DNA of 46,879 nucleotides, taken from positions 1 to 46,879 of the IMG/VR virus record IMGVR_UViG_3300031977_001000; one strand, given 5' to 3'. Of this stretch, positions 1 through 46,879 are shown one piece after another. Under the pieces are notes generated by a model, which saw only the letters and a list, made by a program, of their open reading frames with translations, was not told the DNA's origin and made no database searches. Both the position numbers and the translations under genes were made by a program. Source of the stretch: a virus. Position 1 is the stretch's first letter. Every line of letters starts with the position of its first letter.

Positions 1-1490
1 TCACACTTAAATCCAAATGTCAAGTCTTTTAACATTCTTTTCCAAATGTGATTGCCGATCCATTGAGGTTTACATAATACATGATGGAAAATATAGTTAG
101 TAATATCTATCGGATTATTTAAACCTTTTGGGAATCCCTGTTTTGGTTGCTTGATGTCTGGTGGAGACAGCCACGTTTCCGCAGTATCTCTAAGTTCTAC
201 TTGATGGAATCGTTTAGCCCAAGCGTCAGCCGCTTTATCCCAAGTATAGTGGGACACTGCATTCTGCCTAATTCTTTCTCCTTGTTCAATAAAGAAGTTT
301 GGATTTTCTTTATGTGATTTTAGCATATCAAAAGCCAGAGAAACAAATGCTTCGTTGTCTGGTACGGCTCTATTGCATCCAGTTTCACATTCGCTATAGT
401 ACGACAGCGGCGTGATACCGTATCCGTCAATATTGTCAATCACAGATTGCATGGCGGAATAATAAGTAGAAATAACAGGAAGACCACAGTGCGCGGCTTC
501 TAGCTGGGGCATACCAAAACCTTCACTGTTGGCATATTGTACATATACATCAAACAAATTGTAGATTTTGGAAAGACTTACTTCGTCAATAGGATTATTG
601 ATTCCGACCACCTGATTTGTAAAACTTTTACATTTGTTACAAACCTGAACAGAATTCTGAAAAAAGTCAACAGAAATATTGTTGCAGTTTTTACATTTGT
701 AAGTCATCAGAACCCTACTAGCCAACCCATTTTCTTGGATTAGCTGTGGAAGCTCCCATCCCACATCTGGATAGTAAGTATGACAATAAAGATAAACATT
801 GTTTTGTTCTGATCTGTCTAGTATTTTTTTAAACGAAGCTAGAAGGTCGGGGTATAGCTTTCGCTTTTGATTTCTCATGACAGTGCCAAAAATAACACTA
901 TCTGGAGAAAGCCCCATTTCTTCTTTATGCTTACGCTTGTCTGCTACTGGTGCAAAGTTCGCGCTTGCCGCAGGGGACGCAACGTCTACAAATTCAATGT
1001 TGTCACATTGACGCATCATTGTGTCTCGACCAAATTCTGAATAAGCAAATACAGATTCAGCAGAATTATATGTATTAATCCACTGCGGATTTTGCGGTTC
1101 AGCGTCTACCGTTGGCATAATTGCCCAATGAAAAAAATCACGGTATGGCGAGCGCTGCTCAAACTCAATCATCCACCAGTCGCGAATATCCATCACGATA
1201 TCGGGCTGAAAATCAAGCGCGACATGATTAAACGACAAATCTCCAAATTGAGCTACTGGATTACCCTTATATAGCTGATAAGATGGATCATCCTGTAGGG
1301 GTTTATTAGGATAGCATTTCCAAGGAACATTCTTGGCTCTCTGGTCACTCCTGTCTGCATAACAAGATAGTTCAGCAACCTCGAATTCGTCAACTTGGTT
1401 TAATCTACTAAGCACCTCTTTTGTATAGACAGAATATCCTGTACTAAGCCAAGAAGCCTCAGAAACAAACAATATTTTCTTCTTTCTCAT
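1..1490 (-). CDS. GT4-like glycosyltransferase with inserted zinc ribbon (3' end outside window)
   Basis: I translated this frame by hand: it opens at an ATG at 1490 and stays open to the window edge, giving about 496 residues without a stop. The C-terminal Rossmann half carries SEGFGMPQLEA near residue 320, the GT4-type glutamate motif that binds the sugar-nucleotide. Just before it, residues 266-287 hold two CxxC pairs (CKNC and CNKC), a zinc ribbon inserted in the glycosyltransferase fold. The likely role is transfer of a sugar to a virion or host glycan. The ATG overlaps the stop of the upstream SSB-like gene (TAATG), so the two are probably co-translated. The C-terminus is missing only because the window ends. 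The family is clear; donor and acceptor are unknown. Confidence 0.85.
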   Translation of the reverse strand, partial: MRKKKILFVSEASWLSTGYSVYTKEVLSRLNQVDEFEVAELSCYADRSDQRAKNVPWKCYPNKPLQDDPSYQLYKGNPVAQFGDLSFNHVALDFQPDIVMDIRDWWMIEFEQRSPYRDFFHWAIMPTVDAEPQNPQWINTYNSAESVFAYSEFGRDTMMRQCDNIEFVDVASPAASANFAPVADKRKHKEEMGLSPDSVIFGTVMRNQKRKLYPDLLASFKKILDRSEQNNVYLYCHTYYPDVGWELPQLIQENGLASRVLMTYKCKNCNNISVDFFQNSVQVCNKCKSFTNQVVGINNPIDEVSLSKIYNLFDVYVQYANSEGFGMPQLEAAHCGLPVISTYYSAMQSVIDNIDGYGITPLSYYSECETGCNRAVPDNEAFVSLAFDMLKSHKENPNFFIEQGERIRQNAVSHYTWDKAADAWAKRFHQVELRDTAETWLSPPDIKQPKQGFPKGLNNPIDITNYIFHHVLCKPQWIGNHIWKRMLKDLTFGFKC

Positions 1491-1816
1491 TAGTTATCCG
1501 ATTCGGTTGAGTAGCGTTCTTTGTTAAAAATTTTAAAACTATTAACTCTGAAATAACAGAAGTCATTATCGTCTCTATTGCTTCTCGCCGTACACTCTAC
1601 AAGGATCAGGTCGTTAACTTGAAGTTTCTCTTTGATAGTGATTGCGGCTGTATGCCACGCTTCAAAGTTTAGATTTTCTGTTCTTCTGGTTTTTTGACCT
1701 GATTTATTTTTTCTATATTCTTCAACTTCGAGAACAAAATTAACTAGGTCAACATCATTAGATTTAGTAGAATAGACAGGCTCCTTGAGCTTGCCTAAAA
1801 AAGAGCAATTATTCAT
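1490..1816 (-). CDS. SSB-like OB-fold protein
   Basis: This is a small protein of about 108 residues resembling single-stranded DNA-binding proteins: MNNCSFLGKL start, a basic YRKNKSGQKTRR loop, then NLNFEAWH in the place of the usual SSB strand (compare FxxVxxW). An upstream in-frame TTG exists at 1831, but ATG 1816 has an AAGGA ribosome binding site at proper spacing and gives the normal SSB N-terminus, so I chose it. It lies directly after the C-terminal half of DNA polymerase III alpha, overlapping its end region, and is likely co-expressed with the replisome. A second, more canonical SSB is encoded at 39527-39865. The acidic C-terminal tail (STESDN) is short. Dedicated function beyond ssDNA binding is inference. 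Confidence 0.7.
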   Translation of the reverse strand: MNNCSFLGKLKEPVYSTKSNDVDLVNFVLEVEEYRKNKSGQKTRRTENLNFEAWHTAAITIKEKLQVNDLILVECTARSNRDDNDFCYFRVNSFKIFNKERYSTESDN

Positions 1817-1827
1817 AATAATCCTTT

Positions 1828-3369
1828 TCAAACTTGTATAATTTTATTTACAACAATCGAGTTTTTATCTCGCTTGGAAACCTCGCCATCTAAGAAGACG
1901 GTGTTTCTTTCTATCAATAAATCTTTATATTTCGCAAAAGCGTCGGGAAAAATTGTAACGGAATCTAGTTCACCGCTCGCATCTTCAACACACAAAAAAG
2001 CCATTTCTTGGCCGGGGTTTTTACCCTTCTTAGTTTTATAAGTACGTATAGAGTTGATCATTACAGAAAGATTTACTTTACCTCTTATAGTACCCAAGGA
2101 CACATCTTTGCACATATTTGTGGAAATATTTACAGAATCTGCCTTACTACAAGTCAAAGCGCACCCCATCAGCTTGATTTCATAGTCTGCAATAGAAACG
2201 GGGTCGTCATCTAGGCTATAAAATGGTGAAATGAGAGACTGTTTGATATCCTCTATCGCGGTTGCTCGCCGCGAGTTAATCTTTACCCAGTCAGGCAGAA
2301 GCTCGACACACTGTGACAAAGCTAGGGAGCTTTTGTAATTTTCAGCAATAGCATCTTTTTCTCTTGCAGAAAGATTATTCCAGCTATCGTATTCATAAAG
2401 CATTTTCTGGCGAGACTCTCTGTTGTTCTTGCCGTTAAAAGCGCCAACAGAAATCATGGCGATTGCTGCACGCTTATTGATTTTGCCCTTATGAATAATT
2501 TTAACAAGACAGTCTAGCCAAGTATAAGTAGTAATATCTTCTGTTTTCTTAATCTCTTCGATCTTGTCACACTCTTTAGTGCCTACATTCTTAATGTGAC
2601 GCATACCAAAATAAATCTTACCATTTTCATGGATAAAATTTGTATGCATGTGATTAAGTCTTGGTGGATAAGTATCTAGGCCAGCCATTTTAGCATCCAT
2701 AATAAGCTGCTTGAGTTCGATCTCAGGCTTTGGCTTCCTGTCGGAACGATTCATGTAGCTTACATAGAACTTTTCTAGTCTATGACACTTGCAATATGCG
2801 CTCCAATACGCATCAATAGCATACGAAACGGCGTGGCTCTTATTGAAAGCGTAGCGGTTAGACTTCTCGATCCATGAGAAAATCTCACCCGCTACCTCTT
2901 TCTTGATGATACCCTGCTTTTCTGCGCCATCCATGAAGACCTGTTTCATTTCTTCCATGAGTCCAGCCTTCTTTTTACCAATAGCCTTACGAAGTGAGTC
3001 TGCTTCTTTAAGATCAAACCCAGCTAGTTGCTGGGCGATCTTCATGCTCTGCTCTTGGTATACCAAAACCCCATAGGTTTCTTTTAAGATTGGCTCCAGA
3101 GAGTCATCTGGATAGTCAACAGGGTCCATCCCCTTCTTTCTATCTGCATAGTGCTGCGTCATAGACTTACCATCAGTATAAGCCTTTAAACAGCCGGGGC
3201 GAATCAGAGAAATAAGAGCCGCCAATTCGCTAATGCTTCTGGGTTTTACTTCTTTAGCCCAGTGTTTACCGAGGCTAGATTCAAGTTGAAAGACACCTTT
3301 TGTGCGCCCTTCGCAAATCAAATCCCAAACTTCTTCGTCTTCAAAATTATTAATGTCAAAATTAGACAT
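1828..3369 (-). CDS. dnaE: DNA polymerase III alpha subunit, C-terminal half (split gene)
   Basis: This 513-residue protein covers the part of bacterial DnaE after the palm: fingers (GVFQLESSLGK near the start, then LISLIRPG, YGVLVYQEQSMKIAQ, FNKSHAVSYA), the tandem helix-hairpin-helix region and a C-terminal OB fold (about residues 425-513). It stops after the OB fold and lacks the tau-binding tail of E. coli DnaE. The catalytic aspartates are not here; they are all in the partner gene at 4275-5867. ATG 3369 is preceded by GGGGAT and is preferred over an upstream in-frame start at 3399. The start overlaps the end of the exonuclease gene. The two halves must associate to make an enzyme; no intein sequence is visible at the break. 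Family assignment is firm. Confidence 0.93.
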   Translation of the reverse strand: MSNFDINNFEDEEVWDLICEGRTKGVFQLESSLGKHWAKEVKPRSISELAALISLIRPGCLKAYTDGKSMTQHYADRKKGMDPVDYPDDSLEPILKETYGVLVYQEQSMKIAQQLAGFDLKEADSLRKAIGKKKAGLMEEMKQVFMDGAEKQGIIKKEVAGEIFSWIEKSNRYAFNKSHAVSYAIDAYWSAYCKCHRLEKFYVSYMNRSDRKPKPEIELKQLIMDAKMAGLDTYPPRLNHMHTNFIHENGKIYFGMRHIKNVGTKECDKIEEIKKTEDITTYTWLDCLVKIIHKGKINKRAAIAMISVGAFNGKNNRESRQKMLYEYDSWNNLSAREKDAIAENYKSSLALSQCVELLPDWVKINSRRATAIEDIKQSLISPFYSLDDDPVSIADYEIKLMGCALTCSKADSVNISTNMCKDVSLGTIRGKVNLSVMINSIRTYKTKKGKNPGQEMAFLCVEDASGELDSVTIFPDAFAKYKDLLIERNTVFLDGEVSKRDKNSIVVNKIIQV

Positions 3370-4057
3370 AAATATCCCCGTTCGCAAATGTCTTTTCAAA
3401 TTTAACTTTATGCAACAATGTTCTTTGCAATTTCATGAACTTAATCATGATATTGGCGGTATCCTTAACGTCTTGCAACGCATCGTGAGCATTATCTTTA
3501 CTAGCTTGACTCATTCCAAAATAGTCGCGCAAGTAATCCATGCCATAACCCTTTACCTCTGTGTTATTTTCAAACCAGCAGTAGATATGCTGCATAACAT
3601 CTATGGTAAAAATTGGATTAAAAATGCCCTGTCTACCATTCTTAGCATGAGTAGGGCCATATTGTTGACACATGCGTTCAACGATTGGCATGTCAAAGCC
3701 ATTGATGTTGTATCCTGCGGCGATTGGCGCATAGTAGTTAGTCTTTTTGAAGTTGTATTTGTCGCAAAATTGCGCAAACTTCTTCCAGACGGTCTTTGGT
3801 AGCGGGGCCTTTGCTAGATCGTCTCTGTTCTTTCTTGTGATCCGCAGAGCCTCGTCTTCAAGCGGTGCAACACCCGCTTTGATTGCCTTATCGTCGTCGA
3901 TAATCGGGCGAATCTCGCTGTTAAATACGCCTCCCGGCTGTAGCTCTAGCTTCCTAGCATGAATAGCCACGGCAGCAATCTGCGTTGGCTGACATGTGTA
4001 GGGGTTAGCTCCACCGGTTTCAAAGTCAAACACAATAATGTCACGATAATTCGCCAT
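3362..4057 (-). CDS. DnaQ-like 3'-5' proofreading exonuclease (DEDDh)
   Basis: This 231-residue exonuclease has all five DEDDh residues: D11 and E13 in FDFETGG, D122 in NINGFD, and H191 and D196 in AHDALQD. It is expected to remove 3' mismatches during replication using two metal ions. Its position between the two halves of DNA polymerase III alpha, overlapping the C-terminal half by 8 bases and following the small gene at 4059 by one base, strongly suggests it acts as the epsilon-type subunit of that polymerase. The degenerate PHP domain of the N-terminal polymerase half fits with proofreading being supplied by this protein. Helical content at the C-terminus could provide the polymerase contact, but no clear clamp-binding motif was recognised. 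Confidence 0.9.
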   Translation of the reverse strand: MANYRDIIVFDFETGGANPYTCQPTQIAAVAIHARKLELQPGGVFNSEIRPIIDDDKAIKAGVAPLEDEALRITRKNRDDLAKAPLPKTVWKKFAQFCDKYNFKKTNYYAPIAAGYNINGFDMPIVERMCQQYGPTHAKNGRQGIFNPIFTIDVMQHIYCWFENNTEVKGYGMDYLRDYFGMSQASKDNAHDALQDVKDTANIMIKFMKLQRTLLHKVKFEKTFANGDIYV

Positions 4058-4058
4058 A

Positions 4059-4274
4059 TTACTTCCTTTTTTTCAGTTCCAAAAATTTATCAACTGCGTC
4101 GTCGATATTTTTAAATAAGTGATGTTCCCCGTATCGGTCAGACCACACTTGATATTCATTCGATCTTGCCAATCTTGGATAATAATTAGCTAGATTACAC
4201 ACCGTAATATCTTTATAGTCAATGCTGCAACCAGAAAAAATCACAGACATATACTCTTCTCTTGTAGCGTTCAT
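4059..4274 (-). CDS. small protein between split polymerase genes
   Basis: This 71-residue protein is not one I recognise. Its ATG follows the TAA of the polymerase N-terminal half with no gap, and its own stop is one base from the exonuclease start, so it is translated as part of the polymerase operon. The N-terminal half contains two cysteines (C16, C26) and many aromatics; the C-terminus is acidic and then basic (FLELKKRK). The compact mixed composition suits a small folded domain. By position it could bridge the two polymerase pieces or the exonuclease, but that is inference from gene order only. Confidence 0.65.
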   Translation of the reverse strand: MNATREEYMSVIFSGCSIDYKDITVCNLANYYPRLARSNEYQVWSDRYGEHHLFKNIDDAVDKFLELKKRK

Positions 4275-5867
4275 TTAATCCTCACAGATTTCCATAATTT
4301 TACTTAACAAGTCAATTCCAAGAACATCAAACTTGACATGACCCATAGCCTCTAGGTCATTCATTTCAAGCGCGGCAATCATCTTGCCATTCTTGTCTTT
4401 AACCATTGGACAAACTTCTGCGAGAGGATGTTTTGAAATAATCACACCAGCAGCATGTTTGCCTTGGGATTTATTAGTTCCTTCAATTTTAATCGCCTGC
4501 TCAAAATAGTGAGAAAGCGGTCCATCAAGTTTTCCTTCTTCATCATAGTAACACCAACTTTTTAGTGCCTCGGATTCATTTTCTAAAGCCCATCTAATGA
4601 TAGACTTATCGTCCATTAATTCTAGCTGGTCAGAAATCTTAGCTTCGTCTGGAATACTGTCGGTAATAGCGTTCATCTCAGAGAATGATACAGCATCATT
4701 GATTCTCAACACCTCTTTGATGGCGGCTCGCCCCTGTAGTTTTCCAAACGTTACCATCTGAGAGACCTTATCAATTCCATACTTTTCCTTGATGTAATCA
4801 ATCACTTCGTCTCTATGTTCAGCCGGAACGTCCATATCAACGTCAGGCAAAGAAACATGATCCTCGGTGTTTCGTCCCTCATTGTAAAATCTCTCAAACA
4901 GTAAGTCAAATTCAATTGGGTCAACTTCTGTGATTCCAACCAAATAAGATATTAAACAGCCAGCAGCAGAGCCACGACCCGGACCAGCGATCCAGCCACG
5001 ATCTTTAACATGATTGACAATATCTTGGACGATCAAAAAATAACCACTGAGATTGGCCTTAAAGATAACCTCAAGCTCTTTCTTGACTCTCTCTAGATAA
5101 ATATCTCTTTGAACTGGGTCTTTTACTTTTCCGGCTGGCGCTAGCTTAGACTTCCAGCCATGACGACACAACTCTTTTAAATATTCATCATTATCAAAAC
5201 CTTCTGGAACATCAAACTCTGGAAGCATCGGCTTGCCAGTAATTTCATATTCTTCGCAGGCAGCAATAGCATCAAACATTTCCTCGTCGTCGCTCACATC
5301 GCGTGGCTGTTTCAGACAATAGTCTTCACTTGTAAAGAAATGCTTGTTCTCAAAATCTTCACCCTTTTGCAGCTTTGCCGTAACCTTTGGAATGTTTGTT
5401 TTCATGCCAGAACATAGAATGATTCTATGCAAATCTGCCTCGTCTTGAGTGCAATAATACACAGCATCATCTACATAATTGTAATGAAAGTAGTTCTTGC
5501 CCCACATCTTCTTGTAAGCTGCGTTATCTTCTGATGTGATGAAGAGAATATTTCCATTTTCGGCTATTCTTTTAAGGGTGTCAATGTTTTGTTCTTCAGA
5601 CGAGTAGTTGATTAGGTCAAGCCACCCATCTTTATTTTTAGCAATAAGTAAGAACTGCTCAGTATCTAATCCCAAAATGGGCTTTATATCGTTTTTCTTG
5701 CAGGCTTGGTGAAAGTTCACAGCGCCAGAAAGAGTGTTGATATCGGCAAGAACGCACGCCTCATAACCATATGAAGCGCACAGTTTTGCCAGTCTGTCTG
5801 GATTAGAAAAACCTTTAAGAAGACTGAAGTGAGTCTTGCAGTTTATTGGTGTATTCTTGTTTTTCAT
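4275..5867 (-). CDS. dnaE: DNA polymerase III alpha subunit, N-terminal half (split gene)
   Basis: This 530-residue protein contains the N-terminal PHP domain, thumb and palm of DnaE. The palm motifs GPGRGSAAGCLISYLVG (about 296-311) and PDVDMD carry the first two catalytic aspartates (D342, D344); the third is D514 in KFDVLG, only 17 residues before the stop. The protein therefore ends just after the complete catalytic triad, and the fingers are encoded separately at 1828-3369. The PHP domain is degenerate: the expected HxH near residue 12 reads CKTH. ATG 5867 is preferred over a TTG three bases upstream. The gene starts inside the end of the upstream glycosyltransferase gene. The ending is a natural in-frame TAA followed directly by the next ATG, not an obvious frameshift. 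Confidence 0.93.
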   Translation of the reverse strand: MKNKNTPINCKTHFSLLKGFSNPDRLAKLCASYGYEACVLADINTLSGAVNFHQACKKNDIKPILGLDTEQFLLIAKNKDGWLDLINYSSEEQNIDTLKRIAENGNILFITSEDNAAYKKMWGKNYFHYNYVDDAVYYCTQDEADLHRIILCSGMKTNIPKVTAKLQKGEDFENKHFFTSEDYCLKQPRDVSDDEEMFDAIAACEEYEITGKPMLPEFDVPEGFDNDEYLKELCRHGWKSKLAPAGKVKDPVQRDIYLERVKKELEVIFKANLSGYFLIVQDIVNHVKDRGWIAGPGRGSAAGCLISYLVGITEVDPIEFDLLFERFYNEGRNTEDHVSLPDVDMDVPAEHRDEVIDYIKEKYGIDKVSQMVTFGKLQGRAAIKEVLRINDAVSFSEMNAITDSIPDEAKISDQLELMDDKSIIRWALENESEALKSWCYYDEEGKLDGPLSHYFEQAIKIEGTNKSQGKHAAGVIISKHPLAEVCPMVKDKNGKMIAALEMNDLEAMGHVKFDVLGIDLLSKIMEICED

Positions 5868-6696
5868 CAATTATTTTCTTCAAAATTTGCGACAAGTTAT
5901 CGGGTTCCAATATCGTATTATTATAGTCAGACAGGTTCTTCGTTAGCACCGAAATATCACTATTATTTACTAATTTTAGACATTCTTCCAGATGGTTATC
6001 TAGGAACTGCCACTTTGTAAAGAACAACGGGGCGTTTTCGTAATACCAAAACCTTGGAAGCCTTTCAACCATTGGAAAAGCGCCAAGTTTAATAGCTTCA
6101 AAGAATCTAAAAGACTCATCACTAAAAGCTCCAGTTGGACACAGGCAGATTTTAGAATTATTCAATAGCTCAACATATTCTTGATGATCTAATCCTGTTC
6201 CAAAAGCAGAAGTATATTTTACATAATGCTTGTATTTATCTCCTGTTTTCTCTATCATGTCATCTAGGCATTTCTGAAATTTATCTCTCGTGCCATATTG
6301 CGAGATTTGACCAACAAAACAGAAGTCATATTCTCTTTCGTCTATAGGTTTAATCTCTTCTATCTTTTGTTCAATATTATTAATAAAAGTTCCCACGGGA
6401 AGCGGAAAGAATTTATGATTTACAACAGGATATCCCCAGTTATCTAACATGGAGTAGTTGTGAAAAATCAAAAACACGCTTTCTTCATCCACGTATCTTG
6501 GATACTGATGCGTTTCATTAGATAGCGAGAACAAGATATGCTTCTTGCCGTCTTTTGGAAATGTATAATCTTGAAGATCATATTTAACCACAACGCGAAA
6601 GCTGTCATCAAGTAGTTTAGCAAGACTTTCGGCAGTGTCAAGTAGAATCTTGTTACCTAAGTCAAAATCTTTTTTTATATCAATTAATTGTGCCAT
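5815..6696 (-). CDS. exostosin-like glycosyltransferase
   Basis: This 293-residue protein shows the C-terminal pattern of exostosin/GT47-like and related glycosyltransferases: NSKICLCPTG followed by SFRFFEAIKLGAFPMV, where the conserved glutamate sits in a loop that contacts the sugar-nucleotide. The N-terminal half is a less conserved Rossmann-like region with FCFVGQ. No signal peptide or membrane segment is visible, so it probably acts in the host cytoplasm. It is wedged between a PD-(D/E)XK nuclease and the polymerase, overlapping the polymerase N-half by 53 bases, so it is expressed with replication genes despite its glycan role. It could modify phage DNA bases or virion glycans; neither is shown by the sequence. 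Confidence 0.7.
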   Translation of the reverse strand: MAQLIDIKKDFDLGNKILLDTAESLAKLLDDSFRVVVKYDLQDYTFPKDGKKHILFSLSNETHQYPRYVDEESVFLIFHNYSMLDNWGYPVVNHKFFPLPVGTFINNIEQKIEEIKPIDEREYDFCFVGQISQYGTRDKFQKCLDDMIEKTGDKYKHYVKYTSAFGTGLDHQEYVELLNNSKICLCPTGAFSDESFRFFEAIKLGAFPMVERLPRFWYYENAPLFFTKWQFLDNHLEECLKLVNNSDISVLTKNLSDYNNTILEPDNLSQILKKIIDEKQEYTNKLQDSLQSS

Positions 6697-7718
6697 CAGC
6701 CCGGTGCCTCATAATATCCAATGTCAAATCCTTCTCTAGTACAGTCCGCAACAGTTTTGTCATAGCCCTCTTTTCTTAGCTTGTCTTCAACGTGCTGACA
6801 CATGCTTTTGTTTTCGCCCGGCCAATCTGTTTTGCAGAAATGGCATAGCTTCTGACATCTGAAGTCACGTCTAGTAGGAGAAACAAGCCTCGGATTAGTG
6901 TTCTTCTGTATCTGTTGATATCTTTTTCTAAGCATATCTAAAAACTTCTCTTGATCAGACTTATCAAAGCACATACTAAATGGGCCGCCATCACGAATAA
7001 AGAAAATACTCATGATAGCCTGCTCGTAATCTGGATACAATCTAGATATAGCATAGTTATACAATAACAGCTGTGGATCTTCAAGCAATTTCTCGTAAGT
7101 TTTTTCTTCGCCTGTTGCCCAGTTCTTGCGCTGTCCGGTTTTCCAGTCGATTACCTCAATGACACCATCATCAATTTGTGTCACTAAGTCGATTGTACCT
7201 TTAATTGCAAGCTGACCATTTGCTTTAGTTCCATCTGGCATTTCGTATTCAAACTTAGCCCAGTCTTCTTCTATCGGCAAATCAAAATTAGGCTCTGCAT
7301 CTACGACATCTCTGTTGCGAGGGTCGAACTGGCCGTCATTATATGTTAGCGCTTTTTCTGTAAGGTTCTTACAAAACTTTAGATCGGCAGGATAATACTT
7401 GTGAATACAGTCTTTTTGATAATGAGCGTAGCTTTGGTCTAAAATATCGTCTACAAACTTCTTAGTGTATAGCTTTCTTTTTGTAAATTCTATTTCACCA
7501 AGCGCATCATCTGTGATCGTCAAGGTTTTTTCTTCTGGATTATCTTGAAGACATTTTTTGCAAGCAGCAAGAACCTCCATGACCTTGTGAACCATCGTTC
7601 CTAACTGTGCCTTTTTGCCAGACGGCGATCTGTGTCCTAAGACATAAGTAATAAAATACTGCATTTGACAGTAATCATAATTACCATAGCTAGACGACCT
7701 AATATAGGTGACTATCAT
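6696..7718 (-). CDS. PD-(D/E)XK nuclease, Cas4/AddB-like with Fe-S cysteines
   Basis: This 340-residue protein is a RecB/Cas4/AddB-family nuclease. The conserved histidine is in GTMVHKVME (about residue 44); the catalytic core is GTIDLVTQ followed by VIEVIDWKTG, giving the D...DxK arrangement; a Q/Y motif (DPQLLLYNYAI) follows. Cysteine 17 near the N-terminus and a C-terminal group (CQKLCHFC and a later C) fit the four-cysteine iron-sulfur cluster that staples these domains. It probably processes DNA ends during recombination or host DNA degradation. The ATG at 7718 has AAGGAG upstream; its TGA overlaps the next ATG. Confidence 0.85.
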   Translation of the reverse strand: MIVTYIRSSSYGNYDYCQMQYFITYVLGHRSPSGKKAQLGTMVHKVMEVLAACKKCLQDNPEEKTLTITDDALGEIEFTKRKLYTKKFVDDILDQSYAHYQKDCIHKYYPADLKFCKNLTEKALTYNDGQFDPRNRDVVDAEPNFDLPIEEDWAKFEYEMPDGTKANGQLAIKGTIDLVTQIDDGVIEVIDWKTGQRKNWATGEEKTYEKLLEDPQLLLYNYAISRLYPDYEQAIMSIFFIRDGGPFSMCFDKSDQEKFLDMLRKRYQQIQKNTNPRLVSPTRRDFRCQKLCHFCKTDWPGENKSMCQHVEDKLRKEGYDKTVADCTREGFDIGYYEAPG

Positions 7719-7719
7719 A

Positions 7720-8529
7720 CTAGCTCCTTATAGTGTGAATTCCTGTTGACGGCTCTTCAACGTTGGTAAATTCTACTTCATCACCAAGCCATCCCCATTT
7801 TTCTAGTAAATTAATAATCTCTTGATTTGTTTCATTAATGGTCATGTCTTGATTTTCAATGACGGCATCAAAACCTTCGTATCCATCTAGCTCTGTCTCG
7901 CTGGCATGGTCGTCGGAAAACGGCTTTCGATTGAGCCTGATGATTTTTCCGCCAGCGGCTTTGATTAGCTCTACTTCATTAGTAAATCTAACATCATCCA
8001 CAACCGCAAGCAGAGAAGATTCGATTTCAATATCTTTCAAGAGTCTTTCTGCCCAGATATCATTATACACCCTTCGACAGACTTCTGTGCCAAAGAACTG
8101 AAGAAACTCTCTTGCGGTCATGTTGCCGCTTTTGTTTCTTCTTTTTCTTTCTGCGATAGACATAGGCATATCTTGCCATCTGATATGTGTTTTTGTATTC
8201 TTTTGTTCTTCAGTGCCGAACACCTGCTCTTCTTTGATCCCAAAGAGTTCAACAGCCATAGCCTTTAGTGGGTTGGCGAGAGAATATTTCTTGATATAAG
8301 GCCACATATTGTACCCAGCCCAGTCAGCAAATTGAGCATCTGTTCTGCTAATATCAAGCAGCCCATAAGAATCATTACTGTTTTCTGTTTGTATGAGCAA
8401 ATCACCGCCCTCAGTGATTGCAAAATTGTTAATGACTCTAAAAGCTCTTAGCTGATAGCCATGTACAAAGTTTGCGCATGTGCTTTTGCCAGATTGTTTA
8501 GTGCCAGAAAATGCTAGTATTTTAGTCAT
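7720..8529 (-). CDS. deoxynucleoside monophosphate kinase (T4 gp1-like)
   Basis: This 269-residue kinase has a P-loop GTKQSGKS at residues 9-16 and the family's central region (NPLKAMAVELFG, then AREFLQFFGTEVCR and VVDDVRFTNE). It resembles the phage dNMP kinase family represented by T4 gene 1, which phosphorylates dNMPs to dNDPs. It fits with the dCMP deaminase, dUTPase and ribonucleotide reductase elsewhere in the window as a dNTP-supply set. It overlaps the upstream primase gene by four bases. The region between P-loop and core is longer than a minimal nucleotide kinase, as is usual for this family. Confidence 0.85.
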   Translation of the reverse strand: MTKILAFSGTKQSGKSTCANFVHGYQLRAFRVINNFAITEGGDLLIQTENSNDSYGLLDISRTDAQFADWAGYNMWPYIKKYSLANPLKAMAVELFGIKEEQVFGTEEQKNTKTHIRWQDMPMSIAERKRRNKSGNMTAREFLQFFGTEVCRRVYNDIWAERLLKDIEIESSLLAVVDDVRFTNEVELIKAAGGKIIRLNRKPFSDDHASETELDGYEGFDAVIENQDMTINETNQEIINLLEKWGWLGDEVEFTNVEEPSTGIHTIRS

Positions 8530-9545
8530 AAGATAGCCTTTAATTGTTCTTGCAATTGTTCAATAGATAGATCACCAACATCTTTAGCGTCAAGAGTTGG
8601 CCGTAAATAATTAAATCTTCTTCCGCATTTCTTAATGATTTGCTGCGCGGCTTTGTTGCCAGCGTCATCATAGTCTGTTAGTATGATTACATTCATAACT
8701 CCTATTTCTTCAAGCAATATTAATTGTTCATCAGTCAAGGACGCGCCAAAAATACTAACCGAATTACTGTATCCGGCCTCGTGCATCCTCCAAACATCGC
8801 CTTGACCCTCTAGAAGAAATACGGTTCTATTCCTTATTATATGGTCTTTTGCAATATTTAGCCCATAAAGATGTTCTTTTTTAAAGCCTTTGCTATGCAG
8901 CCACTTTGGTTGCATGTTATCGTATATCGACCTACCAACACATCCTACAAAACAATCATTTACATCATAGATAGGCACAACCGCACGATTATACATGGGT
9001 CTATTTTTATCTAGACATGTGCCAACATCAAATAAGTCAAGCACCTCTGGCGTATAGCCGCGATCAATATAATACTTACACGGTATTTCTATCTTTGATC
9101 TAACTTCTTGTCTTGATAGGGTTGGAGTATTAACGACAGAATGTTTCAGGAACACATCAAGCAGCTTAACCTCTTTTACGGGATTAAGGTCTTTTTCTTC
9201 TACATGCTCCGCCTTAGCTATAGACTCACAGAACTTGTATGTTTCTGCAAGAGTGGCCTCTGTGCCTTTCTTTGCGGTCAGTGCGCCTCTGATAAATCCG
9301 AATATATTTCTAGCATATTCATCATCGCATCCCGCAGTCCAGCACTTCCAGTTTCCGACAACATCATCGCCGTCTAAAAACAGAGAGCATCCCTCTGGAT
9401 TGTCGCCGCCATGAACCGGACAAGGAAAAGAGTACCTGTTAGGATACTCTACATATTCAATATCAAGCCTGTCTAATACTTCAGGAATAAAATCACGTAG
9501 CGCATCACACGCTGCTGAGATCTGATTCTGCGTCAAAGTCTTCAT
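8526..9545 (-). CDS. DnaG-type primase (CHC2 zinc finger plus TOPRIM)
   Basis: This 339-residue primase has an N-terminal zinc finger with C42, H45, C68 and C73 (CPVH then CWTAGC), a linker, and a TOPRIM domain with E246 in LLEGQGD and DYDDAG at 291-296. It would synthesise RNA primers at the fork with the helicase encoded immediately upstream. It is shorter than bacterial DnaG and lacks an obvious C-terminal helicase-binding domain. Its start lies about 40 bases inside the end of the helicase gene, a long overlap that suggests coupled translation. Confidence 0.9.
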   Translation of the reverse strand: MKTLTQNQISAACDALRDFIPEVLDRLDIEYVEYPNRYSFPCPVHGGDNPEGCSLFLDGDDVVGNWKCWTAGCDDEYARNIFGFIRGALTAKKGTEATLAETYKFCESIAKAEHVEEKDLNPVKEVKLLDVFLKHSVVNTPTLSRQEVRSKIEIPCKYYIDRGYTPEVLDLFDVGTCLDKNRPMYNRAVVPIYDVNDCFVGCVGRSIYDNMQPKWLHSKGFKKEHLYGLNIAKDHIIRNRTVFLLEGQGDVWRMHEAGYSNSVSIFGASLTDEQLILLEEIGVMNVIILTDYDDAGNKAAQQIIKKCGRRFNYLRPTLDAKDVGDLSIEQLQEQLKAIL

Positions 9546-10968
9546 TTATTTCAAATCCTTCACTTCTTGATTTGGCATTGTTATGGATTTCATTCCTAGT
9601 CATGCCTTCTTCTAAACGTCCGATACTGCCAAACATTTTCATGGAGATATAATCACCATCATCTAATCCCTCACCATGTCTGGCAACAATGGGGACCAAT
9701 TTTCTATTGCCGTTTTTAGGATTGTCTTCGGCCTTCTCTTCATCTGATTTTAACTTAAAGATTGTAAAACTCGTACAAAGCCAGATAAGTCTATCAGAAC
9801 CAGACACCGCATCAGTGCTTTCTTTTGTGATACCATCTCTGTTCAACTGCACAAAGCTCAAACATGGAACATCATACTTAACCATAAAGTTATGCAGCTT
9901 AGTAATCTGGAATCCAAGAACCTGATACTCCTGCATAGACGCACTAATACCATCTGAACTCATAAGTTTTAGATAGTCATAAATAATCACACAGTCATTA
10001 GTTCTACCATTCTCATCAAAGCCGACATGCTGATAAATCCACTTCCGCATAATAGAAAGTATATTATCAAATGACTGACCTGCAATACTAATATAATGAT
10101 ATGGAATATTTTTTAGCTTTTCAGAAGCAGCGCGCACCTTTTCTTTGTCTATTTCATTATCTGAGAATTTACCTGTTGCAATCTTGTTGATTTCTACACC
10201 ACTAATACTGGCTAAAATTCTGTTTAGGTGGTCATCTTTTGACATCTCTGTATCCAACACAAGAACAGGAACGCCCTGCGTGGAAATATTGAGCGCCACG
10301 GCATCGCAGAACATAGACTTACCAACTTTAGGTCTGGCGGCAACTAGATCAACGCATTTTCTACGGAGACCACCACCGATAGCAGCATCATATCTTGCAA
10401 ACCCTGTGGGTATTCCAACGAAGTCTGACACATTTTCTGTAAGAAAGTCCAAGTATTCATCAATATCGTCTCCAATAAATTCTGTTTTGTTACTTGATGT
10501 TTGATATATTGCAGATGTGGCATCTAAGATAGGAGATTCTACCATAGAAATAAGGTCTACAATATCTTCTTCGCCGGTCATAGACTCAACACTTTTCTGA
10601 CATCCGTTAAGTGTTTTCTTTAGGTCTCGCGCCAGCTTTAGCTTGGCTATTTTTGCAGCATGAATCTGTGAGTTTTCTAGATTCACTGGAAAATTAAACA
10701 GCGACCTAATAAAGCCCATCTCTTCTTTGTTATTTAGCGCGTCACCAATGCCCAGACTATTCGCGGAAGATAGAATAGATGTCAATTCTACCTTTGCATT
10801 GTCTGATATTGTTTTATGAATACAGCTAAACAACACCTGATTCATCTCGTCAGTAAAGTGATCGCTGTCTACAAAGTCAATATCTAAGTAGCAGTCGAGT
10901 CCATACTGACACAGCGCTGCAAGCACAGCTCTTTCAGATGCTAAATCTTGTAGCTTGTTCTTTTTCAT
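9505..10968 (-). CDS. DnaB-like replicative helicase
   Basis: This 487-residue helicase has an N-terminal helical domain (about 1-110), a linker, and a RecA-like ATPase with Walker A ARPKVGKS at 211-218, a Walker B segment (CVIIYDYLKLM) and a later SFVQLNRDG motif typical of the DnaB C-terminal domain. It would unwind DNA ahead of the polymerase as a hexamer. I chose ATG 10968, which overlaps the TAA of the upstream gene as TAATG, over an in-frame start 27 bases upstream. The acidic C-terminal tail (EINEDFDAESDLSSV) is likely a disordered partner-binding segment. Confidence 0.92.
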   Translation of the reverse strand: MKKNKLQDLASERAVLAALCQYGLDCYLDIDFVDSDHFTDEMNQVLFSCIHKTISDNAKVELTSILSSANSLGIGDALNNKEEMGFIRSLFNFPVNLENSQIHAAKIAKLKLARDLKKTLNGCQKSVESMTGEEDIVDLISMVESPILDATSAIYQTSSNKTEFIGDDIDEYLDFLTENVSDFVGIPTGFARYDAAIGGGLRRKCVDLVAARPKVGKSMFCDAVALNISTQGVPVLVLDTEMSKDDHLNRILASISGVEINKIATGKFSDNEIDKEKVRAASEKLKNIPYHYISIAGQSFDNILSIMRKWIYQHVGFDENGRTNDCVIIYDYLKLMSSDGISASMQEYQVLGFQITKLHNFMVKYDVPCLSFVQLNRDGITKESTDAVSGSDRLIWLCTSFTIFKLKSDEEKAEDNPKNGNRKLVPIVARHGEGLDDGDYISMKMFGSIGRLEEGMTRNEIHNNAKSRSEGFEINEDFDAESDLSSV

Positions 10969-11378
10969 TAGCGACCACCAATACACCTGTCGCAAACATA
11001 CCAGTCCCTAGCGTGAGTTGGATGAACCTTTACAGTGTTTTGACATTTGGTGCATTTCTGTTCAACCATCTTAGTCGGCGGTCGTCTTCTTTCTGTTGGC
11101 TTAACGTCCGGCGTAGTAAATTCTGCACCTTTGGCTTCTGTTCCATCGTCAGTAAAACTATTAAATCTTTTACTTTCTGTTACTGGCGCTTTGGCTTTTA
11201 CCTGATCTTTATTCTTAGTAACACTAAAATCCAAGTCCACATCACGAGACGACTCTTGCTTGGGTGTAGTTACGACTACAGGCTCTTCTCTTTCTTGCGG
11301 CTCCATACTATCACTTAGGCTCTGAATAAGAGCCATCTTCTGTTCCGCAGTCAACGATTCAATAAATTTATCTAGCAT
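10968..11378 (-). CDS. zinc-ribbon protein upstream of helicase
   Basis: This 136-residue protein has a helical N-terminus (MLDKFIESLTAEQKMAL), a long low-complexity charged middle, and a C-terminal zinc ribbon with CTKC at about 109-112 and CDRC near the end. I do not recognise a named family. Its stop overlaps the helicase start, so the two are translated together. A flexible protein with one helix bundle and one zinc ribbon beside a DnaB-like helicase could be a helicase-loading or replisome adaptor; this is inference from position. Confidence 0.7.
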   Translation of the reverse strand: MLDKFIESLTAEQKMALIQSLSDSMEPQEREEPVVVTTPKQESSRDVDLDFSVTKNKDQVKAKAPVTESKRFNSFTDDGTEAKGAEFTTPDVKPTERRRPPTKMVEQKCTKCQNTVKVHPTHARDWYVCDRCIGGR

Positions 11379-11385
11379 AATAACC

Positions 11386-11847
11386 TCATCTAGTTTTCGA
11401 CAAATTACTTAGCGTGTCCGCCATTCTCAATACTTTACTTGCTTTACCATCTATTACAGACAGTCTAGCTTCTGCATGTTTTTTAATTCTTAATATATCA
11501 GAAGCGAGTGGGTTTTCCTTAATTGCAGAATAATACTTCTGCTCCCACTTAGTGTACCCATTACCATAATCATCCAAGGACTTAGATATTATATACCAAA
11601 TACTTGAATCTGCCCAGTCTAAAGCTATTTTTTCTTTGGATTTTACTGACTCAAGATAATCAGCATAAGCATATAGTTCATAAGCATAAGCCAAACATTC
11701 TTTTGCAGATAAATGGCTAATCTCTTGCGAGCGCATATTTAGAATTGCTTCAATATCTTCCTTCTGGTCAATTTTGGGTAAGCCCTTGCAGGATATCCAG
11801 TCATCAATCGTCTGAAGAAACTCTTCTAATTTTTGTTCTCCACTCAT
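11386..11847 (-). CDS. helical hypothetical protein in recombination block
   Basis: This protein of about 153 residues is unrecognised and predicted by eye to be almost entirely helical, rich in Ala, Leu, Lys and Glu with aromatic patches (YAYELYAYADYLESV). ATG 11847 has a GAGGA site upstream and is favoured over ATG 11859, which has none. Its first part overlaps the end of the nuclease gene. It sits between the RecA/nuclease pair and the helicase block, so a role in recombination or replication is plausible but not shown. Confidence 0.65.
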   Translation of the reverse strand: MSGEQKLEEFLQTIDDWISCKGLPKIDQKEDIEAILNMRSQEISHLSAKECLAYAYELYAYADYLESVKSKEKIALDWADSSIWYIISKSLDDYGNGYTKWEQKYYSAIKENPLASDILRIKKHAEARLSVIDGKASKVLRMADTLSNLSKTR

Positions 11848-12235
11848 CAATGTCCTCATTATAATTTAGTTCTATCAATTCTATTTCGTTTAAGTCGCAC
11901 CATTCTCTTTTATCTGAGTCTCTGGCTTTTGCTTTATAAAAGTCTAACTTGCTCTTAAAAAAGAAACTGTTAAACTTATAATGTTGCTCGCCATGAACTT
12001 CTACAATGATGCGCCTAGCTGGAAGAAACATGTCTGCCCGTAAAGACTTGCCACCAAACTGGTCTTTGCTTCCCGGAAGCGTTACTTCCTCTAGTATCGT
12101 ATCATAAGGATAGAACTCTTCAAGGAGTTTTCGTGCTTTTTCATGAAGTTTTGACCTAGCACCTTTCTTGGAGGCGGCAGAAAGAGGTGTCCATATATAA
12201 CCCCTCGCATCAAGGCCGACTATTTCTATTTTCAT
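11804..12235 (-). CDS. Vsr/DUF559-like PD-(D/E)XK endonuclease
   Basis: This 143-residue protein resembles very-short-patch-repair/DUF559-type nucleases: LRADMFLP gives the conserved aspartate (D68), followed by IIVEVHGEQHY where E-V-H occupies the ExK position, then a FKSKLDFYKAKARDSDKRE stretch and NEIELIELNYNED, the usual terminal strand. Replacement of the catalytic lysine by histidine is common to several Vsr-like relatives. It probably nicks or cleaves DNA during repair or recombination. The ATG overlaps the stop of recA (ATGA), linking it to homologous recombination. Exact substrate unknown. Confidence 0.65.
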   Translation of the reverse strand: MKIEIVGLDARGYIWTPLSAASKKGARSKLHEKARKLLEEFYPYDTILEEVTLPGSKDQFGGKSLRADMFLPARRIIVEVHGEQHYKFNSFFFKSKLDFYKAKARDSDKREWCDLNEIELIELNYNEDIDEWRTKIRRVSSDD

Positions 12236-13305
12236 AGCATTTCCTTGATTGATTTTGCCAGAAGTTTAACGCACTCTGGGTTTTCTTTCAAAAAGTTATA
12301 TACTTTTGGCTGACCCTGAAACTGAAACGCTTTAATACAGGCCGCTTCATCTTCAACATCTAGGTCTGGATTTAGTTTCTTCATTAGCTTTTTATCTTCA
12401 AGCATAAACATCAACTTAAACCAAGCACCACTTCTGTCAATAAGCGCAAGCTGTTGTGCCAGCTGTAGGTACTCTTGACACTCATCAATGCCTTCTCCGT
12501 AGCGAATAAAGCTCTGACAGTTGCCTCCGGGCGAACCCATAGAGGAACAGAGGATACGCCAGTTTACTTGCTGACCAATAATCTCGCCACTTTCGTCTGC
12601 CCAAGGCTTGACGGCGGGAATTTTCTCTCCACCGCTCTTGACTTCCATTCTAGTGTCTGCCTGATACTGAATCTTTCTGCCTCCGTCAGCCATCTTAGAA
12701 GCACCCATTCCAGAAGTGTTCGAGATAGTATGGGTAATCAGTATCACCAATCCTCTTTGATTAGGTAGGACTTGTCCCATCTTCTTGGTAAAGATGGAGA
12801 GAATCTTAGGAAGCCCAGCCCTTGTTGGAGAGAAGTCGCCGTCTAGTTCTTTCTCGGAGATCAAAGACGAGATAGAGTCAACAATCAAAACTGCTCCATG
12901 ATATTCTGGGTCAGTCATATACTTATATGCTGTCTCCAAAAAGATTTCAGCAGGAATAGGTTTATCTTTTGGTTGAATGATTGTCATCTTTTCTGGGTCA
13001 AGCTCTGGAACTTCAAAGTTCATTTCTTTAAGCCTGCCCTCTGCATCAAGATAGATAACATGTCTACCATCTTTCTGCGCGTTAGCTGCTACCTGCATCG
13101 CTGTAGTCGTCTTGCCACACTTTGGATCGCCCGACAACATGAGCCACGAACCCTCTTTGATTCCGCCGCCAAGAGCAATATCAAGCATTGGCGAAATTGA
13201 TAAAACCTTATAGTCTTTTCTATTGCTTAATACATTTGTACCAGAAACAAGAATGTCGCCGTACTTATCTGTAATTTGCTTTTTCCAGTCTTTAGTCTTT
13301 GCCAT
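12232..13305 (-). CDS. recA: RecA-family recombinase
   Basis: This 357-residue recombinase has Walker A GDPKCGKTT at 59-67, a Walker B strand AVLIVDSISSL, and a LVILITHTISN segment followed by the DNA-binding loop region GMGASKMADGGRKIQY. It would form filaments on ssDNA and catalyse strand exchange, supporting recombination-dependent replication and repair. It is phage-like in sequence (between bacterial RecA and UvsX) with a C-terminal helical domain. Start ATG 13305 has AAGGA upstream. It overlaps the upstream hypothetical gene by 14 bases and the downstream nuclease gene by 4. Confidence 0.9.
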   Translation of the reverse strand: MAKTKDWKKQITDKYGDILVSGTNVLSNRKDYKVLSISPMLDIALGGGIKEGSWLMLSGDPKCGKTTTAMQVAANAQKDGRHVIYLDAEGRLKEMNFEVPELDPEKMTIIQPKDKPIPAEIFLETAYKYMTDPEYHGAVLIVDSISSLISEKELDGDFSPTRAGLPKILSIFTKKMGQVLPNQRGLVILITHTISNTSGMGASKMADGGRKIQYQADTRMEVKSGGEKIPAVKPWADESGEIIGQQVNWRILCSSMGSPGGNCQSFIRYGEGIDECQEYLQLAQQLALIDRSGAWFKLMFMLEDKKLMKKLNPDLDVEDEAACIKAFQFQGQPKVYNFLKENPECVKLLAKSIKEML

Positions 13306-13765
13306 CTATCTTCCTTATCTTTGAAAAAAGGCTCTTTCTGCCTCTAGGTTTCTTTGGTTTGTACTCGCCCTCCGGCGCCTCAATAACTTTCTTTTCGCGC
13401 TTGTCTTCTTGTTCAAGTTTATTATGGAATTCCTTAACGCCCTTTTCAACAAATTTTAGAGTTAATACAAACTTTTTACTTTTATGAAGAAAGCCCAAGG
13501 CGTAAATGTTATTACCACTTGGGCTATTTAAATATCTAATAAGCGCACGCTCACTATACTTACTTATCAAATTAGAGGCAACACGAATCTGAGTTTGGTA
13601 CTCATCTTTCTGTGACTTGTTCCAAAACTTAAACTCTAAACTTCCGCAATTTTCTCTTTCTCTTTTTCTAAGACAGACAAGCTCCGCCGCATATTGCGCA
13701 GCGTTACACGGTTGTCCCGTTGATAAGCTCTTGTACTTTTGGGTGTTTGAGTTTTTCTGATCCAT
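13292..13765 (-). CDS. conserved-looking hypothetical protein upstream of recA
   Basis: This 157-residue protein is not recognised. The N-terminal half (QPCNAAQYAAELVCLRKRE, then FKFWNKSQKDEY) contains three cysteines and looks like a folded helical domain; the last 40 residues are basic and proline-rich (KPKKPRGRK), consistent with nucleic-acid contact. It overlaps recA by 14 bases and begins 62 bases inside the end of the upstream gene, so three genes here are tightly coupled. A recombination accessory role is possible from position only. Confidence 0.65.
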   Translation of the reverse strand: MDQKNSNTQKYKSLSTGQPCNAAQYAAELVCLRKRERENCGSLEFKFWNKSQKDEYQTQIRVASNLISKYSERALIRYLNSPSGNNIYALGFLHKSKKFVLTLKFVEKGVKEFHNKLEQEDKREKKVIEAPEGEYKPKKPRGRKSLFSKIRKIDGKD

Positions 13766-14219
13766 TTTTAAATATCATATTCTTCAAGTTTTCTTCTGTC
13801 AACACTCTAACATCTCTATCTTTTTCAAATTCATTGAAAGGCCAAGTGTATTTGGCGACATCAATCATAGAACAGTCATCTCTTAATAGAGAGACGGTCA
13901 ACGTTTGAAAAGATTGGGAATGGCTGCCGTCCATAGACTGATCTTTTGCCATGCCTCTCATTACAAGTAGACCATCAAGCCCGTCTTCATTTTCAAAAAA
14001 CACTTTCTTGGGAGCGCCAAACATATGTAATTCAACGCTCTTTGGAACAACATTGTTTTGTTTACAGTGATCTTTTAACCTAAACCAAGGATTATCAAGC
14101 CCCGGCCTGTCATAATCGCCATAAACAGCCGTTCCGTCTGTAAGAACAATTTTCCAGCTAATCATAAGATCGGTGGCAATCAGCTTTCTCATGTAGCCAT
14201 CTCTTGTTTGGCAAATCAT
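13704..14219 (-). CDS. hypothetical protein
   Basis: This 171-residue protein is of unknown function, with mixed alpha/beta character (ISWKIVLTDGTAVYGDYDRP, VELHMFGAPKKVFF). The start at 14219 has a strong AAGGAGGAC site at good spacing, which fixes it as a real gene. Its last 62 bases are shared with the next gene in another frame, an unusually long overlap for this window. No membrane segment or metal motif is visible. Confidence 0.6.
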   Translation of the reverse strand: MICQTRDGYMRKLIATDLMISWKIVLTDGTAVYGDYDRPGLDNPWFRLKDHCKQNNVVPKSVELHMFGAPKKVFFENEDGLDGLLVMRGMAKDQSMDGSHSQSFQTLTVSLLRDDCSMIDVAKYTWPFNEFEKDRDVRVLTEENLKNMIFKNGSEKLKHPKVQELINGTTV

Positions 14220-14220
14220 A

Positions 14221-14529
14221 CTAGTCCTCCTTGATTTTGTGAATCATTCCTTCGTATCTTTTTGGCAGCTTTGACCTTGTTCTGTTTTCGTCAAAGTGAG
14301 ATGAGGCAGATTCGGTCATAACAACAACGCCCCTCTCTGCATTTCTTGCTAGTAGCTGCATCGTTTTTGAATCTTCTTTTGGCTTAGGCTCTGGTGCGGA
14401 CTGTTTGTCTACGTGCGCCTTGACTAATTTGATAGACCTATCCATAGACCCTGCCAATTCTTTGACATCCATTTCTAGGTTTTCTTCAATATAGCTTTTT
14501 TCTTCGTTAGAAAGTGGTCCCTTTTTCAT
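14221..14529 (-). CDS. small hypothetical protein with HTH-like N-terminus
   Basis: This is a 102-residue protein. Residues 1-40 (LSNEEKSYIEENLEM, then VKELAGSMDRSIKLVKAHV) resemble a helix-turn-helix in which a dispersed recognition helix follows a turn near MDRS. The rest is charged and ends basic. GGAG precedes the start inside the upstream gene. Possible small DNA-binding regulator, but I cannot name a family. Confidence 0.55.
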   Translation of the reverse strand: MKKGPLSNEEKSYIEENLEMDVKELAGSMDRSIKLVKAHVDKQSAPEPKPKEDSKTMQLLARNAERGVVVMTESASSHFDENRTRSKLPKRYEGMIHKIKED

Positions 14530-14877
14530 TTAATTCTCCATGTACAATCTTCTAGACCTAGTAAAATATAAACGGTTTTTGGTAATCAGATACTTCTTGT
14601 ATAAATTATAGCAAGCCTCTGAAACCTTTTTAAATTCTGGCGTTTTTGATTTAAACATTATATCGACAGAATGTGGATCGACAAACTCTCCCCTATTGAA
14701 TCTTATATAGTGTTTTGTAAAAGTGGTTTTGTCTGGCATAGCTGTAGAAATAGTTTTGGTGTATGCGTATCTTTCGTCGTTGCAGTTTCTGCCTTCTTTA
14801 TTAAGGTATTTTACTTCTGATCGAATCGGCTCTGGAATACCCATGCCAGAAACATCTTCGTTTTCCCATCTAGCCAT
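14530..14877 (-). CDS. small hypothetical protein
   Basis: This 115-residue, strongly basic protein (TRSRRLYMEN at the end) has no recognised domain. Its ATG has GTTGGAGAAG upstream, and its stop is directly followed by the next ATG. Its net positive charge would suit nucleic-acid binding; nothing more can be said. Confidence 0.55.
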   Translation of the reverse strand: MARWENEDVSGMGIPEPIRSEVKYLNKEGRNCNDERYAYTKTISTAMPDKTTFTKHYIRFNRGEFVDPHSVDIMFKSKTPEFKKVSEACYNLYKKYLITKNRLYFTRSRRLYMEN

Positions 14878-15115
14878 TCAACTTCTCCAACATTTGTTTT
14901 AGGTTTTGTATACAGTCTGCTTCCGTTGCGCCGGAAATACATATTTGTGCTTTATTGGTCATATTATATTTTTTTAATATTTCATTACCAAGAACGCTAT
15001 GGTCTAAAGACCCATCGCTGTTCATTTTTCTAACATCTATCTTCATGGTAACAGTAGCATGATGAGGCCACTCGGCTCTTGGAATATCTGGTCGCCCAGC
15101 ATCTAGACTATGCAT
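14870..15115 (-). CDS. small hypothetical protein
   Basis: This protein of about 81 residues is unrecognised. ATG 15115 sits seven bases after AAGGAGG and overlaps the TGA of the FmdB-like gene, so I prefer it to the TTG at 15118. The central part (VTMKIDVRKMNSDGSLD, then ICISGATEADCIQNLKQML) alternates strand and helix, suggesting a small folded alpha/beta domain. Confidence 0.55.
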   Translation of the reverse strand: MHSLDAGRPDIPRAEWPHHATVTMKIDVRKMNSDGSLDHSVLGNEILKKYNMTNKAQICISGATEADCIQNLKQMLEKLNG

Positions 15116-15456
15116 CAATCACCCTCCTTAATCCACTTCATCTTTTGTTCTTGAGTCATGGAGTTGATTTTGCGACGAAGAGCTTTTGTTTTAATAGCTT
15201 CCTTGTCTTGATTGATGTTGTTTTTCTTATTCTTGTCCTCGATCTCGTACCTGCCCATTTTCTTAGTGTTTCTATCTGCTAAATGACCTATACTAGAAGG
15301 CTCTCCAACAATACTAATTGATGGCGCATTAATAAAAACCTTTTTCAATGTCTGCTGTTCGCATAGCGGGCAGGCATGAGTATCGGGATCATCTGGTCCT
15401 TGTCTTATTTCTGTGTAATATGCGCAAGGCTCACATTCAAAATCATATAACGGCAT
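15115..15456 (-). CDS. FmdB-family zinc ribbon protein
   Basis: The N-terminus MPLYDFECEPC, then ACPLCEQQTLKKVF, is the FmdB-type putative regulatory zinc ribbon (two CxxC pairs; C8, C11, C29, C32). The remaining 80 residues are charged and helical, ending EGD. FmdB-like zinc ribbons are common small proteins in bacteria and phages, with no established biochemical role. AAGGAT precedes the ATG. It heads a run of small genes leading into the recombination block. Confidence 0.8.
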   Translation of the reverse strand: MPLYDFECEPCAYYTEIRQGPDDPDTHACPLCEQQTLKKVFINAPSISIVGEPSSIGHLADRNTKKMGRYEIEDKNKKNNINQDKEAIKTKALRRKINSMTQEQKMKWIKEGD

Positions 15457-15494
15457 AAATCCTTCTCTCTTTCTTTTATGTATGTCCTATTGGA

Positions 15495-16118
15495 TTACTT
15501 TACCCATATCATACCAAATCTTGACTTTCTTTCTTTTATTATATTATTGTATATATCCATATCTTCCAGCGGGGTATAAGCCTCTGGTTCTTTTAAATAT
15601 ATGTCGTCGTCTAGATATCCAAAACTATCATAACCTAAACTTTTTAGATGTAAACAGACCTGATGAGTATTTTCAAAAGTTTCTTCCGCCCATTCAAAAC
15701 AAATCTTCTTTTGCTTACTGGACAATCCCTGTATAACTTCTAATTCATAATTCTCTACATCAATCTTAATTAAATCTGGATTTCCATACGTCTCTATTAG
15801 TTTGTCTAGGTTGATAGTTTTCTTTTTGATCGGCTTATACCAAACGTGATTATGAGAGAATCTAGATTTAAATATCCAGTCTAAGTTAGCGGTGGATATT
15901 GTGTGAGCATTAGAAATGTAAAAATCTACTTCTTCATCGGAATTAGTAGAAACCAAATAGTCTAGCACTTCAACATTATAGGGGCTAAATTCTTCTGTAA
16001 TTTTAATTGCTAGCTCTGGGTTTGGCTCTAGGCAAATAACCTTACATCCAGAATATTCCTGTAAACATTTTTGTGTAAACCTTCCTTCATTAGCCCCTAT
16101 GTCAAAAATTAAATTCAT
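15495..16118 (-). CDS. FkbM-family methyltransferase
   Basis: This 207-residue SAM-dependent methyltransferase begins with motif I IFDIGANEGRFT, then VICLEPNP (acidic SAM-ribose loop) and PDLIKIDVENYELEVIQG, the characteristic FkbM segment. Such enzymes commonly O-methylate sugars. It stands alone between PhoH and FmdB-like genes, away from the main glycan cassette, and there is a second FkbM-type gene at 34112-34783. Cytoplasmic; no signal. Methylation of a glycan is the likely role, target unknown. Confidence 0.82.
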   Translation of the reverse strand: MNLIFDIGANEGRFTQKCLQEYSGCKVICLEPNPELAIKITEEFSPYNVEVLDYLVSTNSDEEVDFYISNAHTISTANLDWIFKSRFSHNHVWYKPIKKKTINLDKLIETYGNPDLIKIDVENYELEVIQGLSSKQKKICFEWAEETFENTHQVCLHLKSLGYDSFGYLDDDIYLKEPEAYTPLEDMDIYNNIIKERKSRFGMIWVK

Positions 16119-16144
16119 ATTTTTCCCTATAAAAGTCTTTATTA

Positions 16145-16816
16145 CTAATCTTCCAGCGCTGTCAATACCCTCCCAAGTATTCCATTTCTTTGGATGTCTT
16201 GGTTAGTTAACTGACAAACACCAATGCCCTCTATATTATAGAGTCTATCGACACATTTTGCAAGCCCACTTTGGAATTTTAGGTCAGTTTGTTTGACATC
16301 GCCATTAATTAAGACTTTTGAGTTCTTTCCCATTCTGGTTATGAACATCTTAATCTGTTCAAAGCTACAGTTTTGCGCCTCATCAAGAATCATGTAGGCA
16401 TTGTCAAACGTGCTACCCCTCATAACTTCTAATGGTAAATATCTTATACGTCCAGCATTAAAATATTGCCCATAAAAAGCTCGCCCTAGAAAGTTTTTTA
16501 AGTTTTCTTGCATTGGCATGAGGTAAGGTGCTATTTTTTCTCCTAGCTCTCCGGGAAGCGAGCCGATATCTTTTCCTGTGCATACAAGCGGTCTTGTTAT
16601 AATAACAGAATCAATATCGTCATAATGAAGTTTTTGTGATGACACTCCCGCAGCGATATAAGATTTGCCGCACCCAGATGGGCCAGTACAAAATATGATG
16701 TCGTTTTCCGCTATAGCTCTTATGTAATCCCTTTGGTTTTTTGTTTGAGGTTCGACAATTTTTAGTTTTTGAGGAGCGTTTTCTGACTTAGACTTTTTTG
16801 GATTTCTTTTTGTCAT
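16145..16816 (-). CDS. phoH: PhoH-like ATPase
   Basis: This 223-residue ATPase has Walker A GPSGCGKS at 45-52, SVIITRPLV, a Walker B with MILDEAQN, and ITRMGKNSKVLINGDVKQ, the standard PhoH pattern. The N-terminus (MTKRNPKKSKSE) is basic. PhoH is an RNA/DNA-dependent ATPase-like protein very common in phages, often carried as an auxiliary gene; its exact phage role is unsettled. The ribosome binding site is weak. Confidence 0.9.
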   Translation of the reverse strand: MTKRNPKKSKSENAPQKLKIVEPQTKNQRDYIRAIAENDIIFCTGPSGCGKSYIAAGVSSQKLHYDDIDSVIITRPLVCTGKDIGSLPGELGEKIAPYLMPMQENLKNFLGRAFYGQYFNAGRIRYLPLEVMRGSTFDNAYMILDEAQNCSFEQIKMFITRMGKNSKVLINGDVKQTDLKFQSGLAKCVDRLYNIEGIGVCQLTNQDIQRNGILGRVLTALED

Positions 16817-16827
16817 AGTTGCCGTTT

Positions 16828-18243
16828 CTAATAAGGGCCATCATTTTGTAGGTCTATAACGCTTGTGTTTTTTGTTATAACACAGTCGCTATACTGATTG
16901 GAATAACTTATGGTTGCTTCTACATTTCCACCTCCTGCGTCACCGCCAGTATATTCTATAGAGGTTAAATAATTTTTAGTACCCAAATCCCAAATGAAAT
17001 ATTCCTGTGTCGTTATTGGTGGTCCTAATCCTTTTGCTACAATTCTTATTTCTCTATCTGTTTCTTGCCAATCTCTAAATTCAGGTTTTCCAAGGTTTGC
17101 GGTATATATGGTGTCAACATTTCTAAACCTATTAAACGGCAAGAATTCATTATATGGCATGGCTTTTCTCAGTGTTCCGGTAAAAGAACAGTTGATTGAT
17201 ATTGGTAGATCGAGAACCTGCCATCTATTTTGTTCATGCTCTTTCCCTTCTATAGACCCTCTCCATTCTCCTATATCTTCTAGGCTTGTATAGCTAAATG
17301 AAATGTCTATATCTATAGATTGTATTCCTAAAATTTGCAATTCTGGGTCAATTATCTCACTATTAAAACCTTCTTCTTTTGGTGGATTAAAATTGAACAA
17401 ATGTATTACTTCTAGCGGAATTTTAGAATGTCCATAGTTTTCTAAAAGAAAATCAAAGTCTTGTCTTTTGAGTATGTTTCCTTCTTGATATTTGTATTTG
17501 GGCGGAGTAACGTTTACGTCAGAATAAGTCTTATTTATAACCTTATTTGTTGCATTTTTAGTCGCGGCTCCATCGTCAAAAGTAATAGTTGCCTCTTTCT
17601 TGGTCGCAGCGGTTGTCCACTCAGTAGGTAAATTGTAATCAGATAGGGTCGAATAGTCATTGTTATACTTGGAGTTTTTAGTTGTTAGCGTAATCGTTTC
17701 TTCTACTCTATCAACGCCCATAGAATAACTTATGTTTGTTATTAGACAGTTTAAATAACTAACAGAAATGATATCATTGGCATCAGGGTCTGGCAGCGTG
17801 ACGGCGTTTCCCGCCCCTAGTTGCGAAAACTTATCTGATCCATATAGTATTGTTATATCATAATTTCTTAATGTTTTACCGGTGGAATTTTTAGCTCCTT
17901 TTGAGCCAAAGTTCTCGACATGAAGAATATGGCTGTTCTTATAGCTTCCGTATTGAGAGGGAGAAACTTTATAAAATGTATCTGAGGCTTTGTTTAAAAC
18001 GCGGCTAATTGTTATTTCTTTAGTCTGCTGCCCATAGTGAGTGTAAGACCTTTGATGCCTTCCTATGTCTAATAAAGACGTAGATGGATCATCTGAAGAA
18101 ACGCCAACACTTTGAACTCCGGTCAGAAATTCTGCGCCGGTTGGGTTGCCATTATTTCCGGCCTCCGTGTTTCTTTCTTCTACGAATACGCCTTGGCAGG
18201 CCCAAAATATCCTACTGTTCGGCTCGTCAAAAGGAACTGTCAT
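16828..18243 (-). CDS. probable virion protein (tail-tube-like)
   Basis: This 471-residue protein has no recognised catalytic motif and a beta-rich composition. Features such as EFLTGVQSVGVSSD near the N-terminus, ITISRVLNK, NYDITILYG and CLITNISYSMGVDRVEETIT resemble the strand patterns of phage tail-tube or tail-completion proteins, where a C-I-x-S/N-I-S-Y strand precedes an E-T-I-T strand. It overlaps the dUTPase stop (ATGA) and is followed by PhoH. Structural role is moderately likely; the exact part is not certain. Confidence 0.45.
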   Translation of the reverse strand: MTVPFDEPNSRIFWACQGVFVEERNTEAGNNGNPTGAEFLTGVQSVGVSSDDPSTSLLDIGRHQRSYTHYGQQTKEITISRVLNKASDTFYKVSPSQYGSYKNSHILHVENFGSKGAKNSTGKTLRNYDITILYGSDKFSQLGAGNAVTLPDPDANDIISVSYLNCLITNISYSMGVDRVEETITLTTKNSKYNNDYSTLSDYNLPTEWTTAATKKEATITFDDGAATKNATNKVINKTYSDVNVTPPKYKYQEGNILKRQDFDFLLENYGHSKIPLEVIHLFNFNPPKEEGFNSEIIDPELQILGIQSIDIDISFSYTSLEDIGEWRGSIEGKEHEQNRWQVLDLPISINCSFTGTLRKAMPYNEFLPFNRFRNVDTIYTANLGKPEFRDWQETDREIRIVAKGLGPPITTQEYFIWDLGTKNYLTSIEYTGGDAGGGNVEATISYSNQYSDCVITKNTSVIDLQNDGPY

Positions 18244-18758
18244 ACACCACTACTCCCAAATCCGCCAACACCTCTGGCGCTATCGTCTAGATTATCGGTT
18301 TCCACCAAGTCAAAGTCCTCAACCTTCTGAAATAATATTTGGGCGATTCTGTCGCCTTTGTTTACTTTATAATGTTCTAGGCGCGAGTTATAAAGAAGCA
18401 CGCCAACATCACCTCTATATCCAGCATCAATCACCCCCGCGAATACGTCAAGACCATGTTTGTAGGCAAGCCCAGAGCGCGGCCAAATAAGCCCCACATA
18501 ACCCTTGGGAATTGCCATAGAAATACCTGTTTTAATTAATTTATGATTGTTAGCCCCGATCTCAGAGTCCTCAAGAGCATAGAGATCATAGCCCGCATCT
18601 GTGTCATTTGCTTTAGTTGGAACTGTGGCCGCCGGGTCTAGTTTTTTAACTGGCACAGGATGACCGTTCCAAGGTTTGATATTTCCCGGAAGGGAAGATG
18701 TGATTCTGCTTTCGTCAAGCATTTTAATTCTTGCTAGTTCATCTGGATGATGTTCCAT
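18240..18758 (-). CDS. dut: dUTPase
   Basis: This 172-residue trimeric-type dUTP diphosphatase has all five motifs: I DAGYDLYA, II PRSGLA, III GVIDAGYRGDVGVLLYN, IV GDRIAQILF, V RGVGGFGSSG. It converts dUTP to dUMP, limiting uracil in DNA and feeding dTMP synthesis. A roughly 40-residue N-terminal extension precedes the core. AGGAGA lies upstream of the ATG. It is part of the dNTP-supply set with ribonucleotide reductase, dCMP deaminase and dNMP kinase. Confidence 0.95.
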   Translation of the reverse strand: MEHHPDELARIKMLDESRITSSLPGNIKPWNGHPVPVKKLDPAATVPTKANDTDAGYDLYALEDSEIGANNHKLIKTGISMAIPKGYVGLIWPRSGLAYKHGLDVFAGVIDAGYRGDVGVLLYNSRLEHYKVNKGDRIAQILFQKVEDFDLVETDNLDDSARGVGGFGSSGV

Positions 18759-18767
18759 ATCTTTCTC

Positions 18768-21623
18768 CTATACTCTTAAAAGTCCAAATATAACATTGTC
18801 GCCATACTCATGTGCGCCAATATCCCAAATACTATTTTCTGTATCTCTGTCTTTGCCGTTGATGTCGTACTGAACACCATCGGGCGTTGTTCCTAAGTCT
18901 ACGCCAGCGTCAATGGCGGCGGATTTGAATATGAGGTGTAAGTCTTCGCTACCGCTCAGTGTGGACACGAATTGTCTTGAGACTGGTTGATTTGTTTTTG
19001 AATTAGTTCCGATAGCAGTTCCGTCAGAGGATATATTGCTGGCATTGTTAGCAGATGACAAGTAATCTCCGCTAAATAAGCCGTATGTTGGATGAGGATT
19101 ATCTGATGTTGCTAAAATGTTTTTAATATTCACAGTTCCAATGCCAATATATGTCACTCGGTAAGCAACAGGTAAGTGAATAGTATTATTGTATTGATTA
19201 GCGTTATTATTTCCAAAGTTCACATTAGTTAAAAATCCGCCACTACTTCCGTAAGCTATGTTGTTATATGATTGTAAATATGCGTTAACCTGATCTCCCG
19301 GACCTCTAGTTATGCAATTTCTTAGTGCTGAGTTTAAAGTGTTGTCATAAAATGCAATCAAAAATGTTCTACTAAATCCTTGGCCGTCAATGTCTAACCA
19401 TTCTACTATTGTTGGTATTCTTGTTGATGCATCTTTCCCCGCTTCGGCGTAAAAGGCTTTAAATGCATTAAATGTTATCTTAACTCCAGTATCTGCCGTT
19501 CCATCGTGGCGATCTGCTTGAGCGGCTGTTACTGTAACACTGCTCAGTCCGACTACGCCTCCACCTCTGAGAGTTATATGGTCAGTTAGAGCAAAAGTAC
19601 TATCATTATAACATTCACCAACCGCATCGTCCCCACTCGTATACAAACTTGTGTCGTCCAAGTCCGCTTCCCATAACGCAATAGTGCTGTAGTCGCGCGA
19701 TGAAGTGCCGATACTTGCCGTAATATAGACTTGATCTGCGCCAATGTCCCAAGTGGTTCCAGTAAAAGCGTCTCTGTTTGTGCCGTCTATATCTATCGCA
19801 TAATCGCTTCCTAGATCCTGACCAGCGCCCCTAAGAGAGGATGAAGCAAGTAAGTGTAAATCTTCGCTACCGCTCACAACAGAAACAAAATGATCTGAGG
19901 CAGTTATTCCCGTTGTCTGTCCAGAACTATCGCTTGTGGCGTTTGTTGTTGGCGAGATCGTCCACCCTGTGTCTATATCGGCGGTTTGGAAATTAGCCAT
20001 AATATTAGAACGTATATCAACATTACTAGAGAAGTTAATATAATCAATACCAACTCGCGATCTATTGGTTATGCTAGAGCCATAACCTGTGTTATTGTAA
20101 ATATATGCATATCCAGCATAAGACGCTCTTATACAGTAGCCCATAGTAATAAAGAAATTATTATGAACTCTTGTGTCTGTCACATTGGATTGAACATAAA
20201 CACCAAGCGCTGGTGAAACAGAACCACTTTCTAAAGAATGAAATAAGCATCCGTTAACATCACAATTTGTGGCGCCTCTACTGATTCTCAACCAAATGCC
20301 AAACACATCATATCCAGCAAATTGATCAAATTCAAATTCTAAAAATTCTACTCTTACATTTGGATCTTCTATTATTAGACAGTGACTCGCGTAAAGGCTT
20401 GCTGGTGCTGGTACTAACTTTGCGCCAGTTCCAGCCGTTCCGTCGTGTCGCTCAGATTTCGGTACGGTAAGTTTTATTGAAGACAGTGTGACGTTAGTAT
20501 CTATAGTGATTGCAGATGAAAAGGTAAACGATGAATCGTTATACACCTCACCAACCGCATTTGCTCCAGCCCCATAGATAGTCGTATCATCTAAATCCGC
20601 CTCCCACAACGCGATAGTGGAGTAGTCGCGGCTACTTGTTCCGATACTTGCCGTGGAAGCATATTGGTGCGCGCCGATGTCCCAAACGGTGGCGGCGAGG
20701 GCGTTGCGGTCACTGCCATTGATGTCTACGCTGGTTGTGGCGAGGTCTACTCCCGCGCCTACGGCATCCGCCGTAGATAGAAGATGGAGGTCTTCTGATC
20801 CCGCGACCGTGGACACAAATTGGTTGGCGGCTGTTTTGCCCGTTAGAGAACCTGTGCCAGAAGCGGTTGAGTCGGACGATAAGTTGTTACTTTCTGTACC
20901 AGAAATGGTGCCAGTAGCAAAATCGTTTCCACTACAATCTGTAGCAATACAGTTTCTCAAATCGTTGCATGTTACGCTAAAGCACGAACCTGTAGTTCCT
21001 CCCGGCTCAGTAATATCGTGAACGGTGCAGTTATAGATATAGATATTCCCAGTGGCCGTGGTTATACCCGCAGGGTTCCCACCCGAAGCGTGAGTAATAT
21101 CATAAACTATATTATTAGTTACATTATATGTAATGCCAGCAACGGACCCTGTTGCGACCCCCTTCAAGCTTCTGTAGTTCTGAGTGCTGACTGCGGCACC
21201 ATGAACAATACAAGCGTGTAGATTATTAGTCGCGCCAGATCCCGCTGAACCAGTTAGGCTGACCATAGTAATATTAGCATTTGCAGCAGCTGTTTTATCT
21301 ACTTCTATAAAGCTAATAGTTTTATCAACACTTCCACCCGTTCCGATAAATATGATTTGAGTAGACGACACGATTCTAGCACCAGTTCCTTCTGTACCAT
21401 CGTGTTTTTCTCCATTGGCAGCGGTCAATTTTATAGAGTTCAGTCCAACGGTTGAACCGCCATCTATACCAACACTTTCATCAAATGCCGTATCATTATA
21501 GCACTCCCCAACAGCATCATCGCCGCTGGTGTAGATTCCAGTGTTATCAAGATCGGCCTCCCACGCCGTGATTGTAGAATAATCGCGACTGGAAGTACCA
21601 ATAGATTTAGTAATTGTTGCCAT
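18768..21623 (-). CDS. three-module beta-helix fibre/spike-like protein
   Basis: This 951-residue protein is made of three homologous modules of about 310-325 residues starting near residues 7, 326 and 637, each opening with SIGTSSRDYST, a WEADLD segment and GE-x-YND. Each module ends with SEDLHL and a WDIGA motif. Between these lie Asn/Gly/Ser-rich rungs typical of right-handed parallel beta-helices. Such proteins serve as phage fibres or spikes and often bind or cleave polysaccharide. No catalytic residues can be named. The ATG overlaps the TAA of the paralogous upstream gene. The internal repeats imply duplication. Confidence 0.75.
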   Translation of the reverse strand: MATITKSIGTSSRDYSTITAWEADLDNTGIYTSGDDAVGECYNDTAFDESVGIDGGSTVGLNSIKLTAANGEKHDGTEGTGARIVSSTQIIFIGTGGSVDKTISFIEVDKTAAANANITMVSLTGSAGSGATNNLHACIVHGAAVSTQNYRSLKGVATGSVAGITYNVTNNIVYDITHASGGNPAGITTATGNIYIYNCTVHDITEPGGTTGSCFSVTCNDLRNCIATDCSGNDFATGTISGTESNNLSSDSTASGTGSLTGKTAANQFVSTVAGSEDLHLLSTADAVGAGVDLATTSVDINGSDRNALAATVWDIGAHQYASTASIGTSSRDYSTIALWEADLDDTTIYGAGANAVGEVYNDSSFTFSSAITIDTNVTLSSIKLTVPKSERHDGTAGTGAKLVPAPASLYASHCLIIEDPNVRVEFLEFEFDQFAGYDVFGIWLRISRGATNCDVNGCLFHSLESGSVSPALGVYVQSNVTDTRVHNNFFITMGYCIRASYAGYAYIYNNTGYGSSITNRSRVGIDYINFSSNVDIRSNIMANFQTADIDTGWTISPTTNATSDSSGQTTGITASDHFVSVVSGSEDLHLLASSSLRGAGQDLGSDYAIDIDGTNRDAFTGTTWDIGADQVYITASIGTSSRDYSTIALWEADLDDTSLYTSGDDAVGECYNDSTFALTDHITLRGGGVVGLSSVTVTAAQADRHDGTADTGVKITFNAFKAFYAEAGKDASTRIPTIVEWLDIDGQGFSRTFLIAFYDNTLNSALRNCITRGPGDQVNAYLQSYNNIAYGSSGGFLTNVNFGNNNANQYNNTIHLPVAYRVTYIGIGTVNIKNILATSDNPHPTYGLFSGDYLSSANNASNISSDGTAIGTNSKTNQPVSRQFVSTLSGSEDLHLIFKSAAIDAGVDLGTTPDGVQYDINGKDRDTENSIWDIGAHEYGDNVIFGLLRV

Positions 21624-23569
21624 TAACCAATCCCTAGTAGCAGTCTTCTAATGTGTCCGCCTAATAATTCGTCTGCGCCGATGTCCCACAGGCCAGCACG
21701 AAGCTGTCCGTCTATATCATATTCTACACCGTCTACGGTTCCTGTCAAGTCCGCGCCAGCATCTATAGCGTCAGAACTTCCTGATAGATGGAGGTCTTCC
21801 GCGCCCGCGACAATAGAGATGAATTGATCTTCTGTCACAGCTCCTGTCACATGATCTGATCCACCAAACGCTGTTGCCGTTGAGTCGGAAGAAGCATTGT
21901 TGCTGCTAGAACCAACAGTTACAGTAGACGGATAAAAATCCACATTATTACCAATAGATAAATTATTTTTTATTGTGCGTTGATTTTGATCAGCAGAAGC
22001 AGCCTTATATCCATAATTGCAATCATATATGGTATTGTTAAAGGCGCTACATGCCCGATAGCTATCCGCTATTCCGCCTCCATTATTTCCGTTTGCTGTT
22101 CCATAGACAATGTTATTGTGTAAAATATTATTGTTTCCGCCCACAACGGCAAGATAAGGGGTTTGAGCGGGATACACCTTGTTTTCCCCTTTTAAAACAA
22201 GATATCTAGCACTATTATTACTATTATATATATTGAAAGCAATAGCCGGTGTGTGGGCATATGTAGAAGCTCCATTAACCTCACATTCTAGCCATTCTAC
22301 TGTAAGATTGTCTCTAGATATATTTATTAATCGTCCAGCAATAATATAAGCTGGTTTTATTTTTACACCAGTATTTAATGTGCCATCATGCCTTTCGCCT
22401 TCTGCTACAGATAGTGTTACAGAAGATAATCCCACTGTTGTTCCACCGTTAATGTTAGCCCCACCGGTAAACGTGCTATCGTTATAGCATTCTCCAACCA
22501 CGCTATCTCCATTAGCGTATACACCTTGGGTATCTAAGTCTGCTTCCCATAAACCAATCGTACTGTAATCTCTCCCCGCAGAGCCAATAGTCTTAGTAAC
22601 CGTAGCTGGGGTTTGGTCAGCCCCAATGTCCCAAACCGAACCTCTGTATACGCCATCAATATCAGATTGAACAATATCACCGGCGGAACCAAGATTAGCG
22701 CCCGCGCCTCTTGCCTCTGATCCTGTTGCGAGATGCAAGTCTTCCGCGCCCGCAACAACAGAAACAAACTGGACGGATGCCGTTACTTCTGTTAGAGAGT
22801 TTGGGCCGGGAGCAGTATTGTCTGTGGACATATTGTTAGAATTAGTTCCAGCAGCAACATTTCCAAAACAACCAGAATAAACCGCGCTACCTACTTCAGT
22901 AACTATATTATTTCTAACATTATTAGAATATGCAATATGGATACCAAAAGTATATGCGGCATTGGGGTGCGTTGACTGTATATTATGTACAGTATTATTG
23001 TAAGCGTAAGATGGTCTATAGCTATCTACATATATTCCATACGCTCTATACGCGCTGGTATGAGTTAGATTATAAATAATATTATTTGCAACAGTTAGAT
23101 ATCCATATTTACCTTGAATCATTCTTCCCGTAGAAGCAGTCTGCGCATCATGTACCAGCATATTGGCGATTTTTTGCTGATAAGAATTGTTATGGGTATA
23201 TACTATAGAGAACTGATTGCCGCCAGAGCTAGTCCCACCCCAGTCTATTTCTAGCCAGCATACTTCAATATTTTTATCAGAATACATCTGTATTTTGCTA
23301 TCATAAACCATTCTGGCGCCAGTTCCGGCTGTTCCATCGTGCCTGTCTGCCTCAGCAACGGTAAGCTTGATACTATTTAGTCCGGTGATAGAGGTTCCGC
23401 CGCCGTCTATGTTAACCACTTCATTAAAGTCGCTATCATTATAACATTCGCCAACAGCGTCGTCTCCATTGGCGTATACTGTTGAGAAATTATCTAGATC
23501 GGCTTCCCACAGCGTGATAGTAGAATAATCACGGCTTGCGGTTCCGATAGTTTTTGTTACTGTTGCCAT
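21623..23569 (-). CDS. two-module beta-helix fibre/spike-like protein
   Basis: This 648-residue paralogue of the downstream protein has two modules, starting at residue 1 and about 322. The same module signature is present (TIGTASRDYST, TIGSAGRDYST, GECYND, AGAEDLHL, WDIGAD). The C-terminus LGGHIRRLLLGIG is short and non-repeated. Likely a virion adhesin or spike that works together with the downstream protein. Module boundaries in DNA are still recognisable, which points to recent duplication or recombination. Confidence 0.75.
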   Translation of the reverse strand: MATVTKTIGTASRDYSTITLWEADLDNFSTVYANGDDAVGECYNDSDFNEVVNIDGGGTSITGLNSIKLTVAEADRHDGTAGTGARMVYDSKIQMYSDKNIEVCWLEIDWGGTSSGGNQFSIVYTHNNSYQQKIANMLVHDAQTASTGRMIQGKYGYLTVANNIIYNLTHTSAYRAYGIYVDSYRPSYAYNNTVHNIQSTHPNAAYTFGIHIAYSNNVRNNIVTEVGSAVYSGCFGNVAAGTNSNNMSTDNTAPGPNSLTEVTASVQFVSVVAGAEDLHLATGSEARGAGANLGSAGDIVQSDIDGVYRGSVWDIGADQTPATVTKTIGSAGRDYSTIGLWEADLDTQGVYANGDSVVGECYNDSTFTGGANINGGTTVGLSSVTLSVAEGERHDGTLNTGVKIKPAYIIAGRLINISRDNLTVEWLECEVNGASTYAHTPAIAFNIYNSNNSARYLVLKGENKVYPAQTPYLAVVGGNNNILHNNIVYGTANGNNGGGIADSYRACSAFNNTIYDCNYGYKAASADQNQRTIKNNLSIGNNVDFYPSTVTVGSSSNNASSDSTATAFGGSDHVTGAVTEDQFISIVAGAEDLHLSGSSDAIDAGADLTGTVDGVEYDIDGQLRAGLWDIGADELLGGHIRRLLLGIG

Positions 23570-24546
23570 TAAGCTAGTCTCTCACCGGGGCGATTGTCAC
23601 GTTTATTATGCAGGGCGGTCGGATCGCTGAATGGAACATGATCCAAAACCTTGTAAGTAGTATCGTTTCCTTGTAGCCAAGGAGCCATGTCGCAGTTACA
23701 GACGGCTTCTCGTCCAACCATAACATTTCTATCAAGAACTTCTGCTTCAGTTTTCTGGATTGTGTCAAGAACCGTAGTTCTCCAGTCCGAAACCTTCATG
23801 TTTCTTTTCTTGAAAGTAACCGTAACGATGTTTGTTTCTGGGTCTTTGGTGTAAATCCACCCTCCAGTGGGGTGTTCCCATAAGCCTTCGTCGCTCCAGC
23901 TTGGAGTAACTACGCCGCCGTCAGCATCAGTAATAGTATCGCCCGCTTGGAATGTAGCGCTATAGTCTGAAGTCATAGCAGCAGATTCTACGTCACTGAA
24001 GTTATCCAACTGAGTACACAGAAAATGTCGAACATCTAGCTTGCCCATCGGCCACAGGGTATGATCCTGCCCACAACACGGACATGGGCCGGGAGTATTG
24101 CGGCAGTCACAATTATTCTGAACAATATCCCAAGCCTTTGCAACAGCAGCCTCAGAGAAGTCGCTGCGCCCACCATGCCAGATTTCTGCGCCCGGAGTAC
24201 CAAAAATCCTGTGCTTGGCGTGCTTCAGACGGCGACCCACGAACTGATCTACGTCAATATCGGGCTTACCAAAGGTTTCTTCTGCTAAAACATTTCCAAG
24301 ATGGTCGGTTTCAACACGTTTTACCTGAGTAGCACTTACGCGCTCAAAACGATACTGATAGACACAATCAAGAAATGCCAGAGATTTACCTTCTGGGCGC
24401 AAGCCATCGTTAGTAAATCCAGCGTGTTGATGATGACAAATCTGTTGAGCATGTGTACATTGTACATTTCTGTCATTGAAAGCACACAGGATGTCGCCAT
24501 CTTCGTAGGTAGAGTCGGGGTTAACGTTTACAATTAATTCAGCCAT
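23569..24546 (-). CDS. cysteine-rich hypothetical protein, possibly virion-associated
   Basis: This 325-residue protein is not recognised. It has a Cys/His-rich segment CDCRNTPGPCPCCGQDH near the middle and further cysteines near the N-terminus (CAFNDRNVQCTHAQQICHHQH) and C-terminus (CNC), suggesting bound metal. It is followed directly by the beta-helix genes and preceded by ribonucleotide reductase. The start has AAGGAA upstream. A structural or baseplate role is possible from its place next to the fibre genes. Confidence 0.6.
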   Translation of the reverse strand: MAELIVNVNPDSTYEDGDILCAFNDRNVQCTHAQQICHHQHAGFTNDGLRPEGKSLAFLDCVYQYRFERVSATQVKRVETDHLGNVLAEETFGKPDIDVDQFVGRRLKHAKHRIFGTPGAEIWHGGRSDFSEAAVAKAWDIVQNNCDCRNTPGPCPCCGQDHTLWPMGKLDVRHFLCTQLDNFSDVESAAMTSDYSATFQAGDTITDADGGVVTPSWSDEGLWEHPTGGWIYTKDPETNIVTVTFKKRNMKVSDWRTTVLDTIQKTEAEVLDRNVMVGREAVCNCDMAPWLQGNDTTYKVLDHVPFSDPTALHNKRDNRPGERLA

Positions 24547-24555
24547 TTTAATTCC

Positions 24556-26748
24556 TTATATGATTTCGCATTTGCCGCCCGAACATGCCCATTCTTGTTC
24601 TGGCTTTACATTATTAGTTTCTTCAATAACATTAGTGAAGTCAACATCTTTGTATTCTCTATTCATATCGACCCACTCCTTCCAATTATACACATCTTTC
24701 ATGCAGTATGTCAACTTTTTTAGGTCTCCGTCGAAATATTTGGCCGCGAATTTCTCGCATCGCTCTTTCCAAGCCTTCTTTCCGTTGCCCTTAATCTTTT
24801 CTCCAACACCCATCAGGCTGTCACAGGCCGCCCACAAGTTGTCTTCCCAGAGAGTAAGAGCTACCTCGATAAGACCGCTCACAAACAATGAAGCGTCTCC
24901 GTAGTGGGCAACCTGCTCGCTTGGCAGATAAACTGTAGTAAATGGGGCCTGTGGGTAGTCTTTGTCGCCCGAAATTGGCAAGAGAGAAATACCACAGAAG
25001 TATTTTCTATTTTTATAAATATATTTTTCAACCTCTGTCCATTCTTCAGTTTTGACGTTGATTGTATTGCTAACATTATGATTTAGCCAAGGCTGAGTAC
25101 ATAATTCTGGATTTGTTCCATTTAATACCCAGCTTTGTTGTGTAGATTTTACGTATTCTAGCAGTTGAATTGCATCTACTTTGTTTTTGGTCTTACTGCC
25201 ATCCTTAACCTCCACGCAAAAAGCTACTACGTCATCACTTTCATTGTTGCTCCAAACGCTTTCTTCACAGGCGCGAGGATTTATAGAGCTAAAATAGTTG
25301 TAAATTGGCTCCATTTTGTTCGCCTGCACGCGACGAATGTATCGCTTGGCGTGATGTGGGTGGATTCCGCTGGATGTTCCAAGAATGCAGCTAGATGTAC
25401 CTTCTGGTTTGATGCAGGTAGTACGTGCCGCCTGATTGATTCCAAGGGCTTCGGCAATCTTCTTGTTAGTTTTCTTGACAATATTTGCGCCGCGCTTCTG
25501 GATTGTTGGATCAAGACAGATATCGTGAGCCTCCATGATTCCTGTCATGCTAACCCCAAGCAAAGCTTCTCTCGCGATAATACGCTCTGATGCTTCGCCA
25601 AGATATTCAAACTTTGAGAAACCTGCCTGTAGTGTTCCGATGATTGTAGCAGCGCGACAAGCATCAAAGAAGTCTTGCTCCGTCTTGATTTTGGAGCAGT
25701 TGATGGTTGACAGGTTACATGCCTGCCATCCTGATTCGCCAGTTTTTTCACAAACGGGCCACATTCCGATTTCAACACAAGGATTAACCAGCAGTTCCGT
25801 GCTGTCTGCCCACACAAATCCCGGCTCGCCAAACTCCTTGACGGACTTCATCAGCTCTGCGAATTGCTCTTTAGTAGTTTCATCGCGCACAAGGAGTGCG
25901 CTATTATTAGACCGCCCACGCTGCGGGTTATCAATAAACCATGTTCCGGTCTTTGCGGTTGCCATTGCGGTATCATCTGGACTAAACACGCAAATAGTAG
26001 CGCTCCGACGTACACCACCGGAAATAACAGCATCGGCAGTATGCATAACAATGTCATATGCCTGAATTGGTTCGAGTCTTTTTTGTCCATTCTTTAATGC
26101 TTCATCTAAAATTTTTCTAATACTTGCTAGAGCTTTCTTTAGTGGCTCTGGCCCCGGCGCTTTTCCGCCGCTTGACTTTAAATATGATCCAGCGGGACGA
26201 ATTTGGCTGTAATCAAAGTTTACATTCTTTCCATTGTATTCTTCAAATAGTTCATGGCCTAGAAATTGGTCGAAGTAACTGGACACAAGAATACCAACAG
26301 CATCACTCCAGCCCTCAATGGTATCTGGAATGACATACTTTTTGCTGCCTTCTTTTTTTGGTAGAAGGTCTGGTAATTTACCAATGTGATGTTTTTGCAC
26401 AGAAAATCCAGTACCACATCCACACAGAAGTAGATACATGCACTCTTGGAAAAACCTTATGCGATCACAGTATGACACAATACAATTATACATGCGCGCA
26501 TTGTGTTTAAAGATTGGTGAACCGCCAAACTGTAGAGCGCGCTGACTGCCAAGAACTTTCTTTTTGCGCATTTGTTCATAAGCCCACTCGATTTCTGGTA
26601 AGACTTCTGATTTATCTGCATACTGCTCAAGCATCATTTGCTTGACTCTATCTACTGCCTCGTTCCAAGTTTCTCTACGTTTCTTTTCTGGAATCCAACG
26701 TGCGTACTTACTAACAAAAGTATAATCCATTAAAGATTTCAAAGACAT
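24556..26748 (-). CDS. nrdJ: class II (adenosylcobalamin-dependent) ribonucleotide reductase
   Basis: This 730-residue enzyme matches the monomeric class II ribonucleoside-triphosphate reductase of the Lactobacillus leichmannii type in length and motifs: RMYNCIVSYC early, GCGTGFSVQ, NPCVEIGMWP, QACNLSTINCSK around the active-site cysteines, and a C-terminal ACSGGKCEII with the CxxxxC thiol pair used for turnover. It reduces ribonucleotides to deoxyribonucleotides using vitamin B12 coenzyme and works without oxygen, so the host must supply or import cobalamin. GAGGAAC precedes the ATG. It is the main dNTP source for the phage. Confidence 0.92.
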   Translation of the reverse strand: MSLKSLMDYTFVSKYARWIPEKKRRETWNEAVDRVKQMMLEQYADKSEVLPEIEWAYEQMRKKKVLGSQRALQFGGSPIFKHNARMYNCIVSYCDRIRFFQECMYLLLCGCGTGFSVQKHHIGKLPDLLPKKEGSKKYVIPDTIEGWSDAVGILVSSYFDQFLGHELFEEYNGKNVNFDYSQIRPAGSYLKSSGGKAPGPEPLKKALASIRKILDEALKNGQKRLEPIQAYDIVMHTADAVISGGVRRSATICVFSPDDTAMATAKTGTWFIDNPQRGRSNNSALLVRDETTKEQFAELMKSVKEFGEPGFVWADSTELLVNPCVEIGMWPVCEKTGESGWQACNLSTINCSKIKTEQDFFDACRAATIIGTLQAGFSKFEYLGEASERIIAREALLGVSMTGIMEAHDICLDPTIQKRGANIVKKTNKKIAEALGINQAARTTCIKPEGTSSCILGTSSGIHPHHAKRYIRRVQANKMEPIYNYFSSINPRACEESVWSNNESDDVVAFCVEVKDGSKTKNKVDAIQLLEYVKSTQQSWVLNGTNPELCTQPWLNHNVSNTINVKTEEWTEVEKYIYKNRKYFCGISLLPISGDKDYPQAPFTTVYLPSEQVAHYGDASLFVSGLIEVALTLWEDNLWAACDSLMGVGEKIKGNGKKAWKERCEKFAAKYFDGDLKKLTYCMKDVYNWKEWVDMNREYKDVDFTNVIEETNNVKPEQEWACSGGKCEII

Positions 26749-26781
26749 TAAATGTTCCTCTTAGATGTAAATTGATTTGAT

Positions 26782-26964
26782 TTATTTTTCTTCTTTTTGA
26801 ACTATAGAAAGTTCGATGCCTTCGCCAATATTGACAACCATTACCTCTTTGCCATCTCTCTTGGTAAAGCTAACCTTATCCAATATTTTCTTAACCTTAT
26901 CTACATCTTCTTCTTCAATGTCATATTTGTCAAGAAGAACATCTAGAATTTTTTGTATAATCAT
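26782..26964 (-). CDS. small hypothetical protein
   Basis: This 60-residue acidic, helical then beta protein (YDIEEEDVDKVKKILDKV, then VMVVNIGEGIELSIV) is not recognised. The ATG overlaps the stop of the upstream membrane protein (ATGA), and it lies just before the ribonucleotide reductase gene. Confidence 0.6.
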   Translation of the reverse strand: MIIQKILDVLLDKYDIEEEDVDKVKKILDKVSFTKRDGKEVMVVNIGEGIELSIVQKEEK

Positions 26965-27428
26965 TGGTTAGCGCTCCAAGCTACTGCATTTAAAATTTCA
27001 ACCAAGTCCTGCCTCTTGTCGTCGTCCATAGTCACGCTTTGCTTCCCAATCGCTTCAGCAATAGCCGTGTCTATGTTTTCCCCCAAGGATTCGTATTTAC
27101 CTAAGAGAGCAGAGTTGAAATGTAGTATGCCAGCAAAAGTGTTTAAGTTTCTAAACTGACCTGTAGACTCTATTATAGTATCATCTTTGTCAATTACATC
27201 AGCTAATTCCAAATAAAATGCAGAAATCAATTTAGCGTCTTCGGGTGTGATATCTACTTCTGTGATTGGCTTAACAAGCTCTTTGTTTTCCAAAGATGGT
27301 TCGGTAATAGTATACACAGTCTCATCGACAATTTCAACCCCATCTTTGACCAAGTTTACAACTTTTTCACCAAAAACTGCCACGACAACAAGAATCAAAG
27401 CTGCGATTATTCTAGCATTATCACTCAT
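26961..27428 (-). CDS. small membrane-anchored protein
   Basis: This protein of about 155 residues has an N-terminal membrane segment (IIAALILVVVAVF) after the start MSDNAR. ATG 27428 has AAAGGA upstream at suitable spacing, better than the upstream in-frame start at 27509. The rest is a soluble helical domain with acidic regions. It lies in a run of membrane proteins downstream of a holin-like gene and a peptidase, so a lysis or envelope role is possible. Confidence 0.6.
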   Translation of the reverse strand: MSDNARIIAALILVVVAVFGEKVVNLVKDGVEIVDETVYTITEPSLENKELVKPITEVDITPEDAKLISAFYLELADVIDKDDTIIESTGQFRNLNTFAGILHFNSALLGKYESLGENIDTAIAEAIGKQSVTMDDDKRQDLVEILNAVAWSANQ

Positions 27429-27694
27429 AGCACATCCTTTGATTTTGCAAACAGTGGAAAGACTTTGTGAATTTCTTCTGAAGCCTGTGTAAGTCCGTGT
27501 TTTTCGCATTTAGATTTGAGACTTTCCCAGCACTCAATCACTTCGACTAGGCTTTCGTCTTTATCTTCTATTGTCTTGGGCGTTTCTATATTAAGGCCAA
27601 ATATCTTTTCAAAGATAATCGGACCAACTAATATCATGGCAAATATAATCATTCCCCACTGGAATGGACCTAATGAATTTAATAACTCACTCAT
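27425..27694 (-). CDS. small membrane protein
   Basis: This protein of about 89 residues has an N-terminal hydrophobic segment (FQWGMIIFAMILVGPIIF) then a charged helical tail. ATG 27694 has TTGGAG upstream and is favoured over the in-frame codon at 27706. Its end overlaps the start of the next membrane gene by four bases (ATGA). Lysis-type or envelope function is inferred only from the neighbours. Confidence 0.6.
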   Translation of the reverse strand: MSELLNSLGPFQWGMIIFAMILVGPIIFEKIFGLNIETPKTIEDKDESLVEVIECWESLKSKCEKHGLTQASEEIHKVFPLFAKSKDVL

Positions 27695-28019
27695 TTTTAT
27701 CTCCAATTTCTTTCATGATTTCATTAATTTCCTGTTCCGTCAACGAAGGCGCGACATCAAGAAATGCCCCATACAGCGCGGCTCTATCTTCTCTTCGTGC
27801 CTGTTTTCTTATTTCTCTTTTTAGTAATAGCTTAAACAACAAAGAAGGTCTTTGAAGTTCTGATCTTATACTCTTTTCATTTCGGCAAGCCCACCATAAT
27901 TTAATTAGATTTGTCACAATAGATATGATAATACTAATAGTAAGAGGATCAATGCCATATGTCTTGTTTTTTTCTTGCGCTTTGTCTGATATTTTATCTG
28001 CTAAATTTTGTAAGTTCAT
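27687..28019 (-). CDS. small membrane protein
   Basis: This 110-residue protein has a hydrophobic segment ISIIISIVTNLIKLWWAC around residues 28-45, followed by a very basic region (LLLKREIRKQARRED) and an acidic helical end. The ATG overlaps the TAA of the upstream lipoprotein gene (TAATG). The topology would place the basic part in the cytoplasm. No family recognised. Confidence 0.6.
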   Translation of the reverse strand: MNLQNLADKISDKAQEKNKTYGIDPLTISIIISIVTNLIKLWWACRNEKSIRSELQRPSLLFKLLLKREIRKQARREDRAALYGAFLDVAPSLTEQEINEIMKEIGDKNE

Positions 28020-28522
28020 TATCTTCGCCTATTAAAGAGTAAGCCTCTTGATCTTTTCTTCTCTGTTTCTATTACAGCCTCTTTTGCTGGCTCTGGTTGA
28101 ACTGGCTCAGGTTGGGGTTCAGGCTCAGTCACAACTGGCTCTGGTTCCGGCTCTGGTTCCGGCTCTGGTTCCGGCTCTGGTTCCGGCTCTGGTTCAATGG
28201 GTATTTTAAATTCTTCTAATATCTCGATTATTTGCGCAGATATATCGTCCCATTCTTCTAGCGCTTCTTGGCTTTTGCTTTCACAAGCTGGACATCCCGG
28301 ACATTCTGTTCTGTGTCCATCGCCCTGTGTTATCCAGCCAGAACCATCACACTCTTCTACGACAGGTTCATCTGTGAGAGTATTATATTCTATAATTGCA
28401 TCTGCTAGTCTTGTGGAGATATAAGCCCTGTATTCTGGATTGCTTTGCCACTTATCTGTTTTGGCAACATCAGAGCATCCACTAATAAGAATGACTATTA
28501 GCAGTAAAGATGTATATTTCAT
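28019..28522 (-). CDS. lipoprotein with Glu-Pro repeat and zinc-knuckle motif
   Basis: This 167-residue protein starts with a lipoprotein signal, MKYTSLLLIVILISGC, with a lipobox ISGC and the acylated cysteine at 16. Residues about 58-80 read CDGSGWITQGDG then ECPGCPAC, like half of a DnaJ CxxCxGxG zinc domain. After that come about eleven Glu-Pro dipeptides, encoded by a 12-bp tandem repeat, and a basic tail (KKRSRGLLFNRRR). Such an EP-rich stretch could span the periplasm like TonB or a spanin. It lies just after a peptidase and holin-like gene, so it may act in lysis or superinfection exclusion; this is inference. Confidence 0.75.
   Translation of the reverse strand: MKYTSLLLIVILISGCSDVAKTDKWQSNPEYRAYISTRLADAIIEYNTLTDEPVVEECDGSGWITQGDGHRTECPGCPACESKSQEALEEWDDISAQIIEILEEFKIPIEPEPEPEPEPEPEPEPEPEPVVTEPEPQPEPVQPEPAKEAVIETEKKRSRGLLFNRRR
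28137..28196 (-). repeat. 12-bp tandem repeat encoding Glu-Pro repeats
   Basis: The plus strand holds five copies of ggctctggttcc (the last ends in a instead of c). On the coding strand they read as alternating Glu-Pro codons in the lipoprotein. A whole-codon 12-bp unit allows in-frame gain or loss by slippage, changing the length of the spacer. Confidence 0.9.
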
Positions 28523-28530
28523 TTTAAGTC

Positions 28531-29454
28531 CTATAGAAAAGAAGTTGTTCCGTAATCTGGAAGCTCTCTCGCCGGGAATCCATCAACATCGCTAAACACC
28601 CAAGCTCCCTTTTGAGCCAACATGCCTCGCGCGTCTTTCTCTCTAATCCAAAAACTGCCGTCTGGTTGACCGTGAACTTTTGGTCCGTTGTTCCATCTTC
28701 CCCAGCTGTTCTGAATTAAAAATAATGTTTCTTTGTGTCTTTCATTGGTATCGTCACAAGCGATCCAGCACATCGCGTGGCTCCAACCTTTCGATCTGGA
28801 TGCGATTCCTTTAGCATCTCTTCTACTAGAGAATCCATAATTAGAACAAACAGAAATACCGTAACCGTTAGCCAATGCATCGCGAGCCTCTTCTACAGTA
28901 GTGATTAAAGAAATGGTTTTAACCTGATGTTTCCTCGCTTCCTTTGCGTAGATATCAAATGGCAGTTTATGTCTAGCGCCAAGGCTTGAATCGTATTTTG
29001 ATAAGTCTACAATACCATAGTCTTTTCGCAAGAGTATTCCACCATTTTCATGCACATATCTTGCAGCGGTGGAACACATCATACCCTGTCTTTTATGTCC
29101 TCGGCTTTGATAAATAGCCTCAGTAGCGCCTCTCGCTATAAACTCTTCTTCATCACCTTTTATGTCTATTTCAACACTTCTGGTTATATCTATAGCATTT
29201 CTTGTAGAATGAGAGACACAATCGCCAGTAGTTTGTCTTTCAGAAGGACCAAAACCGGAGTCGAACTTTAGTAAAGATTTAAAAGGGAGGGAAAGCTTAC
29301 CCTCTCCGTCTCCCCATAAACCATAAGCCGCCGCTCCGAATAGTGGATTCTTTAACTCCCCAAGAAGTCTTGCAACTTCTTTCTTGTCGCACTCAGCGCC
29401 TCTAAATCCCTCTCGGTATGCGTTGAGTAACTCGCGAGGTGTATTAAAATCCAT
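28531..29454 (-). CDS. papain-like (C1-type) cysteine peptidase
   Basis: This 307-residue protein has the papain-family catalytic residues in order: Q74 and C79 in QTTGDCVSH, H226 in WSHAM, and N249 in IQNSWG. It lacks an obvious signal peptide or a long pro-region. It sits between a holin-like gene and an EP-rich lipoprotein. The peptidase could cleave host or virion proteins, mature a phage protein, or serve in lysis or host takeover. The C1 family is well described in eukaryotes and some bacteria; I do not know of an established role in phage lysis. Confidence 0.8.
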   Translation of the reverse strand: MDFNTPRELLNAYREGFRGAECDKKEVARLLGELKNPLFGAAAYGLWGDGEGKLSLPFKSLLKFDSGFGPSERQTTGDCVSHSTRNAIDITRSVEIDIKGDEEEFIARGATEAIYQSRGHKRQGMMCSTAARYVHENGGILLRKDYGIVDLSKYDSSLGARHKLPFDIYAKEARKHQVKTISLITTVEEARDALANGYGISVCSNYGFSSRRDAKGIASRSKGWSHAMCWIACDDTNERHKETLFLIQNSWGRWNNGPKVHGQPDGSFWIREKDARGMLAQKGAWVFSDVDGFPARELPDYGTTSFL

Positions 29455-29463
29455 AATAAAGTC

Positions 29464-29673
29464 CTATTCACTAGCGTTGTCTTTTAGCCATTTAATAGCG
29501 GTATCGAGTCCAACCGCGACGATTGGAACAAAAAGAGGGCCATAAATACCAAGATCAATTTCGCCAAGACTTTCAGCAACGACAGTCAAAGCTGCTGCGC
29601 CACCAACAAGGGCGGCATTTTTTGCAACACCAGTGATGTCGCTCCAATTCAGTTTAAATTTAGCTGAACCCAT
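29464..29673 (-). CDS. holin-like membrane protein
   Basis: This 69-residue protein has two hydrophobic segments (AALVGGAAALTVVAESL and LFVPIVAVGLDTAI) with short charged ends (WLKDNASE). Size and topology fit a class II-like holin that permeabilises the membrane at lysis. AAGGAGT lies before the ATG. It directly precedes the papain-like peptidase gene. Holin function is inferred from topology and neighbours. Confidence 0.55.
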   Translation of the reverse strand: MGSAKFKLNWSDITGVAKNAALVGGAAALTVVAESLGEIDLGIYGPLFVPIVAVGLDTAIKWLKDNASE

Positions 29674-29674
29674 T

Positions 29675-30226
29675 TTATACTCCTTCTAAGTAAATTAAAA
29701 AACCAAAATTTCTATTGTTGTCTCTATAGGGAAACCCTAAGAATTTTATATCTTTACCGTCCATAGCTTTGGTTTCAAATTTTAACTCTCTAAGTTTTTC
29801 AGAGCATGATTCAAGCTCTCTTAGGAAGTAATCTCTGTGAAGTTCATCTACGTATGAAACCCAGTCAAGTCCTTTTATATTTTTTGAACCCATAATATCA
29901 TGAAAGCGTTTATTCGCCCACAGGATATTGCCTTTTGCATCGACTTCAAATATAACTTCTTTTTCATTATAAAAGATAGCCTTGGTTCTTTTGTCGATCA
30001 TTATTTGGCGACCTTCAATTCGATTGATCGCATCCTTTATGGATGAGCCGCCATTATTCACGAGTTCTTTTTTTATATCTTTTATGCTGTCAACAATATA
30101 ATCGTGATCTTTTATCGCTTTCAGCACAGGTTTTAATATTTTTTTCCAGATAAAACTAATAACCCACAAGCTAACAGGCAAAATAAGAATTTCAAAAATA
30201 AGTTTGATTATTTCTATAGTATCCAT
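29675..30226 (-). CDS. membrane-anchored PAS-domain protein
   Basis: This 183-residue protein has an N-terminal membrane segment (IFEILILPVSLWVISFIW, about 10-27), a linker, and a C-terminal PAS domain (about 80-182): IFEVDAKGNILWANKRFHDI, then a WVSYVDELHRDYF segment and FLGFPYRDNNRNFGFLIYLEG. PAS domains sense ligands, redox or light, or mediate contacts. There is no output domain, so it might sense or scaffold rather than signal directly. It precedes the holin-like gene by one base and comes just after a terminator, so it may begin a lysis-type transcript. GGGAG lies before the ATG. Confidence 0.75.
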   Translation of the reverse strand: MDTIEIIKLIFEILILPVSLWVISFIWKKILKPVLKAIKDHDYIVDSIKDIKKELVNNGGSSIKDAINRIEGRQIMIDKRTKAIFYNEKEVIFEVDAKGNILWANKRFHDIMGSKNIKGLDWVSYVDELHRDYFLRELESCSEKLRELKFETKAMDGKDIKFLGFPYRDNNRNFGFLIYLEGV

Positions 30227-30239
30227 GATGCTCCCAAGC

Positions 30240-30275
30240 TAAAGAAGGGGCTGGCAACAATCGCCGCCAACCCCT
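30240..30275 (-). terminator. probable rho-independent terminator after virion-type gene
   Basis: On the minus strand, a stem AGGGGTTGGC pairs with GCCAGCCCCT (10 bp with one G-U) around a 10-base loop, followed by TCTTT. It lies between the virion-type gene ending at 30302 and the PAS gene, a position suited to ending the upstream transcript. The T-tract is interrupted, so efficiency is uncertain. Confidence 0.65.
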
Positions 30276-30301
30276 AGAATAATTATTTAAAAAATAATAT
30301 T

Positions 30302-30970
30302 TTACTTACCGGTGATTGGCTTGTAGTCGAAGAAGTCACCACCAGAACTTACGTCCGTGGTAACGAAATCAACCTTAATAACCAATTCGCCGGGAACAGT
30401 TCTGCTTGGATTTGCGGCGCTGTCTGCCGCTCTGTCCACGGCATTGCCGTCTGCGATGTCGTACATGTTCTCGTTTAGAGACACTGGAGCCTGAGCCGCA
30501 GTACCAGCCGAATTCAACCAGATCAGTCTGGAGAGGTTCGACGCGCCATTAGCCTTAGTGCCAGTAAGAGTATACTGACCGGCTCTGAATTTGGTAAGAG
30601 TCTTAGCACCAAAAGCGTGTTCAAACTGATGAATTGAACGACGAGTGTTTGAATCCGATCCCGGAATCAACATATTCGTGTCTGCAACACCAGAAAGGCT
30701 GTCGCTAATCGTGCGGATAACATAATTACCAGCCGCTTGATAACCAAAAGTACCACCACTTAGAGCTTTAGTATTAGCAACAAGACCATTTGCTGCTTCT
30801 ACTGGGGCGGGAGTTTTGCCAAAATCAGAAGCGTTGTCTTTAAGAGACGAAGCTCTGGTGATGATATCGCCGGTGGTAGTATTACCAAGAATCGTTCCGC
30901 CTTGAGACTGGGCGGTAAAAGCGCCACCAGCGGTATTCGCCAAGTGGTTATTGCTACTAGGAACTGCCAT
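30302..30970 (-). CDS. probable virion structural protein
   Basis: This 222-residue protein is rich in Ala, Gly, Ser, Thr and Asn, has no cysteine and is beta-rich, like many phage head-decoration or fibre-associated proteins. No named family is recognised. It has a strong AAGGAGAAC site after an 89-base leader and a terminator after it, so it may be transcribed as a single-gene unit, as for an abundant virion protein. The sigma-factor gene lies directly upstream. Confidence 0.55.
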   Translation of the reverse strand: MAVPSSNNHLANTAGGAFTAQSQGGTILGNTTTGDIITRASSLKDNASDFGKTPAPVEAANGLVANTKALSGGTFGYQAAGNYVIRTISDSLSGVADTNMLIPGSDSNTRRSIHQFEHAFGAKTLTKFRAGQYTLTGTKANGASNLSRLIWLNSAGTAAQAPVSLNENMYDIADGNAVDRAADSAANPSRTVPGELVIKVDFVTTDVSSGGDFFDYKPITGK

Positions 30971-31059
30971 TATAAGTTCTCCTTATAAAAGTAATTAAAT
31001 AAAAGTTACAATTTTCCAAATCCAAATAAAGTCCAGTTCCTAATCTACATATACACAAT

Positions 31060-31527
31060 TCAGATTTCAATCTTATTATTGTTTTTGTAAAAATTAACAG
31101 CTTTTGCAACTTTTCTTCTGGCGGTTTCACGACTGTAACCATTCTTATCGCCAATCTCATTCATGGTCATATTATAGACATATTTTTGTTCTAAAAGATT
31201 GGCATACTCTTTTGGCATACCGTCAAATATATCTGTGGTATTAGTAGCTTGCGCGGGCGTATTTAACTCAATCGTTTCAGTTGGAAACTCTCTAATGTTC
31301 TTTTTAAGCTCGTTCTTAAATGCAAATACCAAATTTTGGTACAAGTAAGAGGTAAACTTAGTCCCCCTATTTGGGTTATATTTCTTAGAACATTCCCATA
31401 AAGTATTAAGTTTAATCGAATCTAGCTGATCTGGGTCAATAGACCGATATCTAGACCCTACGGCGTTCATGATCCCCACAACATTTGGATCACTCAAAAG
31501 GCTGTTTATGTTCATCTTGTCTTCCAT
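31060..31527 (-). CDS. small sigma-70-like RNA polymerase sigma factor
   Basis: This protein of about 155 residues carries region 2-like sequence (ECSKKYNPNRGTKFTSYLYQ, then VFAFKNELKK) and a C-terminal region 4-like helix-turn-helix (YNMTMNEIGDKNGYSRETAR). It could direct host RNA polymerase to phage promoters, probably late genes. ATG 31527 has GAGGAG upstream. It overlaps the upstream gene by 38 bases. Phage sigma factors such as T4 gp55 have similar small size; the promoter it recognises is not identified here. Confidence 0.75.
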   Translation of the reverse strand: MEDKMNINSLLSDPNVVGIMNAVGSRYRSIDPDQLDSIKLNTLWECSKKYNPNRGTKFTSYLYQNLVFAFKNELKKNIREFPTETIELNTPAQATNTTDIFDGMPKEYANLLEQKYVYNMTMNEIGDKNGYSRETARRKVAKAVNFYKNNNKIEI

Positions 31528-32143
31528 TATCACTCCTCAAAATTATTCCACCAAAATTATTTTTCTTATCTACTAACGAACTAAGAGCATCTAGGTACTC
31601 AGCATTAATCTCATTAGCTACAACATATTCTATATTTCCCTCTGGATAAACAAGTATAGACCAGAATTTGTTATCTTTCAACTGATCTTTCAATAAGTCT
31701 ACGGTTTCTTGTATTTCATTCCTAGAAAAGATTTCATTCTCTGTGTAAGAACATATCTTTTCGTTTATCTGATTTCTAACATCCCTTATGTCAAAAAGTT
31801 TAGCAACACCAATGAAGAATGAGTATTTACCCATGATCTTCAACGCTTCCACGCCGTCAATATCTGTGTTTAATGCAGTCGTTATACTGCCGGTAATTGG
31901 AAAGTTTGTATGTGCAATCCAGCAATCCCAACGATCAGATGGTTTCAGTATAGACTCTTCGGGATATGCCCCCATAGGGGTATAAATTAGCCGCGATTGC
32001 ATGGGGATAAAATAGTCTGGAGATATGCTCTCTTCATTCATCTCATAAGCCGCTGGTTCTTGCTGGGTCTGTTCTGGCGTATCTTGCTCTGCTAAAATCT
32101 TAGCGTTCCAGCTTTCCCATAATATCTTCTTTTTAGAATCCAT
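31490..32143 (-). CDS. hypothetical protein
   Basis: This 217-residue acidic protein has no recognised domain. The central part (RWDCWIAHTNFPITGSI, then GVEALKIMGKYSFFIGVAKLF) suggests a folded alpha/beta core, and the N-terminus is polar (EQDTPEQTQQEP). AGGAG is before the ATG. It overlaps the sigma gene by 38 bases, so it may be linked to its expression. Confidence 0.6.
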   Translation of the reverse strand: MDSKKKILWESWNAKILAEQDTPEQTQQEPAAYEMNEESISPDYFIPMQSRLIYTPMGAYPEESILKPSDRWDCWIAHTNFPITGSITTALNTDIDGVEALKIMGKYSFFIGVAKLFDIRDVRNQINEKICSYTENEIFSRNEIQETVDLLKDQLKDNKFWSILVYPEGNIEYVVANEINAEYLDALSSLVDKKNNFGGIILRSDNGRQDEHKQPFE

Positions 32144-32151
32144 ATTAACTC

Positions 32152-32502
32152 CTACATTAGTGTGGAAGCGTCTAGTGGTGGTATTACTACCTCGTCTTCT
32201 GACACTCTTTTATTTTGATCTGCTATTCTTTTGAGAGTAGCGTAAAAAGATGTCAGTTTTTCTAGCTGTTCTTGTTGATTATCGGTATTAATCATTGCCT
32301 CTAGGTTTTGTAGAATTTTATAGCTAATATTCTTATCGCCTAGATGAACTAAAATGGTAGCCATGCAGCTTATGCCAGTATCGTCTTCTTGCCAGTCGCA
32401 CGAAAAACCCATCTCGCCGTCAGAATAACATTCTATAACAAGACAAGCACCATCAACTTTATCTGAAAGTTGATCGTCCTGCTCCTGTGATTGCTCTCTC
32501 AT
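32152..32502 (-). CDS. small hypothetical protein
   Basis: This 116-residue acidic protein begins MREQSQEQDDQLSDK. It has a cysteine-containing stretch (CLVIECYSDGEMGFSCDW) and a helical C-terminal half. TGGAG lies before the ATG. Its start is within the end of the upstream gene (44-base overlap). Not recognised. Confidence 0.55.
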   Translation of the reverse strand: MREQSQEQDDQLSDKVDGACLVIECYSDGEMGFSCDWQEDDTGISCMATILVHLGDKNISYKILQNLEAMINTDNQQEQLEKLTSFYATLKRIADQNKRVSEDEVVIPPLDASTLM

Positions 32503-32854
32503 AAAATGGCTCCAGTTCTATTTCTTTTTCATGAATTTGTGAGAATGTCAAAAATCTACCGTTTTTCTCAACGTCAATTACTTCTGGCGTATAAGTAATA
32601 TACACAGTTTCGGCAGTGACATCCCCGTTATTGTTAGTTATTCTAAAATCATAAAGCTGTTTTTCAAACCAGCCATAGTCAATTTTAAAATGTTTTGAAA
32701 ATATACTCTTTAGTGTTTCTTTTTCGTCTTTTAACGAAGCCAGACATGACGGTAATTTATTATCATTTGTAAAAAATACCTTGGTGTAATTGTCGCCAAT
32801 CTGGTTTTGTGTTTTATTGTACTGAATAACTAATAGGGTTATTTTAATCTTCAT
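32459..32854 (-). CDS. hypothetical protein with weak Nudix-like pattern
   Basis: This 131-residue protein opens with a strand MKIKITLLVIQYN and continues with KLPSCLASLKDEKETLKSIF, resembling the LPGG-to-helix segment of Nudix proteins but without the catalytic GX5EX7REUXEEXGU residues. If it is Nudix-like it is probably not catalytic. The ribosome binding site is weak. It overlaps both neighbours. Confidence 0.45.
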   Translation of the reverse strand: MKIKITLLVIQYNKTQNQIGDNYTKVFFTNDNKLPSCLASLKDEKETLKSIFSKHFKIDYGWFEKQLYDFRITNNNGDVTAETVYITYTPEVIDVEKNGRFLTFSQIHEKEIELEPFYERAITGAGRSTFR

Positions 32855-33065
32855 CTTGCTTACTTGACTCCATAGCTTTTTCTTTTAGCTTCTGCACAAA
32901 ATTAAACTGATTTAGCAGATTAGAATATTGCTGTATGCTGTCAATTAACTGATCCAAAGACGCAGAATCATTTTTCTCAAGAAGGCTATTTATATCAAGA
33001 GCCTTTCTATCCATTAAAGATTTATAATGAGATTCTAAAGCGCCTATCATAATCATTTTATTCAT
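32844..33065 (-). CDS. small coiled-coil hypothetical protein
   Basis: This 73-residue, helical, probably coiled-coil protein (NSLLEKNDSASLDQLIDSIQ) is not recognised. A GGAGG site lies before ATG 33065 inside the end of the glycosyltransferase gene, and its stop is inside the next gene, so expression is coupled. Confidence 0.55.
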   Translation of the reverse strand: MNKMIMIGALESHYKSLMDRKALDINSLLEKNDSASLDQLIDSIQQYSNLLNQFNFVQKLKEKAMESSKQDED

Positions 33066-34110
33066 TAATAGCCTCCATCATTTTATCTACAGTGTTTTTC
33101 CAGCTAAATTTATTAGCGGTATCAACCCCATTATGGTTAACGCCAAGTTCACCATTTTGTTTTAGCCTGTGTATGTCTCTCATGTATTCTATTATAACGT
33201 CTTTTTGGTCTTGTGCAAGCTCTGCCCACATTCCTTTTTTACCATCAAAAAACACACCATCAAAAGCTGTTTCCATGTTATCAATATTCACAAGCCTAGA
33301 ATTTACAGGAGTGCAAAACTCAGTGTGCGCAGAGTAGTTTGTGGCGATGACATGCTTACCGCAGGCCATCATCTCAAGCAACTCAAGGTTCCAGCCTTCT
33401 GCTCTAGCGGGAAATACCCCACAGTCTACCATATTCATTAGTCGGGCAACATCAGAATGATGCTGCTGTCTTGGGATTAGTCGGATTTTATCACCAAGCC
33501 CCGACTCTTTGTAAAGATTTTGCCAAGTTTTATTATTATCACCAATAAATGGATTAGTACACATCATCCAAAGCTCTACATCGTCAGACGGCAAAAAGGC
33601 GTTATTAAAACATTCTACAATAATATCGTGACCTTTGCGCTTTTCCCATTTGCCGCAATTAAAAAAGATTGTCTTGTTTGAGTTGTTGATTCTCGACGGT
33701 GAAAACGTCTCCGTGTCTACGCCAAGAGGAACAACTGACGATTTAATGCCGGTCTGGTTTTCCATAATCTCTGCCGCCCACTTAGAACAAACCATCATCT
33801 CATCACAATGAGCAAGACTGATTTTCTCCCTTTGATCAAACTGAGTCAACTCAAATATTGGAAACCCGAAATGTTTTCCAGAACCAACTCGCTGAAACAG
33901 GTCGTGCTGGTGCCAGATTTTGACATGCGGCCTGTGCAGTTTTAGATTTGTAATATTGTTCATAGCCCTAACAATAAAATCTTCTTCTGTTTCCGGCTGA
34001 CCAATAGGATAAAGAGCAACAGAATTATCTCTGCTAAAAAGTTCTTTCAAGATATTATAGCCAGCGACACCGTATCCTAAACTATTAATTGGGCTTTGTA
34101 AATTAATCAT
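33058..34110 (-). CDS. GT4-family glycosyltransferase
   Basis: This 350-residue GT-B enzyme has an N-terminal GYGVAGYNILKE start, SSVVPLGVDTETFSP joining the domains, FNCGKWEKRKGHD, and the conserved donor-site glutamates in FPARAEGWNLELLEMMACG. This is a retaining GT4 pattern. Cytoplasmic, no membrane segment. It ends the glycan cassette that includes sulfotransferase and FkbM genes and has AAGGAAT upstream of the ATG. Donor and acceptor are unknown; it likely adds a sugar to a virion protein or to a host-derived glycan. Confidence 0.85.
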   Translation of the reverse strand: MINLQSPINSLGYGVAGYNILKELFSRDNSVALYPIGQPETEEDFIVRAMNNITNLKLHRPHVKIWHQHDLFQRVGSGKHFGFPIFELTQFDQREKISLAHCDEMMVCSKWAAEIMENQTGIKSSVVPLGVDTETFSPSRINNSNKTIFFNCGKWEKRKGHDIIVECFNNAFLPSDDVELWMMCTNPFIGDNNKTWQNLYKESGLGDKIRLIPRQQHHSDVARLMNMVDCGVFPARAEGWNLELLEMMACGKHVIATNYSAHTEFCTPVNSRLVNIDNMETAFDGVFFDGKKGMWAELAQDQKDVIIEYMRDIHRLKQNGELGVNHNGVDTANKFSWKNTVDKMMEAINE

Positions 34111-34111
34111 A

Positions 34112-34783
34112 TTATTCCTTTATCAGGTGTTCAAAGTCTTTATGTATAAAGTAATGCTCCCAAGGCACTTCGCAGTATGGATTTTCTGTCTGTATATATT
34201 TGCTTTTGAATAAAACTTCTGTTAGTTCCGGCGTGGAATATTCTATAGTTATAGCTTTAAATATATATTTATCAAATGGAAATTCTTTTAATATTTCTAA
34301 TTCTGAACCCTCTACATCTAGACATAAACAATCTATAATAGGTGGCGCTTTGCCACGTTTTATTGCCTCGTAAAGAGTAATACATTCAATAGATTGTTTT
34401 TTCATTGACGCGTCACCAACGCTTCTGTTAATTTTTTCCCACCATTTTTTTTCTCCCAATTTGTTAATACTGGGAAAGCCATTATATCCCGCAAATCCAT
34501 CAAACGAAAAATAATCCAATACTTCACAAGAAGAACTTAGTCCTTTGTTTATGCAGAAAGAGTTTGGTCTATTTTTTTGTAGCGCGTTAAAGGCATCGCT
34601 ATGGGGTTCTATTAGTATACCAGTCCATCCAAAATGTTTTTCTAGTACGTAAGTGCAGCTACCATTACATCCTCTTCCAGCACCAGCCTCAATATAAAAA
34701 CCATTTCTAGATTTGTTAAAAACTTTTTCTACAAGCCACTTATCGTTGTAAGTTTTTTCGTTTTTATAATTTATATTAATCAT
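34112..34783 (-). CDS. FkbM-family methyltransferase
   Basis: This 223-residue SAM-dependent methyltransferase has motif I YIEAGAGRGCNGSCTYVLE, then GILIEPHS and CLCLDVEGSELEILKEF, the FkbM hallmark. The FkbM family typically methylates sugar hydroxyls. It lies between sulfotransferase and glycosyltransferase genes, pointing to methylation of the same glycan. It is related in family to the gene at 15495-16118. Confidence 0.8.
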   Translation of the reverse strand: MININYKNEKTYNDKWLVEKVFNKSRNGFYIEAGAGRGCNGSCTYVLEKHFGWTGILIEPHSDAFNALQKNRPNSFCINKGLSSSCEVLDYFSFDGFAGYNGFPSINKLGEKKWWEKINRSVGDASMKKQSIECITLYEAIKRGKAPPIIDCLCLDVEGSELEILKEFPFDKYIFKAITIEYSTPELTEVLFKSKYIQTENPYCEVPWEHYFIHKDFEHLIKE

Positions 34784-35519
34784 TATTTTCCATCCCTAAA
34801 AACCAATCTGGAAAATCATATTTAAATATTTTTTCAATATCTGATAGGTTTGGTATAAGTCTATATTTTTGCTCAAGGTTGGTTAGCTTCTGGTCTTTAG
34901 AAAAAAAACAATCATGACTATCTTGCTGTAGTTCTATACTCATAAAGTCGCAGATTTGTTTTATTTTTTCAGGATTGTTATAAAGACTTTCGTAACTAAC
35001 TGTCATGCTTGGAGTTTTATTTTTTTTTATTGGCTCTAAAAAATTATCGAAATCTAAAAAGCATTTTTTGATAAAACTATTCGTGATCGGGGGTCTGTTT
35101 TCGTTAATAAAGTTTTCACTATATTGTGGGGAATATTTCCCCCACACGTCCAAGCCGTTTGTTTTTTTATATGAAGAAGAGAGCCACAAAGACGCAATTC
35201 TTTCTAGCTGATTTTTTCGATATAAGAAAATCGTCTTAGACGAACCTTCTAAGATTTTAGAATTTTGTTTAAATGTACAAACATCTGGTATGTGTTTTAT
35301 TAAATCCATATCTTTAGTCTTGTTAAATATATGGTTAAATTCATCGTCCCGCCATTTCCAAGCCTCTTTGTTAAATCCTTTTTTTATTTCTTCTGGATGC
35401 TGCTTCCATTCGTCTGGATTAAATGGCTCTCCTTCTGTTTTTTGTGTTTTAAAAGAAGGCGCTAGACACCTATACAGATTGGAAGACCCAGAGCGTGCTT
35501 GAGCGTAAATTGTTATCAT
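34776..35519 (-). CDS. sulfotransferase
   Basis: This 247-residue protein has the PAPS 5'-phosphosulfate loop near the N-terminus (YAQARSGSSNLYR, residues about 5-17) and a 3'-phosphate motif (FLYRKNQLERIASLWLSS) with the conserved Arg and Ser. It would transfer sulfate from PAPS to a hydroxyl, likely on the glycan built by the neighbours. Sulfation is uncommon in phage glycan cassettes. PAPS must come from the host. It overlaps the FkbM gene downstream by 8 bases and the glycosyltransferase upstream by 4. Confidence 0.8.
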   Translation of the reverse strand: MITIYAQARSGSSNLYRCLAPSFKTQKTEGEPFNPDEWKQHPEEIKKGFNKEAWKWRDDEFNHIFNKTKDMDLIKHIPDVCTFKQNSKILEGSSKTIFLYRKNQLERIASLWLSSSYKKTNGLDVWGKYSPQYSENFINENRPPITNSFIKKCFLDFDNFLEPIKKNKTPSMTVSYESLYNNPEKIKQICDFMSIELQQDSHDCFFSKDQKLTNLEQKYRLIPNLSDIEKIFKYDFPDWFLGMENND

Positions 35520-36484
35520 GCTGCATCCTGTATGACAGAAGATAGTTTAGTTATTAGAGTGTTTGCAAAATAAGTTCCGCTTATCCATCTCTTATCCATG
35601 TTTTTTAAATAAAGATGCGCCTCATATAGCTTATCTATATCATATAGAAGCGATGTGGCGTGGTCAAGATCATTAATATATAAAGGATAATCTTTTCCAA
35701 GATATTCTTCTACTGCTGGCAGCCTATTGACCAACAGGGGAGTGTTTCTTGCCACACACTCAATTACCGCATTGTTTGCCGAGCTGTCGTAAAGATTCAC
35801 CAGTACAACACACTTTGAAAGCAGGCGATCAAATTCTTCGTTAGATATATTTTTAACATCCACCCCAGACCAAGTGTACTTACGTTGTCTAGCATTTCTA
35901 GTTGTTTTTACAAAAAGGTCAAACATTTTAATGGAATAATCTACATTTCCGGGAAGCCATATCTTTTTATAAGTACTATCACACCTTAGATCATGTATTG
36001 ACTCAAGCTTTCTTAACCAATAACCAAGTTGCACAACATATTTATAGCGATCCTCCGTATAGTTTTTAATATTCCATTTTTGTCTTGGTACTTCTGTCGG
36101 ATGCATAACGGTAACAATCGGCACGTCTATCTTATCTCTAAGCCAACTAGATAGATATTCAGAAAGACATACAATAGCTTTGCATGTTTTTAGAGATTCC
36201 TGAAATACATCTCTCTGTAAAACTGCTTGAGGTGAATTAGCAATATCGAACCAGTCTGGTGAAATTGGAGGATTGTGCCATACGCCCACCCAGTTTTTTC
36301 TATATGGCAAAACACATGAGCCATTGTAGTAGTCTTCTATATTCCAGCTAAAGTCTTTTTCTATGAAATCATTAAAGAGAATACCATTCCTAGAATGAAA
36401 ATGACGCAGCTTGGACATGCAGTATTGCCACCCAGAGCGATGCGCCGTAAAGCTTGTTGTGTTAGATAGGTCTAATCTTATCAT
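35516..36484 (-). CDS. GT4-like glycosyltransferase
   Basis: This 322-residue protein has a GT-B-like pattern: AIVCLSEYLSSWL in the acceptor half and LVNLYDSSANNAVIECVARNT in the donor half, where the conserved ExxE-type pair is replaced by a single clear glutamate (VIECVA). VWHNPP near the N-terminus matches other phage-encoded members. Less canonical than the gene at 33058. It overlaps the sulfotransferase by four bases. The role is a glycan assembly step. Confidence 0.7.
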   Translation of the reverse strand: MIRLDLSNTTSFTAHRSGWQYCMSKLRHFHSRNGILFNDFIEKDFSWNIEDYYNGSCVLPYRKNWVGVWHNPPISPDWFDIANSPQAVLQRDVFQESLKTCKAIVCLSEYLSSWLRDKIDVPIVTVMHPTEVPRQKWNIKNYTEDRYKYVVQLGYWLRKLESIHDLRCDSTYKKIWLPGNVDYSIKMFDLFVKTTRNARQRKYTWSGVDVKNISNEEFDRLLSKCVVLVNLYDSSANNAVIECVARNTPLLVNRLPAVEEYLGKDYPLYINDLDHATSLLYDIDKLYEAHLYLKNMDKRWISGTYFANTLITKLSSVIQDAA

Positions 36485-37338
36485 ATTAGTTTTTTCCCAA
36501 GTATACCTTCAAAGTATCCAATTTGGTATTTACATCTCAACATAACCAAAAGCTCTAAGTATTCCGTTGTTTCTTCATCTCTTTCTTGGTCGAACAGCCA
36601 CCGTGGATTATTAGCGTCCACAACCTCTGGTGACTCTACGAACCTCCTCCAAAGCTCTTTCTTCTTGTCCGCGTGAGCTAGATCGGCATTTGAAAGACCG
36701 TCTCTGAAGCCAATATCATAATAATAATCAGATAATACATCAATGGTAAAATCTCTTTCTGATAAAGACTTCAGTCTAGAAAGATTACTGCAATAATAAA
36801 TCTTATAGTTTTTAGCCACGCTCTTAACAAACAGGGGATTATCTAAGATTGATGACCTTGGTGTTTGCAAAGAAGAAAATCCTATTCTGTTGTAGGCTGG
36901 GCCTGAAATAACAGCGCCACGCAGAGTGCCATAATTATGCTCTTCTGATGTTATGTCCGACACCTGAGTACCGCCACCAAAATCTAAACTGTAAGAATGA
37001 TATGAGTTCTTGATATGTCTTATGTATTTATTAGAAGATGTCTTGACCTCTACAGGCCCGAACATGATCCCCATATCTCTAAATAAGTTATTTATAGTGA
37101 TGGCATTAAATATGAAGTCGTCTTTAATTAAAAAAGAATTATCAATAAAAATAACAACTTTTGAATCTACTTCATTGGGAATGTTGTCTGTGTCGCAGTT
37201 AACAATATTAAATGAAACGCCCATACTGTTTAGTTGGACAGAAAGAGACTTGAGTGGCGCGTCATAGTCGCCGCTTTTTGCGTATACAGTCTCACCGACT
37301 AGCGCATCTTTCAGCGCTATCAAAGTTACGTCCTTCAT
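36481..37338 (-). CDS. putative glycosyltransferase-fold protein of glycan cassette
   Basis: This 285-residue protein is uncertain. VVIFIDNSFLIKDDFIFNAI looks like a GT-A strand with a DxS in place of DxD, followed by GPAYNRIGFSS and NPLFVKSVAKN. It could be a degenerate GT2-type enzyme. It is the first gene of the glycan cassette with AAGGAAA upstream. Function not established. Confidence 0.5.
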   Translation of the reverse strand: MKDVTLIALKDALVGETVYAKSGDYDAPLKSLSVQLNSMGVSFNIVNCDTDNIPNEVDSKVVIFIDNSFLIKDDFIFNAITINNLFRDMGIMFGPVEVKTSSNKYIRHIKNSYHSYSLDFGGGTQVSDITSEEHNYGTLRGAVISGPAYNRIGFSSLQTPRSSILDNPLFVKSVAKNYKIYYCSNLSRLKSLSERDFTIDVLSDYYYDIGFRDGLSNADLAHADKKKELWRRFVESPEVVDANNPRWLFDQERDEETTEYLELLVMLRCKYQIGYFEGILGKKLI

Positions 37339-37346
37339 GTTTTTCC

Positions 37347-37643
37347 TTAGAACAAATTTAATTCGTTAACAAAATACCCAAGCATCAAACAAAGAAAACA
37401 TATTACAACAACCACAACATTTGGTATGCAAGAACTATACTCTGTCGTATATCTAGGAACAATTTTGTTGTGTAGCTTTCTTCTTATAATAGATTTCTGT
37501 AGGTCAAGATCGGTGAATAAAAGCTCTTGCAATTCACCATCCCTATCCTCTACCACCAGCATATTATAGTGTCTGATGGCAGAGTTTTCAACATCTTCTC
37601 TCTTGATCCTGTAAAATTTGGAGGTTTTTATGTTCTTCAACAT
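37347..37643 (-). CDS. small C-terminally membrane-anchored protein
   Basis: This protein of about 98 residues has a cytoplasmic domain followed by a hydrophobic C-terminal segment (NVVVVVICFLCLMLGYFV), a tail-anchor-like arrangement. I chose ATG 37643, just after the TAG of the upstream gene; an in-frame upstream extension would overlap that gene extensively. Function unknown. Confidence 0.6.
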   Translation of the reverse strand: MLKNIKTSKFYRIKREDVENSAIRHYNMLVVEDRDGELQELLFTDLDLQKSIIRRKLHNKIVPRYTTEYSSCIPNVVVVVICFLCLMLGYFVNELNLF

Positions 37644-37647
37644 AATA

Positions 37648-38727
37648 CTACCACTTTTTACAAGACCAATATCTCGCTTTCCATTTCGGGCCGGGCGCAG
37701 TGTCGCACTTATGGCGCGCCCTAAAACTCTTTCTTCGTGCTGGATCGTCTTTCTTGATTTCCATGTTTGGATCACCAAACCTAACGATCACAACATTACC
37801 ACTACCATTTTTTGTATAGACGGCAAACTTCTTTGGCCCATCTGGAGTTCTGAAAGGTTTGTTAAGAGTGACCTTTCGCCCCTGATATTCTGCTGCTTTA
37901 GATTTTTTAGGATGTCCTTTCGGTAGTAAATCATTGTCTTGAGTATATGCAGAGTTAGAAGGCTTGCCAGTTCTCAGCAGGGTCAAGAAAGCATTTACTC
38001 TAGCGATTGCCCATCCATGACGACTCATCTTCGGTGCATGACTTGTCGAGAAAGCACCAGCACCCCTGCGATAAACAGCCTTTAACATTCCGATGGTCGC
38101 TTTAGAGCCTTTACCTTTAGCGTTATGCTCTGAAACTTTTTTGGAAAGTTGGGCAATCACTTCTTTGCTAAAAGTAATCTTGCCACTGGGATTTTTTGCG
38201 CTGTCTGGCTTGTTTTTGTCAGAGCCTTTCTTCTGATCTTTCTTTGGCGCTGGAGTTCTTCGTGGGTCATCTTTACCCGGCTTATCTGCCTCTGCGTGAT
38301 CTGCATATGCTTCATGCTCAGACTGCGCTCGCTTTAGCTGCTCTTGGGTTGGTCTACCCTCTTTAACGGTTTTAGCTGGCTTATAATTCTTACCTTCGCG
38401 CTCTTTCTTTCTGCGAATGTTCTCCCACAATCCTGGTCGTTCAGCAGCGACATCCCACTCTACTGTTTCTTCTTCAAAGTCTTCGTAATCTTCTTCATTT
38501 GGCACAAAGAAATTATCTTCATTGAGTTCTTCAGTATATCCAAAAGTTTCAAAGCTGTAAGCGAAGTCAGCGGCGGCCATTTCGCCCATGTCTTCGCAGG
38601 CTTTAGTCAAACAAACAGCAACACGCTGACCGTTCTTTGGATATTCCTCTTTCATTTTTGGATCAGACATACAGCGAGAAACAAATTGTTGTCTATCTTC
38701 TCCGTCTTTTTTGCTTGGTAGGGGCAT
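37648..38727 (-). CDS. multi-domain virion-type protein (DUF5824-like)
   Basis: This 359-residue protein joins three segments seen in phage genomes: an N-terminal SRCMSDPKMKEEYP motif (often at the front of phage head-region proteins), a long acidic/basic linker, a RGAGAFSTSHAPKMSR segment with a HGWAIARVNAFL helix that I associate with DUF5824, and a C-terminal RFGDPNMEIKKDDPARRK motif followed by RARHKCD and YWSCKKW. These elements occur in head-maturation or portal-adjacent proteins, but the precise role is unknown. GAAAGGAG is before the ATG. Confidence 0.6.
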   Translation of the reverse strand: MPLPSKKDGEDRQQFVSRCMSDPKMKEEYPKNGQRVAVCLTKACEDMGEMAAADFAYSFETFGYTEELNEDNFFVPNEEDYEDFEEETVEWDVAAERPGLWENIRRKKEREGKNYKPAKTVKEGRPTQEQLKRAQSEHEAYADHAEADKPGKDDPRRTPAPKKDQKKGSDKNKPDSAKNPSGKITFSKEVIAQLSKKVSEHNAKGKGSKATIGMLKAVYRRGAGAFSTSHAPKMSRHGWAIARVNAFLTLLRTGKPSNSAYTQDNDLLPKGHPKKSKAAEYQGRKVTLNKPFRTPDGPKKFAVYTKNGSGNVVIVRFGDPNMEIKKDDPARRKSFRARHKCDTAPGPKWKARYWSCKKW

Positions 38728-38756
38728 GATTTTCTCCTTTCAAGATGTATTGTTTA

Positions 38757-39128
38757 CTATTTATACACAGACGAAATAACATCAGAGATAATATCTTCAG
38801 CATTTTCGTAATCTTTTTCATTACATGCCTTAGAAATAATTCTTCTAGCCTCAGACTTTTTGTAACCAATCCCAACAAGACCAGCCACGGCATCTAAATA
38901 CATTTCATCATTTTGTTCTGGCTCCTGTCTGCGTCCGACCTGCGCGACTTGAGGCTCTACATATACCGGTTCTTGTTCGACACAAACGTTTTTAGCAGCT
39001 TCTATTAATAGATACGCCTCTAATATTTTAAGAAAAACCCCTGCCGCAAAAAACAATACTACAGGAGAAAAGAAAACAAACAAAAAGAATAGCGCAAAGT
39101 CTGAGTTCCAAGTGCCTGTATTAGTCAC
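38757..39128 (-). CDS. membrane protein with RuvA-C/UBA-like tail
   Basis: This protein of about 123 residues has a hydrophobic segment (FFLFVFFSPVVLFFAAGVF) near the start and a C-terminal three-helix UBA-like region (DAVAGLVGIGYKKSEARRII) like the RuvA C-terminal domain, where a G-Y/F-x-E-A pattern packs the helices. I chose GTG 39128, which has AGAGG upstream and overlaps the stop of the upstream gene; a TTG at 39173 is possible. A UBA-like domain suggests protein-protein binding at the membrane. Confidence 0.6.
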   Translation of the reverse strand: MTNTGTWNSDFALFFLFVFFSPVVLFFAAGVFLKILEAYLLIEAAKNVCVEQEPVYVEPQVAQVGRRQEPEQNDEMYLDAVAGLVGIGYKKSEARRIISKACNEKDYENAEDIISDVISSVYK

Positions 39129-39315
39129 GGATTTTACCTCTGATGGTTGTGCCTTGAAATGAAATCTTCTCAATATCGCGCTTCATCTTGTCAGTTTCTT
39201 TCTGGGCTTTCGCGTCGGCTCTGAGTTTTTCTCTGATTTTTAAAACTTTAGCTCTGTTCTTTTGCTCGCGAGCCTTATGCTTTTTAGCGCGTCTTTGGTT
39301 TTTACTATTCGCCAT
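39121..39315 (-). CDS. small highly basic protein
   Basis: This 64-residue protein is extremely rich in Lys and Arg (NQRRAKKHKAREQKNRAK), probably nucleic-acid or RNA-binding. ATG 39315 has AAGAAGG upstream and is better than an in-frame codon at 39342. Its end overlaps the start of the membrane protein. No family recognised. Confidence 0.6.
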   Translation of the reverse strand: MANSKNQRRAKKHKAREQKNRAKVLKIREKLRADAKAQKETDKMKRDIEKISFQGTTIRGKIRD

Positions 39316-39484
39316 TATAAACCTTCTTCTTGAGTTTTTCAATATCTTTCTTGAGCTTTTTCTTCTTTTTGTTCAGCTCCTTGTATTCAGATGTAGTGAT
39401 CGTTGGGTTATACATCTTTTCTGAAACAAAGCTAAGTTGGCTTTGCATGTGATCTAGTCTAAGTAGAATTCTTTCTTTTTGCAT
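39305..39484 (-). CDS. short coiled-coil protein just after ssb terminator
   Basis: I translated this 59-residue frame by hand: ATG at 39484 to TAG at 39305-39307. It starts MQKERILLRLDHMQSQL and continues into a Lys-rich coiled-coil (YKELNKKKKKLKKDIEKLKK). There is no good ribosome binding site: the bases upstream are the terminator hairpin of ssb, and only GGGG could serve. It overlaps the basic gene by 11 bases. A real gene is likely from the coding pattern, but the start and expression are uncertain. Confidence 0.5.
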   Translation of the reverse strand: MQKERILLRLDHMQSQLSFVSEKMYNPTITTSEYKELNKKKKKLKKDIEKLKKKVYNGE

Positions 39485-39490
39485 AAGAAA

Positions 39491-39509
39491 ACCCCGCCCG
39501 AAGGCGGGG
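39491..39509 (-). terminator. strong rho-independent terminator with UUCG loop
   Basis: On the minus strand the sequence CCCCGCC TTCG GGCGGGG forms a perfect 7-bp GC stem with a stable UUCG tetraloop, followed by TTTTCTT. It lies 17 bases beyond the ssb stop and should end its transcript. Confidence 0.93.
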
Positions 39510-39526
39510 CGTACTCCATTTCAAAG

Positions 39527-39865
39527 TTAAGCAGTGACAGTTGGCTTCACGACTTTAGAAAAAGTGTTTGGCACAACCGAGAAGCTGGTTCGAGCAGAAC
39601 CATTCTTGTCTGTCCATTCGCGCTGACGGATACGCCCATCAATGATTACGCGATCACCTTTAGATAGAAGAACGCTTTGCGCATACTTGCAATGACTGTT
39701 CCAGCCATCGACATCAAAGTAAACGGTTTCTTCTCTGCCACCAATGTTCTCATTGACGGCGACCCTGAAGGCTACAAGCTCGCTATCTCCGTTGTCGTTT
39801 GAGATGGTCTTGTATTCTGGATCTCTAGTTAGGTTTCCCTTCAGGAAAATACGATTGTTCAACAT
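39527..39865 (-). CDS. ssb: single-stranded DNA-binding protein
   Basis: This 112-residue SSB of the bacterial OB-fold type opens with NNRIFLKGNLTRDPEY, has AFRVAVNE and YFDVDGWNSHCKYAQ, then LSKGDRVIIDGRIRQREW, all standard SSB strands. It lacks the acidic DxxPF tail, ending KPTVTA. It has a dedicated promoter upstream and terminator downstream, so it is transcribed alone, as befits an early abundant protein. GAGGAG precedes the ATG. A second, more diverged SSB-like gene is at 1490-1816. Confidence 0.92.
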   Translation of the reverse strand: MLNNRIFLKGNLTRDPEYKTISNDNGDSELVAFRVAVNENIGGREETVYFDVDGWNSHCKYAQSVLLSKGDRVIIDGRIRQREWTDKNGSARTSFSVVPNTFSKVVKPTVTA

Positions 39866-39913
39866 TGAACTCTCCTCAAAAATTAAAAAACACGAAACTT
39901 AAATACTCACTCA

Positions 39914-39942
39914 ATATTAGCATGAGTTCGTTTAAACGTCAA
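39914..39942 (-). promoter_or_regulatory. sigma-70-type promoter for ssb
   Basis: On the minus strand TTGACG (39937-39942) and TAATAT (39914-39919) are separated by exactly 17 bases. The match to the housekeeping promoter is close (5/6 for each box), and it lies 49 bases upstream of the ssb start, in the largest intergenic gap of the window. It would let host RNA polymerase transcribe ssb early. Confidence 0.85.
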
Positions 39943-39963
39943 CACAAAACTCTAATTTTGATA

Positions 39964-40635
39964 TTAAATTTTATATGGCTTCAATTCTGGAAACATTTTA
40001 TATCTAATATCTTGCCAGATAGCGCCAGTGATTACCATTGACGCTTCGTTATCTGACGGATAGTGAACGCCCTGTAGGCAGCGAGCATAACCAGCATCGC
40101 CAACCTTGGAGAAAAACTCTCCAGAGTGTTCTGGGTACATGTCTGATAAAAGATATGCGCCCATCGCAGTATAAGCCGTATGACCAGACGGATAAGCTGG
40201 AGTTTGATGCGTCTTGGTTTCTAAGACTGCAATCTGCAACCCATAATACTTAGCCAGTTGTTCTGGTCTTGGCCTATTAAACTTATGTTTGAGATTCATT
40301 ATAATTGGATATGATAACTTCCACACCCTTTTAAATTCCTCTCTCGGCATCTTTAAGTTGTGCCGCCTGAGTATATCATTATATAGGTCAAGCGGCTCAT
40401 TGTCAACAAGATAAACCAAATTTTTCTGGCTTACAGATAGATTTTCGGTAAGATCGGCCAGATACTTTAGTTCTTTCTTTGTTTCTTCAGAACTATTTTT
40501 GGGAGGCTCTGGTAAGATACTCGCCCAGTCAATAGTTATTTGCTTAGAAACATTCCAAGATTTAGTATCGTCAGTATAAGTTACCGAGTCTATTCTTTCT
40601 GCCAGTGATTTGTTTATCTTTGATATAAAACTCAT
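39964..40635 (-). CDS. PAP2-superfamily phosphatase-like protein
   Basis: This 223-residue protein retains all three PAP2/vanadium-haloperoxidase motifs: KX6RP at K116-P124 (KHKFNRPRP), PSGH at 149-152, and RX5HX3D with R185, H191 and D195 (RCLQGVHYPSD). It is probably a soluble acid-phosphatase-like enzyme; there is no membrane segment or clear signal peptide. It follows the secreted His-rich protein and two DUF1501 genes, and could act on a phosphomonoester such as a lipid, nucleotide or sugar phosphate, or protect against host response. The substrate is unknown. Confidence 0.85.
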   Translation of the reverse strand: MSFISKINKSLAERIDSVTYTDDTKSWNVSKQITIDWASILPEPPKNSSEETKKELKYLADLTENLSVSQKNLVYLVDNEPLDLYNDILRRHNLKMPREEFKRVWKLSYPIIMNLKHKFNRPRPEQLAKYYGLQIAVLETKTHQTPAYPSGHTAYTAMGAYLLSDMYPEHSGEFFSKVGDAGYARCLQGVHYPSDNEASMVITGAIWQDIRYKMFPELKPYKI

Positions 40636-41027
40636 CTATGTCTACCATAATAATTAAATGTGTGAACTCTTGGCGCACCATAAAATCCAGCACTAATGCC
40701 AAATCTTACATGGCGACGATCCGGCCCTACGGAAATCGGCCCGACACCAAGATGGAAACCTTGCGGAAACCAACCTATAGTTGGCCTAAATCCTACCGGC
40801 GGACGATGATGACCATGATGACCATGCTGCCAGTGAGGTTGTGAACCACGATGGGGCGAATTGTATCGCTGTGGTCCATGATCTCTTTCTTTATGCTCTA
40901 CCTGCGGTCTACCACGATGTTCGCGTTCTTTGTGCTGAATCTCAGGTTTTCCGCGACCTCTTGCTTCGTCAGCAAAACAAGCAGTAGAAGAAAACAACAA
41001 AGCAAATGCGAGAACTAAATTTTTCAT
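40632..41027 (-). CDS. secreted histidine-rich protein
   Basis: This 131-residue protein has a Sec signal peptide (MKNLVLAFALLFSSTACFADE, cleaved after ACFA or TAC). The mature protein is very rich in His, Arg and Gly (QHGHHGHHRPP) with a C-terminal beta segment (FGISAGFYGAPRVHTF). It would bind divalent metals in the periplasm or outside the cell. AAGGAGAT is before the ATG. The cysteine at 17 might also make it a lipoprotein. A metal-chelating role in support of the neighbouring phosphatase-superfamily enzymes is inference. Confidence 0.75.
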   Translation of the reverse strand: MKNLVLAFALLFSSTACFADEARGRGKPEIQHKEREHRGRPQVEHKERDHGPQRYNSPHRGSQPHWQHGHHGHHRPPVGFRPTIGWFPQGFHLGVGPISVGPDRRHVRFGISAGFYGAPRVHTFNYYGRHR

Positions 41028-41037
41028 AACAATCTCC

Positions 41038-42270
41038 TTAAATTAAATCTGTGATAATCTTGCCACCATTAGCAATTTTCATGGGACGACCATTCTTTGC
41101 AGTATAACTCTTGTTTATATCTATGTCAAGAGCATGACAAATAGTGGTCATCAAATCTTCTGATGAATAGATTAACCCGTCCTTCACTTCTGTTCCGTCT
41201 GAATTTGTAGAGCCAATGGCGCGTCCACCCTGAATCAAGCCACCAGAGACAAACGCAGACCAGACTTTCGCCCAATGGTCGCGTCCAGCATTTTGGTTGA
41301 TTCTTGGAGTCCTACCAAATTCTCCCATCATTACTATAGCAACATTATCCCACATGTCAAGACGTTTTAAATCTAACATCAATGTAGATATAACACTGTC
41401 TAGTTCTGGAAGTTTCGTAGATAATGTCTCATGTGTATTTTGATGTAAGTCCCAGCCACCAAAACCAATCTCAACAAATGGAACACCGGTCTGGACGAGC
41501 CGCCTCGCCATCAAAGCACTTCGCCCCAGTCCAGTATCGCCATAAGCATCAATAACCTCTTGCGGCTCATCTGTGGGCTTTAGAGCTTTCATTTGTGGGC
41601 TTGTATTGAGCTTAAATGTTTGCTGTAACATTTCCATGTGGCTCTTAGCCATGTCGCTATTTGTGGATTTAACAAAACCACTTTCAATAGCAGCAAGAGC
41701 CTGCATCCTCTCAAGGTCTACATTGTCGCCAAGGTTTCTGACCTGACCGTTAGAACTAACAATAAAAGGATTCCAAGCAGACCCCAAGAATCCGCCCCCA
41801 ACACTTCCTGTGCTAATAGCAAAGAATGGAGGAATTTCTAAATAATCTCTGTCTTGTGATAATTCATAGGAAATAACAGACCCCATTGATGGATGTGCCA
41901 TATTGGGATTTGGTTTAAATCCTGTGTGCATATAATATGTGCCGCGCATGTGGTCTGCCTCTCTTGTCGCCATAGTTCTGACAATAGAGAAGTCGTTGCC
42001 CTGCTTGGCGAGTTCTGGCATTAGTTCGTTGATTTGGAAATCGCCAGCGGTAGATAAAGCCCTTGAAGGACCGCCAGTGGCAGAACCCTGCTTTATGTCC
42101 CACATATCAATAGTTGGTGGTCCGCCACCAAGCCACACAAGTATTGCGGCTTTTTCATTCTTACGCAACTCCGAAGAATTGTTAATAATGTTTTGACCAA
42201 ATGATAAAGAGGTTGCTGACAGTGATGCCAGACCGCCAACATGTTCTAAGAAATGCCTTCTGTTAATCAT
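41038..42270 (-). CDS. DUF1501 protein with Tat signal
   Basis: This 410-residue alkaline-phosphatase-superfamily protein of the DUF1501 family has an N-terminal twin-arginine signal (NRRHFLEHVGGLASLSA), then LVWLGGGPPTIDMWD, the family's opening motif, GGWDLHQNT, MMGEFGRTPRINQNAGRDHW, all expected metal/phosphate-site motifs. It is exported folded by the host Tat system. DUF1501 proteins are sulfatase- or phosphatase-like and abundant in Planctomycetes. Two copies in tandem in a phage is unusual. Its actual substrate is unknown. Confidence 0.9.
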   Translation of the reverse strand: MINRRHFLEHVGGLASLSATSLSFGQNIINNSSELRKNEKAAILVWLGGGPPTIDMWDIKQGSATGGPSRALSTAGDFQINELMPELAKQGNDFSIVRTMATREADHMRGTYYMHTGFKPNPNMAHPSMGSVISYELSQDRDYLEIPPFFAISTGSVGGGFLGSAWNPFIVSSNGQVRNLGDNVDLERMQALAAIESGFVKSTNSDMAKSHMEMLQQTFKLNTSPQMKALKPTDEPQEVIDAYGDTGLGRSALMARRLVQTGVPFVEIGFGGWDLHQNTHETLSTKLPELDSVISTLMLDLKRLDMWDNVAIVMMGEFGRTPRINQNAGRDHWAKVWSAFVSGGLIQGGRAIGSTNSDGTEVKDGLIYSSEDLMTTICHALDIDINKSYTAKNGRPMKIANGGKIITDLI

Positions 42271-43541
42271 GCAATAATGTCCTGAATTACTTCACCAAAA
42301 TCTACAATTTCAATAGGTCTATCGCCCGGAGCCATAAGTTCTTTATCGGCATTGATTCCCATTTGGTGATAAATCGTAGTTGCCCAGTGTGGGATTGTCA
42401 CTGGATTATCTTCTGGTTCGGTTCCAGTGGCATCGGTAGTACCGTAAGTCATTCCGCCCTTGATTCCGCCACCGGCAAGAATAGAACTGAAAACTTTAGG
42501 CCAATGGTCACGACCAGCATCCTTGTTCACCTTGGGGGTTCTGCCAAACTCAGAAATCACACAAACAAGCGTAGAGTCTAGTAAACCCCGTTCTGTTAAA
42601 TCTTCTATAAGCGCAGCGAACGCTTGGTCAAACGGTGGGACTTGAGAGTTAATGCCATTGAAAATATCTTGGTGCATATCCCAGCCACCATAAGTCATCG
42701 ACACAAACCTAGCGCCCGCTTCAACTAATCTTCTGGACATTAACATTCTTGCGCCAGCAGTATTTCGCCCATATCTATCGCGAACTTCTGGCTTTTCTTT
42801 TTCAATATCAAATGCGTCCTGCGCACTTTGACTGCCAACGAGGTCGTATGCTTTCTCATAAAAAGCATTCATAGCTTTTACAGCATCAGAGTTTACGCGC
42901 TCAGTCATGTTCTTGTTTACAATGTCTAACAGATTTTTTCTTCTTGTAAAGTGATCGTCTGTAATATTAATAGACAAATCTCTAACTTTAAAGTTGTCTG
43001 ACGCTGGATCAGACCCCAAAGAGAATGGAGCGTAAGCATTACTTAGGTATCCAGTTCCGGCAAATTCATTGGGTTTTTCTGGAACGCAGACGTAGGCAGG
43101 AAGATTATTGCGGGAACCAAACTCATGAGAAACAACGCTACCAATAGAAGGATACTGAAGCGCAGGACTCGGTTTATAACCAGTAAACACGCTATTAGTG
43201 CCTCTTTCATGAGCCGCCTCTCCATGTGTCATGCTTCTGATAATCGTTAGTTTATCCGCAACCTTAGCGGTTTTTGGAAATCTCTCGTTGATTTGAATAC
43301 CAGCAACATTTGTATCAATAGCTTTCATAGAGCCACGATATTCTAATGGCGCGACCGTCTTGGGGTCGAATGATTCCTGAGCAGATATACCTCCGGGGAG
43401 GTAGATAAATATCGTACTCTTGGCCTGTCCTTCGATGCTTTCGTAAAACTTTTGTTCGCCCATAGCAAATTGCGTGCCAGCAGCGGCAAAAAGACTTGTC
43501 TGCAAGAAAGCTCTACGGCCAATATGGATATGATTAAACAT
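42267..43541 (-). CDS. DUF1501 protein with Tat signal (paralogue)
   Basis: This 424-residue DUF1501 protein has a Tat signal GRRAFLQTSLFAAAGTQFA, then IYLPGGISAQESFDPKT, GGWDMHQD and ISEFGRTPKVNKDAGRDHW. It resembles the downstream gene along its length but is clearly diverged, so duplication or separate acquisition is old. Both keep the key motifs. The TAA/ATG arrangement (4-base overlap) links the two. It probably acts in the periplasm or envelope on a sulfate or phosphate ester. Confidence 0.9.
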   Translation of the reverse strand: MFNHIHIGRRAFLQTSLFAAAGTQFAMGEQKFYESIEGQAKSTIFIYLPGGISAQESFDPKTVAPLEYRGSMKAIDTNVAGIQINERFPKTAKVADKLTIIRSMTHGEAAHERGTNSVFTGYKPSPALQYPSIGSVVSHEFGSRNNLPAYVCVPEKPNEFAGTGYLSNAYAPFSLGSDPASDNFKVRDLSINITDDHFTRRKNLLDIVNKNMTERVNSDAVKAMNAFYEKAYDLVGSQSAQDAFDIEKEKPEVRDRYGRNTAGARMLMSRRLVEAGARFVSMTYGGWDMHQDIFNGINSQVPPFDQAFAALIEDLTERGLLDSTLVCVISEFGRTPKVNKDAGRDHWPKVFSSILAGGGIKGGMTYGTTDATGTEPEDNPVTIPHWATTIYHQMGINADKELMAPGDRPIEIVDFGEVIQDIIA

Positions 43542-43822
43542 TATAAGCTACCCCAATGTCTCAAAATTGCTAATGAAAGTACGAAAATATAGTCCTCTAC
43601 TTGTGCTGGCGTAAGTTCCATGCCCATTTCCGCTAGTCTGGTGCGCCATTCTAGCATCTGTTTCTTGTCCATCGAGCCAATTCTTTCAAGATAATCTATC
43701 GTATCCTGATCGCCAGTCTTACAAATTTTATAGAATTTCAAATATACATCCCAAGCAGTATCTTCTTCGAGTTCGTTTTTACTGTATGTATAAAATATTC
43801 TGTTAAATTCTTTTTGTTTCAT
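43541..43822 (-). CDS. small hypothetical protein preceding DUF1501 pair
   Basis: This 93-residue helical protein (AWDVYLKFYKICKTG, then DYLERIGSMDKKQML) is not recognised. ATG 43822 has CGGAG upstream and is preferred over an in-frame start at 43858. Its stop overlaps the first DUF1501 start (TAATG), so it is co-translated with the export cluster. In bacteria DUF1501 genes often pair with DUF1549/DUF1553 genes; this is not one of those. Confidence 0.6.
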   Translation of the reverse strand: MKQKEFNRIFYTYSKNELEEDTAWDVYLKFYKICKTGDQDTIDYLERIGSMDKKQMLEWRTRLAEMGMELTPAQVEDYIFVLSLAILRHWGSL

Positions 43823-43869
43823 TTGTATACTCCGTTTTGGACTACAGAATATACACATTTTTTGCTAAA

Positions 43870-44322
43870 TTAGCCCAACCATGACAGATATTCTTTCTGT
43901 GAGTATAGTGTAATATCTAGTCTAGCTTCTGTCAATATGTCATGAGATAATCTAAAATTTTCTATCCATCTGGGATTTGGGCAATCAATACTTACAACTC
44001 TTTTGATTCCAGACTGAATAATTAAACCAGCACATCTGCTACATGGCATAAATGGCATAGTATAAATTGTGCATCCCTCAAGATTTTCTTTTGCATGAAG
44101 GATGGCATTGGCCTCGGCATGGACAATGAGCTTGTATTTTGTTTCTCTGTCGTCCAGTCTGTAGTCATCTTTAATACCTCTGGGAAATCCATTGTAACCC
44201 AAGGACATTATCTTCTTTTTAGAATTAACAATAAGAGCGCCGACTTTTGTAGATGGGTCTTTTGACCACTTTCCCATGTCGGAAGCCATCTGTAGAAACT
44301 TAAAATCCCAATCCGTATTCAT
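43870..44322 (-). CDS. dCMP deaminase
   Basis: This protein of about 150 residues has the zinc-deaminase motifs HAEANAIL and MPFMPCSRCAG and the general sequence of T4-type deoxycytidylate deaminases (STKVGALIV, then GYNGFPRGI). It converts dCMP to dUMP for dTMP synthesis. ATG 44322 follows a 13-14 bp sequence that is an inverted copy of the start of the hsp20 transcript; there is no SD, and instead an ACCTCCTT element resembling the 16S 3' end sits directly before the ATG. A GTG at 44334 is an alternative start. Confidence 0.9.
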   Translation of the reverse strand: MNTDWDFKFLQMASDMGKWSKDPSTKVGALIVNSKKKIMSLGYNGFPRGIKDDYRLDDRETKYKLIVHAEANAILHAKENLEGCTIYTMPFMPCSRCAGLIIQSGIKRVVSIDCPNPRWIENFRLSHDILTEARLDITLYSQKEYLSWLG

Positions 44323-44326
44323 AAGG

Positions 44327-44798
44327 AGGTACACCGCGCAAGGTTAATTAGTTAATAGTGAAAGTTTTTAGTTTCTTTTCTTCTGGTAATACTTCCGCCA
44401 CAAAGACGTATAGCATACCATCCCTCATGGATACATCTTGTACCTCATAATATTGTCCTAAAGAAAACTTACTTGTGAACTTACGTTTTGCAATACCCTT
44501 GTAGGCATACTGAACGTCTTCGTCCTGAGATCCGTCTGATGAAATCGTAACGACCCCATCTTGGAACGTAACAGAAACATCGTCTTTAGAGTATCCGGCG
44601 AGCGCCAAGTGAATCTCAGCGCCTTTTTCGCTCTTGACGATATTGTATGGAGGGAAGCTACTCGTCGGGCGAGCAAAATCCTCAAACAAGTTATCCCAGC
44701 CGATGCTGCGATTAAGAAAATCAGCAATTAAAGCATTTGTCATAATAATCTCCTTTGTGTCACCCTATTAGGCATGACGGTTACTGCGCGGTGTACCT
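44327..44798. repeat. 14-bp inverted repeat flanking hsp20
   Basis: Plus-strand AGGTACACCGCGCA at 44327-44340 is the reverse complement of TGCGCGGTGTACCT at 44785-44798. In the minus-strand transcript one copy lies at the likely 5' end (from the putative promoter) and the other lies just after the hsp20 stop, directly before the dCMP deaminase start. It could form a long-range mRNA stem or be a protein-binding site. The two arms are exact. Confidence 0.85.
44348..44743 (-). CDS. Hsp20-family small heat-shock protein
   Basis: This 131-residue alpha-crystallin-type chaperone has an N-terminal arm (SIGWDNLFEDF), then a beta-sandwich (IHLALAGYSKDDVSVTFQDG, KRKFTSKFSLG, DGMLYVFV) and a C-terminal KKLKTFTIN tail. 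Small heat-shock proteins hold unfolding proteins; several phages encode them, where they may aid virion assembly or stress survival. AAAGGAG lies before the ATG. It has its own promoter just upstream, within the inverted-repeat structure. Confidence 0.9.
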   Translation of the reverse strand: MTNALIADFLNRSIGWDNLFEDFARPTSSFPPYNIVKSEKGAEIHLALAGYSKDDVSVTFQDGVVTISSDGSQDEDVQYAYKGIAKRKFTSKFSLGQYYEVQDVSMRDGMLYVFVAEVLPEEKKLKTFTIN

Positions 44799-44802
44799 AT
44801 AT

Positions 44803-44832
44803 ATTATAGCATTAACACTCGTCTAATTCATC
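44803..44832 (-). promoter_or_regulatory. extended -10 promoter upstream of hsp20
   Basis: On the minus strand TGCTATAAT (44803-44811) has the TG-n extension and a perfect TATAAT box. There is no good -35 box (about 2-3/6), as expected of an extended -10 promoter. Transcription would start around 44796, in the inverted repeat, giving a leader of about 50 bases before hsp20. Confidence 0.65.
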
Positions 44833-45054
44833 CCATTTATAAAATTTATCCAAAAATTTATCATAAATATTGGCAGCAGGCAATTCCTGACAGATGGTTT
44901 TGTATAATTCCTTGGGGAAAGTCAACATCCCACGGTCTTTGAATATCCTAGTCTTAACAGACTTTACTTCTTTATCGTCCTTGTAGATATAAATTCTACA
45001 TTCCCTTTGTTTTAGTTTCAACTGCCATTCCTGAATTTTGCATTGAACCTGCAT
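44812..45054 (-). CDS. small basic hypothetical protein
   Basis: This 80-residue protein (QVQCKIQEWQLKLKQRECRI) with cysteines and aromatic residues (KFYKWDELDEC end) is not recognised. GGATAA lies before the ATG. The stop overlaps the hsp20 promoter region. Position between virion-type genes and hsp20 says little about its role. Confidence 0.6.
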   Translation of the reverse strand: MQVQCKIQEWQLKLKQRECRIYIYKDDKEVKSVKTRIFKDRGMLTFPKELYKTICQELPAANIYDKFLDKFYKWDELDEC

Positions 45055-45057
45055 TTA

Positions 45058-45555
45058 TTATCCTGCTCCATCTAGTGTAATAGCTGATCTGTTTCCATCT
45101 GTGTCAACTGTCGCCACAATTCTATCAGCGGTATCGTCCGCAGACCTAATGGTTACAGTAGTCGTTCCTGCGCCACTAACCTTGCCAGCCAGTGCTGCCA
45201 GACAAATCTTCATGGCTTCCTCTAAAGTATAACCATCAATGTCGCCGTCTGCAAGTGTTCTTCTGACAATTTTTACAGGAATGTGGTAAGAAGTCCAAGC
45301 TGTGCCAGATATGCTACCATTTACCTCTACGGAAACCCCGTTGTCGTTGTCGCTAGGAGATAGCGCGGGAGATAGGCCAGTCCACTTGATGAGGTAAACG
45401 CCCGTATCACGCTGAGTTACAGTGGGTGTGGCGCTTGGGTGTGTAGACAAGCGGGTTGTTGAGGTATCTATAGTGGCCGCCACATGGTTCCCATCTTCGC
45501 CAATAACATTGACGATAATAGCGGCTGTAGTGCCTTGTTCTATTGATTGTTCCAT
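45058..45555 (-). CDS. virion-type protein with immunoglobulin-like and conserved C-terminal segments
   Basis: This 165-residue protein has an N-terminal beta-sandwich-like part (TAAIIVNVIGEDG, TGVYLIKWTG) and a C-terminal segment (YTLEEAMKICLAALAGKVSG, then TVTIRSADDTADRIVATVD) that is frequent in phage tail or baseplate-region proteins. It lacks catalytic motifs. It is probably a virion protein that works with the adjacent beta-helix protein. Family name is not certain. Confidence 0.6.
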   Translation of the reverse strand: MEQSIEQGTTAAIIVNVIGEDGNHVAATIDTSTTRLSTHPSATPTVTQRDTGVYLIKWTGLSPALSPSDNDNGVSVEVNGSISGTAWTSYHIPVKIVRRTLADGDIDGYTLEEAMKICLAALAGKVSGAGTTTVTIRSADDTADRIVATVDTDGNRSAITLDGAG

Positions 45556-45567
45556 TTTGTGTCTCCG

Positions 45568-46782
45568 TTATGCGAGTGGATGAGTTTTCATTGTATTGTT
45601 GGTCGTCTGAAAGTAAGACGAAACGAATTTTCGGAATGGGTATGCTGTTGTATCAGATCCTAGCCAATACGTTTTATTGATAAAAGCGTTATCTTTAAAG
45701 TTGTAATCTTGATTAGCAGAGTCAATAAATGGATCACTTGTAAGAGTGATATCGGCGGGTGATTCAAGCCTTTGACCCGAAGTGCTTTGATTTGTTTTCC
45801 CAGAGGTGTTATTATAGTAATAATTTGAAGTAGACGAATAGACACTCCCCTGAGTGTATAATACATAAGCGAGGCCATATCCCCCATTAGATATAAACAT
45901 GTTGTTACTAATAAGGGAAGAGACACCCGTAACATATAACCCATTGTCGGCATTGTTTATAAAAACACAACCAACACAGGTGCAGTAATTGGAATATACC
46001 CCATACCTACCATTGTCATGGAATATACTATTAATATATATACCACCACCTTGGCTAGCCGAAACCCCGTCACTTGTACAGTTTCCAATAATACAAGAAT
46101 CAAAGAAAAATCCAGCAGGATTACAACATGCTCTTGCGGCAAATGTAGACCAGTTTTTATTGGGGTCATTCGCCACAACGTTAATAAAAACAGCCCTACC
46201 ATAACCAAAATAAAAACCAACCTTATCTTTTGTCGGATGGGAATATTTAAAATTTAAACTATGGAATATAACACTTTGATTTTGACCATTTTGGAATAGT
46301 GTATTATTAGATGTTTGTTCTATAACTGGTAGCGCACCATTTTCAATTCCTCTTATAGAAATACAGCCAAGACATAGTGTTATTTGCTGCGTAATTGTTT
46401 GGTCTGTTTCAGTCACAATATCCCAGTCGGATTTTGCGTCAGCGGTAAATATTTTTACTGAATCAGAATTATCCCAAGTTGCCCTCTTGCCACCAATAGC
46501 CCACGTTCTACTACTCTCTGTGTTTGCGAACTGGTCGTCACATGTAACCTGTGTACTACTGTCCACGGATAGGATAATTGAAAACTGTCTACCGCTAGAA
46601 GATTGTACCCACAAAAGATCGCCCGCACTCACGCCAGTAGTATCAATTCCCGTCACAACAGCAGAAGAACCAGTAGTTGAAGCACCGCTGCCGTATACCG
46701 CCGTAGAGGGGCCAAGCCCAGAACTCTGAGTGTCCGACCCCGTTGAGTTGTTAAATACAATAGATCCATTTGGTGCGGTCAT
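45568..46782 (-). CDS. beta-helix spike/fibre-like protein
   Basis: This 404-residue protein is mostly a right-handed beta-helix: repeated rungs such as AGFFFDSCIIGNCTSDG, GIYINSIFHDNGRYGVY and VFINNADNGLYV. The N-terminus is low-complexity Ser/Thr/Gly. It ends with a YPFRKFV tail. No pectate-lyase catalytic residues can be pointed out. A paralogue is cut by the right edge of the window. It may bind or cleave surface polysaccharide. AGGAG is before the ATG. Confidence 0.75.
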   Translation of the reverse strand: MTAPNGSIVFNNSTGSDTQSSGLGPSTAVYGSGASTTGSSAVVTGIDTTGVSAGDLLWVQSSSGRQFSIILSVDSSTQVTCDDQFANTESSRTWAIGGKRATWDNSDSVKIFTADAKSDWDIVTETDQTITQQITLCLGCISIRGIENGALPVIEQTSNNTLFQNGQNQSVIFHSLNFKYSHPTKDKVGFYFGYGRAVFINVVANDPNKNWSTFAARACCNPAGFFFDSCIIGNCTSDGVSASQGGGIYINSIFHDNGRYGVYSNYCTCVGCVFINNADNGLYVTGVSSLISNNMFISNGGYGLAYVLYTQGSVYSSTSNYYYNNTSGKTNQSTSGQRLESPADITLTSDPFIDSANQDYNFKDNAFINKTYWLGSDTTAYPFRKFVSSYFQTTNNTMKTHPLA

Positions 46783-46791
46783 TTATAACTC

Positions 46792-46879
46792 CTAATTTGA
46801 TCTTAATGGATGTAAAACTGCGCCAAACTTGTCCGAAACGAACTGGCGGAAGGGGTAAATTTGAGTGCCTGCCGTGGAG
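46792..46879 (-). CDS. C-terminal end of a paralogous beta-helix protein (cut by window edge)
   Basis: The last 88 bases read, on the minus strand, as an open frame ending IYPFRQFVSDKFGAVLHPL and then RSN and TAG at 46792-46794. This is like the C-terminus of the next gene (AYPFRKFVSSYF, HPLA), so a second copy of that protein lies just outside the window. The TAG overlaps the ribosome binding site of the downstream gene. Confidence 0.75.
   Translation of the reverse strand, partial: STAGTQIYPFRQFVSDKFGAVLHPLRSN

Follow-up and report, generated by a model that had tools for sequence, protein, structure and literature searches.

A phage Pol III alpha divided between two genes, with a DEDDh exonuclease gene between them, in an uncultured tailed-phage clade

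In the Pol III core of E. coli (alpha-epsilon), an alpha of DnaE type, found as one chain, is accompanied by a DEDDh proofreader that is a protein of its own. In cyanobacteria, DnaE can be split, with the two genes located far apart, the break lying near the FNKSH motif, and intein trans-splicing joining the halves. ‘Fractured genes’, as of Dassa et al. 2009, reportedly possess split inteins along with an endonuclease. Two-gene phage Pol III alpha also has precedents, i.e., in Rak2-like jumbo phages, phiT1, and Larrie, which are set apart from the locus considered here by where the break lies, by the genes present, or by lineage. In group 2.2 (Rak2-like) jumbo phages, Pol III alpha thus exists as two proteins that have been proposed to reconstitute the enzyme (Iyer et al. 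2021, PMC7824862), with genes that are distant from one another, a protein that is minimal, and a PolB that is also present (PMC7824862). Rossellomorea phage phiT1 (gp20/gp19/gp18; PV767480) has a DnaE which is broken at the same palm-fingers linker as seen here, but with one 49-aa ORF between the halves and no exonuclease there. Tenacibaculum phage Larrie (ON950054) has two adjacent Pol III alpha genes with a DnaQ-like gene nearby; its break, however, precedes the DxD motif, its exonuclease is upstream, and in the tree it belongs to another lineage.

The window, i.e., the whole 46,879-nucleotide stretch of viral DNA that was analyzed (IMGVR_UViG_3300031977_001000), encodes an alpha which, as in E. 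coli, is of DnaE type and is accompanied by a separate DEDDh enzyme, but which consists of two chains. The relevant features are as follows:

4275..5867, minus strand: ORF for the DnaE N-half, 530 aa from ATG; Pfam PHP 3e-13 and DNA_pol3_alpha 2e-71 (PF02811, PF07733)
4059..4274, minus strand: ORF for a 71-aa conserved small protein; no Pfam family
3362..4057, minus strand: predicted DEDDh 3'-5' exonuclease, 231 aa, a DnaQ/epsilon-like proofreader; Pfam RNase_T 3.7e-14 (PF00929)
1828..3369, minus strand: DnaE C-half, 513 aa from ATG; Pfam DNA_pol3_finger 1e-46 (PF17657) and HHH_6 (PF14579)
1490..1816, minus strand: SSB-family ORF; Pfam SSB 2.9e-8, with ATG at 1816 and AAGGA upstream
8526..9545, minus strand: Toprim DNA primase of the replication region; Pfam Toprim_4 2e-12
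9505..10995, minus strand: DnaB-like replicative helicase of the replication region; Pfam DnaB_C 7e-23

The first four of these ORFs make up what can be described as the split-polymerase module. All are present in the order that the original prediction had claimed, each joined to the next within 0 to 8 bases, with the C-half ATG sitting within the 3' end of the exonuclease gene, and with a Shine-Dalgarno-like site upstream of each. The separation of the halves, N-half stop to C-half start, is ~905 bases, versus the approximately 900 predicted. The N-half reading frame possesses as well an in-frame TTG at 5870, 5' of the ATG at 5867. The SSB gene is likely co-transcribed with the module.

The N-half consists of PHP, palm, and thumb, and can be aligned to E. 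coli alpha as far as residue ~563. Its palm is that of a Family C, DnaE-type enzyme, and the three catalytic aspartates (D342, D344, D514) all are found in this half, at the positions originally given. The gene then ends shortly past the third aspartate, as had also been claimed, though 16 rather than 17 residues after D514. Across the clade of related loci considered below these aspartates are invariant except in four N-halves with other letters at DxD, and in three of those four, which were inspected, an insert breaks the alignment at that motif. An N-terminal PHP domain is present as well, though its metal-binding residues have been lost in the window's subclade, being kept in most other clade members. 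With these residues missing, any PHP-based proofreading probably is gone from this subclade, with the DEDDh enzyme probably doing the proofreading instead.

Fingers, helix-hairpin-helix (HhH), and OB fold had been assigned to the downstream gene, and all three are found there, the first two as Pfam matches and the OB fold by predicted structure. An AF2 model of the C-half alone (pLDDT 90) corresponds in structure to residues 583-1073 of E. coli alpha, with the OB fold located at the C-half's end (model residues about 415-513), as backed by structure comparison. By itself, that is, the C-half is confidently predicted to be a complete fingers-HhH-OB unit. The break falls constantly, throughout the clade, within the linker that leads from the last palm helix into the fingers, which is the domain boundary anticipated originally, and relative to intact relatives essentially zero residues are missing there. 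Among the loci inspected, the C-half of most members outside of the window's subclade begins with a short CGC-containing extension; otherwise it begins with fingers sequence directly.

This arrangement is not the minimal one of the group 2.2 jumbo phages. Here, instead, adjacent genes encode a full set of domains, the break lies past the third aspartate, an exonuclease is found between the halves, and there is no PolB (PF00136) in 18 records. The N-unit of Atu_ph07, as identified in this analysis, is 177 aa in length and matches DnaE profiles only in the GPGRGS region. PHROG 11127, the profile corresponding to that N-unit, matches only residues 254-329 of the window's N-half, stopping before DxD.

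The original prediction looked to related phages for the same gene order, and N-half, exonuclease, and C-half indeed recur in that order in 224 distinct viral loci, with identity down to about 36%. Alpha is found as two ORFs in 224/224 of these loci, with a fused polymerase, including as potentially possessed by near relatives, in 0/224; scans of viral contigs seeded with different clade members returned only distant, intact DnaE (L071, L072, L073, L108). The split loci form one clade (SH-aLRT 100, stem length 1.09), distance matrices for the N and C halves are correlated (r = 0.93), and strong purifying selection acts on each half (dN/dS of 0.03-0.07 for the N-half and 0.03-0.06 for the C-half). 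The description of the arrangement as stable thus holds up and, as judged by sequence comparison, the split is ancient, has a single origin, and is ancestral to a large clade of uncultured tailed phages. By contrast, phiT1 in the same tree groups with intact phage DnaE such as that of MTATph1 (support 89), that is, outside of the clade, and given this position its break probably is independent of the clade's.

The window itself is a fragment of a single virus taken from a metagenomic assembly, and a split gene therefore might be viewed instead as an assembly error, a sequencing frameshift, or a decaying pseudogene. That explanation, with a probability close to nil, is refuted by the identical structure of the 224 loci, as found in many metagenomes, by low dN/dS, and by invariant active sites. 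Misassembly especially, as the original prediction had entertained, is contradicted by the same structure being found in 100%-identical contigs from two independent metagenomes (L001, L002). Among genomes, a search for hosts yielded only 28-37% identical chromosomal DnaE and no close prophage, while searches for cultured relatives via terminase, helicase, exonuclease, and RNR yielded only 24-50% matches, to unrelated phages. A search for a Gp23-type capsid gave no match, but a control search was equally silent.

The two halves could, alternatively, be joined following their synthesis by protein trans-splicing, i.e., via a split intein as with cyanobacterial DnaE or with the ‘fractured genes’ of environmental phages. 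Split inteins do occur elsewhere in this same polymerase, at an FNK|SHA site in the C-half (L012, L105, L175) and at a GPGRG|S site in the N-half (L339, L350), and contiguous inteins occur at RPG|C (L065, L102, L105). Such inteins are easily recognised where present, however, whereas N-half ends and C-half starts from about 190 loci display no intein sequence to either side, neither Int-N nor Int-C, and the N-half terminus lies a few residues past the last palm helix in every locus inspected. Trans-splicing at the break consequently seems very improbable, and the original claim of no intein there stands. The accompanying contrast with cyanobacterial DnaE needs qualifying: It applies to this break, given its different site, adjacent genes, and lack of intein, but not to these genes generally, as the same two genes in relatives hold split or contiguous inteins elsewhere. 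An arrangement like that reported for ‘fractured genes’ is in fact found inside of the C-half or N-half of some relatives, rather than at the ancestral N/C break.

Joining might instead take place at the level of mRNA or via skipping, with the intervening genes residing within a self-splicing intron or being bypassed to give a joined message or protein. Endonuclease-like ORFs are, after all, inserted at the break and at other places in relatives. Against this, an Rfam intron search of window positions 1-12000 gave no match even at E <= 1, loci with inserts had no Rfam intron at gathering score, every ORF comes with a start and a ribosome-binding site of its own, and both gap length and inserted genes differ among loci. 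We therefore hold this explanation, too, to be highly unlikely.

The exonuclease has an RNase_T fold with a D-E-D-H-D active site (D11, E13, D122, H191, D196), its five residues being invariant in the clade, and it matches PHROG 192, ‘DNA polymerase exonuclease subunit’, at 1.4e-23; a PDB sequence search with it gave no match. No other RNase_T protein occurs in any of the 18 records, and with a dN/dS of about 0.01, and 98-99% identity to close relatives, it is the slowest-evolving gene of the module. That slow evolution, together with a constant position between the halves, would fit with the exonuclease serving as an obligatory architectural subunit, one bridging palm and fingers halves in replacement of the lost covalent linker and upon which polymerisation depends, though we consider so strong a role doubtful. 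The 71-aa protein is under purifying selection as well (dN/dS about 0.11-0.16; alignment of 60 members) and is predicted to form a small alpha/beta fold (AF2 pLDDT 88). It has no match to Pfam and only weak, scattered matches to PHROG, and a YkuJ-like identity was rejected as too weak for assigning function (VIA Z 6.6, Foldseek E >= 0.009). The small gene's inclusion in the module, as originally predicted, holds for two deep lineages (L065, L352) as well as for the window's subclade, but not elsewhere in the clade.

There is one Pol III alpha palm domain per record in the same 18 records, which range up to 230 kb, and PolA as well as PolB are absent from them, the records being fragmentary or of unestablished completeness such that another polymerase might be missed and borrowing of host Pol III is possible. 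Within these records, the evidence suggests that the split Pol III alpha is the group's only recognisable DNA polymerase. The split enzyme could nonetheless be an accessory, i.e., a repair or lagging-strand helper, with a host polymerase doing the bulk of replication. Consistent with that view, no beta clamp or DnaX/delta' family was detected, leaving processivity without explanation, and jumbo group 2.2 phages carry their split Pol III alpha alongside PolB (PMC7824862). The domain set here nevertheless is complete (PHP, palm, fingers, HhH, OB) rather than minimal, neither PolA nor PolB accompanies it, and the split genes lie near those for helicase, primase, and SSB. An accessory role thus appears unlikely.

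The favored reading instead, to which we assign a probability of roughly 0.85, is that of a core replicase in which Pol III alpha would be permanently two polypeptides, assembled non-covalently and working with a co-encoded DEDDh proofreader. The ‘two-subunit polymerase’ of the original prediction is, in other words, the best inference to be had from the sequences. Under this scheme the N-half would supply the PHP remnant and the whole palm active site, and the C-half would supply the fingers, HhH, and OB fold. The halves would bind to each other non-covalently at the palm/fingers boundary, with the exonuclease presumably binding to the resulting two-half complex and thereby providing proofreading, and with neighbouring, translationally coupled genes perhaps serving to balance subunit amounts.

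If the halves do assemble, then this would be a naturally occurring replicative Pol III alpha made of two chains, found across a deep viral clade in which no fused member has been seen, and with its proofreader genetically tied to both halves. A cellular-type replicase, that is, would be able to tolerate a permanent palm/fingers break, and phiT1's apparently independent break at the same linker suggests that this linker is permissive. Such phages then would provide a split polymerase that mechanistic or engineering studies could take up as it is. With inteins and endonuclease-bearing inserts found in the same genes, they also may be a good system for studying the origin and persistence of split essential genes.

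DnaE in the window, a virus record of 46,879 bases, is encoded, as originally predicted, by two genes rather than one. These are an N-half, supplying the PHP plus palm and thumb, and a C-half, supplying fingers, helix-hairpin-helix (HhH) and OB fold, with a DEDDh exonuclease gene lying between the two. Transcriptional order on the minus strand is N-half, 71-residue ORF, exonuclease, C-half and then SSB, with a Shine-Dalgarno-like site present for each ORF of the module:

Replication module of the window
5867-4275, minus strand, DnaE N-half (Pfam: PHP and Pol III alpha NTPase domains)
4274-4059, minus strand, 71-residue ORF
4057-3362, minus strand, DEDDh exonuclease (Pfam: RNase_T)
3369-1828, minus strand, DnaE C-half (Pfam: fingers and HhH)
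about 1816-1490, minus strand, SSB gene

The same region also holds a primase, a DnaB-like helicase, a PD-(D/E)XK nuclease and a dNMP kinase. The catalytic aspartates are found where they had been placed, i.e., at D342, D344 and D514. The C-half modeled alone (AlphaFold, pLDDT 90) resembles, in structure comparison, the alpha subunits of E. coli, Thermus and Mycobacterium over the span running from the beginning of the fingers through to the OB fold.

Two viral scans with the window's halves, plus one with the exonuclease, recovered the N-half, exonuclease, C-half order in at least 81 distinct loci, with the 71-residue gene present in most. Wider viral scans, for which the queries were alignments and one deep member, raised this to at least 224 distinct loci, every one of them split with the exonuclease between the halves, and with identity among clade members extending down to about 36%. 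The order anticipated for related phages is thus widespread, which argues against misassembly. Nor were intact close relatives seen, as fused DnaE among the matches listed numbered only four, all distant, though with scans seeded from split members and no more than 80 loci taken per scan, a fused sister lineage could escape.

Loci that were inspected have the N-half terminus a few residues past the final palm helix (KFD[IV]LG..LL.KIM.I) and the start of the C-half just upstream of a TKG.FQLES motif, such that, versus intact DnaE, the break removes essentially the linker alone. Most C-halves outside of the window's subclade open with a short conserved CGC-containing extension (F.CGC.F, e.g., L066:8739-8800), possibly a small metal-binding element, which C-halves of the subclade do not have.

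By sequence criteria the module is functional. D342, D344 and D514, along with the exonuclease D-E-D-H-D, are conserved across distinct loci; four N-halves deviate at DxD, and in three of these (L319, L326 and L341) the DxD resumes past an insert of about 1.1 kb. To near relatives, dN/dS is 0.03-0.07 (N-half), 0.03-0.06 (C-half), about 0.01 (exonuclease) and 0.11-0.16 (71-residue ORF); many of the comparisons are close to saturation in dS, which makes these values rough. Distance matrices for the two halves correlate (r = 0.93, 171 loci), as expected of co-inherited parts. Of the genes in the module, that for the exonuclease evolves most slowly (98-99% amino acid identity to L003-L006, at dS values exceeding 1.4); the conserved C-terminal motif of its product, VKFEK.FANG..YV, is perhaps a partner-binding tail. 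Across 18 records of up to 230 kb, each holds a single Pol III alpha palm domain and, close to it, exactly one RNase_T protein, with neither PolA nor PolB found in these possibly incomplete records; beta clamp and DnaX/delta' families were searched for and likewise not found, again in records that may be incomplete. The original interpretation, i.e., of a two-subunit polymerase with co-encoded proofreader, is supported, with the two halves presumably forming the complex.

The PHP metal-binding residues (HxH, DH) are kept in most relatives outside of the window's subclade. Within it, the N-half is about 100 residues shorter, the motif reads N-x-K-x-H, and the H of DH is gone. This loss, with the DEDDh site being invariant, points to the separate exonuclease as the source of proofreading. 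In some loci an in-frame stop (TAA or TGA), with GTG directly after it, also interrupts the PHP motif at one shared position, LHVHS-stop-V..H[YF]SLLDG (L421:6010, L238:6010, L256:6010, L351:3253, L355:3236), and could represent reinitiation, bypass or an insertion scar.

The 71-residue protein, which AlphaFold predicts with confidence to adopt a small alpha/beta fold (pLDDT 88) whose resemblance to known structures is YkuJ-like and weak (Z 6.6), is a possible accessory replicase subunit. Its gene is carried by the whole of the window's subclade and by two deep lineages (L065, L352), and is absent from the nine larger records outside of that subclade.

No intein sequence flanks the break in any locus inspected, as had been proposed from the window itself, and no intron was found by Rfam search of window positions 1-12000. 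The intein result is informative, since split inteins are easily recognized elsewhere in the polymerase of relatives:

Inserted elements in related loci (slash, insertion site)
L012:10045-12871, L105:4376-7053, L175:3560-6440, split intein at FNK/SHA, C-half
L339:2038-3453, L350:2050-3459, split intein at active-site GPGRG/S motif, N-half
L065:8911-9903, L102:5126-5965, L105:3653-4477, contiguous inteins at RPG/C, C-half fingers (HNH-like in L065, mini-inteins in L102 and L105)
L326:3391-4535, L319:3394-4538, L341:3391-4535, insert of about 1.1 kb directly before catalytic DxD, N-half
L008, L009, L010, L012, L015, L018, L053, L130, L139, L141, gene junctions, 17-member cluster of free-standing ORFs

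At FNK/SHA, a site three residues away from where cyanobacterial DnaE is split, Int-N ends with a stop, followed by an endonuclease-like ORF (NUMOD3/DUF559 in L175) and then Int-C plus SHAVSYA or similar; alpha in these three loci is encoded by three genes. The inserts before DxD gave no Rfam intron match, and that of L326 holds, by eye, a LAGLIDADG-like ORF. The clustered ORFs, found in gaps among the N-half, 71-residue, exonuclease and C-half genes, appear HNH-like by eye, with Pfam finding only an HTH in the one searched. That the ancestral break arose via a mobile-endonuclease or intein event, becoming fixed after the halves came to assemble with no splicing needed, has roughly even odds.

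The 33 split representatives of this group fall into a single clade (SH-aLRT 100, stem length 1.09) in a maximum-likelihood tree built from joined proteins; the search was quick and several outgroup branches are long, so reliance is placed on the split clade alone. Rossellomorea phage phiT1, whose break is at this same linker, and Tenacibaculum phage Larrie, broken just upstream of DxD, both fall outside of that clade, and their splits therefore are probably independent of it. Bacillus phage vB_BpsS-140 (L181:3031-6638) carries DnaE in two overlapping ORFs of 363 and 852 residues, unannotated in the record, possibly another split or instead a frameshift.

No cultured phage with this arrangement was found in the INPHARED set, where the best polymerase matches are about 30-36%, and the terminase is about 25% identical to anything cultured. 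The window also encodes two tandem DUF1501 proteins (41038-42270, E 4e-88; 42267-43541, E 3e-114), members of a family associated with Planctomycetota and some other bacteria, and a possible clue to the host.

The nearest described precedent is that of group 2.2 jumbo phages, with a split minimal Pol III alpha encoded by distant genes and PolB alongside (PMC7824862). The Atu_ph07 N-unit, gp316 (PMC6102473), identified by gene counting from the clamp loader, is 177 residues long and matches the GPGRGS region only. Set against these, the system described here has another break site, other domain content, adjacent genes with the exonuclease between them, and no PolB found. The searched literature, which reached few subscription journals or preprints, held no description of the arrangement. 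Split phage Pol III alpha is already known, with halves that flank an exonuclease gene and retain full domains representing what would be a new form.

Follow-up and report, generated by a model that had tools for sequence, protein, structure and literature searches.

A phage-encoded pair of host-derived DUF1501 proteins, predicted to be Tat-exported, in a lineage pointing to planctomycete hosts

The DUF1501 proteins of planctomycetes, encoded in operons together with PSCyt and PSD1 genes, are the closest described relatives of the phage proteins reported here. The function of PSCyt genes is not known (PMC5615132), and our literature search found no biochemistry for any DUF1501 protein. In Rhodopirellula baltica, heat, cold and salt stress raise the expression of the ECF sigma factor gene RB10049, whose product has been proposed to regulate the PSD1/PSCyt2 protein RB10051 (PMC2754498). 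Among viruses, the best fold match is A0A6J5M742, an annotated DUF1501 protein of an uncultured Caudovirales phage (UniProt/BFVD), with 12% identity over the fold alignment. We found no paper on DUF1501 in phages save PMC5418858, in which a 61-aa ORF gives a weak and unrelated DUF1501 match, and a limited search found no characterised phage of planctomycete hosts.

We analysed a 46,879-nucleotide stretch of viral DNA (IMG/VR record IMGVR_UViG_3300031977_001000), referred to as the window. As originally described, five ORFs occupy positions 39964-43822; all are on the minus strand and are listed here in operon order, followed by one neighbouring gene.

43541..43822, minus strand: small conserved protein; overlaps the alpha start, and its ORF is open from 43858
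42267..43541, minus strand: alpha DUF1501, 424 aa; putative Tat signal IGRRAFLQ; orthologous to a DUF1501 family conserved in Planctomycetia
41038..42270, minus strand: beta DUF1501, 410 aa; putative Tat signal INRRHFLE; orthologous to the planctomycete DUF1501 encoded between PSCyt2/PSD1 and ECF sigma genes
40632..41027, minus strand: small His-rich protein, 131 aa, 11% His, predicted to be Sec-exported; identified from its signal (MKNLVLAFALLFSSTACFA), composition and counterparts
39964..40635, minus strand: soluble PAP2/class A acid phosphatase-like enzyme, 223 aa; Pfam PAP2 6.3e-13, without a signal peptide
37648..38727, minus strand: conserved phage protein, DUF5824-like (phrog_7595), often adjoining the DUF1501 set in relatives

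The five genes are probably co-translated from one operon, because their starts and stops overlap (TAATG, ATGA) or are separated by short, 10-nt gaps. The small gene probably starts at 43822, where the original prediction had placed it, since GGAG lies ahead of this start. Its product is 86-87% identical to counterparts in L005 and L008, with a dN/dS of about 0.05. Neither the small ORF (43541-43858) nor the His-rich gene (40632-41027) has a Pfam or PHROG match, and in related phages the slot of the His-rich protein is filled by varying small secreted proteins.

Both central genes encode full-length members of the family Pfam DUF1501 (PF07394), alpha with an E-value of 3.2e-114 (382.6 bits against a cut-off of 27, model positions 1-390) and beta with 4.3e-88 (296.5 bits against the same cut-off, positions 2-390). 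The motifs GGWDMH/GGWDLH, EFGRTP and GRDHW are intact in the two proteins, as first noted, and residues D288, H290, E331, R334, D345, H346 and H111 are invariant across 65 phage and cellular sequences. AlphaFold2 models (pLDDT 89 for alpha and 84 for beta) were matched by Foldseek with probability 1.00 to sulfatases, LtaS/LtaP and alkaline phosphatase, at modest TM-scores of 0.3-0.46. A sequence search of the PDB gave no significant DUF1501 relative. Profile alignment to sulfatases of Rhodopirellula works for the C-terminal metal half, placing the EFG of DUF1501 on the SDNG metal motif, and is unreliable for the N-terminal half; His111 sits at a helix start in the region of the superfamily nucleophile, within this unreliable part of the alignment.

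On the strength of these models, we class the pair as alkaline-phosphatase-superfamily proteins. They share the superfamily fold with type I sulfatases, LtaS/LtaP and alkaline phosphatases, but differ from type I sulfatases in that a metal-binding Asp is replaced by Glu, the formylglycine motif C-x-[PSA]-[ST]-R (CxPSR) is absent from alpha and beta, and neither matches the Pfam sulfatase model PF00884 at E<=0.1. The sulfatase activity put forward by the original prediction is thus unsupported: we do not call these proteins sulfatases because they lack the formylglycine motif and the profile alignment did not reliably place a nucleophile. They may still have a phosphatase or sulfate-ester activity in the broad sense.

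Both proteins begin with twin arginines (RRAFLQ in alpha, RRHFLE in beta), each ahead of an apolar stretch. Of 141 distinct phage DUF1501 proteins, 138 have the pattern RRx[F/L/M/I]; the three exceptions are ORFs that are truncated or called from a wrong start. In distant phage alphas the signal region has fallen to 37-43% identity, as against 70-76% in the mature part, and the twin arginines persist. We infer from this motif that alpha and beta are exported by the Tat pathway. In one related record (G037; L276:7374-9875) the Tat signal regions of alpha and beta are nearly identical (MKRREFLTSTAG..LGLLQTL), which suggests an exchange of leaders between the two genes. Comparisons between the window and its relatives gave dN/dS values of 0.025-0.04 for alpha and 0.05-0.08 for beta. 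Because these low ratios come with near-saturated synonymous sites, alpha and beta appear to be old phage residents under strong purifying constraint.

Scanning IMG/VR turned up 28 loci with alpha and 24 with beta, from many samples; the beta profile scan yielded 365 DUF1501-encoding stretches, and the best 80 of 365 were retained. Dozens of independent viral contigs of one phage lineage share these genes, with records of up to 162 kb and jumbo relatives of up to 238 kb, and TerL-like matches are present in records G004, G045, G357, G358, G360 and G363. The INPHARED database (50,697 records) contains no match to alpha. As judged by PHROG, the neighbours of the DUF1501 set encode an exonuclease, a split DNA polymerase III alpha, DnaB, UvsX, PhoH, SSB, Hsp20 and dCMP deaminase. 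The site of the set varies among phages (the exonuclease/polymerase interval, ahead of PhoH, or the interval from SSB/PAP2 to a glycosyltransferase). Its membership recurs, with two to five DUF1501 genes standing together per phage: gamma (a third family, added by many phages), alpha, in some cases a fourth DUF1501, and beta. Record G004 (162 kb) has its DUF1501 genes at 114-117 kb within the replication block, distant from very large structural-type genes at 14-86 kb. The set is nonetheless accessory and patchy: 6 of the 34 records that were tested contain it, and nearly all 34 were picked via their polymerase and belong to the polymerase clade.

This distribution bears on the original concern that the block might be host DNA joined to a phage by misassembly. 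The genes are indeed bacterial in origin, as misassembled chromosome fragments would be, but an identical arrangement recurs across many independent contigs and samples, the phage copies have diverged from one another to near-saturation of synonymous sites, and tight overlaps join them to adjoining phage genes. The recurrence refutes this explanation, to which we attach practically no weight.

Other parts of the window have features of their own. Two ORFs at 1828-5870 encode the halves of a split DNA polymerase III alpha (PHROG 405 positions 246-612 and 623-1067), and a conserved ORF at 3362-4057 lies between them, an arrangement that recurs in relatives. Two adjoining large paralogs at 18768-23569 have a repeated start, ATxTKxIGTxSRDYSTIT, and are perhaps structural or fibre-type proteins. 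A cluster of glycosyltransferase and methyltransferase-like genes at 33058-37338 is partly conserved in the lineage.

The ancestry of the pair lies in planctomycetes. Orthologs of alpha were found in 45 of 49 Planctomycetia genomes (54-65% identity) and orthologs of beta in 203 of 298 (up to 56%), the two together spanning 47-65% identity. Most Planctomycetia genomes carry dozens of DUF1501 genes; the orthologs of alpha and beta are mostly one per genome, and their scores are far above those of the other paralogs. The best cellular matches to alpha are planctomycete and verrucomicrobial proteins, at up to 62-65% identity. In phylogenetic trees the phage alphas make up a single group (support 97) nested within those of planctomycetes, and the phage betas branch at three distinct points within the planctomycete betas. 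A larger beta tree needs three changes, at least two of them forced by strongly supported branches, and the beta family was therefore probably captured by phages more than once, at least twice. Because alpha and beta nest in different planctomycete families, the trees mark them as two separately inherited families from which the pair was assembled. A duplication within phages is ruled out by the same groupings, and the description of the two genes as paralogous is not supported in the sense of a duplicated pair; the two proteins are 33% identical to each other.

One Pirellulaceae metagenome-assembled genome (MAG; L052/G021) has an alpha that nests inside the phage alphas (support 100) and a beta (L132) that stands beside one phage beta clade. 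For these reasons its lineage is the best candidate for a host or donor, and gene flow in the reverse direction, from phage to this MAG, is possible. The related phage record G033 encodes, at L283:1829-2908, a member of DUF1559 (E 1e-50), a hallmark family of planctomycetes; this protein has a pilin-like methylation motif. Since DUF1501 ancestry and this DUF1559 gene agree, gene ancestry points to planctomycete hosts for the window phage lineage. The central element of the original prediction, a phage-encoded and Tat-directed DUF1501 pair whose conserved core is intact and which has a planctomycete link, is upheld.

The two host families sit in different operons. In the neighbourhoods that we fetched, alpha is followed by a gene for a PPC-domain protein and then one for a PSCyt2/PSD1 protein; beta follows a PSCyt2/PSD1 gene and is in turn followed, in many genomes, by an ECF sigma gene and a putative anti-sigma gene. 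From gene order, RB10050 of R. baltica, between RB10049 and RB10051, would be the beta ortholog. The phage proteins are full-length orthologs of those in the planctomycete operons, with the same motifs and the same twin-arginine start, but a phage brings together two to five such genes, drawn from different host operons and usually without PSCyt/PSD1, and has them next to replication genes.

An exception is one jumbo-phage group. In records G356 (152 kb; L381:6001-11552) and G366 (L428:9067-17415), beta is followed by a gene for a 624-aa protein, which has no Pfam match, and then by one for a complete, cytochrome-type PSCyt1-PSCyt2-PSD1 protein of 794-795 aa. The latter has CxxCH motifs and matches PSCyt2 (9e-74), PSD1 (2e-70) and PSCyt1 (6e-14). 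Both records contain further DUF1501 genes; G356 has polymerase, PhoH, PAP2 and other genes in common with the window clade, and its beta is flanked by genes that match those in G045, a jumbo record with TerL. PSCyt2 was detected in 3 of the 34 tested records, all from this group, and in none of the window-type phages among them; most phages thus carry DUF1501 alone.

Such solitary copies could act as competitors, with the phage DUF1501 proteins displacing host copies from PSCyt2/PSD1 and so damping or hijacking an envelope system whose operon is stress-linked through its ECF sigma factor. The absence of a partner from most phages fits this reading, as do the ECF sigma gene in the host operon of beta in many genomes and the stress induction and proposed regulatory role of RB10049 in R. 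baltica. However, a pure competitor would not need the putative catalytic residues, which are retained and constrained, and one phage group supplies its own PSCyt; we consider takeover by competition unlikely. A tentative idea, to which we would give somewhat more credence while still doubting it, is that phage DUF1501 and host or, in jumbo phages, phage-encoded PSCyt1/PSCyt2/PSD1 would make up a hybrid extracytoplasmic system, two halves of one periplasmic machine in which the enzyme half would limit infection.

The last gene of the operon appears to belong elsewhere. Its PAP2 motifs, K-x6-RP, PSGH and R-x5-H-x3-D, are intact as predicted and invariant in 13 phage orthologs, and the protein matches acid phosphatase structures 7f18/7f17 (E 4e-12). 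Class A acid phosphatases are normally periplasmic. The phage enzyme has all three catalytic motifs of the class A nonspecific acid phosphatases (PhoN type), but it differs from them in having no signal peptide, and no hydrophobic N-terminus is present in the 13 aligned orthologs. INPHARED holds two distant BcrC-type matches and nothing closer. No PAP2 ortholog was detected in 49 planctomycete genomes at 1e-10. PAP2 adjoins DUF1501 in many relatives, and in the window the genes overlap, as would be expected if all five genes formed a single phosphate- or sulfate-scavenging module. Yet PAP2 occurs without DUF1501, at the equivalent position, in G033, G036, G040 and G041, and DUF1501 without PAP2 in G015, G018, G037 and G045 (some of these records being fragments). 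Together with the missing signal peptide, the lack of a planctomycete ortholog and the absence of a sulfatase motif, this makes a single scavenging module quite improbable, and leaves PAP2 unsupported as an obligate partner of DUF1501. PAP2 is probably a neighbouring cytoplasmic phosphatase with a separate function. The five-gene export system of the original prediction survives in reduced form: the DUF1501 set is a unit, from which PAP2 is separable.

We favour, with a probability of roughly 0.5, the reading that the DUF1501 genes are a host-derived auxiliary set of planctomycete-infecting phages, whose exported enzymes act in the host envelope with host partners. Members of two to five separate DUF1501 families would be made from the replication-phase part of the phage genome; the host Tat system would export them folded; and in the periplasm or envelope they would act as metal-dependent enzymes of the alkaline-phosphatase superfamily, replacing or adding to the host copies. 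Most probably, an extracytoplasmic ester- or polymer-processing activity, served in planctomycetes by DUF1501 with PSCyt2/PSD1, would thereby be kept up or redirected, most phages supplying the DUF1501 part alone and using the host's PSCyt2/PSD1 partner. The partner hypothesis is based on the host operons and on the single jumbo-phage group, and we infer metal catalysis, cooperation with host PSCyt2/PSD1 and a benefit to infection. The repeated capture of the beta family, as read from the trees, is the strongest sign that these proteins matter to infection.

The same proteins could instead serve superinfection exclusion, stripping or altering a receptor ester or polymer so that further phages could no longer enter the infected cell. 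A predicted periplasmic location, an LtaS/sulfatase-like fold, patchy presence and the several DUF1501 families in a phage, which varied substrates would call for, would all suit this role. But the phage copies are orthologs of widespread host proteins with their conserved residues kept, which does not suggest a new activity, and an enzyme already in the cell would bring little gain unless dose or timing matters; we therefore regard exclusion as somewhat unlikely. The auxiliary-set reading agrees with the finding of host-derived genes in bona fide phage genomes, one mark of an auxiliary metabolic gene; another would be a change in host metabolism during infection. The likeness extends to host ancestry, a patchy distribution, conserved residues in the core and purifying selection, and the differences are that the DUF1501 products are predicted Tat-exported envelope proteins and that phages probably took up one host family repeatedly.

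The gene set points a large lineage of uncultured marine phages, jumbo phages included, to planctomycete hosts, and finding a PSCyt-kind c-type cytochrome next to DUF1501 in a phage record is in itself unusual. Each planctomycete genome carries PSCyt, PSD1 and DUF1501 genes by the dozen, none with an assigned function, and the phages' picks give a first handle on them: by choosing the same few members, beta probably twice or more, the phages single out those most worth assaying.
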